Below the pieces are notes generated by a model, which ran no database searches, was not told where the DNA came from, and saw only the letters and a program-made list of their open reading frames with translations. Shown piece after piece: positions 1-64,000 of a stretch of 64,000 bases of DNA (its first letter is position 1; every line of letters begins with the position of its first letter). Origin of the DNA: Nitratireductor thuwali (GTDB lineage Bacteria > Pseudomonadota > Alphaproteobacteria > Rhizobiales > Rhizobiaceae); NCBI RefSeq assembly GCF_036621415.1, contig NZ_CP030941.1, positions 2,912,001-2,976,000 of the forward strand, read 5' to 3'. Made by a program: the position numbers and the translations under genes.

Positions 1-84
1 CTGCAGGATGAAATCGTTTGCACCGCAAATGAAGCCAGGTGGCAAGAAGCCGGGCGACGGCACGTAGCCGCCGCCTTCTGAAAA

Positions 85-492
85 TCACTCAGCTGCGATG
101 GCGCCGGAGGCCATTCTTGCCGCCGGTTCCTTGGAATAGACGATGACCGCGAACATGAGCACGCCGGCAGCGCTAACGAGTGAACTCAACGCGACGAGCG
201 GCTCAATTGCAGCATAGCCGAGAAGTAGAAGGTATAGTGACGGCACCATCACTGCGACACCTGCCGTATAAACCCAGTACTGAAGGTTCGCGAGCCTGGT
301 TTGGGCCTTGGCAGGGTTGAGGGCATAGTAGCCGCCGAAGATTGCCATCGTCGCCCAGCCCAAAAGGTTTGCATGGGCGTGGGCGCCGATGACGTTGTGG
401 GTGCCGGAGATGGCCATCTGCAAGCCCATGGCAATTCCGATGATGAGAAACACGACTGCAGTTCTGAAGAAGAGTGTAGCCAGGTGTGGCAT
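85..492 (-). CDS. CcoN-like four-helix membrane protein (cytochrome oxidase subunit I-related)
   Basis: The 135-residue protein has four hydrophobic segments and a His-containing stretch GAHAHANLLGW (about residues 36-46) that resembles the haem-binding region of cytochrome oxidase subunit I. Short proteins of this type are usually annotated as cytochrome-c oxidase in rhizobia, but they are far shorter than a catalytic subunit I of about 500 residues, so redox activity is not established. It may bind haem or act in nitric-oxide or respiratory stress; this is inference. Nothing downstream inside the window helps, because the window ends 84 bases later. Confidence 0.7.
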   Translation of the reverse strand: MPHLATLFFRTAVVFLIIGIAMGLQMAISGTHNVIGAHAHANLLGWATMAIFGGYYALNPAKAQTRLANLQYWVYTAGVAVMVPSLYLLLLGYAAIEPLVALSSLVSAAGVLMFAVIVYSKEPAARMASGAIAAE

Positions 493-628
493 TGTAGTTC
501 CCCAGGAAAAGAACTCGCCCTCCCGGCGAGCGCACCATTATACACCCGAAGAACTCCTCCAGTAAGCGGTAACTCGACAGCGAGGCAAAGCACCTTCCGC
601 AGGGCCCAACGCGTGCGTGCCGAGGCAG

Positions 629-895
629 CTAGCCCCGTTCACAGCCTATTCCATCATTGTCGCGATCAAGGCCGTATTCATCCTGTCCTATGACGCTGAC
701 CGGTCCCTCGACATATTCTGGTCCGTTGCCGCTACCACCGGCGCAATCGACGTCACTGGCAATCGGCACGCATGGGTCGTAACTCGGATGGCATTCCTGC
801 GTGAGCGAAGGCGCCAAGGTCGTCGGGATAATTGCGAGTGCCACAATTGCTCCGAGCGAAATGCGTCGGAGGATCGACTGGGTCATGAGGGCCAA
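629..895 (-). CDS. Secreted excalibur-domain protein
   Basis: The 88-residue product starts with an N-terminal signal-like segment (MTQSILRRISLGAIVALAII, about residues 4-23) followed by a short cysteine-containing mature region. It ends with DRDNDGIGCE, the hallmark of the excalibur calcium-binding motif (DxDxDGxxCE). Such proteins are exported and probably bind calcium through the Asp-rich loop. Two in-frame ATGs (residues 1 and 4) are both possible starts. It sits among other small accessory genes and its function is otherwise unknown. Confidence 0.75.
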   Translation of the reverse strand: MALMTQSILRRISLGAIVALAIIPTTLAPSLTQECHPSYDPCVPIASDVDCAGGSGNGPEYVEGPVSVIGQDEYGLDRDNDGIGCERG

Positions 896-904
896 TGGCG
901 AATT

Positions 905-1096
905 TTAGCGCCTTTTCTTGTAGTGCTCTGCTGCCTCGTTGGCCTTCTCCCGATTTGGGCCGTGGCGCTCAATGATATCTTTGGCCTTTTCAAGCGAGAG
1001 GTCATGCTTCTTTCGGAAATAGCTGACTTCATACGGCTGTTCGAGAGCGACCCTTGCGCGATCTCGTGGTCCCCTCTTACTTTTGTCGTCTGCCAT
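905..1096 (-). CDS. DUF3606 family small protein
   Basis: A 63-residue highly charged protein beginning MADDKSKRGPRDRARV. The pattern of a basic N-terminus, then YFRKKHDLSLEKAKDII and HGPNREKANEAA, matches the DUF3606 family of small alphaproteobacterial proteins. I chose the ATG at 1096 rather than the upstream one at 1132 because GGAGAG lies just before it and the 12 extra residues are unlike the family. Function unknown. Confidence 0.75.
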   Translation of the reverse strand: MADDKSKRGPRDRARVALEQPYEVSYFRKKHDLSLEKAKDIIERHGPNREKANEAAEHYKKRR

Positions 1097-1179
1097 TAAA
1101 CTCTCCTCCAAGAACGGCTTGAAGAGTATCAACCGTGACGCTCACCGACAAGCAGCGCCGCCCCATCGGCAGCGCTCGG

Positions 1180-1419
1180 CTATGGCAGATCGTAGGAAGT
1201 CACCAGCGGTGGAAGACCATATCGCGCCCGGATCTTTGCCCGCTCCAGCGATTGCCGCCTGACCGAAACGGGATGGTCTTTAACCACCTGTAGAAACGTC
1301 CTCGAAATTTGAAACTCGCCGCACTCGGGGCAACTGATTTCTAGAAAGTCGCCAGTGGTGGCATCGGCCTGCTTTGCCGCTCCGTCGCAGATCGGGCAGT
1401 TCGTCTGTGTTTTGTTCAT
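1180..1419 (-). CDS. Zinc-ribbon hypothetical protein
   Basis: A 79-residue protein with two CxxC knuckles, CPIC (about residues 8-11) and CPEC (about 30-33), which should bind one zinc ion. The rest is a short basic helix ending in GLPPLVTSYDLP. The start at 1419 (MNKTQTNCPIC) is preferred because an upstream in-frame start would overlap the opposite-strand HNH gene. Small zinc-ribbon proteins of this kind are common on rhizobial accessory regions; no function is known. Confidence 0.6.
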   Translation of the reverse strand: MNKTQTNCPICDGAAKQADATTGDFLEISCPECGEFQISRTFLQVVKDHPVSVRRQSLERAKIRARYGLPPLVTSYDLP

Positions 1420-1456
1420 TCCATCCCTATCGTGTTGCGCGTGAGCAGTATCAGCC

Positions 1457-2050
1457 ATGTCCTTGACCGACAACCTGCGCCGCACGCATGACGCCCGGCC
1501 GCATCGCCACCTCTACCGCGACATGCGCTGGCGCGGACAGCACGGCATAAGGCTACAGGCCCTCATTCGGGACCGCTTCACCTGCCAGCGCTGCGGCTGC
1601 ATGCTGGTGACGGGCAAGCCGAACCACCCCCGCGCCGCCACGGTCAACCACAAGATCCCGCACAAGGGCGACGAACGGCTATTCTTCAACCTGGCCAACA
1701 CCGAGAGCGTCTGCAAGACCTGCCACGACGGTCGCATCCAGCGTGAGGAAGAACGCGGGCATCTGGTTGGCAGTGATGAAACGGGCAGGCCGGTGGATCC
1801 GGAGCATCCGTGGAGCAGGGACTGCAACCAAAACCAACCGCGCCTGCGCGAAAGCACCGGATCAGGCACTTCCTGCTGTTTCATGACCCGCGGCCGCTGC
1901 CGTAGCACGACGGTTCCAGCGGCGACTGGATGCGAGGCTAAAAGACGAAAAAGTAGAGCAGGATTATCACCACGAGGGGAACACCCAACAGCCATAGGAT
2001 TAAGCCGCGCAACATTGTCGATCTCCTTGTTCGACGCGGCAGTGTCTTGA
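1457..2050 (+). CDS. HNH endonuclease, C-terminus doubtful
   Basis: Residues about 40-100 carry an HNH/McrA-like nuclease core: a CxxC pair (CQRCG), the NHKIPHKGD segment with the catalytic His, and a second pair CKTCHD. Proteins like this are phage and mobile-element homing or packaging nucleases. The recognisable domain ends near residue 120 (PVDPEHPWS). The last 75 or so residues are of low quality and lie antisense to a well-supported small membrane peptide gene (1938-2015), so a frameshift near position 1810 probably extends the frame artificially. The true protein may be about 120-150 residues. Confidence 0.65.
   Translation: MSLTDNLRRTHDARPHRHLYRDMRWRGQHGIRLQALIRDRFTCQRCGCMLVTGKPNHPRAATVNHKIPHKGDERLFFNLANTESVCKTCHDGRIQREEERGHLVGSDETGRPVDPEHPWSRDCNQNQPRLRESTGSGTSCCFMTRGRCRSTTVPAATGCEAKRRKSRAGLSPRGEHPTAIGLSRATLSISLFDAAVS
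1938..2015 (-). CDS. 25-residue single-helix membrane peptide
   Basis: This small ORF encodes 25 residues that are almost wholly hydrophobic: a start MLRGLILWLLGVP followed by LVVIILLYFFVF and a TAG stop. It reads as one membrane-spanning helix with an N-terminal Arg. A strong Shine-Dalgarno sequence, AAGGAG, sits 6-7 bases upstream of the ATG, which is the main reason to call it real. Similar tiny hydrophobic peptides occur widely in alphaproteobacteria, but I know no function. Confidence 0.6.
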   Translation of the reverse strand: MLRGLILWLLGVPLVVIILLYFFVF

Positions 2051-2186
2051 TCTCGCCGCACAGAGGCAACACCACCACAGCGCGTTCAGTTCCGAGTTCT
2101 TCTTTCCTGACCTGATCTAAGCCAACCGAAAAGACCTACAAGTTCTGAGAACAAACTGATCGGCTCAGGGGCAGCTGGACCGGCCG

Positions 2187-2404
2187 TCATGGGCTGATGC
2201 TGTCGAAGGGACCTTCACTTTGCGCCCGCTGGTGCAAGTGATTTCTCGGGGGCACGATGAGGAATTGATCTACGCCCATCACCGTGGACGGATCAAGAAC
2301 TGCTTCAGACGCTGCAAATGTAACAAAGGTGCGCGGTCCATCCTCCTCCGTAACAATCAACCATGCTCCTGTCTCATCTTCAACGAGGACAACTTGGTTG
2401 CCAT
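2187..2404 (-). pseudogene. Frameshifted small ORF with intact RBS
   Basis: An ATG at 2404 has a good ribosome site (AAAGGAGAAG, 5-6 bases upstream), but its own frame closes after 15 codons. The next frame, entered two bases after the ATG, stays open for about 70 codons and reads like a real acidic protein (VVLVEDETGAWLIVTEEDG, then PRTFVTFAASEAVLDPSTV), stopping at 2187. That frame has no start codon of its own nearby. One missing base just after the start would explain this, so it is either a recent pseudogene or a sequencing error. Family not recognised. Confidence 0.45.
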
Positions 2405-2493
2405 GGCGTCTTCTCCTTTTGAATGGAAGGAAGATGGCGGCGTTCGCGGGCAGCGTCTATGGCTAGATATGACACTTGACCGGCAACAAAAAG

Positions 2494-2525
2494 GGCCGAC
2501 CCAGGGGATGGTGTCTGGGCCGGCC
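2494..2525 (-). terminator. Rho-independent terminator-like hairpin
   Basis: Arms GGCCGACCCAG and CTGGGCCGGCC form a strong stem with one mismatch. On the minus strand the stem is followed by TTTTTG, as in an intrinsic terminator. It lies upstream of the frameshifted ORF at 2187-2404 and would stop leftward transcription coming from beyond 2525. Confidence 0.5.
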
Positions 2526-2633
2526 GATGGGCTGCGAGGAGGGACATGGAGATTTCCAACCAGGCCCATCGCGCGCCAAACCAGCGTGGACGAGCATGGT
2601 TCCGAAGCGACCGTCGCGGGAACGATGTCAAAC

Positions 2634-2660
2634 GGCCGACCCGGGAGGAGTGGGCCGGCC
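2634..2660. repeat. Second copy of the GGCCGACCC hairpin
   Basis: This copy repeats the arm sequences GGCCGACCC and GGGCCGGCC of the hairpin 110 bases to the left, with a different loop and without a T-tract. It may be a small dispersed palindrome rather than a terminator. Confidence 0.4.
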
Positions 2661-2925
2661 GCGACGGGCTTGGGCTAGGGGGCGGAAGGGCTGAATCGCC
2701 CGTCCTCGCATAAACCCGCACGTTTGAAGATGGTTCCAGGCCCGATCTGACGGGCACGCAACTTCCAAGGATGCCTCCGAGAAATTCATCCTTTCTTATG
2801 GCTGATGCCGCAAGATGCAGCTCTATGGACAGTCGATACGATCGGCAGCCTCGTCCTTGGGCAAAGAGGAACGATTGCATTGATCGATACTGAAATAAGT
2901 CCTTCTTCGAGTGAGGAGAATCTCC

Positions 2926-3219
2926 TTGAAGCAACTGTTGATCTCAATGGCTCTAGCGTGCACTGCCTTTCCGGCGCTGGCATGCGGCCTCTACACCAGC
3001 GATGCTAAGGCTCCCGGCGAGCGTGTTTTAATGGATTATGTCGACGAATTGGTCTTGCGTGACGGCAACAATCAAGCGCACTACGCAACGAGCAACGTGG
3101 GGACTGGCCCAGGGATACGCGTTGCCATCCCACTTGAGGGCGGCGACGCCTTGGAAATTTCGGCCGAGGGCGATATTTTTTGGTTCGGTCCAGAGCGCTT
3201 CAATAAGTTTTGCCGCTGA
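2926..3219 (+). CDS. Secreted hypothetical protein
   Basis: With a TTG start at 2926 the product is 97 residues and begins with a clear signal peptide (MKQLLISMALACTAF, cleavage after PALA). GAGGAG lies 7 bases before this TTG, which is why I prefer it to the in-frame GTG at 2911. The Cys just after the cleavage site could instead mark a lipoprotein, though the lipobox is weak. The mature part contains VPLEGGDALEIS-type beta-rich segments (actual IPLEGGDALEIS) and ends WFGPERFNKFCR. Family not recognised. Confidence 0.6.
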   Translation: MKQLLISMALACTAFPALACGLYTSDAKAPGERVLMDYVDELVLRDGNNQAHYATSNVGTGPGIRVAIPLEGGDALEISAEGDIFWFGPERFNKFCR

Positions 3220-3525
3220 GCAAAGATGGTAAAAGTGCCACCCTCAGTGGCAAAAATGGCCACGCAGAGAGACTACACCATGTATCCGGTATAAAATGTA
3301 ACCTATGTGCCCAGAATGGACCCTGAAAAGAATGGTGCCAGAGGCGGAATCGAGCTTATAGCTTATCAAGTTGATTTGATTGATAAATCTTCAGTGCGAT
3401 CAATGATCGATACCCGCAAAATTACCCAATCCAAAATCGTACCGGCGGCTCGATTCCGTTTCCACAGGAAACTGCGTTGCATGATACACCCTGTGCTATC
3501 GTCTAGCCACCTCTCGCATCCGGCC
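3220..3525. other. Intergenic region containing the probable left end of the mobile element
   Basis: No gene is supported here. The region contains the degenerate tRNA-Phe 3'-end copy at 3331-3354 and is locally AT-rich between about 3290 and 3430, consistent with a junction between older DNA on the left and the element on the right. Confidence 0.5.
3331..3354. repeat. Degenerate attachment-site copy (att) of tRNA-Phe 3' end
   Basis: AATGGTGCCAGAGGCGGA continuing to TCGAG aligns with the 25 bases at 23675-23699 inside the tRNA-Phe gene, with one missing base and two substitutions. It lies at the opposite end of the block that carries integrase, relaxase and restriction genes, which is where the distal att site of a tRNA-integrated element belongs. 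The mismatches suggest an old integration or an imperfect attP. Confidence 0.55.
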
Positions 3526-3741
3526 TTATCGGACTTCATCGCCTTCTCGCCTCGGCCTCCATGATGCGGGATCTTCGATCCAGTGATTGATGTCGGATTC
3601 CCGCCACCCGGCCCCGTGGATGCTGATTTTGATCTGGGCGGGGAACGTGCCCTCTGCGATCTTGCGATAGATGGTGGAGCGGGACAGGCCGGTGCGGACG
3701 AGGACGGTTCTAAGGCGGATGATACGGTCTGGTTGGTCCAT
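3526..3741 (-). CDS. AlpA family DNA-binding regulator / excisionase
   Basis: The 71-residue protein has the AlpA/MerR-like winged helix-turn-helix signature: an RLRTVLVRTGLSRSTIYRKI segment (about residues 10-29) then GTFPAQIKIS and a C-terminal W-containing helix (SDINHWIE). AlpA proteins activate integrase expression or assist excision in P4-like and ICE-type elements. AGGAGG lies about 9 bases upstream of the ATG. Its place at the end opposite the integrase fits a role in control of excision or transfer. Confidence 0.85.
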   Translation of the reverse strand: MDQPDRIIRLRTVLVRTGLSRSTIYRKIAEGTFPAQIKISIHGAGWRESDINHWIEDPASWRPRREGDEVR

Positions 3742-3860
3742 AGCCGTGGTGCCTCCTGCTGGTCGCTTCTGATCCAGACAGAAACAGCGATTTGTTGTTA
3801 CGCAATAGGTATTTGACTGGCGTCGAACAGTGGCGTGGAAACGGCGGTAAATAGGAAAGA

Positions 3861-6860
3861 TTACAGCCCAAGTCCGCGCCCTCTGCCGAGGTGGATGCCG
3901 TGGGTAAAGGCGAGTTCTCGGCCAAGGCTGCGACCTGATTCGAACGAGATGCCTAGTTCTCGCTTGCGATTGGCGAGCAGTGATTCCAGTTGCGGATCGC
4001 GCTCCAGACTCTTGGCCATGCTGCCCATCTCCATCCGCGTGGATTGGTAACCGGACATGTCGCCTGCCTGATACTGGCGCTGGCTGGTCCGGTCGAGCTT
4101 CTGCCAGCGTTCCACGAAGCGGTCGGCGCGGCGCTGTGGATCGGTGCGCAGCTCGGTTTCAAGCTGGAGGGCGCGGATGGCGCGGTTGACCTTGCCTGAT
4201 CCAGCCTCGCGGGCAAGGTCTCCGTCTTTGGCGTAAGCGGCTTCGGCATCCTGCCACCCGTGAGGCCGCACATCCTCGAAGTCCTTGCGGGCATCGTTCA
4301 ATTCCTTCACCTGTTCTGGGCTCGCCCTGCCGCCCATCTCCTGCGCCTCGGAGATCGCGTCCACAGCGCCGGCGTGACGGATGAGCGCCCGCGTGCGGGC
4401 TTTGCGCAGCGCCGCTTCCGGGTCTTCCTCCTCCATTCGTTCCGGCCGCATGGAGTCGCGCTGCGCGGCCGCTACATCCGCACTTCCCCTCTCCGGCCGC
4501 TGCGCATCGGCAGGACTAGGCACACTGTCTCCGGGGGAGTGCAATCCGTCGAGCAACCTGTCTATCCTGTCGCGGACCTGCTCGGGCACGACCTTTCGCA
4601 TGATCTCGGCGACGCGGGCGCGGAAGGTGATGCCGCGACGCTCGGCATAGTCCTGCGCCGGGTCAAGCTGCTCATAGTCGGTCGCCATGTCCTTCGCTCG
4701 GTCGCGCGACAGGGTGCGGGCAAGCCGATCCTGATCGGCAAAATCGTCACGGCCGTAATGCAGGTCCATGCCGTCGCGGTGGCGTGACAAGGCGACATAG
4801 CTGCCATGGGCATCCAGGCCTGGTGTCGCCAACACATGGGTGCGGTCTACCGTCATGCCCTGCGCCTTGTGGATGGTCGCCGCATAACCATGGTCGATGC
4901 GATCGTAGTCTTTCAGATCGAAGGAGACGTTGCGTCCGTCGTCGGTGCGCACCGACATGGATTGCACACTGACCTGTTCGATGGTGCCGAGCGTGCCGTT
5001 CTTCACTCCAAGCCCACGTTCGTTCTGCAGGAACATGACGCGATCCCCGCTGGCAAAGCGGCGCTCGCCGCGCTCGACCGTGAGGCGAATGTCATCACCG
5101 AGATCGCCCGCGTGCCGCATTTTCTCCCGCGCAGCTTCGTTGAGTTCGCGGACCTCGGCATTGGTATGGGTGAGGATGATGCGGCTGCGATCCGGTTCTG
5201 CCTGCCGGTCGCGGTCCCAGCGGTCGATCAGCACGTCACGTGCCTGTTCCCGGGTCTGGGCTTCATGCACCATATCATGGCTGTCATAGGCATGGATGGC
5301 ATCTTGCGTTCGTCCTGTCGCCAGATAGCGCGTCGCGGCGCGCTGCCAGTCCTCGCGGTGGCGGCGCACGGTGCCGATCTCGACACCACCATGACGCTCA
5401 TGGATCGAGCGGAACGCCGCACCCGCTTCAATCGATTGCAACTGCTGCGGATCGCCGACCAGAACGACTTTTGCGCCGACATCGGCGGCATGGGACAGCA
5501 CGCGCTCCATCTGGCGCGTGCCCACCATGCCGGCTTCGTCGATCACAAGAACATCGCGTGACGCAAGCAAGTCGCGGCCGTTCTCCCACCCATGTTCCAT
5601 GCTGGCGATGGTACGCGAGGAAATGCCTGACCCGCTTTCCAGATTCTCGGCCGCGATGCCGGACAGGGCAACGCCACGAACCTCGTAGCCCGCCGCTTCC
5701 CACGCCTCGCGCGCCACGCCCAGCATGGCGCTCTTTCCCGTCCCGGCATAGCCGACGACAATGCCAAGGTCGCGTCCGTCCGTCACATGCGCCAGCGCAT
5801 CGGCCTGCTCGCCGGACAGAACAAGACCGCGTTGTTCGGCACGGGCAAGTGCCGCCTCTGTGTCTCGTTCGTTCACCTCATGCCGCTCACGTTCCGCCAT
5901 CATCTCGGCGGCGCGGTGAAGGCGCTGTTCGGCGTCGATCATCTCGCGCGTGGTAAAGCGGTCCTGGCCGCGCGAATCCTTGCCGAGTTCGACCAGATCC
6001 GGCGCGTTGCGCATGGCACCCATCACCTCGTTGAACTGCTCGATGCCGTCGCTGTGGCGGTGCGCGAACATTGCCATGTCGCGCTGCGTGAAGGTCGATT
6101 GCTGATGCGTGATCGCGTCCAGTGCGACGGAAGGATCGGCGATGATGTGTTCGCCATTGTTGCGGGCGATCTCGCGGTGCATCTCCGCCCGGTCGGCGGC
6201 TTCAATGCCTTCGCCATCGATCCGTTGTGCTGGCGCACCGATCTGACTTTGCGGCTCCAGACCGATGCCCTGCGCCTCAAGGCTGCGATGGTCAATGCGG
6301 GCGTCGATGTCGAGTTCGGCCAGCCGCTCGTTGACGTGCTCGGCCCAGCGTTCGCGCCACCGCTCCACCATCTCGGTTCGGTTCCACTCCCGCACCTTCG
6401 GGCCGAAACCGTTCTCGTCCACTTCACGCATGGTGAGCATGACATGCGCATGGGGTTTGGGCATCCAATCCTCGCCGATGTCCCAATGCACATTCAGGTC
6501 GGCGATCATGCCCTGATCCACGAATTCGGCCTGCACGAAGTCACGGGCAAGCTCGATGCCTTGGCGCTTTGTCATCTCGCGCGGAATGGCGAACTCTACC
6601 TCGCGGGCAAGCTGCGCGTCCTTGCGCACCTCGAACGCTTCGACATCGTTCCACAGCCGTTCGCGGTCCGACCAATGCTCGGGTGCGTTCTCCGGCAGCA
6701 GCACCTCGGAATGGACGACGCCCCGCTTCTTCGAAAAATCCTGCACGCGGTCAATCCGCTCATCACGCAGCCGCGAGGCCGAGCGATAGGCGGCGGACGC
6801 CACCGAGCTGGAGCCTGCCTTGCGGCCAATGACCTTGACGTGAAGATGATAGATCGCCAT
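3861..6860 (-). CDS. traA: Ti-type conjugative relaxase/helicase TraA
   Basis: The 999-residue protein has an N-terminal MobA/MobL relaxase domain (about 1-210) with a tyrosine at about 25 (ASAAYRSASR) and the metal-binding PHAHVML at about 136-142. A RecD/TrwC-type helicase follows: Walker A GYAGTGKS at about 370-377, DEAG at 441-444, and a late HKAQGMTVDR motif. It nicks oriT and unwinds the strand for transfer. I start it at MAIYHLHVKV (6860), the conserved family start, rather than at 6980, because the upstream extension would read through the candidate oriT. At about 1000 residues it is slightly shorter than plasmid TraA proteins (about 1100) but all motifs are intact. Confidence 0.93.
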   Translation of the reverse strand: MAIYHLHVKVIGRKAGSSSVASAAYRSASRLRDERIDRVQDFSKKRGVVHSEVLLPENAPEHWSDRERLWNDVEAFEVRKDAQLAREVEFAIPREMTKRQGIELARDFVQAEFVDQGMIADLNVHWDIGEDWMPKPHAHVMLTMREVDENGFGPKVREWNRTEMVERWRERWAEHVNERLAELDIDARIDHRSLEAQGIGLEPQSQIGAPAQRIDGEGIEAADRAEMHREIARNNGEHIIADPSVALDAITHQQSTFTQRDMAMFAHRHSDGIEQFNEVMGAMRNAPDLVELGKDSRGQDRFTTREMIDAEQRLHRAAEMMAERERHEVNERDTEAALARAEQRGLVLSGEQADALAHVTDGRDLGIVVGYAGTGKSAMLGVAREAWEAAGYEVRGVALSGIAAENLESGSGISSRTIASMEHGWENGRDLLASRDVLVIDEAGMVGTRQMERVLSHAADVGAKVVLVGDPQQLQSIEAGAAFRSIHERHGGVEIGTVRRHREDWQRAATRYLATGRTQDAIHAYDSHDMVHEAQTREQARDVLIDRWDRDRQAEPDRSRIILTHTNAEVRELNEAAREKMRHAGDLGDDIRLTVERGERRFASGDRVMFLQNERGLGVKNGTLGTIEQVSVQSMSVRTDDGRNVSFDLKDYDRIDHGYAATIHKAQGMTVDRTHVLATPGLDAHGSYVALSRHRDGMDLHYGRDDFADQDRLARTLSRDRAKDMATDYEQLDPAQDYAERRGITFRARVAEIMRKVVPEQVRDRIDRLLDGLHSPGDSVPSPADAQRPERGSADVAAAQRDSMRPERMEEEDPEAALRKARTRALIRHAGAVDAISEAQEMGGRASPEQVKELNDARKDFEDVRPHGWQDAEAAYAKDGDLAREAGSGKVNRAIRALQLETELRTDPQRRADRFVERWQKLDRTSQRQYQAGDMSGYQSTRMEMGSMAKSLERDPQLESLLANRKRELGISFESGRSLGRELAFTHGIHLGRGRGLGL

Positions 6861-6890
6861 CGCGATCCAAGAATTGGCACGGCCAAGCCC

Positions 6891-6917
6891 ACGTCGGAAC
6901 GACGTATAAGCGCGCCC
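6891..6917. other. oriT: Candidate oriT: inverted repeat plus nic-like site
   Basis: In the gap between divergent traA and traC lies ACGTCG-GAA-CGACGT (6891-6905) followed directly by ATAAGCGCGCCCT. The latter resembles the nic region of Ti plasmids and of the RSF1010 family (core TAA..GCGCCCT). An inverted repeat beside nic, between traA and traC, is the layout known from Agrobacterium and rhizobial plasmids. Nicking itself is not shown. Confidence 0.6.
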
Positions 6918-7029
6918 TCCCTCGAAAAAATCTCGGGATGGACCGGGGCGTCCCGCACCGTCCCTGCAACATAGAAGCATTCCGCAAGGCGCTCAACTAT
7001 CATCGCTGCATCAACAGCTTATGGAGGTG

Positions 7030-7359
7030 ATGGTGCGCAAGCCACGGGACTATGATGTGGAACTGAAAGCGCTTGAGGACAAGGCCAAAGAACTCAAGAC
7101 CCGCAAGGTGCAGCAGCTCGGCGAACTGGTGATCGCAACAGGTGCCGATAACCTCAGCGCCGAGGAACTGGCCGGTGCGCTGGTCGCGCTGGCGGAGACA
7201 AAAGACCCTGCCAAACGGGAGGCGTGGACGAAGCGCGGCGCGGCGTTCTTTCGCAGCAAATCGCGGCGATCTGCTTCGGCATCTGAGCGCGACACTGGCG
7301 GCGCTCCGGCGCAACCGGGCGGCGCGGAACCGGCATCAGGCGGCACAGGCGCGGCATGA
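7030..7359 (+). CDS. traC: Conjugal transfer protein TraC
   Basis: A 109-residue basic protein whose first 35 residues are helical and charged (MVRKPRDYDVELKALEDKAK, then ELKTRKVQQLGELV), as in TraC of Ti-type transfer systems, which assists relaxosome assembly at oriT. The C-terminal third is low-complexity (Ala, Gly, Pro, Ser). GGAGG overlaps the start area, so translation may begin at the ATG at 7030 or the next codon, a GTG. It is followed one base later by traD. Confidence 0.75.
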   Translation: MVRKPRDYDVELKALEDKAKELKTRKVQQLGELVIATGADNLSAEELAGALVALAETKDPAKREAWTKRGAAFFRSKSRRSASASERDTGGAPAQPGGAEPASGGTGAA

Positions 7360-7360
7360 C

Positions 7361-7627
7361 ATGCGCAACTGGCAAATCGAGCGCCGCAAGCGCACGCGGC
7401 ATCTGATTGAACTGGGCGGCCTCGTCGTCAAGTCGGGGATCGTCGAACTGACGGGCGATAATCGCTCCACCATACTCGGGGCGCTGCTCTGGATGGCCGA
7501 CAAGCTCAACAGCGAGCAAGGCGAATATGCACGCGCGCTCTGGGCCGAAAAGGGAAAGCAGGCGTTCTTGGCGGAACACAAAGGCGAGACACCAACCGTG
7601 TCACCAGGCCAGCACGGTCGGTCTTAG
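7361..7627 (+). CDS. traD: Conjugal transfer protein TraD
   Basis: An 88-residue protein beginning MRNWQIERRKRTRHLIELGG, with the typical TraD core LVVKSGIVELTGDNRSTILG followed by GALLWMA. Ti-type TraD is a small accessory protein of DNA processing. The ATG lies one base after the traC stop, so the two are probably translationally coupled. The expected next gene, the TraG coupling protein, is absent and a restriction-modification operon follows instead. Confidence 0.8.
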   Translation: MRNWQIERRKRTRHLIELGGLVVKSGIVELTGDNRSTILGALLWMADKLNSEQGEYARALWAEKGKQAFLAEHKGETPTVSPGQHGRS

Positions 7628-7749
7628 CCGCTGGCGGGCGGCGCGGAGACCTCAAATATCGCAGCGCTGCCCGCCAGCGCGCAGCTTGCCGCTGGGGGAT
7701 CATTCCATATCCGACCTCCCGCATGTCCTTGCCGCGCCGGCCACCGTCC

Positions 7750-7780
7750 TTGACATTTCCAGTCTGTTAAGCAGTAACGA
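7750..7780 (+). promoter_or_regulatory. Possible promoter of the restriction-modification operon
   Basis: A perfect TTGACA (7750-7755) is followed at a long spacing of about 19 bases by TAACGA, about 90 bases before hsdM. Two TGTTAA copies lie around it and could be operator half-sites. The spacing is not ideal, so this is tentative. Confidence 0.3.
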
Positions 7781-7866
7781 GTATTGTTAAAGTATCTACA
7801 CGTCGGCTCGGGCCGAGACGATCATCGTCCCGATGCTCGCTTGCGCGCGAATCGGCCAATGGGCGG

Positions 7867-9927
7867 GTGATTTGCGTGGATCAAAATGTAGGTGCAAAAG
7901 CCAAAGCGCTATCCAACTTCGTTTGGCAGATCGCCGAGACGCTGCGCGGCGACTTTAGGCAATCCGAATACGGCAAGGTCATTCTGCCCTTCGTGGTGCT
8001 ACGCCGCCTCGACTGCATTCTTGAGCCCAGCAAAGATGCCATCCTCAAAGCACACGCAAACCTGCCAGAGGGCATCGACGAGCAGACCCGCGACATGATG
8101 CTCTTCGGAGCTGTCGGCGGGAACATTCGCGTCTACAATACCAGTTCATTGTCCTTCAAAACCATCCGCTCGCAGAATCCGGCGGATGCGCACAAGAACC
8201 TTGTCGCTTACATCACGGCGTTCTCGGATTCCGTCCGCGAGGTCTTTCTCGAAAGGTTCCTCTTCACCGATCAGCTAAAGCGGTTGAACGAAGCCAGCCT
8301 TCTTTGGAAGGTGTTCGAGCAATTCGCCACGCTTGATTTGACACCGCCGCTGCCGGCGAAGCCCACCGAGGGAGTTTCCACCCTTGTGATGGGCTACCTG
8401 TTCGAAGACCTCATCCGGCGCTTCTCGGAAATCTCGAACGAGACAGCGGGCGAGCATTTTACGCCGCGCGAGGTCATCCGTCTGATCGTTGACCTTCTAC
8501 TAGTCAACGATTCACAGGCACTCACTGGTAAGGGCATCATCCGCCAAGTATATGATCCGGCATGTGGTACGGGCGGAATGTTGGCACTTGCCGAAGAGGG
8601 AATGCGCGATCTCAACCCGGACATCCGGGTCGAACTTTTCGGCCAGGAGCTCAACGGCGAGTCCTTCGGCATTTGCAAGTCGGACATGCTGGTCACTGGG
8701 CACGACCCGGAGAACATCGCTTTCGGCAACACGCTGACGCATGACTCGCATAAGGATCGCAAGTTCCACTACATGCTGTCGAATCCACCCTATGGCGTGG
8801 ATTGGAAGAAATATCAGGAACCCATCAAGGAAGAGGCTGAGACCAAAGGCAAACAAGGCCGCTTCGGTGCGGGATTGCCTCGGATTTCCGATGGCCAGCT
8901 TCTTTTCCTCCAGCACATGATTTCCAAGATGCGGGACGACGAGGCCGGTTCACGCATCGGCATCGTCATGAATGGTTCACCGCTCTTCACCGGTGGCGCT
9001 GGGTCGGGTGAAAGCGAAATCCGCCGCTGGATGCTGGAAAACGACTGGGTCGAGGCCATCGTCGCTCTGCCGACCGACCTCTTCTACAATACCGGCATTC
9101 AGACATATGTGTGGCTCCTGACCAATAGGAAGGAACCGACGAGGCACGGTAAGGTTCAGCTTATCGACGCGTCTGGTGAGCGGTTCTGGACGCCCATGCG
9201 CAAGAACCTGGGTTCCAAACGCCGCGAAATCCGGGACGATGCCCGCGAGACCATTGCCATGATCTTTCATGAGATGGCGAACGGTGGCGGGCCGTGGGGG
9301 GAGGTGTCGAAGATCTTCAATACGACCGATTTCGGCTATCGGGAAATCAGGGTGGAACGCCCGCTCCGGCTGAACTTCCAGGCCAGCGCCGAACGCATCG
9401 AGCGGCTGAAGCTCGCCAAGCCGTTCCTCAAGCTCGATCCTGCCGAACAGGATGACGTGCTGAACGTTGTCACGAACCGGCTTCCCAACACGCTCTTCAA
9501 GGATCGGCCGGCCTTCGAGACTGCTTTGACCAAGGCGCTGAAGGGCGCGGGCGTGAAGATCGGCGCGCCCGTCAGGAAGGCTATCCTCGCCGCTCTGTCC
9601 GAGCGGGATGAGAACGCCGCCATCTGCCTCGACAAGAACGGCAATCCAGAGCCGGACCCCGAACTGCGCGACCACGAGTTGGTGCCGCTCACGGAGGATT
9701 GGAAAGAGTATTTTGCCCGCGAGGTAGCGCCTTTCGTGCCGGACGCGTGGGTGGATGAGAGCTATCGGGACAGTGCCGACAAGGGCGTCGGCCGCGTTGG
9801 CTACGAGATCAACTTCAACCGTTATTTCTACCGCTATGTTGCGCCGCGCCCGCTTGCCGAAATCGACGCCGAGTTGAAAACGCTGGAAGCGGACATTGCC
9901 AGCCTCCTGACCGAGGTGGCGGGATGA
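7867..9927 (+). CDS. hsdM: Type I restriction-modification DNA methyltransferase subunit HsdM
   Basis: The 686-residue protein has the N-terminal HsdM helical domain (about 15-160), then the EHFTPREVIRL segment (196-206), the SAM-binding motif DPACGTGG (230-237) and the catalytic NPPY (306-309) of an adenine-N6 methylase. It methylates the recognition sequence chosen by HsdS to protect host DNA. It is about 150-180 residues longer than classical HsdM, with a C-terminal extension seen in a subset of the family. The frame opens with GTG at 7867; a second GTG at 7876 is also possible. It overlaps the next gene by 4 bases (ATGA). Confidence 0.93.
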   Translation: MICVDQNVGAKAKALSNFVWQIAETLRGDFRQSEYGKVILPFVVLRRLDCILEPSKDAILKAHANLPEGIDEQTRDMMLFGAVGGNIRVYNTSSLSFKTIRSQNPADAHKNLVAYITAFSDSVREVFLERFLFTDQLKRLNEASLLWKVFEQFATLDLTPPLPAKPTEGVSTLVMGYLFEDLIRRFSEISNETAGEHFTPREVIRLIVDLLLVNDSQALTGKGIIRQVYDPACGTGGMLALAEEGMRDLNPDIRVELFGQELNGESFGICKSDMLVTGHDPENIAFGNTLTHDSHKDRKFHYMLSNPPYGVDWKKYQEPIKEEAETKGKQGRFGAGLPRISDGQLLFLQHMISKMRDDEAGSRIGIVMNGSPLFTGGAGSGESEIRRWMLENDWVEAIVALPTDLFYNTGIQTYVWLLTNRKEPTRHGKVQLIDASGERFWTPMRKNLGSKRREIRDDARETIAMIFHEMANGGGPWGEVSKIFNTTDFGYREIRVERPLRLNFQASAERIERLKLAKPFLKLDPAEQDDVLNVVTNRLPNTLFKDRPAFETALTKALKGAGVKIGAPVRKAILAALSERDENAAICLDKNGNPEPDPELRDHELVPLTEDWKEYFAREVAPFVPDAWVDESYRDSADKGVGRVGYEINFNRYFYRYVAPRPLAEIDAELKTLEADIASLLTEVAG

Positions 9928-10835
9928 ACGAGGGTATCAAGGGACGCGCGCTCGAACTCTTCTTCATCGACGGACGGCCGGACGGGATGCTGACTGCCGA
10001 GGTCTTCAACTGGACCGGTCACGTCCTGATGACGCCTCGGACACAAATCATCGAAGCCTTGAAGCGCGAGCAGGCGCGCCGCACTGGCGTCTACCTGTTG
10101 ATCGGCGAACGGGAAGGCGAGCCACTGGCCTATATCGGCGAAAGTGAGGATGTCGCCGAGCGCATCCGCAACCACGACAGTCGGAAGGAGTGGTGGGACA
10201 AGGCGGTCCTGATCACCTCGAACGACCGGAATCTCAACAAGGCGCACGTCAAATATCTTGAGGCGCGGTTGATCGAGGAAGCCCGCCACGCAGCTCGTAT
10301 CGTGCTGGAGAATGGCACCGATCCTGGCCGTCCGGGCCTCTCGGAAGCGCAGCGGGCGAATATGGAGGCGTTTTTGGATCACGTCCTGATGATCCTGCCT
10401 GCGCTGCGTGTCGACTCCTTCCTGAAGAACACGCGCCCAATCTCACAACGCGAGATGGGCATTGCCGCGACCGATGAAGTACCCGTCTTTGAGCTCCATG
10501 CGCGCAGGCATGGTCTTCGGGCCACGGCCCGCTTGGAAGGTGGTGAATTTGTGGTCGAGAAGGGGTCGCAGGCGCGCAAGTCTTGGGAAGGAGTCGAATC
10601 CCATTCATACCAGGCACTGCACGATGAATTGGTGAAGTCGGGAGTACTGCGAGAGGACGGCGACATCCGCGTATTCAGCGAAAACTACGCCTTCAGGAGT
10701 CCGAGCGCCGCTGCGGCCGTCATCAACGGCCGAGCCGCCAATGGTAGGCTCGAATGGAAGGTGACGGGGCAGCGGAAAACCTACGGCGACTGGGAAGCTG
10801 AAAAACTCGCCCGCGATCAAGCGGAGGGTGAGTAA
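9924..10835 (+). CDS. GIY-YIG nuclease with C-terminal DUF4357-type domain
   Basis: Residues about 53-130 form a GIY-YIG nuclease domain: GVYLLIG (55-61), YIGES (70-74), an Arg in VAERIRNH and a Glu in KYLEARLIEEA. The C-terminal region (about 215-300) resembles DUF4357, including RKSWEGVESHSYQALHDEL. It sits between hsdM and hsdS with a 4-base and a 1-base overlap, so it is an integral part of the restriction operon. Such genes are repeatedly linked to type I systems but their job is not established; a nicking, cleavage or self-protection role is possible. Confidence 0.85.
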   Translation: MNEGIKGRALELFFIDGRPDGMLTAEVFNWTGHVLMTPRTQIIEALKREQARRTGVYLLIGEREGEPLAYIGESEDVAERIRNHDSRKEWWDKAVLITSNDRNLNKAHVKYLEARLIEEARHAARIVLENGTDPGRPGLSEAQRANMEAFLDHVLMILPALRVDSFLKNTRPISQREMGIAATDEVPVFELHARRHGLRATARLEGGEFVVEKGSQARKSWEGVESHSYQALHDELVKSGVLREDGDIRVFSENYAFRSPSAAAAVINGRAANGRLEWKVTGQRKTYGDWEAEKLARDQAEGE

Positions 10836-12715
10836 TGCGGCTTAGGCATGTCGTCAAAATTGGGCCGCGCCCGTTGCCGCATCAGACAGCTCTCACCGAT
10901 GCAGAGGTCACGTTCGCCCCGATGGAGGCGCTAGCTGACGGCCTAGGCGGGTTGGACGTATCGCGGACGCGACCTCTCGGAGACGTGGCATCCGGTAGTT
11001 ACAACTTCTTTGCGGAGGGCGATCTGCTGCTGGCCAAGGTTACGCCATGCTTCGAAAATGGGAAGAAAGCGCTGGCGCAAGGACTCAGTTGTGGTGTCGG
11101 TTACGCGACATCGGAAGTGCATGTCATCCGTACCGACACGCGCCGTATTGATCCACGATATCTGCTTTACGTTTTGTCCTCGGAAGATTTTCGAGCAGTC
11201 GGAATGGCCAGCATGACTGGTGCAGGCGGGCTCCGACGCGTTTCCGAGCACGCCATTCTCAATCACCGCGTTCCTGTCACTGATCTCTTCACTCAGAACG
11301 CCATCGCCGAGTTCCTTGACCGCGAAACCGCCCACATCGACCAACTGATCGCGAAGAAGGAGCGGCAAGTAGAGTTGCTGCACAGGCGCGCCAGACAGGC
11401 GGTTGCAGAGCTTGTGACGGGTGCGGCTGTGGAGGGCGCCGCTACCCTGCAAACGAGGCTTGATCATATTCCACGCATCCCTGCCCATTGGTCGCTCCAG
11501 CGAGCGGGGCATCTTTTCCGCCAGGTGACCGAGCCTAATACCGGCGATCTTCCCGTCCTCTCGGTCTCAATTCATCGCGGTATATCGGACAGGCAGCTTG
11601 ACGATGAGGAACGTGACCGCAAGGTGAATCTCATCGAGGACCGTTCGAGCTATAAACGCGTCAGGCCCGGATACCTAGCCTACAACATGATGCGGGCATG
11701 GCAGGGGGCAGTCGGCGTTTCCTCCGTCGATGGCGCCGTGAGCCCTGCATACGTGGTCGCGAAACCGACATGCGACCTACACAGTCCCTACTACCAGTTC
11801 CTGCTTCGCACCCCACCTTTCATCGAGCAGATGCGGCAGGGCTCGAAGGGAATCACCGACTTCCGCCTAAGGCTGTATTGGGAACAGTTTCGCCTCATCA
11901 TGTTGCCTGTTCCCCCGCTGGAAGAGCAACGCAGAATTGCTGGTGAAGCCGAACAGGAGCTAAACCATGCCGACGAGGCGGCGGATAAGGTCGCTCGTTC
12001 TGTTGAACTCCTGAAAGAACGCCGCGCAGCCCTCATCACCGCGGCCGTTACAGGCCAGATCGATATCCGCGAGAAACTGCCTGCCGTCACGACAAAGCCG
12101 GATCGCAGCAAGTTCCGCGTAATCGTCGGAGCCGAGATCGTCCACCGGCATCAGGGTAATCCGAAGTTCGGGCGGGTGAAACTACAAAAAGAACTCTATC
12201 TTGCCGAGGCCCATCTCGGCATAGACGGGTTGCAAGGCAACTATCTCCGCGAGGCCGCCGGTCCACTCGACCGAGCCTTGATCGACGAGACCGAGCGAGG
12301 TCTGGAGGCTGCCGGCTTCTATCGGGCAAGCCAGCGCGATGGAACCGGAACCGCCGTCACCTACGCCCCGCTTGCGAAAGCCGGGCAGCACAAGGCTGAA
12401 CTGGAAACCCTGCTAGGTTCGAAAGCCAACGAACTGCGGAAGCTCATCACCGCGCTTCGCGACCTCGACCGTCGCGAAGTGGAGGCTGTTGCCACCCTCT
12501 ACGCCGTTTGGAACGACGCGCTGATGGACGGCGAGGAGCCTGATGATACAGCGGTCATCAATGGGGTGCTGACCGAGTGGCACACCGAAAAGGGCGAAAA
12601 GTTCAAGGCGGATGACCTTTCCCGTTGGCTCGGCTGGATGAAGCGGCAAGGCTTAACACCGCGAGGACAAGGGCCACGCACCGCCCATACGACAACGCGG
12701 GATATGTTCGGATGA
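10835..12715 (+). CDS. hsdS: Type I restriction specificity subunit HsdS with extra C-terminal domain
   Basis: Residues about 1-400 hold two target-recognition domains separated by conserved helices: the first helix contains FLDRETAHIDQLIAKKERQ and the second EEQRRIAGEAEQELNHADEA, which set the spacing of the bipartite target. HsdS normally ends near 400-450 residues. Here about 190 further residues follow, starting near FRVIVGAEIVHRH, with KLQKELYLAEAHLGI and AAGPLDRAL motifs that recall the KLQKLLY...GP pattern of SocA/Panacea (DUF4065) proteins. That resemblance is my reading, not a search result. Start ATG overlaps the previous stop by one base. Confidence 0.9.
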   Translation: MRLRHVVKIGPRPLPHQTALTDAEVTFAPMEALADGLGGLDVSRTRPLGDVASGSYNFFAEGDLLLAKVTPCFENGKKALAQGLSCGVGYATSEVHVIRTDTRRIDPRYLLYVLSSEDFRAVGMASMTGAGGLRRVSEHAILNHRVPVTDLFTQNAIAEFLDRETAHIDQLIAKKERQVELLHRRARQAVAELVTGAAVEGAATLQTRLDHIPRIPAHWSLQRAGHLFRQVTEPNTGDLPVLSVSIHRGISDRQLDDEERDRKVNLIEDRSSYKRVRPGYLAYNMMRAWQGAVGVSSVDGAVSPAYVVAKPTCDLHSPYYQFLLRTPPFIEQMRQGSKGITDFRLRLYWEQFRLIMLPVPPLEEQRRIAGEAEQELNHADEAADKVARSVELLKERRAALITAAVTGQIDIREKLPAVTTKPDRSKFRVIVGAEIVHRHQGNPKFGRVKLQKELYLAEAHLGIDGLQGNYLREAAGPLDRALIDETERGLEAAGFYRASQRDGTGTAVTYAPLAKAGQHKAELETLLGSKANELRKLITALRDLDRREVEAVATLYAVWNDALMDGEEPDDTAVINGVLTEWHTEKGEKFKADDLSRWLGWMKRQGLTPRGQGPRTAHTTTRDMFG

Positions 12716-13305
12716 GGTATAACGCCGACATCTTCACCGAAGAGGCGATGACCCGGCCGCTCTTTGAGGAGCTTACCGGGGATCACGCACGCGAAGACGA
12801 ATGGTCCGGCCCGCATGGCTTCGCCATCGGCGGAATGATGCAAGCCAATGCCGCTTCCCTGGCCGAGGAGTATTTTGCCGCCGCCAATGAGCTGGTGGAT
12901 GCCATTATGGAAAAGCGCATCGCCGACTACCGTATAGGTAATGCCGCGCTTTTCCTCTATCGCCATTCCTGCGAGCTCATCCTTAAGGCGGCGTTGCCGC
13001 AGGCAAAGCGAAATCACGATCTCGTCGGCCTCACCAACAGCTTCGTTGCGATGGTCAAAGAGCAATATGGCGAGGACGTACCCGTCTGGATCACACGGCG
13101 GATGAAGGAACTGGCCGCTATCGACCCAAATTCCACTGCGTTCCGCTACGGCGCGTATAAAGCGCCAATTGACGCGGCAGATAGACCCATAGAGTTCGAA
13201 GCATATGTTAGCCTTCCGCACCTTCAAGCTGCAATGCTGGCGCTCAACACTGCGTTGGTTTCGGCTGTGTCGGAAATCAGAATGGCGCGGGGGGAACGGC
13301 CATGA
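12712..13305 (+). CDS. HEPN-like hypothetical protein in the restriction operon
   Basis: A 197-residue protein, mostly helical. The segment [20 protein letters not shown] followed by HDLVGL resembles the helix pair of HEPN domains (a His/Glu helix, then an xHDL turn). A clear RNase RxxxxH motif is not obvious, so it may be non-catalytic. Start at the ATG at 12712, which overlaps the hsdS stop as ATGA; the next gene hsdR overlaps its stop by 4 bases. Tight coupling implies a role with the restriction system, perhaps regulatory or as a back-up toxin. This is inference. Confidence 0.6.
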
Positions 13306-16300
13306 ACTACGAACAGCCTCCAATTTCGCACCCTTATGCCAAGGGCTTCTCGGAAGACAGCGTTCATCGCGAGGAGGTGTTGGAAGTCCATATGTGCAAG
13401 GCCCTTGTGGAACGCCAGGGTTATCGCCCCCGCCGCCCTGAGGACTATGACCGCGCATCCGCGCTCGACAAGGCGCTGGTGATCGAGTTCGTCAAGGCGA
13501 CGCAGGCTGACGAATGGGCGAAGCTGGAAAGCCACTATGGCCCTTCGGCCGAAGCAGAGTTCTTCAAGCAGCTTGAGCAGGGACTGAAGCAGCGTGGCGC
13601 GCTGGACCTGTTGCGAAACGGGTTGAAGCTGGTTCCGAACCTGAAATTCTTTCTCGCGGCTTTCAAACCGGCCTCCGGCATAAATCCCGCGCTGGTAGGG
13701 TTGTTCGAAGCCAACATCCTCAGCGTCATCAATCAGCTTCGCTACAGCATCAAGAATGAGAATGCCATTGACGTTGCTCTGTTTGTCAACGGGGTTCCGG
13801 TGATCACACTGGAATTGAAGAATACGTTGACAGGCCAGACTTTCCGACATGCCGAGCGCCAATATCGCTATGATCGGGCACCGGCCAATGAGCCGCTGCT
13901 GACGTTCAAGCGCGGCGCCCTTGTTCACTTTGCCGTGGATCAGGACAACGTGTCCATGACCACCCGGCTCCAGAATGGCAAGACCCGCTTTCTACCTTTC
14001 AACCGTGGGCATAACGGAGGAGCGGGGAATCCGGACATCGAGGAAGAATTCCGCGTCGCGTATCTTTGGGCCGATCAGCCAGAAGGCCGAGCGATTTTCT
14101 CACGTGATGTCTTGCTCGACATTATCGGGAGATTTCTTCATCTCGACACGCGCAACGGCAAGGAGGCGATGATCTTTCCGCGTTTCCACCAGATTGATGC
14201 TGTTCTGAAAATGCTAGCTCATGCCCGCGCCAACGGCAGCGGCAAGAACTATCTTATCCAGCATTCGGCGGGCTCGGGGAAATCCAACACCATTGCATGG
14301 ACAGCGCACCGACTCGTGACCCTTCACGACGACGGTGACCGCCCCGTGTTCGATACGGCGATTGTCGTCACGGACCGGGTCGTTCTCGACCGCCAGCTCC
14401 AAGGCACCATTGCTCAGTTCGAGCAGACGCCGGGTGTGGTCCGAAAGATCGACGGCACCTCACGGCAGCTAAAGGCCGCCATCGAGGGCCAGGCTAAGAT
14501 CGTTATCACAACGATCCAAAAATTCTCGACCGAACACCTTCGGGTGATTTCCGGCCAAGGCTCACGGCGTTTCGCCGTGCTGATCGACGAAGCACACGGA
14601 TCGCAGTCGGGCAAGAGCGCTCAGGCATTGAGCGATGCCCTCAGCCGCGAGGAGGAAGCGAAAACGTCGGACGAGATCGAGGAGCTTATTGCTGAATATC
14701 AGCGCCAGCGCGGCCCTCAGCCAAACATCAGCTATTTCGCCTTCACCGCGACACCTCGCAACGTCACTCTGGAACGTTTCGGCACATATGGCACGGATGG
14801 GCTGCCGCATCCCTTCCACCTATATTCCATGCGACAGGCTATCGAGGAGGGCTTTATCCTCGACGTTCTGCAAAATTACATGACCTACAAGGCCTATTAC
14901 GCCTTGGAAAAGACCATCGATGACGACCCGGAGCTAGATACGCGCCGGGCACAGCGAAAGGTCGCCCGCTTTGCCGCGCTACACCCGACCGCGCTCAGCC
15001 AGAAGGTTGAAGTCATGGTCGAGCATTTCAGGAGGCACGTCCGGCCGGAATTGAACGGTCAGGCAAAGGCAATGATCGTTACATCCAGCCGCGAAAGCGC
15101 GCTCCGCTACTATTTCGCCCTGAAGGCATATATCGAGGACAAAGGCTATCCGGACCTCAAGGCCCTCGTCGCCTTTTCGGGCGAGCTTCACATCGACGGC
15201 ACCACCTACACGGAAGTGGAGCTGAACGAGTTCAGCGAAACCGAGCTTCCAAGACGCTTCGACAGCCCGGATTATCAAGTTCTGATTGTGGCAGAAAAAT
15301 ACCAGACGGGGTTCGATCAGCCGAAGCTCTGCGGCATGTATATCGACAAGAAGTTGGCCGGACTTCAGGCGGTGCAGACTCTCTCCCGCCTGAACCGCAC
15401 ATATCCCGGTAAAGAGCGGACTTTCATCCTCGACTTCCAGAACACGATGGACGAGATCAAAGAGGCGTTCCGTCCATTCTATGAGGTGTCGAGCCTCGAA
15501 GCGGTCTCCGACAAAAACCAAGTTTATCAGTTGGAGACACGTATCCGCACATTCGGCTATCTCGACAGCAACGAGGTCGAGCGTTTTGCCGCTGTCTTTT
15601 TCAAGGGCACGCTTTCAACCCAGGATCGCGTTATGCTGGAAGCGCTCGTTCGCAATGCCGTGGGGCGCTTTGAGGCCGATGACGATGAAGGGCGGCAGGA
15701 AGAGTTCCGGCAGCTCTTGCGAAGCTACAAGCGATTTTACAGCTTCGTCGCGCAGATCGTGCGCCTTGGCGATACCAGTCTCGAGAAACTCTACGCCTAT
15801 GCTGACTGGCTGGACCGGATGCTGCCGAGCCGAGAACAGCCTCCGGAAGTGGAGATCACCGACGAGATGTTGCGTCTGCGGGCGTTCCGCGTGCAGCAAA
15901 AAGAGGTTGGCTCCGCGTCCCTCCAGGCGGGAGATACGCAGCCACTCACAGCGATCAGCGAATTTGGGGCTAAGCCCTATACTGAGGACGAAGCCAAAGC
16001 TCTTTCCGAAATTGTGAGGTCGTTCAACGAGCGGCACGGAACGCAATTCACGGAAGAGGATTTCATCCGGTTGGAACAGGTGAAACGCAAGGCGCTCGAC
16101 GAGGAGATGGCCGCAGTGCTGCGCAACAATCCTCCCGACGTATCGCGCCCGACCTTCGTTCGGCGCCTGTTGGAAGAGACGATCAAACAATATCAGCGCG
16201 ATAGCAGTCTTCAGAACATCATTATGACCAACGCTGAGGATCGCGACCGGATATTCAACCACCTTTTCAGTCGAGCCTTGCGCGAGGTGCGTGAAACACA

Positions 16301-16310
16301 AAATCCCTGA
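13302..16310 (+). CDS. hsdR: Type I restriction endonuclease motor/nuclease subunit HsdR
   Basis: The 1002-residue protein has an N-terminal PD-ExK nuclease (Asp at about 157, ELK at 171-173, then a QxxxY-type helix RHAERQYRY) and an SF2 translocase: Walker A AGSGKSNT (323-330), DEAH (429-432), FTATP near 485 and later helicase motifs. Together with HsdM and HsdS it translocates unmodified DNA and cuts at a distance. All key residues are present, so the system appears functional. It is the last gene of the five-gene operon; an inverted repeat follows at 16343-16376. Confidence 0.95.
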
Positions 16311-16342
16311 TTGGGTCAGAGGACTATAGCGTAAACGTAGTA

Positions 16343-16376
16343 CTATCGGTCGCGGCACGCCATAAGCCGCCGATAG
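16343..16376. repeat. Inverted repeat between convergent operons
   Basis: CTATCGG (16343-16349) and CCGATAG (16370-16376) can pair around a 20-base loop; a further CCGATAG copy follows at about 16399-16405. It lies 33 bases after the hsdR stop and could end transcription, but no T-tract follows. Confidence 0.3.
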
Positions 16377-16390
16377 CCCTTCATAGTCCG

Positions 16391-16663
16391 TTATTGCCCC
16401 CGATAGCCGCCCGTGACGGGAACGCGCGGGCAGAGAAATTCCGACTGGATTTGAGTGGCAGCGGAAGAGTGCTTCCACCAATACAGTGTTGCAATCGCAT
16501 TCGTGTACTGGAAGGGAACCTGAACCACTTCGGGCCTATCGGAGGCTATTTTCTCTAAGTCGCGCTGCCGCGGCCGGCTCTTCCGGCGTGGCCTGACAAT
16601 CTCAATAATGGATCGAAGGGTTGGGGTGTATGCCGCTTCACTGGGGTTCTGCGTCCTCCACAC
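16391..16663 (-). CDS. Possible small overlapping gene at the end of the PurZ-like operon
   Basis: A GTG at 16663, with AGGTGAGG just upstream, opens a 90-codon frame that overlaps the end of the dUTPase-fold gene by 26 bases, much as the other genes of this operon overlap by 17-19 bases. Its translation (for example VPFQYTNAIATLYWWK) is reasonably protein-like but the N-terminal part is basic and low in quality. I do not recognise it. It may be a fourth operon member or only an open frame. Confidence 0.3.
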   Translation of the reverse strand: MWRTQNPSEAAYTPTLRSIIEIVRPRRKSRPRQRDLEKIASDRPEVVQVPFQYTNAIATLYWWKHSSAATQIQSEFLCPRVPVTGGYRGQ

Positions 16664-17699
16664 CCTCACCTTGTTGCCCCTGCCTCTCCGGGGTCGGAGG
16701 GAGCATCCGAGATTCCAATTGCTCAATGCGCTGTAGCGCCTGCTGAAGCTGTTGTGAAAGGCGATCTTGAAATTGAACAAGATCGCCAATCTCTCTTTCC
16801 CGCAGATGTTCAATCCGCGCCCTCCAATTATCCACATAATCCTTCGATACTTGATAAATGCTATTATACGATTGCAAAAAAGTAGGTATAGAAATAACAG
16901 TTGCAACAAATATAGCAAAAGCTGACACAACTCCAATGTTTCTTATGATATTTACACGTGATATCGCCTTATCCGCTTTTTTAGATGCTTTTTCAACGGC
17001 CTCTGGTATGGAGCTGCGAATTGGAACGTGCACTCCGTCCGTCAGGCTCTTAGAAGCTCTTTCGACGAATGCCCGTGGCTCCCAGTATCCTCTTCGTCCG
17101 TCCTGAGTTGTTGGAGGGTCTCCCTGTAGAGCATCAGAGCCACCTTGCCCACTGCCCGTGGTTTTGGTGAATTCTATCCAGATCAAACCTTCATTGCTGG
17201 GAATTACATAATCTTCTGACGTTAGATTATGAATAGGGATGCACAATGCTCCCCAATATCCTGGGTCAACCAGTGGCCCAGTGCCAAGAAGAAGCCCCCT
17301 ATGGACATGGCGTATTTGGAGATTGTATCTTAGAGCTATATAATCTGGTAATCTAAATTGAATATCGCATTCGACAAAGACAATAGAATTAGCTGGAATT
17401 AAAAGTGTTCCATGCGGACGTGGAATCTCTATTTCTTCGAGCTTCCCATCATTTCCGTCGGCGTATCTATAAGCCTTCTTTCCTATTCGTCCTTCATAAG
17501 AAGCCTTTTTGAGGCGCTTCCCTTCATAGAACGGAGCGATCAAGCCGGTTTTCAGCACATATTGCTTAATGTGTTCAGCCGATAAAAGAGAAGGAGGAAT
17601 ATCAGGAAGAGGATCAATGGTGCTGAGACTCGTTGCCAAAGCCTCCGCCGCATTACATGACAACAGCTCTCTTTCTTCGGAATTAGACTTCTTGCTCAT
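16638..17699 (-). CDS. dCTP-deaminase/dUTPase-fold protein with transmembrane helix and coiled coil
   Basis: Residues about 85-180 match the trimeric dCTP deaminase/dUTPase fold: FRLPDYIALRYNLQIRHVHR then GTGPLVDPGYWGAL (139-152), the counterpart of the nucleotide-binding AGxIDPGFxG loop. In dCTP deaminases that loop continues LEL with a catalytic Glu; here it reads CIPI, so deamination is unlikely and nucleotide binding or sensing is a better guess. A linker leads to one transmembrane helix (about 254-276) and a coiled coil (about 292-332) with a Gln/Pro-rich tail. The gene is markedly more AT-rich than its neighbours. It is last of the main operon and overlaps the PurZ-like gene by 17 bases. 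Likely a membrane-anchored nucleotide sensor or effector. Confidence 0.75.
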   Translation of the reverse strand: MSKKSNSEERELLSCNAAEALATSLSTIDPLPDIPPSLLSAEHIKQYVLKTGLIAPFYEGKRLKKASYEGRIGKKAYRYADGNDGKLEEIEIPRPHGTLLIPANSIVFVECDIQFRLPDYIALRYNLQIRHVHRGLLLGTGPLVDPGYWGALCIPIHNLTSEDYVIPSNEGLIWIEFTKTTGSGQGGSDALQGDPPTTQDGRRGYWEPRAFVERASKSLTDGVHVPIRSSIPEAVEKASKKADKAISRVNIIRNIGVVSAFAIFVATVISIPTFLQSYNSIYQVSKDYVDNWRARIEHLREREIGDLVQFQDRLSQQLQQALQRIEQLESRMLPPTPERQGQQGEGVEDAEPQ

Positions 17700-18759
17700 G
17701 CCCCACTCGCTGCGGTTCTGCTACATCGAGCCCAGAGAAGCCAACCCAGTCAATGGTGCGACCAATATCACGTTCGACCCTTTCGAGAAATTTCCTGACG
17801 CGACTTCCTTCATCAAGAAGACTGTCCTCAGATCCTATGTAATCCATGTGGTTAAGCACAAGCCTCGTCGGCGCGTTGGCCGCCAATGCACGGCGAACGA
17901 GTACTGGATCGAACTTTCCAACGCGCCGCAATTTTCGTGTTACGGTCGTGTATTCCTGAATATCTGAATCCACATCGGCGTTGCGTGCAATTTCTTCCCA
18001 AGTCGTTTCATCGACCAGATGGCCAGAATCTCCTGCAACCCTGATTGGGAAGGATCGGATGACCATCGTTATGTCGTCTACATCCCTGGGGCTCAGGCCG
18101 GATTCAGACAACGCGCCCGCGGCTGTCGTCGCGCGTGAGGTTGCTTTCGGCCAATATCCGCCATCGAGAAGGGAAAGGCCAAAACCCTGTGTGCCTTCGA
18201 TGACAACGCGATGTCCTTTGTCCAAGCGCTCTCGCAACAAACCGGTTGTCTCTCCGCGATGGGTGAACTTGTGTAGTTGCTCACAATGCGCAGCATCCCG
18301 CGATGGAAGCTTCAGGTTGCTAGCCTCGCGCGCGATAGATGCCAGAACGGCGGCGCCGACTCCTGAGCCGGTAGAACCGATTGAACTGGCAAGGTTGGAC
18401 TCTTGCTCCCACTTCTTGTGCTCCGGCAAGATAATCTGTGCGTAAGGGCTGATGAATATTCTGTCATGCGGGTAGTCCAATGCTTCCATTTCCTGAAGCA
18501 GAACATCCGCGTCCAGGTAGGAACCAGCGGGGAAATAAACATCCACATCTCTATCGATGCAGCTTGCTGGCATTTGCCGCAGCGCCCACTTCTTGCCAGA
18601 AAGTTCATAGGCCGTATGTCCGGAGTTCGGGCCGCCCACTCGAATGACGGCTACGGAAGCACTACGAACGCGTTTCTGCTCCCGCCGCACGATCTCTAGC
18701 GCAACCTTTCCTTTTCCTTCCGAGCCAAATTGCCCGCCGATCACGATTGATACCGGCAT
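17683..18759 (-). CDS. Short PurA/PurZ-family adenylosuccinate synthetase homologue
   Basis: The 358-residue protein has the P-loop FGSEGKGK (11-18), the GGPNSGHT loop with catalytic His (48), the STGSGVG loop (129-135), EGTQG (188-192), TSRATTAAG (207-215) and TRKLRRVG (274-281) of adenylosuccinate synthetases. House-keeping PurA is about 430 residues and has GDEGKGK; here the catalytic Asp is Ser13. As I recall, phage PurZ enzymes, which join Asp to dGMP on the way to 2-aminoadenine, are also short and lack this Asp. A perfect AGGAGG precedes the start, which overlaps the upstream gene by 19 bases. It probably makes a succinyl-purine (deoxy)nucleotide, but the substrate is not known. Confidence 0.85.
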   Translation of the reverse strand: MPVSIVIGGQFGSEGKGKVALEIVRREQKRVRSASVAVIRVGGPNSGHTAYELSGKKWALRQMPASCIDRDVDVYFPAGSYLDADVLLQEMEALDYPHDRIFISPYAQIILPEHKKWEQESNLASSIGSTGSGVGAAVLASIAREASNLKLPSRDAAHCEQLHKFTHRGETTGLLRERLDKGHRVVIEGTQGFGLSLLDGGYWPKATSRATTAAGALSESGLSPRDVDDITMVIRSFPIRVAGDSGHLVDETTWEEIARNADVDSDIQEYTTVTRKLRRVGKFDPVLVRRALAANAPTRLVLNHMDYIGSEDSLLDEGSRVRKFLERVERDIGRTIDWVGFSGLDVAEPQRVGHEQEV

Positions 18760-20633
18760 GGCTTCCCTCCTGCGACATGTGAACCCACTGCATCGGCTTT
18801 TTCCATAATTGCCGACATCGCGCCCTCGTTGACGAGGATTTCATGCGCTAGCGATTGAAGTTCGCTGACCCGCCCCTCGACCTCGGAGCGTGTTGCGGTA
18901 TCAAAGTCCACGTCTTGTCCAAGCTTCTGGTAACGCTGCCGCCTGACATCACCATTCGCCATGATGTGAACATGGTGAAAGCGCGCACCGAAACGTTCGA
19001 CCATGAAAGCATGGTCCTCCGGAAAACGCAGGCCATCTACTACGATCTTCACCGCTTCCGAAACACGTCTGATAGTTTGCTCTGCCAGCCAGCGCTGCTT
19101 TCCGGTCTCCTGGATTTCCTGTCCCAGCGCCTGCCGGCTCTCCCGATTGAGCGGGGCACCGCGTTTTTTTAAGATATCGTCTATGACCAAACTAAATCGC
19201 GTGTAGGCGTACCCCTTACATTCCAAGGCTCGCGCAAAAGTGGTTTTGCCGGCCGCGATGGGGCCGCTGACACCGATGACGATCGGTCCCGGTTCCGCTC
19301 TAAGATCAGGAACAATCAACGGTGCTTCATCCTCCGACCCGAGTGCTTCCGAAAGCCCTGCCAGATGGAATGACCCAACCAAGGCAGAAGTTATGGCATC
19401 CAACTCGTCATGGGTGACGTTCTTGTCGATGAAGCCACCTTCGATGCCGAACTCACGCAATCCAAGTTTCAGCCATTCAACGCCACCTCCTTTGCGAGGA
19501 ATGCGCATAATGTCTTGCGCAGCGCCAGGATAGCTTTCGATGACGGGAATACCCTTCTTTCGGAGTACTTTCGCGAGCCTTATGCCTCGTTCAGTAAGTT
19601 TCTGCATGCTTGGCAGCAGGCAAGGATAGACATTGACGCCCCGCCTCTTCAATTCCCTTTCGCATTTCCGCATGATTCCAAAGCGCTCTCGTCCAGGGTC
19701 CGAGTCCTCAACGCTTGTTCTGCCAGACGGAAGGCACAACGGTGAATCAATCGAGACGAGATGCGGCTTGCAGGCTACGGTCTGAGTAAGGATTTCATCA
19801 TCAGTATGGAGAGTCTTTGTGGACGCCCTATTACCTTCCAGCATGCACCAGCCAGAACCGCGCTTCTCTGAACCCGTAAGATCGATCCCGACTATCCGAG
19901 CCGTTGAAGCCGGTCCATCTGACAGCAGTTGATCGAAATCAGGAGCCGCCGATAAATCGTCCCCCGCTGCCTCAAAACTTGGGATCTCAGTCCATCCCGC
20001 GGGGGCAGCCCAGCTTTCAAACTCCACCGGCTCTTCAAAAAGGTCGGGTTCGATCAGGAGCCGGGCGAGCACATGATCGAAGATTGCACCCATGGCCGCG
20101 ATATCAGCGCGGTTATAGCGGATCAGCTTCTCCAATGCTGCCACGTCACCACGCAGATAGCGGTGCCAAAGTAACACCGCAGCGAAGCCGTCGACATCAG
20201 CAATTTCGTCACGCAATCTAAGGTCAAGCACCTTTTCAATCGCCTTTTGCCCTCCGGTCAGGCCGACCCGCCGACAGAGGTACATGAGATCGATGTGAGC
20301 CTCGGGCAGCGTCACATCGGGAAACTCTTTCTGCAGAAAGCGCTGATCAAAGCGAATGCCGTTGAAAGTGACCAAAGCCACCGCATCCTTGGCATCTTCA
20401 ATGAGCCGATGATGGCATTGGCCCTTGACAATCGTAGAAGAGCGCCCAGCGATTGACCATCCAATTACAGTGATCTCGTCATAGTAATGGCTTAGGCCGG
20501 TCGTCTCGATATCGAGGAAGAGCACCCGCTCGGGCAGCGAGCGGCATAACGCCAGTTGCTCTTTGAGCTTAGACGGCAAAGCTCGCGGGTGCTGCCATTT
20601 TGGAGTTTCCTGCGGTTCAAGTAGCAACGTCAT
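18741..20633 (-). CDS. Exonuclease / DUF429 / P-loop kinase-like fusion protein
   Basis: The 630-residue protein joins three modules. Residues 36-190 are a DEDD exonuclease of the YprB-like RNase H fold (LFLDIETTGL with D41 and E43, NGIRFD with D96, RYNRAD with Y173 and D177). Residues 245-425 are a DUF429 RNase H-fold domain (GIDLTG, SIDSPLCLP, a Cys/Glu helix CERELKRRG, YPG, and THDELDAITSAL). Residues 450-610 are a nucleotide-kinase-like P-loop domain (GVSGPIAAGKTT at 454-465, DGLRFPED near 533). It is first of the operon with the PurZ-like and dUTPase-fold genes. Two nuclease folds with a kinase in one chain point to nucleotide salvage or degradation of altered DNA; the real activity is unknown. 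Confidence 0.85.
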   Translation of the reverse strand: MTLLLEPQETPKWQHPRALPSKLKEQLALCRSLPERVLFLDIETTGLSHYYDEITVIGWSIAGRSSTIVKGQCHHRLIEDAKDAVALVTFNGIRFDQRFLQKEFPDVTLPEAHIDLMYLCRRVGLTGGQKAIEKVLDLRLRDEIADVDGFAAVLLWHRYLRGDVAALEKLIRYNRADIAAMGAIFDHVLARLLIEPDLFEEPVEFESWAAPAGWTEIPSFEAAGDDLSAAPDFDQLLSDGPASTARIVGIDLTGSEKRGSGWCMLEGNRASTKTLHTDDEILTQTVACKPHLVSIDSPLCLPSGRTSVEDSDPGRERFGIMRKCERELKRRGVNVYPCLLPSMQKLTERGIRLAKVLRKKGIPVIESYPGAAQDIMRIPRKGGGVEWLKLGLREFGIEGGFIDKNVTHDELDAITSALVGSFHLAGLSEALGSEDEAPLIVPDLRAEPGPIVIGVSGPIAAGKTTFARALECKGYAYTRFSLVIDDILKKRGAPLNRESRQALGQEIQETGKQRWLAEQTIRRVSEAVKIVVDGLRFPEDHAFMVERFGARFHHVHIMANGDVRRQRYQKLGQDVDFDTATRSEVEGRVSELQSLAHEILVNEGAMSAIMEKADAVGSHVAGGKPCRYQS

Positions 20634-20867
20634 GCGTAGCCCCTTACGGCGACATACTTTCCCCGCGCATGCCGTTTTGTTCGGCGCAAATGCGCCGCAC
20701 TCTCCTTCCGGTGCTTGTAGGGCCTATCTGCATCCCTTGAGCCGGAAAATCGCACCGCATTATCCCCATTGAACAAAGTTCGCCTTCGGCCACAGACTAC
20801 CGGGAGCGCACCTCGTTGGCGATGGCTTCCGATTCGTTGTACAAAGAATACTCGACCGCGAAATGAC

Positions 20868-21176
20868 ATGCACGGTGCCGATTTGGGCAGGAAAAAGTCG
20901 GAATACAGCATAGGCAATTTCGACATCACCATTGAGTCGATCATCGATGATGAGTCGCGGCTGCACGACTATGGATTCAGCAGATCGACGTGGCTCCGAG
21001 GTGTGAGGCTTATGAAGCGATTTGGCTCTGAGGAAGCGCTTGAGCTGATGGATCAAAGGGCGGACGGGGCGCTTGAACGGGGCAATCTCGCGCTATGCAA
21101 TAGGTGGCGTGATCTGATGGGTGTTATTCATGCAATAGAAGCGGATGAGCCGCTGCCGTCCGACCGTATTCAGTGA
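20868..21176 (+). CDS. DUF6961-like small hypothetical protein
   Basis: A 102-residue protein whose C-terminal half (SEEALELMDQRADGALERGN then LALCNRWRDLMGVI) resembles the DUF6961-type helical motif common in sphingomonads and other alphaproteobacteria, where it reads roughly A..i..ria.L...gd..g...W..i...i. The ATG at 20868 is my choice; longer forms from 20769 have poor N-terminal sequence. It is divergent from the nuclease fusion gene and shares a 234-base promoter region with it. Function unknown. Confidence 0.55.
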   Translation: MHGADLGRKKSEYSIGNFDITIESIIDDESRLHDYGFSRSTWLRGVRLMKRFGSEEALELMDQRADGALERGNLALCNRWRDLMGVIHAIEADEPLPSDRIQ

Positions 21177-22009
21177 TTGCGGTGCTGGGAACAATCCACG
21201 GCTACGACAGACCAGGAACTTCGCTTTCCTCCCAAGAGCGAGGTGAGGTCTCCGCAAAGAGTCCGAAGCTTATCATCAATTTTCCAGGGCGGATTGCATA
21301 TGACGATGCCACTTCCCGCCAGTATGCCGCCATCTCGCTGATAGGGGCAAAATTCTGCCTGAAGGGCGCTTGAGAAGCCCGCCAAAGCAGCGGCAGATGC
21401 TACTGCCTCACCCGTGGTAGGCTCCTTGATTGGATACCATACCATAAAGATACCAGTCGCCCACTTCTGGAAGCCCTTTTGAAGAGCCCTTTGGATCAGG
21501 TTGATTTCATCTTTTCGTTCGAACGGAGGATCGATAAAGACCACTCCTCTACGCTCTGGCGGAGGTAAGAGCGCGCCGATGGCTTCGTACCCGTCCCTTA
21601 CGTGAACAGAAATGCGACGATCCTTCTGATAGCGGCGCTTCAGTTGCAGTCCGTCCGTCGGATGCAGCTCACACAGAATGAGCCGGTCGCATTCCCGAAG
21701 TGCCAAGCGGGCGAGTTCGGGTGAGCCCGGATATGAAGTGAGTCCATTACCGTTTATCGCATGGAGAGCACTAAAATACATGGATGCGGATGGGAGTGCC
21801 CGTCCGAATATCCGCTCAACCCCAGCAGCTTTTTCGTTCGTTCGCAGTGCCTCATCAGCCGTGAGATCATACAGGCCGATCCCCGCGTGCGTATCGAGTA
21901 TCGCGAATGGCCGCGGTTTCTGCAGGAGTTGTTCCAACACCAGGGTCAATGCGGCGTGCTTGAAAACCTCGGTGTGATTGCCCGCGTGAAATGCGTGTCG
22001 ATAATTCAT
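21170..22009 (-). CDS. rlmJ: 23S rRNA (adenine-2030-N6)-methyltransferase RlmJ
   Basis: The 279-residue protein starts MNYRHAFHAGNHTEVFKH, the invariant RlmJ N-terminus, followed by LDTHAGIGLYDL (SAM-binding) and DPPF (160-163), the catalytic [DN]PP[YF] motif. RlmJ methylates A2030 of 23S rRNA. The length matches the family (about 280). It lies inside the mobile element, beside the integrase, rather than in a core context, so it may be a second copy or a displaced one. Confidence 0.93.
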   Translation of the reverse strand: MNYRHAFHAGNHTEVFKHAALTLVLEQLLQKPRPFAILDTHAGIGLYDLTADEALRTNEKAAGVERIFGRALPSASMYFSALHAINGNGLTSYPGSPELARLALRECDRLILCELHPTDGLQLKRRYQKDRRISVHVRDGYEAIGALLPPPERRGVVFIDPPFERKDEINLIQRALQKGFQKWATGIFMVWYPIKEPTTGEAVASAAALAGFSSALQAEFCPYQRDGGILAGSGIVICNPPWKIDDKLRTLCGDLTSLLGGKRSSWSVVAVDCSQHRNH

Positions 22010-22327
22010 GTTTTCATCTCAAAACTGCCGATCACCAATATCGTTGGCTCGGCCTGTGATGGAGTTGTGTCTTAGCGCGCACTTGTGATCGACGCCACTA
22101 TGAGAGGGGCGATGCTGGGCTCGTCTAGACGCTAGAGACGCATTGATGGCGACTGATCAACATTGAAGGGATACCCGCCAGATCACATCCCGGGATGTCG
22201 CCAAGAACTGGACGATTACGACCAGAAAATTTCCGCGATCGTCGGTCCGTTTTTCAAAGAGGAATCCGCTGCCGACGATTGCACCAACCTGGAGGGCAGC
22301 GCGCGCTGCCTCTGAATGCGCGAAAAG
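22010..22327. other. Intergenic region with a possible gene remnant
   Basis: Between rlmJ and the integrase no complete gene is seen. A plus-strand frame ending at 22315 gives an acidic peptide (ELDDYDQKISAIVGPFFKEE then SAADDCTNLEG) that looks protein-like but has no good start or ribosome site. It may be the tail of a decayed gene. Confidence 0.35.
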
Positions 22328-23515
22328 CTAACGGCCCGCCTTTAATGCGTCTAGCAAATTCCCCCACTCCTGCATCAGCATCACCCGCTGCTCCCAATAG
22401 GTGGCGCGGTTGTAGGTTCGCCGGATGGCGTTCTTATCCTGATGCGCCAGGACCGCCTCAATTACGTCTGGATCGTAGTTGCGGGCGTTGAGGATGGTGC
22501 TGGCGGTCACCCGGAAGCCGTGGGCGGTCACTTCGTCCTTGCTGTACCCCATACGCCGCAACGCGGCATTCATGGCGTTCTCCGAGAGGGGGCGCCTGGT
22601 CGAGCGGATCGAAGGAAAGACCAATCCGCCGTGCTCGGAGAGCGGCCAGACCTCTTCCAAGACCAGAAGTGCCTGCTTGGATAGCGGCACGTCGTGCGGA
22701 GCGCGCATCTTCATGCGCTCGGCCGGAATGCGCCAGACGAACTTCTTTAGGTCGAACTCGTCGCGGGTAGCTCCCCGTACCTCGCCGGGGCGGACGCAGG
22801 TGAGGGCGAGGAACTGGAGAGCGGCTTTGAGGGTCGGCCATCCATCGTAGTCATCGATCGCCACAAGGAGCTGACCGAATTTTCTTTCATCGGTGATAGC
22901 AGCGCGGCCATTAACTTTCGGCGGCTGGAGAGCACCCTGGAGGGCCAGGGTGGGGTCGGTCTCGGCGCGGAGGGTGACAATCGCCAGCCGGAAGACGCTG
23001 CCGATCACGCCGCGCAAGCGCCGCGCCGTCTCTCTTCGGCCGCTCTTTTCGATCTTCTGGAGGAGTTGGAGTATTTCCGCGGGGGTTATCTCTTTGATGG
23101 GACGCTTGGCGAGCGGGCTGGCCAGGTCCTCGAGGAGCCACTTGGTTTTGGTAACGGTGGCCGCCGCCGCCTTCCGTTCCTCCATCCGCCTAACATATTC
23201 CTCGGCGATAAGGCCGAAGGTGGTGCGCGCTTCCGTGATGGCCGCGATCTTCTCCTCCTTGCGCTTTGTGGAGGGGTTGATACCGGCAATAAGGAGCCTC
23301 TTGGCTTCGTCGCGCTTCTCTCTCGCGTCGAGAAGCGACACCAGCGGGTATTTCCCAAAGGAGAGGATATTTTCCTTCTCCAGGTAGCGATAGCGCAGTT
23401 GCCAGAGCTTGGAGCCGCTTTTTTGGACGAGGAGATAGAGCCCGTCGCCGTCGGCGAGACGATACGGCTTGTCCCTGGGTTTGGCGTTCTTGCAGGCGAA
23501 GTCGGAAAGCGGCAT
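22328..23515 (-). CDS. int: P4-type tyrosine integrase
   Basis: The 395-residue protein has the N-terminal DUF4102 arm-binding domain (DGLYLLVQKSGSKLWQLRYR), a core-binding domain (about 98-185) and a catalytic domain with Arg242 (CVRPGE), HGFR (332-335), His358 and the nucleophile Tyr368 (RRTYNRA). It integrates and excises the element at tRNA-Phe, whose 3' end lies 160 bases upstream of its start. I start at MPLSDFACKN (23515), the family start; the open frame continues upstream without a good start. Catalytic residues are intact. Confidence 0.93.
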   Translation of the reverse strand: MPLSDFACKNAKPRDKPYRLADGDGLYLLVQKSGSKLWQLRYRYLEKENILSFGKYPLVSLLDAREKRDEAKRLLIAGINPSTKRKEEKIAAITEARTTFGLIAEEYVRRMEERKAAAATVTKTKWLLEDLASPLAKRPIKEITPAEILQLLQKIEKSGRRETARRLRGVIGSVFRLAIVTLRAETDPTLALQGALQPPKVNGRAAITDERKFGQLLVAIDDYDGWPTLKAALQFLALTCVRPGEVRGATRDEFDLKKFVWRIPAERMKMRAPHDVPLSKQALLVLEEVWPLSEHGGLVFPSIRSTRRPLSENAMNAALRRMGYSKDEVTAHGFRVTASTILNARNYDPDVIEAVLAHQDKNAIRRTYNRATYWEQRVMLMQEWGNLLDALKAGR

Positions 23516-23676
23516 GGGTAACGAGCCTCCGGGGTAATGGGCAATACCCGGATCGTTACCCACAAACTGATGCGTTGCAATGGTACGTGGCGGGGCGCCA
23601 TGAGCAGCCATAACCAGCTAACTCGTTGATTTTTAACCATCTGAGAGACGGTCTGAGAAGCTATGGGAAGGGGCAA

Positions 23677-23752
<76 letters not shown>

Positions 23753-23924
23753 CTTCCATCCGCCATCGGCGGCTGCCGCGGGCGTGAGCTTCGTGGCGGG
23801 GTTGGCTCTCCGTCGCAAGCGCGTGGGTTATAGCATGTGATTTCGCTCTGTCCAGCATCCCCACGCATGATTTCGCGACAGTTTTCCAAATGCCGTTCCG
23901 GCAATGCCGGGCTGGGAGCACGAT

Positions 23925-23964
23925 CCCGAAAAGCGGGCACCGGCTTCTAAAAAGATCATGCTCC
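23925..23964. repeat. Rhizobial-type intergenic palindrome (first)
   Basis: GATCCCGAAAAGCGGGCACC followed by GGCTTC and AAAAGATCATGCTCC matches the familiar rhizobial intergenic palindrome of the form GATCATG...CCGAAAA..GGTTCC..TTTTCGGGATCATGC. It lies in the 363-base gap between tRNA-Phe and the ABC permease, in which no gene is seen. Confidence 0.55.
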
Positions 23965-24077
23965 AGCAAAGGGCTAGGTCGCGATAACGATTAGGGAAAG
24001 CGCCGTCGGCACCTATAGCATTTTGCAGTCTGGTGGAATCACCTGACGTCCGCATAAATGCGGAAAAACAAAGAGAC

Positions 24078-24119
24078 AGAGCGTCTTTTGTGCGTCCGAA
24101 TTGACGAACGGCGCTCTAG
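24078..24119. repeat. Rhizobial-type intergenic palindrome (second)
   Basis: AGAGCGTCTTTTGTGCGTCC pairs with GACGAACGGCGCTCTAG to form a long hairpin of a type scattered through Mesorhizobium-like genomes. It overlaps the permease stop codon (24116-24118) and may help terminate the ABC transporter transcript. Confidence 0.55.
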
Positions 24120-24964
24120 CTGCGCCACGCGAGCAGGCGCTTTTCGGCTCTTCCGATAAGCCAGGCTATGATGAGGCCGAGCACCGACAGGATGGCGACG
24201 CCGGCAATCAGCTGGTCGAGCGCGAAGAGCGCGCCGGCCATGAGGATATAGGCGCCGATGCCGAATTCGGCGCCGATCATTTCGGCCGCCACCAGCAGCA
24301 CGATGGCGATGGAGGCCGAAATGCGGAAGCCGGACAGGATGGCCGGCATCGCCCCCGGCACGATAATCTTCCGCACGATGGAAAGCCAGGAAAGCCCGAA
24401 GGACTGGCCCATGCGGATCAGGTTGCGGTCCACATTGTCGACGCCGCCATAGGTGGCGATGACGGTGGGAAAGAAGGTGCCGAACAGGATGGTCGCCACT
24501 TTCGAGCCTTCGCCGATGCCGAACCAGATGATGAAAAGCGGCAGAAGCGCGATCTTCGGGATCGGAAAGAGCGCCGAGACGAGCGGCAGAAGGCCGGCGC
24601 GGGCGAGCGAGAACAGGCCGATCAGAAGCCCGAAAGCGATGCCCAGCAGGCTGCCCAGCGTCCAGCCGACGATGAGGCGGTAAAGGCTTGCCCCCAGATG
24701 CTTCCACAGCATGCCGGTGGCGATGAGGTCGCCCAGCGCCGCCAGCGCCTCGGAGGGGGCGGGCAGGGCGATGGGGCTGATGAAGCCGGAGCGCGCGCCC
24801 AATTCCCACAGCGCGATGATGGCCAGGAAGACGATGGGTGCGACCGGGCCCAGCGGCCGGTGCTTGAAGCCGCCGCCGCGAAACGGCACCGGACGCAGTT
24901 CCTCGCCGCTGCCGGCGCCCGCCGCGCCGGTTCTGCCCGGCCGCGTGGTTGCTTCATGGGACAT
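24116..24964 (-). CDS. ABC transporter permease (SsuC/TauC family)
   Basis: The 282-residue protein has six to seven membrane helices and the BPD permease loop GSKVATILFGTFFPTVIATY. It matches permeases of nitrate/sulfonate/taurine-type importers. The ATG at 24964 (MSHEATTRPG) is preferred to an in-frame TTG two codons upstream; GGGAGA precedes it. It overlaps the ATPase gene by 11 bases and is last of a three-gene operon. Confidence 0.9.
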   Translation of the reverse strand: MSHEATTRPGRTGAAGAGSGEELRPVPFRGGGFKHRPLGPVAPIVFLAIIALWELGARSGFISPIALPAPSEALAALGDLIATGMLWKHLGASLYRLIVGWTLGSLLGIAFGLLIGLFSLARAGLLPLVSALFPIPKIALLPLFIIWFGIGEGSKVATILFGTFFPTVIATYGGVDNVDRNLIRMGQSFGLSWLSIVRKIIVPGAMPAILSGFRISASIAIVLLVAAEMIGAEFGIGAYILMAGALFALDQLIAGVAILSVLGLIIAWLIGRAEKRLLAWRS

Positions 24965-25724
24965 CGGCAATCTCCCGGTCCGCCTCGCGTGCTTCCTCGC
25001 GCATGATCTCCCACACGCGCCGCTGAAGCCTTTCCAGCTCGGCCAGCCGCTCGGCGCGCTGGTCGATCGGCATGTCGATCTCGACCACTTCGCGGATGCG
25101 CCCGGGCCGGCGCGAAAGCACGATGATCCGGCTTCCCAGCCGCACCGCCTCGTTCAGATTATGGGTGACGTAGCAGGCGGAAAAGCGCTCGCGCTGCCAC
25201 AGCGCCACCAGATCGTCCATCAGCAGTTCGCGCGTCTGGCTGTCGAGCGCCGACAGCGGCTCGTCCATCAGCATGATGGCCGGCTTCACGGCCAGCGCGC
25301 GGGCGATTGCCACGCGCTGCTTCATGCCGCCGGAAAGCTGCCGGGGAAGCGCCCTTGCGAAGTCCGAAAGATTGGTGCGCGCCAGGACATCGGCGACGAT
25401 GGCGCGCGCTTCCGCCCCCCTGATCCCGTGGTCTTCCAGCACCAGGCTGACATTGCCGGCCACCGACCGCCAGGGCAGCAGAGCGAAGTCCTGGAAGATG
25501 TAGGTCAGCGGGTTGAGCGAGCCTTCAGGCGCCGCGCCCGCCACCAGCACCTCGCCGCTGTCCGGCCGCTCCAGCCCTCCGGCGATGCGCAGGAAGGTGG
25601 ATTTCCCGCAGCCCGAAGGGCCGACAACGCAGACGATCTCGCCGGCGCCGATAGCGAAGGAGATGTCCTCCAGCACCGCCGTGCCACCATAGTGGTGGGT
25701 GATGTTGCGGGCGATCAGCTGCAT
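24954..25724 (-). CDS. ABC transporter ATP-binding protein (SsuB/TauB family)
   Basis: The 256-residue protein shows Walker A GPSGCGKST (about 35-43), the signature LSGGMKQRVAIARAL and Walker B MLMDEPLSALD. It is the energy-coupling subunit for the adjacent permease and substrate-binding protein. The length and motif order are normal. It sits between the binding protein (34 bases upstream) and the permease (11-base overlap). Confidence 0.93.
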   Translation of the reverse strand: MQLIARNITHHYGGTAVLEDISFAIGAGEIVCVVGPSGCGKSTFLRIAGGLERPDSGEVLVAGAAPEGSLNPLTYIFQDFALLPWRSVAGNVSLVLEDHGIRGAEARAIVADVLARTNLSDFARALPRQLSGGMKQRVAIARALAVKPAIMLMDEPLSALDSQTRELLMDDLVALWQRERFSACYVTHNLNEAVRLGSRIIVLSRRPGRIREVVEIDMPIDQRAERLAELERLQRRVWEIMREEAREADREIADVP

Positions 25725-25758
25725 TGCGATTGCCTGAATGTGTGGGGCAAAGTCGCGG

Positions 25759-26775
25759 TCAGCGCGTCTCCACGAAGCTCGTGTCGACCAGCTTCTCCAT
25801 GGTCACGCCCTCGGGAACGAGGTTCTCTGACTTGAACCATTCGAGCTGGTCTTCCACGCTCGCCAGGCTCAGCGCCGCATTCTCGTTGATGCGCATGGCG
25901 CCGGCGCGGATGCGCGGATCAGCCTTCTCGATGGGCTGGTCGGAATAGACGTATTTGTGGATCATCGCGACGATCTCTGCCGTCTCCTCCTCGCTCATTG
26001 TCTTGTCGACGAGCGCGGCATTATAGTCGGCGATGCCGTTGGAAAGCCCCGCCAGGAAGCGCTTCACAAGGTCCGGCTTGTCGGTGACATTGGCCGTCGA
26101 GGTAAAAACGGTGGTGACTTGGTAATTGTCGATATAGTCGGAGATCCGGCCGATCTCGACCACTTCCGGCCCGCTGGTGAGCGCGCCGGCTATATTGGGA
26201 ACGATCGACCACGCGTCGATCTGCCCGCTCTTCAGCGAGGCGATGACGGCCGGCACCTTCTGCAGCGGCTTGACCTTGATCTCGGAGCGGTCGAAGCCTT
26301 CCTTGTCGGCGATCTTGTGCGCCATGTAGTGGAAGGACGAGCCGGTGGTGGTGATGCCGAAGCTGCGGCCCTTGAGGTCTGCCGGCGTCTTCACGCCGTC
26401 GTCGAAGGCGGCCTTCGAGGCGAGGATCTTCTGCCCGTCGATCTCCGGCGTTTCCTGCAGCGCGCCGCCGATGATCTTCACCACGCCCTTGTCGGCCAGG
26501 CTGATCAGCCCGCCGGAAATCGCCGTCATGCCGAAATCGACATCGCCCGAGGCAATGGCGACGGCCATGGGCTGGGCGGCCTGGAAGGAGACGAACTCGA
26601 CGTCCAGGTCCTGGTCGGCGAAATAGCCCTTGGCCTCGGCGATGATGCTCGGCGAATGCGAGGCAAGCGACAGGATGCCGATATTGATCTTGTCGGCCGC
26701 CGAGGCCGGCATGGCAAGCGCCGCCGCGCCCGAAAGCGCCAGAACCCCGAGAAGCCTGCGTGAAATGGTGAACAT
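25759..26775 (-). CDS. ABC transporter substrate-binding protein (SsuA/TauA/NMT1-like)
   Basis: The 338-residue periplasmic protein has a signal peptide (MFTISRRLLGVLALSGAAAL, cleavage after ASA) and an NMT1/SsuA-like fold with INIGILSLASHSPSIIAEAK near the mature start. The family binds sulfonates, nitrate, thiamine precursors or similar; the ligand cannot be told here. AGGGAGG just upstream of the ATG at 26775 supports this start over the much longer upstream frame. First gene of the operon. Confidence 0.9.
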   Translation of the reverse strand: MFTISRRLLGVLALSGAAALAMPASAADKINIGILSLASHSPSIIAEAKGYFADQDLDVEFVSFQAAQPMAVAIASGDVDFGMTAISGGLISLADKGVVKIIGGALQETPEIDGQKILASKAAFDDGVKTPADLKGRSFGITTTGSSFHYMAHKIADKEGFDRSEIKVKPLQKVPAVIASLKSGQIDAWSIVPNIAGALTSGPEVVEIGRISDYIDNYQVTTVFTSTANVTDKPDLVKRFLAGLSNGIADYNAALVDKTMSEEETAEIVAMIHKYVYSDQPIEKADPRIRAGAMRINENAALSLASVEDQLEWFKSENLVPEGVTMEKLVDTSFVETR

Positions 26776-27054
26776 GTGATCCTCCCTTTGTAGTGCGTGT
26801 TTTCGCAGGCACTTTGCACAGGGATGCCCTTGGGGCAAGAGCAAATGGGGCAGGAGCGGCGGTGGGCATCCGCGTCGGCGGCACCATCGACCGCGCCATG
26901 GCGGCAGTGCCGGCTTCAACTTCGGATGCGGGCGGCCGAACGTCTGTCGGGCAATGCTCGGCGGCTGTAGCTGGACAGGGCTTTCATGCGACCTCACAAT
27001 CGTCGAGGTCGGGCAGGCGATTTGCTTGCCCATACGCTCGGTCCAGGGGATGGC

Positions 27055-27378
27055 ATGATGATCGAAAGCGGCAAGCGCGGAGCGCTTCAGGCACAAACCT
27101 TTGGAATCATACTCGGCACCGAGCGTTTCGAGGAATGCGTTCGCTTCTATAGGGATATTCTGGAACTACCGGTTTGGTTCGAGAAAGAGCGTCTGGTCTG
27201 CCTGCGCTTCGGCGACGGATATCTGATGATCGAGACAGGCGGAATGGCGCGAGAGGGCAGAAAGCCCAACCGGGAAAACCCGACCATGCTTCGGTTCAAC
27301 GTCGACGATGTTGAAACGGCGGCAGCCGATCTTGAGGCCAAGGGAATTCCGGTGGTCGTGCCCTACAGCGTGGTGTAG
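27055..27378 (+). pseudogene. VOC/glyoxalase-fold protein, truncated at the 3' end
   Basis: The frame (107 codons) starts MMIESGKRGALQAQ and contains a normal vicinal-oxygen-chelate core: a first betaalpha-beta unit FGIILGTERFEECVRFYRDI, then LRFGDGYLMIETGG and FNVDDVETAAADLEAKGIPV. It stops at VVVPYSVV, before the last strands (usually ending DPDGN.iEl) that complete the metal site. An IS256-type transposase start follows 130 bases later, so an insertion event probably cut this gene. Function of the intact gene unknown. Confidence 0.6.
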
Positions 27379-27507
27379 CTCGGCGGTGGTGAAGCCGCTC
27401 GCGAGCGCGCCCGACAGCGCTGTAGCGAGCGAGCGGCACAGCAGCGGTCATCGATGCTCCCCGGTAGGGTCGGGTTGCTCACAGCAACCTGATTCGAGGA
27501 ACGATCG
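27379..27507. other. Likely remnant of insertion-sequence left end
   Basis: The sequence between the truncated VOC gene and the transposase start contains no gene. It includes GCGAGCGCGCCC and GTAGCGAGCGAGCGGC segments and probably represents the leader and end of a decayed IS, though I cannot define a terminal repeat. Confidence 0.3.
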
Positions 27508-27681
27508 ATGACCGACGACATGATGAACCTGCGCGCGCTCGTGGAGAAGACCCTGCCGCGGTTAGGGTTTAGGCAGCCGAACCGTTCAAGCATTGCGAGG
27601 GCCGTATTGGCCACAGCAAGAGCCGCAACTTATGAGGCCGGATATCAGCGACGGCCGAGGAATGTCGGTCGGGAAGGCTAG
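27508..27681 (+). pseudogene. Remnant of an IS256-family transposase
   Basis: The frame begins MTDDMMNLRALVEKT, which is the conserved N-terminus of rhizobial IS256-family (mutator) transposases; these normally continue PDADLLREMIGFAA. Here the match ends after 15 codons and an unrelated open stretch runs to a stop at 27681. The element is therefore an internally deleted fragment with no transposition capacity. Confidence 0.55.
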
Positions 27682-27727
27682 TGCTTGTTTGCTGTTTGTT
27701 CATAGTTTCTGCAGTGGCTGTTAAAGG

Positions 27728-27940
27728 TTATCCAGCATCCGCGGCTCTGCCGAGGAGCGTGATAAGTGCTCCAGCGCCCAAAAGAGCAATCTGGGCGAGA
27801 ACTTCGACCAATCGGCGGTGAGTTTCGTTGGACCGTGTGTTGCCGACAAATGCCACCACCATGGCTGCAATCCCACTCAGGACGGTCAGCGCCAGCACTG
27901 TTGCAAAGATCAAAGGGAAGGGGATCATCATCGGCTCCAT
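27728..27940 (-). CDS. Small two-helix membrane protein
   Basis: A 70-residue protein with two hydrophobic helices: residues about 7-33 (FPLIFATVLALTVLSGIAAM) and about 47-65 (VLAQIALLGAGALITLLG), joined by a charged loop. The ATG at 27931 (MMIPFP) with GGAG upstream is an alternative start to 27940. No family recognised. It lies in a patch of decayed genes, but its reading frame and composition look real. Confidence 0.5.
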   Translation of the reverse strand: MEPMMIPFPLIFATVLALTVLSGIAAMVVAFVGNTRSNETHRRLVEVLAQIALLGAGALITLLGRAADAG

Positions 27941-28202
27941 CGTTTAACAAAGCCATTATCGGCCGAGCCGAGCTACCGTGGATAAATTAGGCAAAGAACG
28001 CGTAGAGATCGCCCGAATCCCGCCATCGATGATGAACTGCTATCCACGCATGTTAGGTCGTCCTGCTGAGCTGTTTGATGTTGATGAGCACGTCCATCGT
28101 GTGATCTGGTTCGGGTGAAGCTCAGCAAACCGAGATCCGAATTCATTTGTTGAGGCATAGCCATGCGTTCGGGCCCGAAATAAAGACGTCACTGCAACGT
28201 GC
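27941..28202. other. Gene-poor stretch
   Basis: I see no gene, RNA or clear repeat here. It is flanked by a small membrane protein gene and a nucleotidyltransferase remnant and is part of a decayed zone that runs to about 28.59 kb. Confidence 0.4.
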
Positions 28203-28490
28203 TCACGCTAGATCGATCCCAGTACCGCCTGTCCCCGTCCTTGCGAATCCTTCTTTCTCCGTCCGCCGACGGCTTGCGACAATCAGTTTAGGAATGGAGA
28301 ACAGCTCAGGTGGCGGGACGTTGACGGGAACTCGGGCGCCTTGCAGCAGCACGCCACGGATCGGCTGGCAAATGAGGAAATCCAGAAAAGGCAAGGGTTT
28401 CGCTACAGCGCCTGCGAGCGTGCGCGGGAGTTGGGCGGCCGCCATATTCGTCCGATCCCGTGCTCGGGGCCAGGAGGTCCACCTTGTAGC
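28203..28490 (-). pseudogene. Remnant of GSU2403-type nucleotidyltransferase-fold gene
   Basis: The minus frame encodes PFLDFLICQPIRGVLLQGAR followed by VPVNVPPPELFSIPKLIVAS and RRR. This matches the middle of the GSU2403 / NTP_transf_8 family as I recall it (LDFLI..P..AVLLHG..V.V.VP.PERFAVHKLIVASRRR). The usual His of VHKL is Ile-Pro here, and both ends of the protein are missing, so this is a fragment of a dead gene. No gene is seen from 28491 to 28591. Confidence 0.5.
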
Positions 28491-28591
28491 CTGATCGCTA
28501 ACTTCGCGAACTGCCCACGCTTTTCTCAGTCGTAAAATTGGCCACAGACATACTGTCAGTCTGTCGTACTGAGATTGCGCCGTTCCATGGC

Positions 28592-31500
28592 CTACATCAA
28601 CGCCTCAAGCCGCCGCTCGACCTCCGCCTTCACGCGCTTCACCGCCGCGTCCTTCACCGGTCCATAGCCGCGTATTGCCATCGGCAGGGCGAGCAGTTCC
28701 GCCACCTCGGCGCCATTGTCGGCACGCAGCCTGGTGAGGGCCTTTTCGACAACCTCCTGGTACCAACCGACAAGCGCCCGCTCCATGCGCCTTTCCGCCG
28801 AATAGCCGAAGGGATCGAAGGTTGTGCCGCGCAGCCGCCTCATGCGGGCGAGCAGGCGGAAGGGCAGGCGCACCCAAGGGCCGAAGGCCCGCTTGAGCGG
28901 CCGTCCCCGCGCGTCCCTGCCCGAAGCCAGGAAGGGCGGGGCGAGGTGATGGACGACGCGGAAATCGCCGTCGAACACCTCCGCCAGCCGCTCCTGGAAC
29001 CCGGTCTCGACATGCAGGCGCGCGACCTCGTATTCGTCCTTGTAGGCCATCAGCTTGAACAGGGCGCGCGCGACGGCCTCGCCAACCGCTTTGCTGCCCG
29101 TGTCAGCCGCGCGGACGCGATCCACCAGCTGGCGATAGCGCTGCCCGTAGGCGGCATCCTGATAGTCCGTGAGAAAAGCTTCGCGCCGCGCAATGATCTG
29201 GTCGAGTGTCTGCTTCTGTGCGGGCTTCGGCTCGATGATCTGGCGCAGCGCCTCCGACCGCGCCAGCGCGATGCGCCCGAGAAGGAACGCGCGGTGATTG
29301 GCCTCCACCGCCACGCCGTTCAGCTCTATGGCTTGGCTCAGCGCGTTGAGAGAGACCGGCACCAGCCCCATCTGCCAGGCAAAGCCGAGCATCATGACAT
29401 TTGCGAAGACGGTGTCTCCCATCAGCTTTTCTGAAAGCCGATTCGCGTCGATGGCCGACAATCCATCGCGACCCGTCACACCTTCGATGGCGGTCAGCCT
29501 CTCGTCTATCGCCAGCGATGCATCTCGCCTCAGGACGATATCGCCCGTCGGCATTTCCGCCAGATTGACCGCCGCCCGCATGCCCCTGCGATAGGCGGCG
29601 GATGCCTTGGGCGAGGATGAGACGACGATGTCGCAGCCGATCAGCGCATCCGCCGAAGTGCGGTCGATGCGCACCTGGTTGATGGCTTCGGGCGAAGCGC
29701 CGACGCGCACATAGGAAAGCACCGGTCCGAATTTCTGGGCAAAGCCGGTAAAGTCGAGCACGCTCGAACCCTTGCCTTCCAGATGCGCTGCCATGGTGAC
29801 GAGCGCGCCAACGGTCACGACGCCCGTGCCGCCGACCCCGGTGATCAGAAGGTCGAACGGCTTGTCAAGCGGCGAAGCCTCCGGCTCGGCTAAGTCCGCG
29901 CCGAGGGCGGCGATGTCCATTTCCAGGCCCGGCCGCTTCTTCCGCGTCGCGCCCTCGACCGTCACAAAGCTCGGGCAAAAGCCGTTGAGGCAGGAAAGAT
30001 CCTTGTTGCAGGAGGACTGGTTGATCCGCCTCTTGCGCCCGAACTCCGTTTCCACCGGCTCGACGGAAAGGCAGTTGGATTCCACCGAGCAGTCGCCGCA
30101 GCCCTCGCAGACAAGCTCGTTGATGACGACGAAGCGCTTGGGGTCTTCCATCTGTCCGCGCTTGCGCCGCCGGCGCTTTTCAGTCGCACAGGCCTGCTCG
30201 TAGATGAGGACGGAGACGCCCGTCACATCGCGCAATTCGCGCTGCACGCGGTCCAACTCCCTGCGGTGATGGATGGTCGTCCCAGTCGGAAAATCGCCGG
30301 CCGAGAACTTCTGGGGATCATCGGAGACGAGGGCGATGCGCTCCACCCCTTCGGCGCGGCTCGAATGCGCGATGGCCTGCACGCTCACCGGCCCGTCCAC
30401 CGGCTGGCCGCCGGTCATGGCGACCGCGTCGTTATAAAGGATCTTGAAGGTGATGTTGGCACGCGCCGCGATTGCCTGGCGCACGGCCATGGAGCCCGAA
30501 TGGTACCAGGTGCCTTCGCCCAAATTCTGGAAGATGTGGCCCTTGCCGGTGAACAGCGAGGAAGCCGCCCAGTTCACGCCTTCGCCGCCCATCTGGATGA
30601 GCGAGCTCGTTTCCCGGTCCATCCAGCTTGCCATGAAGTGGCAGCCGATGCCGGCCAGCGCCTTCGAGCCTTCGGGCACTTTGGTCGATGTGTTGTGCGG
30701 GCATCCGGAGCAGAAATAGGGCGTGCGCGCCGCGCCCTCGACGCGAAGCGCGATAGCCGGCTCGTCGGCTATCTTCCGGGCTTTTTCCATAAAGCCGTTG
30801 CCAGGGAAGATGCCATCGAGCCGCCTGGCGACGATGGGCAGAAGCAGGCGCGGGGAGAGTTCGCCCGTCCACGGCACCAATCTTTCGCCGCGCTCGTCCC
30901 GCTTGCCCACCATGGCGCGCGGCTTGTGCCCCGGCCAGTCGTAGAAATATTCCTTGAACTGGCTCTCGATGATGCCGCGCTTTTCCTCGATGACGAGGAC
31001 TTCTTCCTTGTCCTTGACGAAATCCAGCGCATCGCGCCGCGCCAGCGGCCACACCATGCCGATCTTGTAGATGTCGATGCCGAGCGCCCGGCATTCGGCC
31101 TCGCCGATCCCCAGTAGGCGCAGCGCCTCCATCAGGTCCAGATGCGCCTTTCCGGTGGTGACGATCCCGAAACGGGCATGCTTCACGTCATAGATGTGCC
31201 GGTCGATGGGGTTGGCTTCGGCAAAGGCGAAGACCGCGTGCTTCTTCGCCTCCATGCGCTCTTCGATCTGGGGTCCGGGCAGATCGGGCCAGCGATAGTG
31301 CAGGCCGCCGGGCGGCGGCGTGTAATCCGGCGTATTGAACGCCCGGTCCAGTGGGAGCTCGATGGAAGCCGCCGATTCCACCGTTTCGGAGATCGCCTTG
31401 AAGCCGACCCACATGCCGGAAAAGCGCGAAAGCGCGTAGCCATATTCGCCGAAGGAGAGATACTCCGCGACCGTCGCCGGGTTCAGCACCGGCATGAACC

Positions 31501-32017
31501 AGCTCATGAAGGCAACGTCCGATTGGTGCGGCATCGACGAGGAAACGCAGCCATGATCGTCGCCCGCCACCACCAGCACGCCGCCATGGGGCGAGGAGCC
31601 GTAGGCGTTGCCATGTTTCAGCGCGTCGCCCGACCGGTCGACGCCCGGCCCCTTGCCATACCAGAGGCCGAATACGCCCTCCACTTGCCGGTCCGGATTG
31701 GTCTCCACCTGCTGGCTGCCCAGGATCGCCGTTGCCGACAGGTCTTCGTTGACGGCGGGCAGGAACTCGATGCGGGCTTCCGTCAGCCGCTTCTGCGCCT
31801 TCCATAGCTCGAGATCGAACGCGCCCAGCGGCGAGCCGCGATAGCCCGAGACGAAACCCGCCGTGTCGAGGCCGCGCGCCCGGTCGCGCCGCGCCTGATC
31901 GAGGATCACCCGCACCAGCGCCTGCGTGCCGGTCATGAAGACGCGGCCGGATTCCTGAGTATAGCGATCCTCGAGCTGGTAGCTTTTCAGCCGGCCCATC
32001 CTGTGATGCACGGTCAT
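28592..32017 (-). CDS. Indolepyruvate:ferredoxin oxidoreductase, single-chain form
   Basis: The 1141-residue enzyme oxidatively decarboxylates aryl pyruvates from aromatic amino-acid transamination to aryl-acetyl-CoA, passing electrons to ferredoxin. Its order is: N-terminal pyrimidine-binding domain (alpha part), a thiamine-diphosphate domain (GEGVNWAASSLFTGKGHIFQ, then NLGEGTWYHSG), a ferredoxin-like cysteine cluster (VCEGCGDCSVESNC and SSCNKDLSCLNGFC), and a C-terminal gamma domain starting LLITGVGGTGVVT. This fused layout is typical of proteobacteria. Start at the ATG at 32017 (MTVHHRMGRL), with GGAGGAG upstream. A divergent Lrp-family regulator lies 132 bases away and probably controls it. 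Confidence 0.93.
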   Translation of the reverse strand: MTVHHRMGRLKSYQLEDRYTQESGRVFMTGTQALVRVILDQARRDRARGLDTAGFVSGYRGSPLGAFDLELWKAQKRLTEARIEFLPAVNEDLSATAILGSQQVETNPDRQVEGVFGLWYGKGPGVDRSGDALKHGNAYGSSPHGGVLVVAGDDHGCVSSSMPHQSDVAFMSWFMPVLNPATVAEYLSFGEYGYALSRFSGMWVGFKAISETVESAASIELPLDRAFNTPDYTPPPGGLHYRWPDLPGPQIEERMEAKKHAVFAFAEANPIDRHIYDVKHARFGIVTTGKAHLDLMEALRLLGIGEAECRALGIDIYKIGMVWPLARRDALDFVKDKEEVLVIEEKRGIIESQFKEYFYDWPGHKPRAMVGKRDERGERLVPWTGELSPRLLLPIVARRLDGIFPGNGFMEKARKIADEPAIALRVEGAARTPYFCSGCPHNTSTKVPEGSKALAGIGCHFMASWMDRETSSLIQMGGEGVNWAASSLFTGKGHIFQNLGEGTWYHSGSMAVRQAIAARANITFKILYNDAVAMTGGQPVDGPVSVQAIAHSSRAEGVERIALVSDDPQKFSAGDFPTGTTIHHRRELDRVQRELRDVTGVSVLIYEQACATEKRRRRKRGQMEDPKRFVVINELVCEGCGDCSVESNCLSVEPVETEFGRKRRINQSSCNKDLSCLNGFCPSFVTVEGATRKKRPGLEMDIAALGADLAEPEASPLDKPFDLLITGVGGTGVVTVGALVTMAAHLEGKGSSVLDFTGFAQKFGPVLSYVRVGASPEAINQVRIDRTSADALIGCDIVVSSSPKASAAYRRGMRAAVNLAEMPTGDIVLRRDASLAIDERLTAIEGVTGRDGLSAIDANRLSEKLMGDTVFANVMMLGFAWQMGLVPVSLNALSQAIELNGVAVEANHRAFLLGRIALARSEALRQIIEPKPAQKQTLDQIIARREAFLTDYQDAAYGQRYRQLVDRVRAADTGSKAVGEAVARALFKLMAYKDEYEVARLHVETGFQERLAEVFDGDFRVVHHLAPPFLASGRDARGRPLKRAFGPWVRLPFRLLARMRRLRGTTFDPFGYSAERRMERALVGWYQEVVEKALTRLRADNGAEVAELLALPMAIRGYGPVKDAAVKRVKAEVERRLEALM

Positions 32018-32101
32018 CGGCTCCTCCATCCTTGCTGGGATGATTTTACACCCGGAGGGCTGAAAATTTCTGCCAGATGTGGCGACAGGGCTGGCAAAGA
32101 T

Positions 32102-32114
32102 GGTAGGATCTACC
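32102..32114. promoter_or_regulatory. Palindrome in the ior/lrp divergent promoter
   Basis: GGTAG-GAT-CTACC is a perfect 13-base palindrome in the 132-base gap between the oxidoreductase gene and the divergent Lrp-type gene. A second, looser CTACC...GGGTAG pairing follows. It may be the operator of the Lrp protein; this is inference from position and symmetry. Confidence 0.4.
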
Positions 32115-32149
32115 GGTAAAGGGTAGAATTTTGAAATGAAGCGGTGGCC

Positions 32150-32614
32150 ATGGCGGAATCTCTGACGGAGCAGGACAAGCGGCTGCTCGAGGCGCTCCAG
32201 GAAAATTGCCGCCTGTCAAATCAGGAGCTTGCCGAGCGCGCCGGCATGTCCACCTCCGCCTGCTGGCGGCGCGTGCGGGCGTTGGAAGAGGCGGGCCTCA
32301 TCCGCCAGTACGCCGCGCTGATCGACACCGAGCGCGCCGGCCTCGGCTTTCAGGCCATCGTGCATGTGTCGCTGACCCGGCACGACCACCGCCACGTCGA
32401 CACCTTCATCGCCGAGGTGCGCCAAAGGCGCGAAGTGCTCGACTGTTATTCGACCACCGGCGATGCCGACTACCATCTGCGCGTCGTCTGCCGGGACCTG
32501 GCCGCCTACAATCTGTTCCTGGAGGATTTCCTGTTCCGCCTGCCCGGCATCGCCAATGTCCGCACCAACCTGGTGTTGAAGGACATCAAGACGCACAGCG
32601 CCGTGCCGGTTTAG
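32150..32614 (+). CDS. Lrp/AsnC family transcriptional regulator
   Basis: A 154-residue protein with an N-terminal winged HTH (LTEQDKRLLEALQENCRLSN, then QELAERAGMSTSACWRRVRALE) and a C-terminal RAM domain (HVSLTRHDHRHVDTF, YSTTGDADYHLRVVCRDL). Members sense amino acids and control amino-acid catabolism. Its divergent position suggests that it regulates the indolepyruvate oxidoreductase. A GTG two codons upstream (32144) is an alternative start. Confidence 0.9.
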   Translation: MAESLTEQDKRLLEALQENCRLSNQELAERAGMSTSACWRRVRALEEAGLIRQYAALIDTERAGLGFQAIVHVSLTRHDHRHVDTFIAEVRQRREVLDCYSTTGDADYHLRVVCRDLAAYNLFLEDFLFRLPGIANVRTNLVLKDIKTHSAVPV

Positions 32615-32641
32615 TTCTGGAGTTGCGATTGACCGCAGCGC

Positions 32642-32805
32642 CCCTTCGCACCCCCCTCTGCCCTGCTGGGCATCCCCCCTCAAGGAGGAAGATCATCTCT
32701 TCATCTATGTCTTGCTTGTCCTTTGAGATCGGCGAAACCGGTCAAGACAGCCAATCTCCCCCCTTGAGGGGGAGATGCCCGGCCGGGCAGAGGGGGGCGA
32801 AGGGC
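32642..32805. repeat. RIME-like long inverted repeat
   Basis: Left arm (CCCTTCGCACCCCCCTCTGC, CCTGCTGGGCATC, CCCCCTCAAGGAGG) and right arm (CTCCCCCCTTGAGGGGGAGA, TGCCCGGCCGGGCAG, AGGGGGGCGAAGGG) are near-complementary over about 45 bases, separated by 65-70 bases. This is the sequence style of the Rhizobium-specific intergenic mosaic elements. It lies between lrp and proC, which are convergent. Confidence 0.75.
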
Positions 32806-32852
32806 GCCGCGCTCAATCGCAACCGTCGAACCAAGTCCGGCCGGAGAGCCGC

Positions 32853-33662
32853 CTACTTCCCCAATTCGATCGAGCGCTTCCTGGCCGCCTCGACCGCCTC
32901 GCTCACCAGATCGAGCAGGCGGTCGCCACCCATCAGCACCGAGAGCGCGGCCGCCGTCGTGCCGTTGGGGCTCGTTACCTGCTCGCGCAGCACGCCGGGC
33001 TCCTCCGCGCTTTCCTTGGCCAGGTTCGCCGCGCCATAGACGGTCTGCATCGCCAGCAGCTTCGCCGTATCCGTGGGCAGTCCCGCTTTCTCGCCGGCCG
33101 CGGTCAGGCATTCGATGAAATGGAACACATAGGCAGGTCCCGAGCCGGAGACCGCCGTCACCGCATCCATGAGTTGCTCGTTCTCGATGGTCGCGACGGC
33201 CCCGCTGGTGGCCAAGAGTTCGCCGACGAACTTTCCCGCCTCGGCCGTGACGTTGCGGTTCGAGAAAACCACCATCATGCCCTTGCCGATGGCGGCCGGC
33301 GTGTTGGGCATGCAGCGCATGATGGCGGCCTGGCCGCCCAGCACCTCCTCCAGCGTGGCCACGCCTGTGCCGGCCGCGATGCTGACGAAGGTCGCCGTCC
33401 CGGCCAATGGCTTGTACTGCGCGGCGACGTCGCGGATGACCTGCGGCTTCACCGCGAGAAACACCACGCCGGCATCGCCGTCGACCTCATCGGCGCTCGC
33501 CGCCACCGTCACGCCCAGGCTGGCGGCACGAGCCCGCAGGTCCGCGTTCGGCTCGACCACGACCGTGTCGCCGGTGGCCAGCTTGCCGGACGATAGCCAG
33601 CCCTTGAGCATGGCGTACCCCATATTGCCGCAGCCGACGAGAATGACCTTGCCGTTCATCAT
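32853..33662 (-). CDS. proC: Pyrroline-5-carboxylate reductase ProC
   Basis: The 269-residue enzyme makes L-proline from pyrroline-5-carboxylate with NAD(P)H. It has the N-terminal Rossmann motif VILVGCGNMGYAMLKGW and the conserved C-terminal AVSGSGPAYVFHFIE and TVYGAANLAKES segments. Two adjacent ATGs (33662 and 33659) follow AGGAGG, and either may be used. Length normal for the family. Confidence 0.95.
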   Translation of the reverse strand: MMNGKVILVGCGNMGYAMLKGWLSSGKLATGDTVVVEPNADLRARAASLGVTVAASADEVDGDAGVVFLAVKPQVIRDVAAQYKPLAGTATFVSIAAGTGVATLEEVLGGQAAIMRCMPNTPAAIGKGMMVVFSNRNVTAEAGKFVGELLATSGAVATIENEQLMDAVTAVSGSGPAYVFHFIECLTAAGEKAGLPTDTAKLLAMQTVYGAANLAKESAEEPGVLREQVTSPNGTTAAALSVLMGGDRLLDLVSEAVEAARKRSIELGK

Positions 33663-33786
33663 GTCCTCCTGATGCTTTACCGGCAGGTTTGGCGCTTTCG
33701 CGCGCGCCTTGCAAGAGCCTGCGCCGCAAGCCAGGGGCGGCGGAGCCGCCGGTCCGGCGCTTGAGGGGCGGAAAAAGACATCCGGT

Positions 33787-35109
33787 CTACTCGATCACCC
33801 TGGGATGCACCCGGAACCGCGCCACGAGGCGCATGCCCAGGGCGGCGAAGACGAAAAACAGCCAGACCGGATCGGCGCGCCGGAAGAAGAAGCTTTCGAG
33901 GAAGGCGTTGAGCAGGGTGAAGGTCAGCATCATCATGAACAGCTCTGAAAGCAGGATGTTCTCGCGGAAGAAGGGCACCCGCAGGAAATCGCGCATCGGC
34001 GCTATGATGAAAGCCGCCAGCGCCACGCCCAGCGCCGGAAGCCCGAGCGAGATGGCCAGATCCATATAGCTGTTGTGACCGTGCACGATGCCGCGAATAT
34101 CCCAGTCGCGATCGAAGGGCTGGTCGGCCTGGAGCACGATTTCAGTGCCCCAGAAACTCTCGAAGCCGTAGCCCGTCAGCGGTCTCTCGGCCAAATTCTC
34201 CCCCATGAAGGCCCACAGCGCGGTGCGGCCGGTATAGGTAAGGTCGGGCGCTATCTGGTCCCGCAGCGCCGTCAGCGGGTCGATGAACACGATGCCCACC
34301 GTGGCAAGCGCCAGGCCGGCAATCGCCGTCATGAGAAGCGCCGGGGTGAGGAAGCGCAGGCCTATGGCGCCGGGCAGGGCGGCCAGGATGATAGCCAGCG
34401 GCACCGTGCCGAGCGTGGTCTTCGATCCTGTCTGCGACATGAAGATGACGGCCAGCAGGAACATTGCGCCGCCCGACCACCGCCATCCGCGCCGCCAGAG
34501 ATAGAAGCCGGCAAAGGAAAGGCAGGCCATCACCGGCGCGGCGATGTTCTTGTGCGCGAAGGAGCCGCGCCACAACCCCGCATGCTGCGGCTCTTGTCCG
34601 TCGCCCCCGTGGATGGCCACCTCCGGCATGGCCAGAATGCCGTAATAGCTGAACCCGAGAATGGCGAATCCGGCCAGGGCGAGCACGGTCGAGAACGAAT
34701 CTGCGTCGCGCGGCAGCGTCAGGACGGCGGCCATGGTGAGGATGCCGATCACGGCGAAGAGCGCTGCCCGCATGGAATCGGCTGGCGACAGCGCGTTCAT
34801 GACGCCAAGCCCCACAAAGGCAAGGAGCAGCAGCCACCATGGGCTGAGAAGGGCGGCAAGCACGCGCCGGTCGACGAACATGAAGAGCCCGGCCAGCGCC
34901 AGGGCACCCAGCGAGCCGAAACCGATCTGGTTGAGGATGTCCCCGCCTTCGCCCTCCGCGCCGGCCGGCTGAAAGGGGCGGAATGAGATGATCACCGTCG
35001 CAAGCAGCAAGGCGGCAAGCACCGTGGCGATCCGCGCCATCGCGCGCCGGCTTGGCCGGGCCGAAAGCACCGGCCTGTCAGTTCTTGTCTGGCTGGCGGT
35101 ATTGCTCAT
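33787..35109 (-). CDS. O-antigen ligase/polymerase family protein (ExoQ-like)
   Basis: A 440-residue integral membrane protein with about ten helices and the Wzy_C-type periplasmic loop (PLTGYGFESFWGTE, later GIVHGHNSYMDLAISLGLPA with the conserved HNxxL). In rhizobia this family (ExoQ) polymerises exopolysaccharide repeat units. ATGs at 35109 and 35115 both overlap the upstream glycosyltransferase gene by about 30-38 bases; longer frames upstream are unlikely. Part of the exopolysaccharide locus. Confidence 0.85.
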   Translation of the reverse strand: MSNTASQTRTDRPVLSARPSRRAMARIATVLAALLLATVIISFRPFQPAGAEGEGGDILNQIGFGSLGALALAGLFMFVDRRVLAALLSPWWLLLLAFVGLGVMNALSPADSMRAALFAVIGILTMAAVLTLPRDADSFSTVLALAGFAILGFSYYGILAMPEVAIHGGDGQEPQHAGLWRGSFAHKNIAAPVMACLSFAGFYLWRRGWRWSGGAMFLLAVIFMSQTGSKTTLGTVPLAIILAALPGAIGLRFLTPALLMTAIAGLALATVGIVFIDPLTALRDQIAPDLTYTGRTALWAFMGENLAERPLTGYGFESFWGTEIVLQADQPFDRDWDIRGIVHGHNSYMDLAISLGLPALGVALAAFIIAPMRDFLRVPFFRENILLSELFMMMLTFTLLNAFLESFFFRRADPVWLFFVFAALGMRLVARFRVHPRVIE

Positions 35110-36070
35110 TGGCATAGCCGAATTCGGCAAGCACCCGGCCAAGGCCCACATAAACCGGATACATTGCAATGGAAGGTGAGCCAGTCTCGACAAGGCGGAG
35201 GAACCCGCGCAGCGGCGAGGCGGCAAGCAGGGCGAGGCTCTTGGCCACCACAAGCTGCGGCCCCAGCCTTTCGCCGGCCCGCTTCTTTTTCTCGACCAGC
35301 GTGGAGATCACGCCGTTGCGCAGCGCCCGCGCGCGGATCCAGTCGGGCTCGATCCGGCGCGCCGGCACCGCCTCGTCCACCGGCGCCTCCGCGCACCAGG
35401 CGAGGGGGAAACCCTTCGCCTTCGCGCGGCTGAGGAAGTCGGAATCGCCGCCGCCCATGAAGTTGAAGCGCAGGTCGAGAAACGGCCGCTCCATCGCCTC
35501 CAGCACATCGCGCCCGATGGCAAGATTGCCGGACGAATAGAGCGCCGGCACCAGCCCCGTTTCGTGATAGGGCGGGCTGAAAACCGGATGCCGCCCCCAT
35601 TTTTCATGGGACGCGGAGGCAAAAACCGGCCGCTGCGGACCGCCGACGATATCGGCATCAAGCATCTCGGCGGTGGCGCACATGGTTTCGAGCCAATCCG
35701 GCGGCGCAAGCTCGTCATCGTCGATCACGAGCAGATGCCGGAATCCGCCGAAGGTCGCGAGCGCCATTTCCCAGCCGGCATTGTAGGCACAGCAATTGCC
35801 CCGTTTGTGGGCGATGATGACAAGGCCGTCAATTGCACCGGCTTCGAACAAGGGCGCTGCCGCCTTCGCGCCCTCGCGCCTTTCCGCCTCGTTTTCGATC
35901 ACGATCACCGCGACGCGCCTGCCGGTCGCCTGTTCCCGAAGGGAGGCGAGCGTCGCCAGCAATTGTTCCGGGCGCTTGAAGGTGGGAACCGTGACGACGC
36001 ATTCGACATCGCCCGCCTTCAGGCCGGGCGTGCGCGCATGGACGGAAACGTTGGCTGGTTCCGGTTTCAA
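35078..36070 (-). CDS. Glycosyltransferase family 2
   Basis: The 330-residue protein has a GT-A fold start CVVTVPTFKRPEQLLATLAS and a metal/nucleotide-sugar motif LVIDDDELAPPDW. It should transfer a sugar onto a lipid-linked exopolysaccharide intermediate in the cytoplasm. The gene overlaps the polymerase gene downstream and is divergent from the next glycosyltransferase. Confidence 0.9.
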   Translation of the reverse strand: MKPEPANVSVHARTPGLKAGDVECVVTVPTFKRPEQLLATLASLREQATGRRVAVIVIENEAERREGAKAAAPLFEAGAIDGLVIIAHKRGNCCAYNAGWEMALATFGGFRHLLVIDDDELAPPDWLETMCATAEMLDADIVGGPQRPVFASASHEKWGRHPVFSPPYHETGLVPALYSSGNLAIGRDVLEAMERPFLDLRFNFMGGGDSDFLSRAKAKGFPLAWCAEAPVDEAVPARRIEPDWIRARALRNGVISTLVEKKKRAGERLGPQLVVAKSLALLAASPLRGFLRLVETGSPSIAMYPVYVGLGRVLAEFGYANEQYRQPDKN

Positions 36071-36243
36071 AAGATGCCCCGAATGCTGGCGTTGCCGCGC
36101 ATATATGATGTGCCCGCGATTAAGCTTGCGTTAAACACCTTCCGTGCCGGTGCCGCCATCCGCGGCAGCCGCTACGAATTTCAACGCATCTTAATCAACG
36201 CTTCACGGCCTGAAACCTATACCTTTCCCAGCAGGAAGACCTG

Positions 36244-37419
36244 ATGCATCTGGTGTTTGCAACGTCCATCGTCCCCTGCGGGGCGCCTGAAACCGGCTAC
36301 GAGATCGCCAATGCGGCGGTCCTCGGCGCTTTGGCGCGCGCCGGCGTCCGGGTCACCGTGATGGGCTTCGCCTGGCCGGGAAAGCAGCCGGCGGGGCCGC
36401 ACGAGACTGTTCTGCTGGGCCATGTCGACGTGACGACCGAGGGCGCGCCGGCGCTGCGCAAGGTCGGTTGGGCGGCAACGGCCCTTGCAAGCGGCCTCAC
36501 CTTCGCCTCCGCCAAGCTGCGGGTGACAGGTGAGCGGGAAGTGGCGAAAGCACTCCAATCGATCGGCCCGTTCGATGGCATTATCCTCAACTCGGTGCAG
36601 ATCGCCGGCGCTTTCGAAGAGCTCCTCACGTCGCGGCCCTTCGCCTACGTCGCCCACAATGTCGAGCACCGCTCGGCACGGGAAAATGCCGCGGCCGCCT
36701 CGGGGCGCCTGGCCCGACACATGTTCGAACGCGAGGCCGAACTGCTCGCGGCGCTGGAAGCAAGGCTGTGCCGCAAAGCCCGCTTTGTCTACACCTTCGC
36801 CGAGGAAGACGCAGCGGCGCTGGGCGTTGCCGGCAAGGGACTGACCGCCGTCCTGCCTCTCGTCACGCGAGCGGCAATACCGGACGCCACGGCCCCGCAT
36901 ACTCCGCAATACGACGCCGTCCTGATCGGCACCTGGACCTGGGCGCCCAACAGGATCGGCCTGGACTGGTTCTTGAATGAGGTGGTTCCGCTGCTGCCGG
37001 AGGATTTTTCCATAGCGATTGCCGGCCGCGCGCCAGACGGCCTGGCCGGCGCCCATCCGCGCGTGTGCTTTGCGGGGCGCGTCGAGGACGCCGCCGCCTT
37101 CATGTGCGACGGCAAGGTCGTGCCGCTCGTCAGCCGCGCGGGAACGGGCGTGCAGTTGAAGACTATCGAGGCTTTCGAGCTTGGCCTTCCCTGTGTGGCC
37201 ACCTCGCACGCGCTGAGGGGCGTTGCCGAACGGCCGTCGAACTGCGCGGTGGCCGACGATGCCGAGAGCTTTGCAAGGACGCTGGTCGAAGCGCGGGATG
37301 CTTCCTGGCCGCGGCTCGACGGAACCGCATTCCATGCCGCCCAGCAGGCCGCGCTCGACGCCAATCTGAAGCTGGGCCTTGCCGCGCTCGGCAACGACCG
37401 GGCGGGAGCTGCGGCATGA
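36244..37419 (+). CDS. Glycosyltransferase, GT-B type (family 4-like)
   Basis: The 391-residue protein starts MHLVFATSIVPCGAPETGYE and has a C-terminal GT-B donor domain with GTWTWAPNRIGLDWFLNEVV, VCFAGRVED and a VPLVSRAGTGVQLKTIEAFE segment containing the usual Glu of retaining GT4 enzymes. AGGAAG precedes the start. It leads a three-gene plus-strand operon and overlaps the WecG-type gene by 4 bases (ATGA). Confidence 0.88.
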   Translation: MHLVFATSIVPCGAPETGYEIANAAVLGALARAGVRVTVMGFAWPGKQPAGPHETVLLGHVDVTTEGAPALRKVGWAATALASGLTFASAKLRVTGEREVAKALQSIGPFDGIILNSVQIAGAFEELLTSRPFAYVAHNVEHRSARENAAAASGRLARHMFEREAELLAALEARLCRKARFVYTFAEEDAAALGVAGKGLTAVLPLVTRAAIPDATAPHTPQYDAVLIGTWTWAPNRIGLDWFLNEVVPLLPEDFSIAIAGRAPDGLAGAHPRVCFAGRVEDAAAFMCDGKVVPLVSRAGTGVQLKTIEAFELGLPCVATSHALRGVAERPSNCAVADDAESFARTLVEARDASWPRLDGTAFHAAQQAALDANLKLGLAALGNDRAGAAA

Positions 37420-38192
37420 CCGCCCATCCCGGGACCTCCCGCCTCTCCGAACTGCCGCGCCGCCGGATACTCGGCTCGTCCGTCGCATCCATGGGCTGGG
37501 ACGAGTGCCTCGCGCTCTTGCGCGGGCTCATCGGCCAGCAGCGTTTCACGCGCGTCACCTTCCTCAACGCGAACAACGCCAACATCGCCTCGCGCGATCC
37601 CGAATTCGCCCGCGCCCTGCAGGATTTCCTGATCCTGCCGGACGGCATCGGCGTCGACATCGCCGCCAGGCTTCTTTACGGGCGGAGGTTTCCCGCCAAT
37701 CTGAACGGCACCGACTTCGTGCCGGCGCTTCTGGCCGCCGAGGAGCGTCCGCTCAAGGTCGGGCTCATCGGCACGAGGCGCGAAAACGCCGATGCCGCCG
37801 CCACAAGGCTAAAGGCCTTGGCGCCCGCCCATGAATATCTCGTCATCCGCGACGGCTTTTTCCGGGAGGACGAGGAACCGGCGATCCTGGCCGAGCTCGA
37901 GGCGATCCGGCCCGACATCCTGCTGGTCGCCATGGGCGTTCCCCGGCAAGAGCTATGGATCGCCCGCAGGCTGGACGAACGCCATTGCACCCTGCCCATC
38001 GCCGTCGGCGCGCTGCTCGATTTCCTCAGCGGCGCGGTGCCGCGCGCGCCCCAATGGGTGCGCCGCCTGCGCATGGAATGGGTATTCCGGCTGATGCTGG
38101 AGCCGCGCCGGCTTTGGCGGCGCTACGTGGTCGGCAATCCCCTGTTCCTCGCTCGCGTAATGCGCCAGCGCCTGTCGCGCGGCCGGAAATAG
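37416..38192 (+). CDS. WecG/TagA/CpsF family glycosyltransferase
   Basis: A 258-residue protein with the family signature: VTFLNANNANIASRD (about 48-62), LPDGIGVDIAARLLYG and LNGTDFVPALL, then a Rossmann region LLVAMGVPRQELWIARR. These are GT26 enzymes that add an N-acetylmannosaminuronic acid-like or similar sugar to an undecaprenyl-linked acceptor. Start at the ATG overlapping the upstream stop (ATGA). Confidence 0.92.
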   Translation: MTAHPGTSRLSELPRRRILGSSVASMGWDECLALLRGLIGQQRFTRVTFLNANNANIASRDPEFARALQDFLILPDGIGVDIAARLLYGRRFPANLNGTDFVPALLAAEERPLKVGLIGTRRENADAAATRLKALAPAHEYLVIRDGFFREDEEPAILAELEAIRPDILLVAMGVPRQELWIARRLDERHCTLPIAVGALLDFLSGAVPRAPQWVRRLRMEWVFRLMLEPRRLWRRYVVGNPLFLARVMRQRLSRGRK

Positions 38193-38194
38193 TC

Positions 38195-39097
38195 GTGACT
38201 ACGCCGCTTGAACCGAATCGGGAAACTCGGTCAGAGCAGCGCGCGGCGCTGGTGACGCCCAGCTATGCCGGCGACTTCGAGCGCTGCCGGCTGCTTTGCC
38301 GGACCGTCGACCGTCACGTCAGCGGAGCGGACCATCACTATGTCCTCGTGTCGGGTGCCGACGTCGCGCGTTTTCGCGCCCTCGAAGGCCCCCGCCGCAG
38401 CATCGTGGACGAGCGCGACATCCTGCCTTCGTGGCTCCACGGCCTGCCCGACCCGTTCAGCCTTTTCCGCCGCCACGTGTGGCTGAGCATGCGCGTCCCG
38501 CCCTTGCGCGGCTGGCACGTCCAGCAATTGCGGCGCATCGCCATTGCCCGGCACGTGTCCCAAAGCACGCTGGTCTATTGCGATTCGGACGTGGTGTTTC
38601 TCAAGCCGTTCGATTTGGCCTCTTTCCGCCGCGAGGGAAATCTGCGCCTTTACCGCCGCGAGGGGGCGCTGCAGCGGGAAGGCGGCGAGCACCTGGATTG
38701 GTTCGCCAATGCCGGAAAGGTGCTCGGCCTGCCGGAAGTTCTACCCGCTCCCAGCGATTATATCTCAACCGTCATCGCCTGGAGCCGCGACAGGCTGCTC
38801 GCCATGCTGCGCCATATCGAGGCCGGGCAGGGCCGCGACTGGGTGACGGCCATCGCCCGCCGCCGCCGGTTCTCCGAATGCCTCATCTACGGCCGCTACG
38901 TCGATGAAGTGCTGCAAGGCGCCGGCCACTTTCACGACGACACGCCCTTGTGCCGGGTCTACTGGTCGGGCCCGGAGCTCGGCGCCGAGGGTCTGGAGAA
39001 GCTGGCCGCATCCATGACACCCGAGCAGGTGGCCATAGGCATCCAGTCCTTCACGGGCACCGACCTCGACACGGTGCGCCGTTTCGCCGGCGTATAG
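38195..39097 (+). CDS. DUF6492 family glycosyltransferase-like protein
   Basis: About 300 residues beginning from a GTG at 38195, two bases after the previous stop. It has a GT-A-like layout: ALVTPSYAGDFERCRLLCRT near the N-terminus and a DxD motif in VYCDSDVVFLKPF. DUF6492 proteins are found in polysaccharide loci and are probably glycosyltransferases. The ribosome site is weak, suggesting translational coupling. Confidence 0.75.
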   Translation: MTTPLEPNRETRSEQRAALVTPSYAGDFERCRLLCRTVDRHVSGADHHYVLVSGADVARFRALEGPRRSIVDERDILPSWLHGLPDPFSLFRRHVWLSMRVPPLRGWHVQQLRRIAIARHVSQSTLVYCDSDVVFLKPFDLASFRREGNLRLYRREGALQREGGEHLDWFANAGKVLGLPEVLPAPSDYISTVIAWSRDRLLAMLRHIEAGQGRDWVTAIARRRRFSECLIYGRYVDEVLQGAGHFHDDTPLCRVYWSGPELGAEGLEKLAASMTPEQVAIGIQSFTGTDLDTVRRFAGV

Positions 39098-40315
39098 CTA
39101 GACGCGCTTTGCCGGAAGTCTCAGCGCCGAATAGGTCAGTGCCGCCGACGCAGCGTAGATCATCAGGAACGCCCAGTTCAGCGCCGGCACCAGGTCGCGC
39201 GCCAAGTCGTGGCGCTCCAGAATATAGGCGAGCGCGACCGCCTTTATGCCGGCCAGAAGCACCAGATTGAGGGCGCGTATGGCGGTCTGGCCGCGGGCGA
39301 ACAGGAGCTCGGCCTGATACTCCACCAGATTGCGCAGCCCCGGCACCGCCAGGGCCAGGATCACGAGCGGGGCGGCTTCGGCGACATTGGAGCCCAGAAT
39401 GCCAGGCGCGAAGTAAAGCAGCACCGCAAGCGACAGCAGCGCCAGCGTCGACACGGCGAAGATGCCGGCCTCTATCCCCAGCCTTGTGCCGATCGGCCGC
39501 AGCATGTCCGGCGCGCGCATCATCTTCTGCACGAGCAGCATGGAGAAGGTGCGCACGGGAATGGCGGTCAGGTCCACCAGCCGCATGATGATGGCGTAGA
39601 TGCCGGCCAGATGCGGCCCGCCCAGCGCCAGCACGAGAAGCTTGTCCAGCTCCATCTGCAGGTAGAACAATATCTCCGCGCCCGCGACATAGGCGGCGTC
39701 GCTCAGCCGGCGCATATAAAGGCGGGGCGTGAAGCGCAACCGCTGCCACGGATAGAAGAACGTGGCGGCGACAAGCAGCGAGAGCGCGTTGGCCGCCACA
39801 TAGAACTGCGTCCAGATCCACAGATCACGCGTGGCGAGGAGGGCAAAAGCCAGCGCCGCGGCGGCGCGGATCGCCGTGCCGAAAATGACCAGAAACGCCC
39901 CGCGTCCAAAGCGGTTGAGCCCGTTATTGACGATGATGGCGGCCTCCGCCAGCCGCCACAAAAGCGCCTCGGCCGCGATGACCAGCGCAAAGGCGGCGGG
40001 CGCCATGTCGACCCGGAAGAAGATGAGATACATCACCCCGCCCGCCACCGCGACCACCGGCAGCGACAAGGCCGACATCGCCAGGAAGCCGACCGTATAG
40101 GCGCCCAGCAGGCGAGGCTTGACCGTGGCGATGCGATAGAGCGGGGCGATGAAACCGAAACCCAGAATGCGCGACAGCATGACGCCGGTGGCCGAAGCGG
40201 TGGCGAAGACGCCGAATTCCGAAATCGTCAGCGCATTGGCCAGGACGACGAAATAGGCGAGCGAAAAGACGAGCCGCCCCGCTGATCCGCTGATCGCCGA
40301 GAAATAGTCGCGCAA
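39098..40315 (-). CDS. Polysaccharide flippase-family membrane protein (Wzx-like)
   Basis: A 405-residue protein with about eleven or twelve hydrophobic helices and the typical N-terminus of the MOP/polysaccharide exporter family (GSAGRLVFSLAYFVVLANAL, then TISEFGVFATASA). It should flip the lipid-linked repeat unit across the inner membrane. Its 3' end directly abuts the convergent DUF6492 gene. Confidence 0.87.
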   Translation of the reverse strand: MRDYFSAISGSAGRLVFSLAYFVVLANALTISEFGVFATASATGVMLSRILGFGFIAPLYRIATVKPRLLGAYTVGFLAMSALSLPVVAVAGGVMYLIFFRVDMAPAAFALVIAAEALLWRLAEAAIIVNNGLNRFGRGAFLVIFGTAIRAAAALAFALLATRDLWIWTQFYVAANALSLLVAATFFYPWQRLRFTPRLYMRRLSDAAYVAGAEILFYLQMELDKLLVLALGGPHLAGIYAIIMRLVDLTAIPVRTFSMLLVQKMMRAPDMLRPIGTRLGIEAGIFAVSTLALLSLAVLLYFAPGILGSNVAEAAPLVILALAVPGLRNLVEYQAELLFARGQTAIRALNLVLLAGIKAVALAYILERHDLARDLVPALNWAFLMIYAASAALTYSALRLPAKRV

Positions 40316-40531
40316 GACGCCTTGCCTGCTCCTGATGATCCCGACGACCGAAATGGCGAAGCCCCGATGCTGCTTGGTCCCACGGGATCGCCGTAGCAGC
40401 TAAAGCTTAATGCGCCGTTGGCAGGCGCGCAGGGAGCGCCGCATTAACTATTTGTTACCCGTGCCTGTTTAGCTTGGGTTAAGATAATCGCGGGCTTGGC
40501 GCTCCATTCTCTGCAAAGGCGGCAGTCATTA

Positions 40532-42865
40532 ATGTTCAATTCCGACGATCAGCGGAAAGATCGGCGCAACCGGTCGCTCCTGTCTGGCGCGGGCCGCGGG
40601 CCGGCCCCAGCGCGGCCGCGCGGGCGCCCGCTGCTTTCGGCAAAGCCCGTCCGCCAGCCTGACCCGGCGCCGCAGGCACCGCCCCGCCCCGTGCAACCGC
40701 GAAAGCCACATGCGCCGGCGCCGGCCGGCCGCCTCGAAAAGACCCGCACCACAGACCAACGTCCGGGGCTGGTGGCCCGCATCCGCGATGCCGCCGCACG
40801 TCTGGCGCCGGCTTCCCCTCCCGTCCGCGAACCTCCCTATGAGGCTCCTCGCCGGGGGGAGCGGCAAGAAGAACCCCGTCGCCCGGAGCCGCACCGCCGG
40901 GATTGGAACGCTGACCATGCCCGGCCCGATCAGGACGACTACTGGAGACCGCTCATCGACCCGATGAGCGTCGTCTCCGGCATCGTCCGCGCCAAGGGGC
41001 TCATCGTCCTGACGACGATCCTCGGCGCGCTCCTCGGCGTCATCGTCGCCCTTTCGACGCCGAAGCAATACTACGCGCAGACCGAGCTTCTGTTCGATCC
41101 GCGGGACCTGCAGCTCGTCGACCGCGATCTCACCCGGGACGGACTGCCCTCCGACGCCACGCTGGCGCTGATCGAGAACCAGGTCAGCATCATCCGCTCC
41201 GGCTCGGTCCTCAACAAGGTGGTCGAAAGGCTCGGCCTGGCCGACGATCCGGAGTTCAACGGTCAGGGCGGCGGCGGATTCTCGCTGCCCGGCCCGCGCG
41301 CGCTTCTGGGCGGGCGAGGGGACGGGGGCGAGGCGGGTGCGTCGCTGCGCCGGTCGCTGGCCGTTCAGAACCTGGCCGAGAGCCTGGAGGTGGGCCGCGA
41401 CGCCAAGACCTTCATCATCTATATCCGCGCCACCACCCGGGATCCGGAGAAGTCCGCGCGGATCGCCACGGCGACAGCCGAGGCGTTCCTTGAGACGTCG
41501 GCGAACATGCAGTCGGATACCGCGCAGCGCGCCAACGACGAGATCACCGGTCGTCTCGACGAGTTGCGCAGGCAGGTCGAGGAGGCCGAGCAGGCGGTGG
41601 CGGATTTCAAGAGGGAGAACGACATCGTCGACGCGCAGGGGCGCCTGATCACCGACGACGAGATCGTCCGGCTCAACGAACAGCTCTCCACCGCCCGCGC
41701 ACGCACCGCCGAGTTGAACGCCCGCGCGGCCTCCACCCGCGACCTCGAGCTTGGCGACATTCTGGGCGGATCGCTGCCCGAGCAGGTTGCCTCGCCCGTC
41801 ATGACCGAGCTGCTCACCCGATATGCCACCCTTCAGCAGCAGGCCGACCGCGCCGCCGCGAGGCTGGGGCCGCGACACCCTGACAACCAGACGGTCCAAG
41901 CGGAACTGGCAGGCGTGCGGGAGGCTATCGCGCGCGAGCTGAACCGCGTCGCCTCGTCCATCCAGGTCGAGTTGCAGCGTGCCGTTCGGCTCGAACAGGA
42001 TCTCGCCGCGCGGCTGGCGCGCCTCAAGGCCGAGCAGGGCGATCTGGCCAATGAGCAGGTTCGCCTGCGCGAATTGGAGCGTGAGGCCGCGGCGCGGCGC
42101 GCGGTCTATGAATCCTTCCTGCTGCGCGCGCGGGAAACGGGCCAGCAGCGCAATCTCAATTCGGCCAATGTGAGTATCATTTCCGAGGCTTATCCGCCGC
42201 TCCTGCCGACCGGCGCCTCGCGCGCCTCGATCGCCATTGCCGGCACCATTCTTGGGTTCCTGGCCGGTGTCGCCCTGGGCGCCGGCATGGGCGCGATCGG
42301 CAGCCTGCGCGAAAACATGCGGGAGCGCCGCCGCAACGACGGCAATGGCGGCGGGCAATCCGCCGGCTGGCCGGAGGACGATGATCCCATGCCGCCTGGT
42401 CCCCGTCGGGACGGCAGGCCTTTCGCCCCGTCGGCCGAACCGTCGGCCTCGCCATCCCCGGCCATGCGGGCGGCCACCAGCTCCGCGCCGAGCGCGGTGG
42501 GCGAATCTTTACCCCAGCAGCCAGATCCGGCGGTGCCGGCGCAGCCCTTGGCCCAGCCGCAGCACGACCAGGCTCCGCCGCCGCCCATCACGATGCCGGT
42601 GCAGGGCTGGCCCGCGCCCATGATGCCCTATCCAGTGCCGTACCAGCCCATGCCGATGGCCTGGCATGCCCCGCAGCATTTCTATCCGCAGTTCATGCCG
42701 CCCATGCATCCCGGCTGGCCGCAGCAGACCGCGCCTGCTCCGGCCAACGACGCCCGCCCTTCTCCCGAACCGGAACCGGCCTCCGCCATCGACCGGATTC
42801 GCCGCTCCCTGCGGGAGTTCCGCGACGAGGTGGATGCCGTCGCCCGCAATCGCCGCTCCGCATAG
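40532..42865 (+). CDS. Exopolysaccharide chain-length/export protein (Wzz/GumC type) with proline-rich tails
   Basis: The 777-residue protein has a Wzz domain: membrane helix 1 at about 157-174, a long periplasmic coiled-coil region (about 180-560, with [19 protein letters not shown]) and helix 2 near 560-585 ([18 protein letters not shown]). It controls chain length and links to export. Unlike ExoP it carries no C-terminal tyrosine kinase; instead both cytoplasmic ends are long and Pro/Arg-rich or Pro/Met/Gln-rich. Start at the ATG at 40532 ([10 protein letters not shown]). Divergent from the flippase. Confidence 0.88.
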
Positions 42866-42978
42866 CTGCACACCGGCATTGTCCGCTGTGCGGCAATGGA
42901 AGGCGCATCATGGCATTGCACCGCCGTGAATTGCCGCATATTGCGTGCATGCTCGAAGTTTCCGGAGGGAGTGCACGC

Positions 42979-43875
42979 ATGGCTGACTTGATCGACGGAA
43001 AGGCGCTGGCCGCTGAAGTGACCGGCAAGGTCTCCCAACACGCCGCTGATCTCATCGCCTCGGGCACAACGCCCGGCCTCGCGGTGGTCATCGTCGGCGA
43101 GGATCCGGCCAGCCAGGTCTATGTCGCTTCCAAATCGAAAAGGGCGAAGGAGTGCGGCTTCCACTCGGTGCAGCACACGCTCGCCGAAGAGACCTCCGAA
43201 GATGAGCTCGTTGCCTTGGTCGAGGCGCTCAACGCCGATCCGGCCATTCACGGCATTCTCGTGCAGCTTCCCTTGCCCGGCCACATCGATTCAGGGACCA
43301 TCATCCAGACGATCGCCCCCGAAAAGGATGTCGACGGCTTCCACTTCATCAATGTCGGAAAGCTCGGCACCGGCGAGCTCGACACCGCATTCGTCCCCTG
43401 CACGCCGGCCGGCGCGATGCTGATGCTGGAGCGGGTGCGCGGCCGGGATCTTTCCGGCCTCAACGCGGTCGTCGTGGGCCGTTCCAACATCGTCGGCAAG
43501 CCGATGGCCAATCTTCTTCTGGCCGCCAATGCCACCGTCACCATCGCCCATAGCCGCACCGCCGACCTTCCCGCCCTTGCCCGCACCGCCGATATCCTGG
43601 TGGCGGCGGTGGGCCGGCCGGAGATGATCAAGGGCGATTGGGTCAAGCCCGGCGCCACCGTCATCGACGTCGGCATCAATCGTGTTCCCGCGCCGGAGCG
43701 CGGCGAGGGCAAGAGCCGGTTGGTGGGCGACGTTGCTTTCGACGAGGCGGCGGCCATTGCCGGCGCCATAACGCCCGTACCCGGCGGCGTGGGGCCGATG
43801 ACCATCGCCATGCTGATGGCCAACACGCTCGTCTCCGCCTGCCGGGCCGCCGGCAGGCAGCCGCCTGCGCTGTAG
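42979..43875 (+). CDS. folD: Bifunctional methylenetetrahydrofolate dehydrogenase/cyclohydrolase FolD
   Basis: The 298-residue enzyme interconverts methylene-, methenyl- and formyl-tetrahydrofolate. It has the catalytic [13 protein letters not shown] segment (Lys), [13 protein letters not shown], the PCTPAG motif and the NADP-binding [16 protein letters not shown]. The ATG at 42979 ([10 protein letters not shown]) has GGAGGGAG upstream and gives the usual family length; upstream extension is not needed. Confidence 0.97.
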
Positions 43876-43926
43876 CGCCGGCACCCGGCATTGCACCTGC
43901 CGGCCGATCCTGTAGAAATACCCGCC

Positions 43927-44889
43927 ATGATCGAAGGCGAGGGCACAGGGCGGCAATTCGCGTTCCTGCTGGTCGACAAGTTCTCCATGTTCTCGCTGGC
44001 CGCGGCCATCGATACTTTCCGTTCGGCCAACAGGCTCCTGGGCTACGACTTCTATTCGTGGACGACCGTTTCTGCCGATGGCGAGGCGGTGATGGCCTCC
44101 AACGGCATCCCCATTAAGATCGACTATGCCATCGACGACCTGCCGCCCGTGGACATCCTGTTTGCCTGCGTCGGCATCACGCTCGATTTTGCCGGCAAGG
44201 GAAAGGTGCTCAGTGCGCTGCGCATCATGGGTCGGCAGGGCCGTGCGCTGGGTGCGCTGGCGGCCGGCTCCTATCTCCTGGCCGAGGCGGGCCAGCTCGA
44301 CGGCCACCGCTGCACCATCCATTGGGAAAACCGCGCCAGCTTCCGCGAGAATTTCCCCGATATCGAGTGCACCGGCAATGTCTACGAGATAGACCGCAAG
44401 CGCTACACCTGCGCCGGCGTCACCACCTCCATCGATCTCATGCTGGAGATCGTTCGCGGTGACCATGGGGAAAACCTGGCGAACGAGGTGGCGAACCAGT
44501 TCCAGCACGAAAGGATCCGCTCGCCGGGCGACCGCCAGCGCGTCGGCCCGGAGCGCGCGCTGATTGGCAAATCCGAAAAGCTCAAGAAGATAGTCGAGCT
44601 GATGGCCGACAATCTCGACGAGCCTTATTCGGCCGTGCAGCTCGCCAAGTCGGCGGGTCTTTCGGTGCGTCAGGTGGAGCGGCTGTTCCTGCGGCATCTG
44701 GGCATGACGCCCGGACGCTATTACATGCGGCTGCGCCTGGAACGCGCGCGCGAGCTTCTGCGCCAGACGAATATGCCGATCCTCGACGTTGCGATCGCCA
44801 CCGGCTTCACCTCCCATTCCTACTTCGCGCAGAGCTACCGGCTTCAGTTCGGCCGTCCGCCTTCGGACGAGCGGCGCACGACCTATTGA
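43927..44889 (+). CDS. GlxA-type AraC family transcriptional regulator
   Basis: A 320-residue protein with an N-terminal DJ-1/PfpI-like amidotransferase-fold sensor (FAFLLVDKFSMFSLAAAIDT through GALAAGSYLLAEAG) and a C-terminal AraC HTH (SAVQLAKSAGLSVRQVERLF, RLERARELLRQTNMPILDV, GFTSHSYFAQSYR). Relatives regulate arginine, choline/glycine-betaine or related nitrogen catabolism. The ATG at 43927 is preferred to an upstream TTG. Confidence 0.88.
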   Translation: MIEGEGTGRQFAFLLVDKFSMFSLAAAIDTFRSANRLLGYDFYSWTTVSADGEAVMASNGIPIKIDYAIDDLPPVDILFACVGITLDFAGKGKVLSALRIMGRQGRALGALAAGSYLLAEAGQLDGHRCTIHWENRASFRENFPDIECTGNVYEIDRKRYTCAGVTTSIDLMLEIVRGDHGENLANEVANQFQHERIRSPGDRQRVGPERALIGKSEKLKKIVELMADNLDEPYSAVQLAKSAGLSVRQVERLFLRHLGMTPGRYYMRLRLERARELLRQTNMPILDVAIATGFTSHSYFAQSYRLQFGRPPSDERRTTY

Positions 44890-44948
44890 CGCCGCCGCGG
44901 CGCGGGACGATACCGGCGAGCAGCAGGTATCGTCTCCGGAGCTTTGCC

Positions 44949-45335
44949 ATGTCCCTAAGGATCGTCCGCCTGGGCACGCCCCGCCATCCGCAGGAGGGAA
45001 CGCGCATCGGCACCGTCCGCCGGCCGCCGCGCGGCGTCGCAAAGGAGCGGTTCGCGGCGGACGATTGGTACGACGTCTGGTATCCGGAGCTGTCGCCCAG
45101 TGCGGAACTGGTGGCCAATGCCCAGAAGGCGGAGACGCCCGCCGAGTGGGCCGCCTTCGTCCGCGCGTTCGAGGCGGAGATGAACGCGCCGGCCGCGCGG
45201 CGCACGCTGGACCTGCTGGCGGCGCTGTCCCATGGCGCCGATTTTTCGATCGGCTGCTATTGCGAGGACGAGGCGCGCTGCCACCGCTCGGTGCTGCGCG
45301 CGCTCCTGGCCGAGCGCGGCGCCGCGATCGCCTGA
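44949..45335 (+). CDS. DUF488 family protein
   Basis: A 128-residue protein with the DUF488 features: WYDVWYPELSPS near the middle and the C-terminal Cys/His motif GCYCEDEARCHRSVLRALL. The family is conserved but without firm function. The ATG at 44949 (MSLRIVRLG) is preferred over an earlier frame start that overlaps the GlxA gene. Confidence 0.85.
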   Translation: MSLRIVRLGTPRHPQEGTRIGTVRRPPRGVAKERFAADDWYDVWYPELSPSAELVANAQKAETPAEWAAFVRAFEAEMNAPAARRTLDLLAALSHGADFSIGCYCEDEARCHRSVLRALLAERGAAIA

Positions 45336-45345
45336 GCCGCCGCGT

Positions 45346-46749
45346 TCACCGGATCGCGACCCACAGCAGCCCGGCCAGCGCAGAGCCGAGAAGCACAGCC
45401 ATCAGCGGCGCCTTCAGCCGGAAGACGGCGAAGACGGCTGCGGCCGTGAGCGCCAGCGCCGCAGCATTGAGGCTCGACCAGACCGGCACCACCACGGACA
45501 TCCCGAACCCGCGCCAGGGCGAGATCTCGGCGAACAGCACATGCAGCGCGAACCAGATGGCAAGGTTCATGATGACCCCCACCACCGCCGCCGTGATGGC
45601 CGACATGGCGCCGGTCATGGCCCTGTTGCTGCGCAACCTCTCCACGAAGGGCGCGCCGAGAAATATCCACAGGAAGCAGGGCACGAACGTCACCCAGGTC
45701 GTAAGGATGGCGGCGAGCGTGGCGGCAATCATCGGCGAAAGCGAACCGGGATCGCGATAGGCGCCGAGAAAGCCGACGAACTGCACGACCTGGATCAATG
45801 GCCCCGGCGTCGTCTCGGCCATGCCCAGCCCGTCCAGCATCTCGCCCGGCTGCAGCCAGCCATAGTTCTGCACCGCCTCCTGCGCCACATAGGCAAGCAC
45901 CGCATAGGCGCCGCCGAAGGTCACCACCGCCGTCTTGCTGAAGAACAGCGCGATTTGCGAGAAGACGTTCTCCCCGCCCATAATGCCGACGATCAGCGCC
46001 ACCGGCACCAGCCACAGGGCGAGAAAGACCGCCGACACTTTCAGCGACCAGGCGACATTCGGCCGGGCATGCGCCGGCGTCTCTTCGCCAAGCGCGGATT
46101 CGCTGTCGGCGAGCGCCGGGCCGGAGGTCTTTCCGTGGCCGCCGCCGATCTGGAAGAGCGCCGAGCCCGCCCGCCCGCCGACGAAGCCGATCATGGCGGC
46201 GGCGAGGATGATGAGCGGAAAGGCGACGTCGAAGAAGAAGATCGCGATGAATGCCGCGACCGCGATGGCGATCATCGCCTTGTTCTTCAGCGCCCGGCTT
46301 CCGATGCGCATCACCGCGTTGAGCACCACCGCCAGCACGGCCGCCTTCAGCCCGAAGAACAGGCCCTCCACGACCGCTACATTGCCGAAGGCGGCGTAGA
46401 TATAGCTGAGCGCCAGGATAGACAGGAACCCTGGCAGGACGAACAGCGTCCCGGCGACGATGCCGCCCGCCGTCCTGTGCATGAGCCAGCCGATATAGAC
46501 GGCGAGCTGCTGCGCCTCCGGTCCTGGCAGAAGCATGCAGTAGTTGAGGGCGTGCAGGAAGCGGTTCTCGCCGATCCAGCGCTTTTCCTCGACGACGATG
46601 CGGTGCATCACGGCCATCTGACCCGCTGGGCCCCCGAAGCTGAGCGCCGCCACACGCAGCCACACTTTCACGCCCTCGGAAAAGGGTATGCCGTGATCTT
46701 GCGGCTGCGGGGAAGATCTCTTGGAAGTATCGTCAAGCTGCTCGGTCAC
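45346..46749 (-). CDS. chrA: Chromate efflux transporter ChrA
   Basis: The 467-residue protein contains two homologous CHR domains, each with about six helices (N-terminal: SFGGPAGQMAVMHRIVVEEK and MLLPGPEAQQLAVYIGWL; C-terminal: VVTFGGAYAVLAYVAQEAV and ETTPGPLIQVVQFVGFLGAY). It exports chromate from the cytoplasm. A GTG start at 46749 overlaps the chrB stop as GTGA, indicating a coupled operon. Confidence 0.93.
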   Translation of the reverse strand: MTEQLDDTSKRSSPQPQDHGIPFSEGVKVWLRVAALSFGGPAGQMAVMHRIVVEEKRWIGENRFLHALNYCMLLPGPEAQQLAVYIGWLMHRTAGGIVAGTLFVLPGFLSILALSYIYAAFGNVAVVEGLFFGLKAAVLAVVLNAVMRIGSRALKNKAMIAIAVAAFIAIFFFDVAFPLIILAAAMIGFVGGRAGSALFQIGGGHGKTSGPALADSESALGEETPAHARPNVAWSLKVSAVFLALWLVPVALIVGIMGGENVFSQIALFFSKTAVVTFGGAYAVLAYVAQEAVQNYGWLQPGEMLDGLGMAETTPGPLIQVVQFVGFLGAYRDPGSLSPMIAATLAAILTTWVTFVPCFLWIFLGAPFVERLRSNRAMTGAMSAITAAVVGVIMNLAIWFALHVLFAEISPWRGFGMSVVVPVWSSLNAAALALTAAAVFAVFRLKAPLMAVLLGSALAGLLWVAIR

Positions 46750-47594
46750 GCGCTTTTGCCTTTCGCGTTGGGCCAATTGTGGTTTTCGTCGGTGGCATCC
46801 CGGCACCAGCGATAGAACGCGTCATAGAGCAGCATGCCTGCCTCGAGCTGTTCCAGGTCGTTCGCGAACATTCGGGAAAGGCCGAGCGAGGCGGCAAGCA
46901 GGCCGGCTGCCTGCGGGGCAAGGTCCAACCGCCCGGTGTCGGCGGCGCGTACCATGGTGGCCAGCCGCAGAAGCGGCTCGGTGGAAAGCTTCAGTTCCGC
47001 CACCATCACGTCGAACGTGCACAGCTCTCCCCGGTGGCTCCAGAACACGTCTTCGATGTCGAACGGAACGGCATCGAACCGCTCGCCGACCGCCGCCACC
47101 TCCTGCGGCGCTACGAAGAGAAAGACCGCCTGCGGGTCGATGAAGCGGCGGATCAGCCACGGGCATGCGATCCGGTCGATCTTTGGCCGCGCGCGGGTGA
47201 CCCAGACGCTTCCGCCGAGGGCGGCTGTCTGAGGCAGGCGGTCGACCGGAACCACCGGCAATCCCGCCGCCGTCCAGGCCTCGAACCCTCCTTCGAGCGA
47301 CTCGGCCGCGACGCCCTTGTTGCGGAGCCACGCCGCGGCTCCCTCGCTCAGCTTCTTGCCCTGTTGGCAGATGATGATGGCGGTTTTTCCGGCGATCGCG
47401 CCGCTCCAGTCCTGCACATCCTGATGGGACCTGCGGCCGGAGCCGGGAACGAGGCGCGGATCGGCTGAAAAATCCTCCTCTGTGCGAACGTCGATCAGCG
47501 TCGGGCATTGCGGCGTGCCGATCAGGCGGGCGATTGTCGATGGATATGGTGGTGGGAGAGGGCATGACGCGTCCTTCCGTTTTACCGGTTTCAT
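46746..47594 (-). CDS. chrB: Chromate resistance protein ChrB with rhodanese domain, 5' end apparently frameshifted
   Basis: The protein (282 residues from the ATG at 47594) joins an N-terminal rhodanese-like domain (LIDVRTEEDFSADPRLVPGS, then IIICQQGKKLSEGAAAWLRN; the active Cys is in CQQGKK) to a ChrB domain (RPKIDRIACPWLIRRFIDP through MLLYDAFYRWCRD). ChrB regulates or supports chromate efflux by ChrA, encoded just downstream. The 5' end is odd: an ATG at 47565 with GGAAGGA upstream starts MPSPTTISID, as in homologues, but in another frame; the two frames join if two bases are added near 47535-47530. Either the gene is frameshifted or translation uses the RBS-poor ATG at 47594. Confidence 0.8.
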   Translation of the reverse strand: MKPVKRKDASCPLPPPYPSTIARLIGTPQCPTLIDVRTEEDFSADPRLVPGSGRRSHQDVQDWSGAIAGKTAIIICQQGKKLSEGAAAWLRNKGVAAESLEGGFEAWTAAGLPVVPVDRLPQTAALGGSVWVTRARPKIDRIACPWLIRRFIDPQAVFLFVAPQEVAAVGERFDAVPFDIEDVFWSHRGELCTFDVMVAELKLSTEPLLRLATMVRAADTGRLDLAPQAAGLLAASLGLSRMFANDLEQLEAGMLLYDAFYRWCRDATDENHNWPNAKGKSA

Positions 47595-47687
47595 GGACGC
47601 GATACTTGGGCTGGCGCCTCGTGGGGAGATCACGATCCCCATGACGATTCATTCACGCCGTTCGCCCTTTCTGTCAAGCGAGCGGTT

Positions 47688-49502
<1,815 letters not shown>

Positions 49503-49549
49503 GATCCTGTCCTTTGCTGACGCCGCCGGGCGGCGCGGGCGTTGATGAT

Positions 49550-50263
49550 TTACGAGGCGGACTTGGGCGCCCAGTAAACATGGACCGGCTTGGCGGCCCG
49601 TTCGATGACGGCACGGATCGGCGCCTGCCGGCCTTGCGAACGAAGCGCTTCGTTGAGCGCTTCCTTCTTGTCGATCCCCTCGATATGCAGCGCGACCTGC
49701 GCCGCCCCGGTGATGGCGCCCATCGAAAGCGTCAGGCGGGGCTCCCCCGCGCTGGGTGCGGTGACGGGCCGCACGATAGGCCCGTCGTCCCCCTCCAGAA
49801 GTTCCGAGATATTCGCCGCGTCCGGGAAGAACGAAGCGGTGTGCTTGTCTGTTCCCATGCCGAGCACGACCATGTCGATCGGCTGCGGCAGGCTCGAAAG
49901 CGCGGTGGACGCGCGTTCGGCTGCCGCCGACACGTCGTTCGTATCGCTGTGCAAGCCGATGAAATCCGCCTTCGCTGCGTCGTTCTGCAGCAAATGCTGG
50001 GCGACGAGCCGCGCATTGGAGCGCTCCGAGGAAGGCGGCACCAAACGCTCGTCCACCAGCGTCACCGTCACGTTCTCCCAGGGCAGCTTCTGGCGCGACA
50101 GGGCGCGGAAGAAAGGCGGCGGCGTGCTGCCGCCGGACACGGCCAGCGAGGCTCTTCCGCGCGTCTTCACGGCGTTCGAAAGCTGCCGCGCCACGGCCCT
50201 GGCCAGGGCGTCGGCAAGTTCCTCCCCGGTGGCGAACTCGTGCCGTTTGGTTTCCGCGCTCAT
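49550..50263 (-). CDS. pgl: 6-phosphogluconolactonase
   Basis: A 237-residue protein of the DevB/SOL type with [34 protein letters not shown] and [18 protein letters not shown]. It hydrolyses 6-phosphogluconolactone. The start codon overlaps the zwf stop by one base, so the two are translationally coupled. Confidence 0.96.
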
Positions 50264-51732
50264 CAGATGCTCTCGTGCCAGGTGCGCCCGTCACGCTCTA
50301 TGAGGGCGATCGAGGCCGACGGCCCCCAGGTTCCGGCCGTATAAGCCTGCACATCCTGTCCCGTTTCCTCCCATCCCGCAACGATGGGATCGATCCAGCG
50401 CCATGCCGCCTCCACCTCGTCGCGGCGCATGAACAGCGTCTGGTTGCCGCGGATCACGTCCATGATCAGGCGTTCATAGGCGTCGGGATTGCGCACGTTG
50501 AAGGCGTCGGCGAAGCTCATGTCCAGCGGCACATGGCGCAGGCGCATGCCGCCCGGCCCCGGATCCTTGATCATGATCCACTGCTTGACGCCTTCGTCCG
50601 GCTGCAGCCGGAGGACGAGCTGATTGGCAAAGACGCGTCCCACGCCCTCGCCGAATATGGAATGCGGGATCGGCTTGAACTGGATCACGATCTCTGAAGC
50701 CCGGCCGGCCAGCCGTTTTCCGGTGCGCAGATAGAACGGAACGCCCGCCCAGCGCCAATTGCCGATCTCAGCCTTGATGGCGACGAAAGTCTCCGTGTCG
50801 CTTTCGGCGCCGAGCTCCTCGCGGTAGCCTTTGACCGCGCCGCCCGAGGATGCGCCCGAACGGTACTGGCCGCGCACCGTCACCTTTTCGCTGTTGGCCG
50901 GCTCGATGGGCCTCAACGCGCGCAGCACTTTCAGCTTTTCGTCCCGCACCGCGTCGGCATCCATGGAGGCCGGGGCTTCCATCGCCACCAGGCAAAGAAG
51001 CTGCAGGATGTGGTTCTGCACCATGTCGCGCAAGGCGCCGGCCTTGTCGTAATAGCCGGCACGGCCTTCCAGCCCCACCGATTCAGCCACGGTGATCTGC
51101 ACGTGATCCACATGGGCCGAATTCCACAGCGGCTCGTACAGCGCGTTGCCGAACCGCAGCGCCATCAGGTTCTGCACCGTCTCCTTGCCCAGATAGTGGT
51201 CGATGCGGAAGACGCGGGTTTCGTCGAACACCCGCCCGATCACGTCGTTCACCTGCTTGGCCGTCTCGAGGCTGCGGCCGATGGGTTTTTCGACGATGAT
51301 GCGCGAGGCCGGGCTCGCCAGATCGTGCTTCTCGATATTGTCGACGATGTCGCCGAAGATGCCCGGCGCCACGGCGAGGTAGAAGGCGCGCACGCTATCG
51401 CTGTCGCCGATGGCGCGCTTCAGCCGGTCGAACCCCTTGCCGGTCTTGGCATCCGCCGGCACATACGAGAGCCGTGCCAGAAAGTTCTCCAGCTCGACGG
51501 CGTCGATGTCCGCCTTCGCCACATGCTCTTGGATGGCGGTCCTGGCGAATTCGCGAAAGGCGTCGTCGCTGAGTTCGGAACGCGACGAGCCGATGATCCG
51601 CGTCGGCTCGGAAAACTGGCCTGCCCGCTGGCGCTGGTAGAGCGCGGGCAGAAGCTTGCGCTCGGAAAGATCGCCGGTGGCGCCGAAAACCACGAGATCG
51701 AAGGGCTCGACCGGTATCGTCTGGCTTGTCAT
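50263..51732 (-). CDS. zwf: Glucose-6-phosphate 1-dehydrogenase
   Basis: The 489-residue enzyme has the NADP-binding [19 protein letters not shown], the active-site [20 protein letters not shown] and [13 protein letters not shown]. It feeds the Entner-Doudoroff route with pgl and edd downstream. The ATG at 51732 gives the usual length. First gene of the zwf-pgl-edd operon. Confidence 0.97.
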
Positions 51733-51791
51733 CGTTGCTCCAATTCGCAGCAGTCCCGCATTTCTGAAAAGCCTATAATCTAATCGATTTA

Positions 51792-51814
51792 ACAATGCCA
51801 GCTTTACAATGCCA
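51792..51814. promoter_or_regulatory. Direct repeat in zwf upstream region
   Basis: ACAATGCCA occurs at 51792-51800 and 51806-51814, next to AT-rich sequence with a palindromic AATCGATT core, in the gap between divergent zwf and the aldehyde dehydrogenase gene. It could be an operator for sugar-responsive control. No specific regulator can be assigned. Confidence 0.3.
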
Positions 51815-51897
51815 CCCATAGCCGCCTTTTGAGCCAGCGCTTGACAGAAAGGGCCTGGCAGCGCTTCTCAAAGGGAAGGCCAGGATAGGCCCGCCGC

Positions 51898-53400
51898 ATG
51901 ACAATACAAGCTGGAGCCGATCCCATGGGAAGCCATTTTTCAACCACGGTCGCACAGGATCGCGCCTTCATGCAATTCATCGACGGCAAGCCGGCGGATG
52001 CGCTGTCGGGCGCGCGGCTGGATGTGGTGAGTCCCTCCGACGGCAAGGTCTTCGCCTCCATCCCGGCCGCCGCCAAGGCCGATGTGGATGTCGCCGTCAA
52101 GGCCGCACGAACAGCTTTCGACGACGGTCCATGGAGCCGCATGCCGGCGGTCGAGCGCGGCCGTTGTTTGACCCGCCTAGGCCAGCTGGTCGAGAAGAAC
52201 GCCGACGAACTGGCGGCCCTTGAATCCCGCGACACCGGCAAGCCCGTCCGCCAGGGCAGGGCGGACGTCACCGCCACCATGCGCTATTATGAATTCTACG
52301 GCGGCGCGGCCGACAAGGTCCACGGCGACACGATCCCCTTCCTCGATGGCTACACCGCCCTCACCATGCGCGAGCCGCACGGCGTCGTGGCCGGCATCAT
52401 TCCGTGGAACTATCCGCTGCAGATCCTCGCCCGCGTTGCCGGCGCCGCGCTTGCCATGGGCAACACGCTGGTGGTCAAGCCCGCCGAGGATGCTTCGCTG
52501 ACGACGATCCGCATCGCGGAGCTGGCGCTGGAGGCGGGTGTTCCGGCGGGCGTGTTCAATGTGGTGACGGGGCTCGGCCGCGAAGCCGGTGCAGCGCTTT
52601 CCGCGCACCCGCTGGTCGATTACGTCACCTTTACCGGCTCTACCACCACCGGCACCGCCATCCAGCAGGCTGCCGCCGTCAACAACCGCGGCGTGACCAT
52701 GGAACTTGGCGGAAAGTCGCCGCAGATCGTGTTTGCCGATGCCGACCTCGATGCCGCGCTGCCCGTGCTGGTCAATGCGATCATCCAGAATGGCGGCCAG
52801 ACATGCTCGGCGGGCAGCCGCGTTCTCGTTGAGAAGCCGGTCTATGAGCGCGTGGCCTCAGCGCTGGCGGATCGGTTCTCCAGGCTCGTCGCCGGTCCGC
52901 ACGACGCCGACCTCGATCTCGGCCCGCTCATCAATCCTGCGCAGAAGGAAAAGGTCGCGGGCATGGTCGATGCCGGCGAGCGGGCGGGGCTCAAGGTTCT
53001 CGCCCGTGGCTCGGTCCACGAGAATGCGCCGGAAGGCGGCTTCTACCATCCGCCCGTGCTGTTCGGCGATGTCGACCCGGCAGCGGCCATCGCGCAGGAG
53101 GAGGTGTTCGGCCCGGTGCTCGCGCTCTTCCCCTTCGCCGACGAGGCGGATGCCGTGCGGCTGGCCAACGGCACCGAATTCGGCCTCGTCGCCGGCGTGT
53201 GGACGCGGGACGGGGCGCGTCAGCATCGCGTCGCCAGGCGCGTGCGCGCCGGCCAGGTCTTCGTCAACGGCTATGGCGCGGGCGGTGGCATTGAGCTGCC
53301 GTTCGGCGGGTTCAAGAAATCCGGCCACGGGCGCGAAAAGGGATTTGAAGCGCTGTTCGACATGTCGGCAACCAAGACGATCGTTTTCAACCACGGCTGA
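51898..53400 (+). CDS. Aldehyde dehydrogenase family protein
   Basis: The 500-residue NAD(P)-dependent enzyme shows WNYPLQILARVAGAALAMGN, FTGSTTTGTAIQ, the general base ELGGKSPQIVFADAD and the catalytic Cys in NGGQTCSAGSR. It is of the betaine/gamma-aminobutyraldehyde-like subclass by general appearance, but the substrate is not certain. A second ATG at 51925 (MGSHF) is possible. It heads an operon-like group with an SDR and an SLC13 permease. Confidence 0.92.
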   Translation: MTIQAGADPMGSHFSTTVAQDRAFMQFIDGKPADALSGARLDVVSPSDGKVFASIPAAAKADVDVAVKAARTAFDDGPWSRMPAVERGRCLTRLGQLVEKNADELAALESRDTGKPVRQGRADVTATMRYYEFYGGAADKVHGDTIPFLDGYTALTMREPHGVVAGIIPWNYPLQILARVAGAALAMGNTLVVKPAEDASLTTIRIAELALEAGVPAGVFNVVTGLGREAGAALSAHPLVDYVTFTGSTTTGTAIQQAAAVNNRGVTMELGGKSPQIVFADADLDAALPVLVNAIIQNGGQTCSAGSRVLVEKPVYERVASALADRFSRLVAGPHDADLDLGPLINPAQKEKVAGMVDAGERAGLKVLARGSVHENAPEGGFYHPPVLFGDVDPAAAIAQEEVFGPVLALFPFADEADAVRLANGTEFGLVAGVWTRDGARQHRVARRVRAGQVFVNGYGAGGGIELPFGGFKKSGHGREKGFEALFDMSATKTIVFNHG

Positions 53401-53438
53401 ACGCGCCGGATCGATACATCAGACCAAAAGGACATTGC

Positions 53439-54188
53439 ATGGCACGGCTTGAAAACAAGGTAGCGGTAATCACAGGCGCCGCATCCGGCTTCGGCAAGGG
53501 CATCGCCCAGCGTTTCGCCGAAGAAGGCGCCAAGGTGATCGTTGCCGATCTCAACATCAAGGGCGCCGAGAAGGTGGCCGAAAGCATAGGCGCTGCCGCT
53601 ATTCCGGTTTCCGCGGACGTTTCCCTGAAGGCCGATGTCGAGGCGATGGTCCAGGCCGCGCTCGACGCCCATGGCCGCATCGACATCATGGTCAACAATG
53701 CCGGCTACACCCACCGCAATGGCGACATGCTGCAGGTGGACGAGGATACGTTCGACCTGATCACCGCCGTCAACATGAAGGCCATCTACCATTCCGCGCT
53801 CTGCGTGGTACCCGTGATGGAAAAGCAGGGCGGCGGGTCCATCATCACCACGGCGTCGACGGCCGGCCTCAGGCCGCGTCCGGGCCTGACCTGGTACAAT
53901 GCTTCCAAGGGGTGGGCGATCACCGCCACCAAGTCCATGGCCGTCGAACTGGCGCCGAAGAAAATCCGCGTCAACTGCCTGTGCCCGGTCGCCGGCGAGA
54001 CCGGCATGCTCAGCCAGTTCATGGGCGAGGACACGCCGGAAAAGCGCGCTCAGTTCCGCGCGTCGATCCCGCTCGGCCGCCTGTCGACGCCGCGCGACAT
54101 CGCCAACGCCGCGCTCTGGCTGGCCTCGGACGAGGCGGAGTTCATCACCGGCGTCGCGCTGGAAGTAGATGGCGGCCGCTGTATCTGA
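53439..54188 (+). CDS. SDR family oxidoreductase
   Basis: A 249-residue short-chain dehydrogenase with the cofactor motif TGAASGFGKG (about 12-21), NNAG (about 86-89), the catalytic Ser in TTASTAG and the YNASK pair (Tyr and Lys). It starts 38 bases after the aldehyde dehydrogenase stop. The substrate is unknown; neighbouring genes suggest alcohol/aldehyde oxidation of an imported carboxylate or polyol. Confidence 0.93.
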   Translation: MARLENKVAVITGAASGFGKGIAQRFAEEGAKVIVADLNIKGAEKVAESIGAAAIPVSADVSLKADVEAMVQAALDAHGRIDIMVNNAGYTHRNGDMLQVDEDTFDLITAVNMKAIYHSALCVVPVMEKQGGGSIITTASTAGLRPRPGLTWYNASKGWAITATKSMAVELAPKKIRVNCLCPVAGETGMLSQFMGEDTPEKRAQFRASIPLGRLSTPRDIANAALWLASDEAEFITGVALEVDGGRCI

Positions 54189-54234
54189 TAGGTCTCTCGC
54201 CGCATCCAGCCTTCCACAGCTTGCTCCGGTATCG

Positions 54235-56007
<1,773 letters not shown>

Positions 56008-56051
56008 ATGTGAGCTTGCAGGAAGAGTGGAAGCCGGCTCCCGGTCCGCAA

Positions 56052-56978
56052 TCAGGTAACATTAATAGGTCTTGACCTTAGCGCCGTCCGGCGCAGGGCG
56101 TCGCGCAGGAAGTCGATCACCACCCGCACCTTGCGCGGAAGGAAGGCGCGGCTGGGATACACCGCGAAAATGCCGGTCCCGAAGCTTGTGGCCGTCACGT
56201 CGTGTTCCGGAAGAAGATCGACCAGCCTGCCGTCTGCAAGGTCGCCCCCCACGAGCCAGTCAGGCAGCAGAGCCGGGCCGAGGCCGGCGAGGGCGGCCGA
56301 ACGCAGCGCGCCGGCGGGCGTCATAACGAGGGCGCCTGAAACGGCCACCGTCTCCACATGGCCGGCGCCGTCCCGAAAGCGCCAGCGGCTTCGATAGGCC
56401 GGCAGGTCGAACAGGATGCAATTGCGCTCCGACAACTCGGCGGGCGCTGAAAGGGGATTGTCGCGCAGGTAGGACGGGCTTGAGACGACACGATAGCGCG
56501 TGTCGATCAGCTTGGTGGCGATCACGTCGCCTTCTATGTGTGGGGCAAGCCGGATGGCCAGATCGATCCGCTCACCCACGAGATCGAGATTGGCATCGCT
56601 GAAGAGGCAGTGAAAGCGCAGCCGCGGGTAGAGTGTGCGCAGTTCGGCTAGGAGCGGTACGATGCAGTGCTGGCCGAAAGTCACCGAACTCGTCAGACGC
56701 AATGTTCCGGCCGGCTCCTCCACCGTTTCGCGGACCTCGCTCGTCGCCAGCTCAAGCTCGGCAAGAACCGGTTCGATCCGCGCCAGCAGCCGCTCGCCGG
56801 CTTCGGTCAGGGCGACACGGCGCGTTGTGCGCTGAAACAGCCGGGTGGCCAGCTCGTCCTCGAGAGAAGCGATCGAACGAGAGACCGAGGAGGGGTCGAC
56901 ATGGCGCTGCCGCGCGACCGAGGCAAAGCTGCCGGCCGCCGCAACTTCTACGAAGAGCTGAAGATGGGCCATGTTCAT
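56052..56978 (-). CDS. LysR family transcriptional regulator
   Basis: A 308-residue protein with an N-terminal HTH (HLQLFVEVAAAGSFASVARQ and VDPSSVSRSIASLEDELATR) and a C-terminal substrate-binding domain. Two starts, 56978 (MNMAHLQ) and 56972 (MAHLQ), are possible. It is divergent from the AhpD-like gene, with starts about 100 bases apart, and probably controls it. Confidence 0.92.
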   Translation of the reverse strand: MNMAHLQLFVEVAAAGSFASVARQRHVDPSSVSRSIASLEDELATRLFQRTTRRVALTEAGERLLARIEPVLAELELATSEVRETVEEPAGTLRLTSSVTFGQHCIVPLLAELRTLYPRLRFHCLFSDANLDLVGERIDLAIRLAPHIEGDVIATKLIDTRYRVVSSPSYLRDNPLSAPAELSERNCILFDLPAYRSRWRFRDGAGHVETVAVSGALVMTPAGALRSAALAGLGPALLPDWLVGGDLADGRLVDLLPEHDVTATSFGTGIFAVYPSRAFLPRKVRVVIDFLRDALRRTALRSRPINVT

Positions 56979-57076
56979 TAATGCAAATATTGCACCAAAG
57001 CCATGCAGGTCAAAGCGTTTAATGCGACAAGCCCCCGGAGCATGCTGTCCGGGCATCAACACCGGAGACAGCCGAC

Positions 57077-57634
57077 ATGCACGATTTCCCGATCCATTCG
57101 CTCGATTCGGCGCCCGAGGCCTCCCGCGGTCTTCTGGCAGAAATCGAGACCCGTTGGGGCTTCCTGCCCAAGCTCCATGCCGCGCTGGCGGAAAGCCCGG
57201 CAGCGCTCAGGGCCTACGAGGCCTTGTTCTCCCTTGCGGAGCAGACCGGCTTCACGCCTGCGGAACGGCAGGTCGTGTTCCTTACGGTCTCCACGTTCCA
57301 TGGCTGCGGCTACTGCACGGCCGCGCACACCTTCCTCGCTCGTCAGGCGGGGCTCGATGAAGGCGAGTTGCAGGCACTGCGCAGCGGGCGGCCCTTGACC
57401 GGGCGCCGGCTCGAATCCTTGCGCCGCTTCACGCTCGCCGTGGTGCGGGATCGGGGCGATCCGGGCTCGCAGGAAGTCGAGGCCTTTCTGAGTGCCGGAT
57501 TCGACGAGGCCAACGTTCTCGATCTGCTCGTCATCATCGCCGCCAAGACCATATCCAACTACGCCAACCACATCGTCGGCACGCCGATGGAAGAGTTCAT
57601 GGCCGATCCGGCCCTGGCCTGGAGTGCGGCATGA
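57077..57634 (+). CDS. AhpD-like carboxymuconolactone decarboxylase family protein
   Basis: A 185-residue all-helical protein with the AhpD redox motif HGCGYCTAAHTF (CxxC and His). Such proteins act as peroxidase or disulfide partners in oxidative stress. It overlaps the next gene by 4 bases (ATGA) and is divergent from the LysR regulator, an arrangement often seen for regulated oxidative-stress genes. Confidence 0.9.
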   Translation: MHDFPIHSLDSAPEASRGLLAEIETRWGFLPKLHAALAESPAALRAYEALFSLAEQTGFTPAERQVVFLTVSTFHGCGYCTAAHTFLARQAGLDEGELQALRSGRPLTGRRLESLRRFTLAVVRDRGDPGSQEVEAFLSAGFDEANVLDLLVIIAAKTISNYANHIVGTPMEEFMADPALAWSAA

Positions 57635-58491
57635 CGCGGATCGCGTTCCTCGGGCTGGGGGCCATGGGCGCACGCATGGCGGGCCGGCTGCTGCAGGCAG
57701 GGCACGACTTGACGGTGTGGAACCGTAGTCCTTCGCGCGCCGAACCGCTGGTGGCCAAGGGCGCGCGTCAGGCGGCGACGCCCGCCGATGCGGCCGCTGG
57801 CTGCGACTTCTGTATTTCCATGGTGCGCGACGACGCCGCCTCGCGAGCGGTGTGGACCGGAGGCGACGGGGCGTTGGCGTCCTTGTCCGAGGCAAGCGTT
57901 GCCGTTGAATGTTCCACCATCGGGCCAGGCTGGGCAGCCGAACTCGCGCGAATGGCTGGGACATGCCGCATCGCCATGCTGGAGGCGCCGGTGCTCGGCT
58001 CGCGAAAGCAAGCCGATGCGGGCGCGCTGATCTTCCTTGCCGGCGGCACCGAAGCGGCGGCAGAGCGGTTCCGCCCGCTTGCCGCCGAGCTGGGCTCGGC
58101 CTGCCACCTTGTCGGCGGCACCGGCGCCGGTGCGGTGGCCAAGCTCATTGCCAACGGCTTGTTCGCCGCGCAACTTGCCGCCCTCGCCGAAATGATAGCG
58201 CTCGCGGACCGGCGCGGCCTTGACGCCGGGCACATGCTGTCCGTCCTCGCCGGAACTCCGGTCTTCAGCCCGGCCATGGGCGTGGCCGGCGCGGCGATGC
58301 TGGCGGGGCATTGGCAGCCGCAATTCCCGATTGAGCTGGTCGTCAAGGACCTCGGCCTGCTTGCCGAGGTCACCGATCCCGGCCCAACCCCGGTGGCCGA
58401 TCGGGTGCGCGAGGTCTATCGAGCGGCGCTCGAGGAAGGTCACGGCGCGGACAACATCACCGCGATCATCCGGCGCTATTTCGGCGCCTGA
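57631..58491 (+). CDS. NAD(P)-dependent oxidoreductase, 3-hydroxyisobutyrate dehydrogenase family
   Basis: A 286-residue beta-hydroxyacid dehydrogenase: N-terminal Rossmann IAFLGLGAMGARMAGRLLQA, substrate-binding segment LEAPVLGSRKQADAGALIFL (where most relatives have DAPVSGG) and the catalytic Lys in GAVAKLIANGL. The altered motif suggests a substrate other than hydroxyisobutyrate, perhaps of the glyoxylate/succinic-semialdehyde reductase type. Coupled to the AhpD-like gene. Confidence 0.9.
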   Translation: MTRIAFLGLGAMGARMAGRLLQAGHDLTVWNRSPSRAEPLVAKGARQAATPADAAAGCDFCISMVRDDAASRAVWTGGDGALASLSEASVAVECSTIGPGWAAELARMAGTCRIAMLEAPVLGSRKQADAGALIFLAGGTEAAAERFRPLAAELGSACHLVGGTGAGAVAKLIANGLFAAQLAALAEMIALADRRGLDAGHMLSVLAGTPVFSPAMGVAGAAMLAGHWQPQFPIELVVKDLGLLAEVTDPGPTPVADRVREVYRAALEEGHGADNITAIIRRYFGA

Positions 58492-58494
58492 CGC

Positions 58495-58516
58495 CGATCC
58501 TGTTCTTCTGGCCGCT
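58495..58516. repeat. 22-bp direct repeat, copy 2
   Basis: Exact copy of 55982-56003, located three bases after the 3-HIBADH-like stop. Here it is non-coding, so it appears to be a relic of the permease 3' end left by an insertion or rearrangement. Confidence 0.7.
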
Positions 58517-58537
58517 GCAGGCTGCTGCCGGCAGCGC

Positions 58538-59263
58538 TCACGAGCCGGCCGTGAAAGCGCCCCTGTTCGTCGCTTCGTCGGCAACCTTCTTGAGCGAATG
58601 TTCACCGGCTCCGGCGTAGGTTTCGCTCATGATGAGGTCCGAAAGCGGGAGCCGCTTGCCCCACCCCTTTGTTTCCAGCTCCGGCTGTGCGGCAAAGGCG
58701 GAGACCGGTCCCACGCAAAGATAGGCGACGGGCTCCACATGTTCGGGAATATCAAGCAGCCGCTTCAGCGCTTCCCGGTCCAGAATGCTGACCCAGCCGA
58801 CGCCAATGTCTTCGGCGCGGGCCGCAAGCCAGAAGTTCTGCACCGCGCAAACGGTGCTGTAGAGGTCCATCTGGGGATTGTGCGAACGGCCCAGCGGCGA
58901 ATTCTGCGAGCGCTGCCGATCGCAGGTGACCACCAGGTTGAGCGCGCTTTCGCATATGCCTTCCAGCTTCAGCGTGCGATAGAGGGCCTGGCGCTCCTCC
59001 GCGATGCGCGGCAGTTCCTGTTGCCTTGCCGCTAGGAAAAGGTCCCGCACCTGCCTCCGGCGCGCCATGTCCCGGATGATGATGAAGTTCCACGGCTGCA
59101 TGTAGCCGACGGAAGGGGCGTGATGCGCGGCCATGAGAAGCCGCGCAAGCACCTCGTCCTCGATCGGTTCCGGCAGGAACTGGCTGCGTATGTCCCTCCG
59201 GGTGAAGATCGCGCGGTAGACCGCCTCGCGTCCAAGCATGCCGAAAGCCTCGCCCGAGTTCAT
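58538..59263 (-). CDS. bluB: 5,6-dimethylbenzimidazole synthase BluB
   Basis: The 241-residue nitroreductase-fold enzyme cannibalises FMN to make the lower ligand of vitamin B12. It has FTRRDIRSQFLPEPIEDEVL near the N-terminus, HHAPSVGYMQPWNFIIIRD, and GWGKRLPLSDLI near the end. Length and motifs fit BluB well. It stands alone here, without cobalamin genes as neighbours. Confidence 0.94.
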   Translation of the reverse strand: MNSGEAFGMLGREAVYRAIFTRRDIRSQFLPEPIEDEVLARLLMAAHHAPSVGYMQPWNFIIIRDMARRRQVRDLFLAARQQELPRIAEERQALYRTLKLEGICESALNLVVTCDRQRSQNSPLGRSHNPQMDLYSTVCAVQNFWLAARAEDIGVGWVSILDREALKRLLDIPEHVEPVAYLCVGPVSAFAAQPELETKGWGKRLPLSDLIMSETYAGAGEHSLKKVADEATNRGAFTAGS

Positions 59264-59331
59264 CCGCTGTCCCCATTGTCGTACATTTCTTCTTGCAGGC
59301 GGTCATGCCCGCTCCCCCATAGGTCCTGACC

Positions 59332-60618
59332 CTAGATCCTGTCCCGCAGCGCATACCAGTTGAGCGCGAGGAACAGCAGGGCCGGCCGCAGCCGCGGCCC
59401 GCCGGGGAAGGGGGGTATCTTGAGCTCCTCGAACAGTTTCAGGCGGTCGCGATTGCCCGTCACCGCCTCCGCATAGAGCTTGCCCGTGAAATTCGACAGC
59501 ATGACGCCGTGGCCGGAATAGCCGCCCGCGGAAACGACATTGGGCATGACCTCGCGCACGAACGGCTTGCGCGGCAGGGTGATGCCCACATAGCCGCCCC
59601 AGGCATGCGTGATCTCGACACCCTTGAGGTCTGGATAGACCTCGGCGATCTGCCTCCTGATCTGGTCCTTGATGTTCTGCGGATCGCCCTTCGAATAGAT
59701 TTCGCGGCCGCCGAACAGCAGCCGCCCGTCCCGGGACTTGCGGAAATAGCGCACGACGAAGCGCGAATCGTCCACGCTCTCGCCCCCGGGAATGACGGGA
59801 CTGTCGGGCCCCAGCGGTGCCGTTGCGCCGATGAAGGAGCCGATCGGCATCACATGCGCCGCCGTCACCGGCTCCAGCCCGCCGCAGTGGGCGTTGGTGG
59901 CCATCAGGCACTTGTCGGCGGTGATCGTCCCCCTCGGCGTTGTCACATGCACCTTGCCGCCGGCGGACTTGATGCCGGAGGCCGGCGTCTTCTCGTAAAG
60001 CTTGGCGCCCGCTGCCGCTGCCACGCGCGCCGTGCCGACCAGCAGCTTGAGCGGATGAATATGCCCGGTGCCCGAATCGGCCAGGCCGCCATGGTAAAGC
60101 CGCGAGCCGAGCCGGCGCGCCGCCTCGCCCGCATCCAGGAAGGTCAGATGGGGATAGCCGAAACGCTCGGCCATGATCTCGGCATGGGCCCGATAATGTT
60201 TCAGGTAGCGCTTCTTGTGAGCGACCGAAATCTGCCCCGGCATGTAATCGAGATCGATGTTGTTGGTTGCGGCGAAATCGAGAAGGTGCTGCTTGGCTTC
60301 CTCCCCCAGATCGAACAGCGCCTTTGCGCGGGTGAAGCCGAGCTCTTCCTCGAGGTCCTCCGCCCAGGCACGCTGGCCGGTGCCCAGCTGCCCGCCATTG
60401 CGGCCCGAGGCCCCGTCGCCGAAGCGATGCGCCTCGACCAGCGCGACATCGACCCCCGCCCTGGCCAGATGTGCGGCCGCCGAAAGCCCGGTGAAACCGC
60501 CGCCGACGATCACGACATCCGCCTTCACGTCGCCGTCGAGCGCCGGATACCCGGGCCGCTCGCCGACCGTGGCCTCATACCAGGAATAGCCGGGGGAGAT
60601 GGGGGACTGGTAGGGCAT
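59332..60618 (-). CDS. puuB: Gamma-glutamylputrescine oxidase-like FAD oxidoreductase
   Basis: A 428-residue DAO-family flavoenzyme with the FAD motif VVIVGGGFTGLSAAAHLA (about 35-52) and GASGRNGGQLGTGQR, typical of PuuB. In the gamma-glutamylated route it oxidises gamma-glutamylputrescine. It lies downstream of a PuuA-type glutamine synthetase gene on the same strand, which supports the assignment. Confidence 0.87.
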   Translation of the reverse strand: MPYQSPISPGYSWYEATVGERPGYPALDGDVKADVVIVGGGFTGLSAAAHLARAGVDVALVEAHRFGDGASGRNGGQLGTGQRAWAEDLEEELGFTRAKALFDLGEEAKQHLLDFAATNNIDLDYMPGQISVAHKKRYLKHYRAHAEIMAERFGYPHLTFLDAGEAARRLGSRLYHGGLADSGTGHIHPLKLLVGTARVAAAAGAKLYEKTPASGIKSAGGKVHVTTPRGTITADKCLMATNAHCGGLEPVTAAHVMPIGSFIGATAPLGPDSPVIPGGESVDDSRFVVRYFRKSRDGRLLFGGREIYSKGDPQNIKDQIRRQIAEVYPDLKGVEITHAWGGYVGITLPRKPFVREVMPNVVSAGGYSGHGVMLSNFTGKLYAEAVTGNRDRLKLFEELKIPPFPGGPRLRPALLFLALNWYALRDRI

Positions 60619-60624
60619 GCTACA

Positions 60625-60728
60625 GGTGAATGGGGAATAGTGGATGGTGAACAGGCCCGGCCGTGCCGTTGCCGCACTCGTTGGAATCCGTCATTTCAGC
60701 CATTCACCATTCACCATTCACCGTTTGC
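60625..60728. repeat. Short tandem/inverted repeat between puuA-like and puuB-like genes
   Basis: Three ATTCACC units at about 60702-60723 are complementary to GGTGAAT and GGATGGTGAAC at 60625-60651. They can form a hairpin in the 113-base gap between the two putrescine-catabolism genes. Confidence 0.45.
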
Positions 60729-60731
60729 CCC

Positions 60732-62165
60732 TCACACATTCAAAAGCAGATACTCTCGCTCCCATGGGCTGATAACCTGCATGAACGTCTCGAACTCCGC
60801 CCGCTTGATCGCGGCATAGGTCGTGGCGAAGGGATCGCCGAGGATGGAGACGAGCGAGGCGTCCTCCTCGAACAGCGAAACCGCCTCGAGAAGACCGCGC
60901 GGCAGCTCGATCTCGTCCTTGTTGACGGCCGTGCCGGCCGGCGCATCGGGCTTAACCTTCTCCAGGATGCCGATCAGTCCGCAGGCCAGCGATGCCGCCA
61001 GCGCCAGATAGGGGTTGGCGTCCGATGAGGGAATGCGGTTCTCGACGCGCCGCGCCGCGGGGTCCGAGCGCGGCACGCGGAAGGCGGTGGTGCGGTTGTC
61101 GTAGCCCCAGCGCGTGTTCACCGGCACGGAAGTGCCCTGCGTCAGCCGCCGGTACGAGTTGACGTAGGGCGCCAGCATGATGAGTGCGTTGGGAATGTGC
61201 CGCTGCAGTCCGCCGATGAAGTGGAGGAAGGTTTCGGTCTCTTCGCCGTTTTCCTCCGCAAAGACATTGCCGCCGGTTTTCAGGTTGACCACCGATTGAT
61301 GGATATGCATCGCCGATCCCGGCTGGTTCTGGATCGGCTTGGCCATGAAGGTGGCGTAGATGTCGTGCTTCAGCGCCGCCTCGCGGATCGTGCGCTTGAA
61401 CAGGAACACCTGGTCCGCCAGTTCCACCGGGTCGCCGTGGCGCAGGTTGATCTCGAGCTGCCCGGCGCCTTCCTCATGGATCAGCGTGTCGATCTCGAGA
61501 CCCTGCGTCTCGGAAAAATGATAGATGTCGTCGATCAGCTCGTCGAATTCATTGACGCCGGCAATGGAGTAGCCTTGGCCCCCGCCGATCGGCCGGCCCG
61601 ACCGCCCGACCGGCGGCGTGAGCGGATAGTCCGGATCCGGGTTCTTGTGGACGAGATAGAACTCGATCTCCGGCGCGACGATCGGCTTCAGCCCGTGCTT
61701 GGCATATTGCTCGACCACATTCTTCAGCACGTTGCGCGGCGTGAACTCCACCGCCCGTCCGTCCTGGTGCACCAGATCGCAGATCACCTGCGCCGTCGGG
61801 TCCGATTCCCATGGCACGACCGAGAGCGTGGAAAGGTCGGGCACCAGCTTCAGGTCGCCGTCGTCCTGAGGATAGGTAAAGCCGCTGCTGTCCTCCGGAT
61901 AACCGCCCGAGATGGTGGTCATGAACACCGCCGAAGGAAGCGCCAGCGAGGTGTTGGAGGTGAATTTCTTGGAGGGCATCATCTTGCCCCGGGCAACGCC
62001 CGCCTGGTCGGGCGTGATGCACTCGATGTCCTCGATGCTGCGCCAGTCGAGCCAGGCCGCGGCTTCCTTCCACCCCTTCACGCCCCTGAGATTCTTCACG
62101 AAAGTCGGCGTGCGAACGCGCCCGCTTCTGCCGACGGTCCGGCTTTCCTTTTTCTTGTCCAGCAT
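60732..62165 (-). CDS. puuA: Glutamine synthetase family protein, gamma-glutamylputrescine synthetase type
   Basis: The 477-residue enzyme has the GS catalytic domain: APEIEFYLVHKNPDPDYPLT, EGAGQLEINLRHGDPVELAD, GSAMHIHQSV, TRWGYDNRTTAFRVPRSDP and VENRIPSSDANPYLAL. N-terminal residues about 24-60 (LRGVKGWKEAAAWLDWRS) match the PuuA/GlnT-like branch that glutamylates amines rather than making glutamine. The ATG at 62165 directly abuts a 274-base inverted-repeat element, and no good ribosome site precedes it. Paired with a puuB-like gene. Confidence 0.88.
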   Translation of the reverse strand: MLDKKKESRTVGRSGRVRTPTFVKNLRGVKGWKEAAAWLDWRSIEDIECITPDQAGVARGKMMPSKKFTSNTSLALPSAVFMTTISGGYPEDSSGFTYPQDDGDLKLVPDLSTLSVVPWESDPTAQVICDLVHQDGRAVEFTPRNVLKNVVEQYAKHGLKPIVAPEIEFYLVHKNPDPDYPLTPPVGRSGRPIGGGQGYSIAGVNEFDELIDDIYHFSETQGLEIDTLIHEEGAGQLEINLRHGDPVELADQVFLFKRTIREAALKHDIYATFMAKPIQNQPGSAMHIHQSVVNLKTGGNVFAEENGEETETFLHFIGGLQRHIPNALIMLAPYVNSYRRLTQGTSVPVNTRWGYDNRTTAFRVPRSDPAARRVENRIPSSDANPYLALAASLACGLIGILEKVKPDAPAGTAVNKDEIELPRGLLEAVSLFEEDASLVSILGDPFATTYAAIKRAEFETFMQVISPWEREYLLLNV

Positions 62166-62438
62166 TAGGGCCTGTTGACATTCATGGTTGTGGTGTCGGC
62201 GCGGCGCTCAAGGCCAATGGCTAGGCGCGAAAGGCGTCGTAGTGTGAACCACTTCAAGCCTTTCGCAACAACGTCCATTGGGCTTGAGCGCCGCGTCCCG
62301 CAGGGATTTGGCCAGAATGGCCCTTGGCCGCAGCCTTCGTCGTCGAATATGCTCTGCATGTCCTTCCTCCTCAGGCTACGACCCTGGGCCATTCTGGTCA
62401 AACCGACACCGCAGCCATGAGTGTCAACAGGCCCTAAT
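62165..62438. mobile_element. MITE-like element with 35-bp terminal inverted repeats
   Basis: The left end TTAGGGCCTGTTGACATTCA and right end (reverse complement TTAGGGCCTGTTGACACTCA) match over about 35 bases with four differences. Inside are a second inverted pair (GGCGCGGCGCTCAAG and CTTGAGCGCCGCG) and a third (GGCCAGAATGGCCC and GGGCCATTCTGG). It encodes no transposase, so it is a non-autonomous, strongly structured element. Its left end coincides with the puuA start codon. Confidence 0.7.
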
Positions 62439-62510
62439 CACCAGGAGTGCTTCAGATGGCCGAGTATAGACGCGGGCATCCGGTAAAGGAAAGGGGCGTC
62501 CCGCTTCGCT

Positions 62511-62897
62511 TCACGGCTTCGGCTGGGTATGTTGCTTGATGACCCGGTCGATGATGGGCTGCAGGATATCCGGTGTGATCGGCTTCCCGGCCACCGTGTC
62601 GATCAGATATCGATAGGCATCCAGCCGTTCGGCCTCGCCGGGCCCGCAGATCAGCACGACACGCGGCAGGGCGGGAAAGGCTGTCCGCCTTCTCTGCGCG
62701 ATCCCGTCGAAAAGAGCGTGCAACAGATCGGGAGCGGCTGCGGTGTCGATGATCACCAGACCCGGGTCGCGGTGCATGAACTCGCGTTGCGCGACTTCGG
62801 GGGTCACCGCTATCGCCTTTATGTAACACCGCTCGATCGTGCGGGAGATCACGATCCTGCTGATGGGAGAGGATGCAACCACAAGTGCAGTCTTCAT
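62511..62897 (-). CDS. Receiver-like (CheY-fold) protein
   Basis: A 128-residue protein beginning MKTALVVASSPISRIVISRT. It has the receiver layout with a phospho-acceptor-type Asp in LVIIDTAAAPD, a Thr/Cys-containing strand VVLICGPGE and the conserved Lys in VAGKPITPDIL, but the usual acidic pair after strand 1 is replaced by Ser-Ser. It may be a degenerate receiver. The ATG at 62897 is preferred over a frame start at 63005. Partner unknown. Confidence 0.6.
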   Translation of the reverse strand: MKTALVVASSPISRIVISRTIERCYIKAIAVTPEVAQREFMHRDPGLVIIDTAAAPDLLHALFDGIAQRRRTAFPALPRVVLICGPGEAERLDAYRYLIDTVAGKPITPDILQPIIDRVIKQHTQPKP

Positions 62898-63102
62898 GAT
62901 TCCGTGCTTGTCAGGAGAACCGCATCGCGGGATGGAGACGGCACCAGGCGTCCTCGCGCATGTGGTGTGTTCATGACGCCACGTCATCCTGCCGTTCGAT
63001 CGCAATGTCAGGTTGAAATCAGTTTCCGCATACTCCCCACATCCGCGATTTTGTCAACCCGTATAACAGTTCGTGCGGCAATCTGTTCCCATAAAGAAAA
63101 AA
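62898..63102. other. Upstream region of the receiver-like gene
   Basis: No gene is seen in this stretch. It contains the probable promoter of the receiver-like gene and lies between that gene and the aceA-operon terminator. Confidence 0.35.
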
Positions 63103-63125
63103 GCTCCGGCGTGGACGCGCGGAGC
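63103..63125 (-). terminator. Terminator of the aceA transcript
   Basis: On the minus strand, GGCTCCG and CGGAGC form a hairpin followed by six T residues, a textbook intrinsic terminator. It lies downstream of the 81-residue ORF that follows aceA. A-rich sequence on the other side suggests it may also work rightward. Confidence 0.7.
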
Positions 63126-63155
63126 CTTTCTCGCACCGGGGGCGGGGGTGATGCA

Positions 63156-63203
63156 GAGCAATTCCAGGAAAAGGGGAAGCCGGTCTTCCGTCCGGAATTG
63201 CGC
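63156..63203. repeat. Rhizobial-type intergenic palindrome (third)
   Basis: GAGCAATTCCAGGAAAAGGG pairs with CTTCCGTCCGGAATTGC. This is the familiar GCAATTCCGGACGGAAAACC...TTTTCCTGGAATTGC palindrome scattered in Mesorhizobium-like genomes. Confidence 0.65.
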
Positions 63204-63254
63204 AAAATCAAACAGTTGGTTCAGCCTGGCGTTTCTGTGAAACGGTGAGCCGAT

Positions 63255-63500
63255 CTAGCGCTGTGCCAGTCCGTTTGTGACGATCACCGGCACCAGCAGG
63301 TCGCCCCAGTTGCCGCCGCCGGCGTGGTGACGGGCCGAACGCACGAGCTCGACCGACACGCCGGCATCCACCGCCTTCATGACCGACTGGTTGAGACGGT
63401 GCAGATCGTTGGCCAGCATGCGGATGGCCGCCTGCTGGTCGTCGTTCATGGCCGATGCCTGTTCTTCGGCCCGTTCCTTGACGCGTGTGTTCGGTGTCAT
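63255..63500 (-). CDS. Small hypothetical protein downstream of aceA
   Basis: An 81-residue protein: a charged N-terminus with MTPNTRVKERAEEQASAMND, a helical middle (MLANDLHRLNQSVMKAVDAG) and a C-terminus GGNWGDLLVPVIVTNGLAQR. AAGGAGA precedes the ATG. It starts 30 bases after the aceA stop and shares its terminator, so it is probably co-transcribed with the glyoxylate-shunt gene. No family recognised. Confidence 0.65.
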   Translation of the reverse strand: MTPNTRVKERAEEQASAMNDDQQAAIRMLANDLHRLNQSVMKAVDAGVSVELVRSARHHAGGGNWGDLLVPVIVTNGLAQR

Positions 63501-63530
63501 TTCGGTTCTCCTTATGGGACCCGCCGGGGT

Positions 63531-64000
<470 letters not shown>

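Follow-up and report, generated by a model that had tools for sequence, protein, structure and literature searches.

A mobile bacterial operon of a nuclease-kinase, a PurZ-like synthetase and a membrane dUTPase-fold protein: a candidate nucleotide-signalling defense system

The window, a 64,000-nucleotide stretch of the Nitratireductor thuwali genome (contig NZ_CP030941.1), carries three consecutive minus-strand genes, here called A (18741..20633, 630 aa), B (17683..18759, 358 aa) and C (16638..17699, 353 aa). Their reading frames overlap by 19 bases (A/B) and 17 bases (B/C), in agreement with the overlaps of 17-19 bases given in the first-pass annotation, and its placement of the genes on a mobilizable element beside a type I restriction system also holds. 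The island is situated at a tRNA-Phe gene (23677..23752, minus strand), its probable attachment site, and includes a tyrosine integrase (22328..23611, minus strand; Arm-DNA-bind_3, Phage_int_M and Phage_integrase), a MobA/MobL relaxase with a helicase domain (3861..6980, minus strand) and TraD (7142..7627). A second attachment site was not found, as 20 bases from the 3' end of the tRNA-Phe gene have no other copy in the genome at two or fewer mismatches. The type I restriction genes (7867..16310, plus strand) comprise HsdM (7867..9927), a PDC-S14-like gene (9924..10835), HsdS (10835..12715) and HsdR (13302..16310), and are regarded as neighboring context rather than as components of the operon; the corresponding clusters are shared with 13 (HsdM), 14 (HsdS) and seven (HsdR) of 78 related loci. 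A paralogue of the RlmJ-family methyltransferases (21170..22009; PF04378, E 6e-59), a possible accessory gene, lies upstream of A and shares its strand, and a second rlmJ copy is found elsewhere in the host genome (G000:C1:3647556-3648278). Genes of this cluster occur in 12 of the 78 related loci, in nine of which they lie on the strand of A, 87-524 bp upstream of it. Another family, D' (~245 aa, no Pfam match in the scanned members), was considered as an RlmJ relative and is unsupported as such (hhalign probability 2.5).

Gene A encodes a DEDD-type exonuclease domain (RNase_H_2, residues 38-188, E 2e-29), an RNase H-fold domain of the DUF429 type (~245-440, 17.4 bits against a cut-off of 23) and an adenylate-kinase-like P-loop kinase (~448-624; AAA_18, 31.8 bits, above cut-off), which supports the initial reading of two RNase H-fold nuclease domains fused to a nucleotide-kinase-like P-loop. 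The key residues of all three domains are invariant in 50 of 50 A sequences. Against the PADLOC library, A matches only parts of models belonging to other systems, its kinase domain scoring 35.8 bits with the dCTPase model; the same domain has a weak match to NF041025 (15.6 bits, cut-off 400).

Gene B is an adenylosuccinate synthetase by Pfam (E 4e-43) with PurZ (NF038379) as its top NCBIfam match, and because its score of 246.1 bits does not reach the curated cut-off of 300 we call it PurZ-like rather than PurZ. Its GGQFGSEGKG motif carries Ser13 at the position of the PurA catalytic Asp, which is the PurZ-like active-site change recognized in the first-pass annotation, and the change is conserved in the family. 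Among 75 B sequences (a set omitting those shorter than 300 aa, namely L073 and the B of L024, which is in pieces, and the loci L074 and L082, which have none) this position is Ser in 68, Gly in seven and Asp in none, and among the B homologues listed it is Ser in 119 of 120, the remaining one being unread by the pattern; Asp is found there in six of six bacterial PurA and in Pyrococcus horikoshii PurA. The TTVT loop of the 75 reads TTVT in 35, TSVT in 20, TTAT in 11 and other variants in the rest. In two trees B clusters with phage PurZ and PurZ0, apart from the Asp-bearing PurA (support 88 and 98, respectively), in a cluster that takes in a single archaeal PurA in the first tree, that is joined in the second by a further Asp-bearing sequence of archaeal type, and that differs in inner branching order between them. 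Both trees nest phage PurZ and PurZ0 inside cellular diversity, with weak inner support (35-36) in the first and better support (74-96) in the second. Residues and trees together identify B as PurZ-like, and an ordinary PurA is rejected on the missing Asp13 and the tree position; the host has a separate purA (C1:1747494-1748507).

Gene C encodes a protein with a dCTP-deaminase/dUTPase (DCD) fold (residues 37-217; 27.2 bits, cut-off 27), followed by one membrane segment predicted from hydropathy (257-275) and, in the structure model, a helix spanning residues 231-331, which bears out its original description as a membrane protein of this fold. The membrane tails vary among loci. In 77 C sequences (a set omitting three reading frames shorter than 280 aa, in L034, L053 and L079) the position of the deaminase catalytic Glu is invariably Pro, which rules out an active dCTP deaminase. 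The motif-1 Asp is found in one of the 77, with Glu there in 59, and the two serine positions of the RSS motif hold Ser in one and four, respectively. Since the RSS motif aligns to residues 128-130, R124 and N126, conserved in 77 of 77, are conserved features of C apart from it. An Asp aligned with what we take to be the catalytic Asp of dUTPase is retained in 75 of 77, and residual hydrolysis may therefore be possible. Nevertheless, C looks more like a sensor or effector than an enzyme, because the deaminase residue and most dUTPase motif residues have been lost while the fold and the membrane segment have been kept.

The 78 A-containing loci come from several phyla. A strict A-B-C order is present in 55 of them and matches to all three genes in 19 more (74 of 78 in total, counting L034, in which the C match is a 137-aa minus-strand fragment), and B accompanies A in 76, in two cases as a partial or broken match. 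The same gene order thus recurs in unrelated genomes, and the converse, that homologues are never found together, is clearly contradicted across the A-containing loci. Near-duplicates exist among the loci (L022/L023 and L064/L065), and linkage of B to C is conditional on A because the loci were collected through A. There are exceptions: L086 has B and C and an A without a kinase match, and C is missing from L059, where A and B are both present. A deoxynucleoside kinase is added after C in 16 loci, and rhizobial plasmids carry a second architecture, a kinase-PurZ fusion, near an HD protein closest to dNMP phosphatase families with a weak match to a dATP triphosphohydrolase family. Overall, the kinase and the PurZ-like enzyme go together in three architectures. 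On a Rhizobium plasmid, a related synthetase bearing the Asp forms part of a cluster of the 7-deazaguanine type.

The operon is sparsely distributed. In a class sample of 385 genomes, the window's own included, A was found in one (E<=1e-50), B-like proteins in six (1e-20; among them the kinase fusions L091-L093, and L094 and L095) and C in two (1e-12), one of these (G355) being partial, at a contig end and without A or B; an order sample of 397 genomes, again including the window's own, has A in two. Scans of viral contigs that used A, B and an alignment of A yielded no relative, none of 72,556 plasmid records has a place covering 80% of A, and B relatives in 218 of 50,697 phage records are all below 60% identity; on these scans, phages and plasmids are rejected as the home of the operon. 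A, B and C constitute one horizontally spread unit. The distance test covered 68 loci with an A of at least 500 aa and a B and C of at least 280 aa. Neighbors of the loci match 124 PADLOC families versus nine for controls, a contrast that counts families rather than genes, many of them redundant (RmrA, Specificity_I), with controls drawn from the window's relatives only. Pfam tallies of the same set of 140 are less telling: no defense family exceeds a few members, dNK, integrase and DUF5131 each occur in three neighbor members, and response regulators occur in seven control members. At E<=1, neither B nor C has a match among the PADLOC models, and our literature searches found no published description of an A-B-C operon.

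Tentatively, the likeliest role of A-B-C is defense against phages (or mobile elements), with a non-canonical purine deoxynucleotide as the signal; what the sequences themselves show is its conserved linkage, the intact motifs of A and B, the motif loss and membrane segment of C, and the defense-rich surroundings. Upon infection, the level of purine dNMPs, chiefly dGMP, would go up, either because the phage degrades host DNA or by the action of the exonuclease and DUF429 domains of A. Judging from its residues and phylogeny, B would join the dNMP to aspartate in the manner of PurZ, giving an N6-succinylated 2-amino purine dNMP that host PurB may convert to the 2-aminoadenine form. The kinase of A together with host NDK could then raise the product to a di- or triphosphate, as the linkage and fusion of kinase and PurZ suggest, and its binding by the degenerate DCD/dUTPase-fold domain of C might trigger the membrane part, leading to a growth stop or membrane leak. 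Points against this reading are the score of B below the PurZ cut-off, the Gly in seven of its 75 sequences, the Asp kept in C and the exceptions L086 and L059, and pure signalling does not account for the nuclease domains of A. A more specific version, to which we give only a small share of belief, is a bacterial immune pathway in which a 2-aminoadenine-type or N6-succinyl deoxynucleotide is the second messenger, the sensor is a catalytically dead dUTPase-fold membrane protein, and phage PurZ descended from this bacterial immune family.

Depletion of nucleotide pools, in which membrane-bound C hydrolyzes dNTPs, B locks dGMP into a dead-end succinyl nucleotide and DNA is broken down by A, together starving phage replication, is rather unlikely overall. 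The dUTPase-type Asp of C is consistent with it, as are the accounts of defense by dNTP degradation (PMC12265719) and of the phage Dut-like DutZ, which hydrolyzes dATP and dGTP and is present in all 98 PurZ0 phage genomes studied (PMC12884076); however, the near-complete loss of the motif-1 Asp and RSS serines argues against hydrolysis, a membrane anchor with variable tails would be odd for a pool enzyme, and a kinase raising dNMPs opposes depletion. Quite improbable, in our view, is the sensing of nucleotides set free from phage DNA that carries modified bases. The unusual dNMP, released when A digests the DNA, would be phosphorylated by the kinase and sensed by C, with B performing a converting or detoxifying step. 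The union of two nuclease-fold domains and an NMP-kinase-like domain in a single chain would suit such a role, and phage dNMP kinases are described as taking part in Kongming signalling (PMC12948488), but the PurZ-type active site of B and its near-constant presence with A are left unexplained. A role outside defense, in salvage or stress metabolism encoded on islands, is similarly improbable: every part is a nucleotide or nucleic-acid enzyme or fold, and the Asp-bearing synthetase of the 7-deazaguanine-type cluster points the same way, but the sparse distribution, the mobile island with its restriction neighbors, the anchored and degenerate C and the separate host purA all argue otherwise. 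Least probable is self-marking (or base substitution), in which dNTPs of the 2-aminoadenine type, or with some other modification, are made by the operon and enter host DNA, and the nucleases of A are directed at DNA without (or with) the base. In its favor are the dNMP-type and deoxynucleoside kinases that accompany the PurZ-like B and the reported entry of Z into bacterial DNA with just three S-2L genes (PMC8342488); against it are a membrane-bound C, the absence of a DNA polymerase among the identified recurrent neighbor clusters of related loci, and the toxicity of the Z-cluster to the host described in the same source.

In the accessible literature, PurZ is a phage enzyme making the Z base, plus four archaeal sequences (PMC12884076). 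Here, a conserved bacterial operon holds a family with the active-site change of PurZ, and the branching of phage PurZ and PurZ0 within cellular diversity makes the origin of Z-genomes testable. The operon points to defense chemistry outside the PADLOC library, and its enzymology should be simple to approach because separate production is feasible for B, for the kinase and for the soluble part of C.

A likeness to the anti-phage dCTP deaminases (AvcD-like) lies in the matches of the A kinase to the PADLOC dCTPase model and, weakly, to NF041025, but A has no deaminase domain and the deaminase Glu is missing from the DCD fold of C. Clover (CloAB) ties sensing of deoxynucleotide levels to defense (PMC12265719), as A-B-C would, whereas Pfam matches neither a dGTPase HD protein nor a nucleotidyltransferase in A-C. 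The likeness to the phage Z-cluster (PurZ/PurZ0, DatZ, MazZ, DutZ and DpoZ) lies in B, which groups with PurZ/PurZ0 and shares their Ser change, and in the accompanying dUTPase-fold C, as DutZ accompanies PurZ0; in contrast to the phage genes, A-B-C is bacterial, has no Z-polymerase, DatZ or MazZ among its three members, includes A as an addition to the set, and has a C that is membrane-anchored with lost motifs. In Kongming (KomABC), a non-canonical purine deoxynucleotide is described as being made from a dNMP, raised by a dNMP kinase and NDK, and sensed by a dedicated protein (PMC12948488). By analogy, the logic proposed for A-B-C would be the same, a non-canonical purine deoxynucleotide being made, phosphorylated and sensed. 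By Pfam, neither a KomA-type deaminase nor a KomC-type NAD-depleting domain is present in A, B or C; instead, a PurZ-like synthetase would make the nucleotide, the operon itself supplies the kinase, and sensing would fall to a membrane protein with a DCD fold.

The three overlapping genes reported by the first-pass annotation are present on the minus strand of the window, overlapping by 19 and 17 bases: A (18741-20633), encoding a DEDD exonuclease joined to DUF429 and an adenylate-kinase-like P-loop kinase, B (17683-18759), a PurZ-like adenylosuccinate synthetase, and C (16638-17699), a dCTP-deaminase/dUTPase-fold protein with a predicted membrane segment. The surrounding island adjoins tRNA-Phe and carries an integrase, a relaxase and a TraD gene, and a type I restriction operon does adjoin A-B-C. 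The GC contents of C (0.46), B (0.55) and A (0.55) compare with 0.61-0.68 in 2-kb blocks to the right of the tRNA. Inside the restriction operon, the gene at 9924-10835 matches the candidate family PDC-S14 of the defence-system model library PADLOC; its product has DUF4357 and a GIY-YIG match below threshold.

A genome scan with A gave 113 relatives, the best 80 of which were kept and represent 78 loci. The suggestion that the genes would co-occur in the same order was borne out, with strict A-B-C in 55 of these 78 A-containing loci. A further 19 match all three genes in a looser arrangement, including loci with a gene of the ~245-aa family D' between B and C, loci in which a separate ORF encodes the kinase, two rearranged loci (L038 and L043), one broken (L024) and one with a fragmentary C (L034). 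Two of the 78 have A and B, and two have A alone (L074 and L082), the kinase part also being missing from the latter pair; L086 has B and C and no kinase match. Distance correlations among A, B and C across 68 loci were 0.86, 0.56 and 0.60, versus 0.15 at best in 500 permutations, and many contigs of equal size are common to the lists of 120 homologues for each gene. The operon is real and occurs in several phyla, yet sparsely.

Accessory genes recur beside it. A deoxynucleoside-kinase cluster (identity checked with Pfam on members such as L040 and L045) lies 3' of C on the same strand, with a gap of -110 to 36, in 16/78 loci, none of which is among the 21/78 with D'. The uncharacterised D' genes (e.g., L010:14011-14727) adjoin B or C (in 20 loci no more than about 210 bp separates them from a C) and share the motifs RYxGDxGD, DPDNG and YHH; three members scanned against Pfam and two against PHROG had no match. 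An RlmJ paralogue, present also in the window, occurs in 12/78 loci; in nine of these it precedes A on the same strand, 87-524 bp away. Of 662 eligible neighbour proteins at 72 loci, a sample of 140 matched 124 PADLOC families at E<=1e-15. Controls drawn from 20 regions in relatives and in the organism's own genome (140 of 319 proteins) matched nine, a contrast rather than a gene count because these families are redundant. Pfam tallies of the same samples gave a less telling contrast.

The active-site change attributed to B holds across the 75 B sequences from A-B-C loci (the window's and those of 74 further loci), with Ser at the Asp13 position in 68 and Gly in seven. All 75 have PIRV where six bacterial PurA have TTRV, and the TTVT loop opens with Thr in 71, at a position occupied by Gly in the same PurA. 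The top NCBIfam match of B is PurZ, scoring below cut-off, and its closest solved structure is 7vf6, which is PurZ0 of Gordonia phage Archimedes according to PMC12884076. By these sequence features gene B is PurZ-like. In a first tree (96 sequences, LG+G4), Pyrococcus horikoshii PurA (Asp) splits from the Ser/Gly sequences with support 88, and 72 of the operon B sequences form a clade with four phage PurZ0 (support 100). A second tree (102 sequences, WAG+R4, stricter column filtering) supports the Ser/Gly clade at 98; a lone plasmid synthetase and the phage PurZ and PurZ0 sequences fall together with the 72 in a group supported at 96, and, unlike in the first tree, PurZ0 joins PurZ (81). B of L080, L081 and L086 falls outside the 72 in both. 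Comparing supports and groupings across both trees, the outer split is firm, though archaeal-type outgroups are few; the branching order inside it is not firm.

A second architecture, a fusion of kinase and PurZ that has Ser in place of Asp13, occurs on six rhizobial plasmids (L087, L088, L127, L128, L129 and L132); four further fusions come from genomes (L002, L091, L092 and L093), and the kinase part of the A profile matches 10/10. On the plasmids a DUF7002 protein follows the fusion (L087 9586-10275), with an HD protein and an uncharacterised 456-aa protein (L087 10272-11642) on the opposite strand, 2.5-3.4 kb further away in L128. Identities to the L087 partners in the other five plasmids are 51-79% (DUF7002), 71-76% (HD) and 73-82% (456-aa). 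The HD protein best matches phage dNMP-phosphatase families (210 bits) and matches dATP triphosphohydrolase weakly (30.5 bits). Surrounding genes include AbiE, SIR2, DUF87, SbcD, AbiJ-NTD4 and UvrD.

Related genes occur on other plasmids. Sinorhizobium medicae pMl5 has a lone PurZ-like synthetase (Ser) directly followed by a 340-aa uncharacterised gene (L131 5995-8057); the synthetase branches with the operon B sequences in the second tree. A short stand-alone protein of a Dyadobacter plasmid (L133 6974-7594), with 58.5% identity to the DUF429 part of A, has no annotated operon neighbours. On Rhizobium leguminosarum pRL23b2, an archaeal-type synthetase retaining Asp13 is clustered with folE, queC, queE, purB, IMP dehydrogenase and nitrile hydratase (L130 5363-12925), an arrangement resembling 7-deazapurine nucleoside antibiotic clusters.

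For everything beyond a conserved set with these active sites, the best mechanism we can infer is that B would make a non-canonical deoxynucleotide by PurZ-type synthesis, that the kinase domain of A would phosphorylate it, and that C would sense the phosphorylated product at the membrane. No description of the A-B-C operon was found in the literature searched. The terms adenylosuccinate and PurZ are absent from the main text of DefensePredictor, which does place dUTPase and nucleotide-kinase domains among predicted, unvalidated defence proteins.
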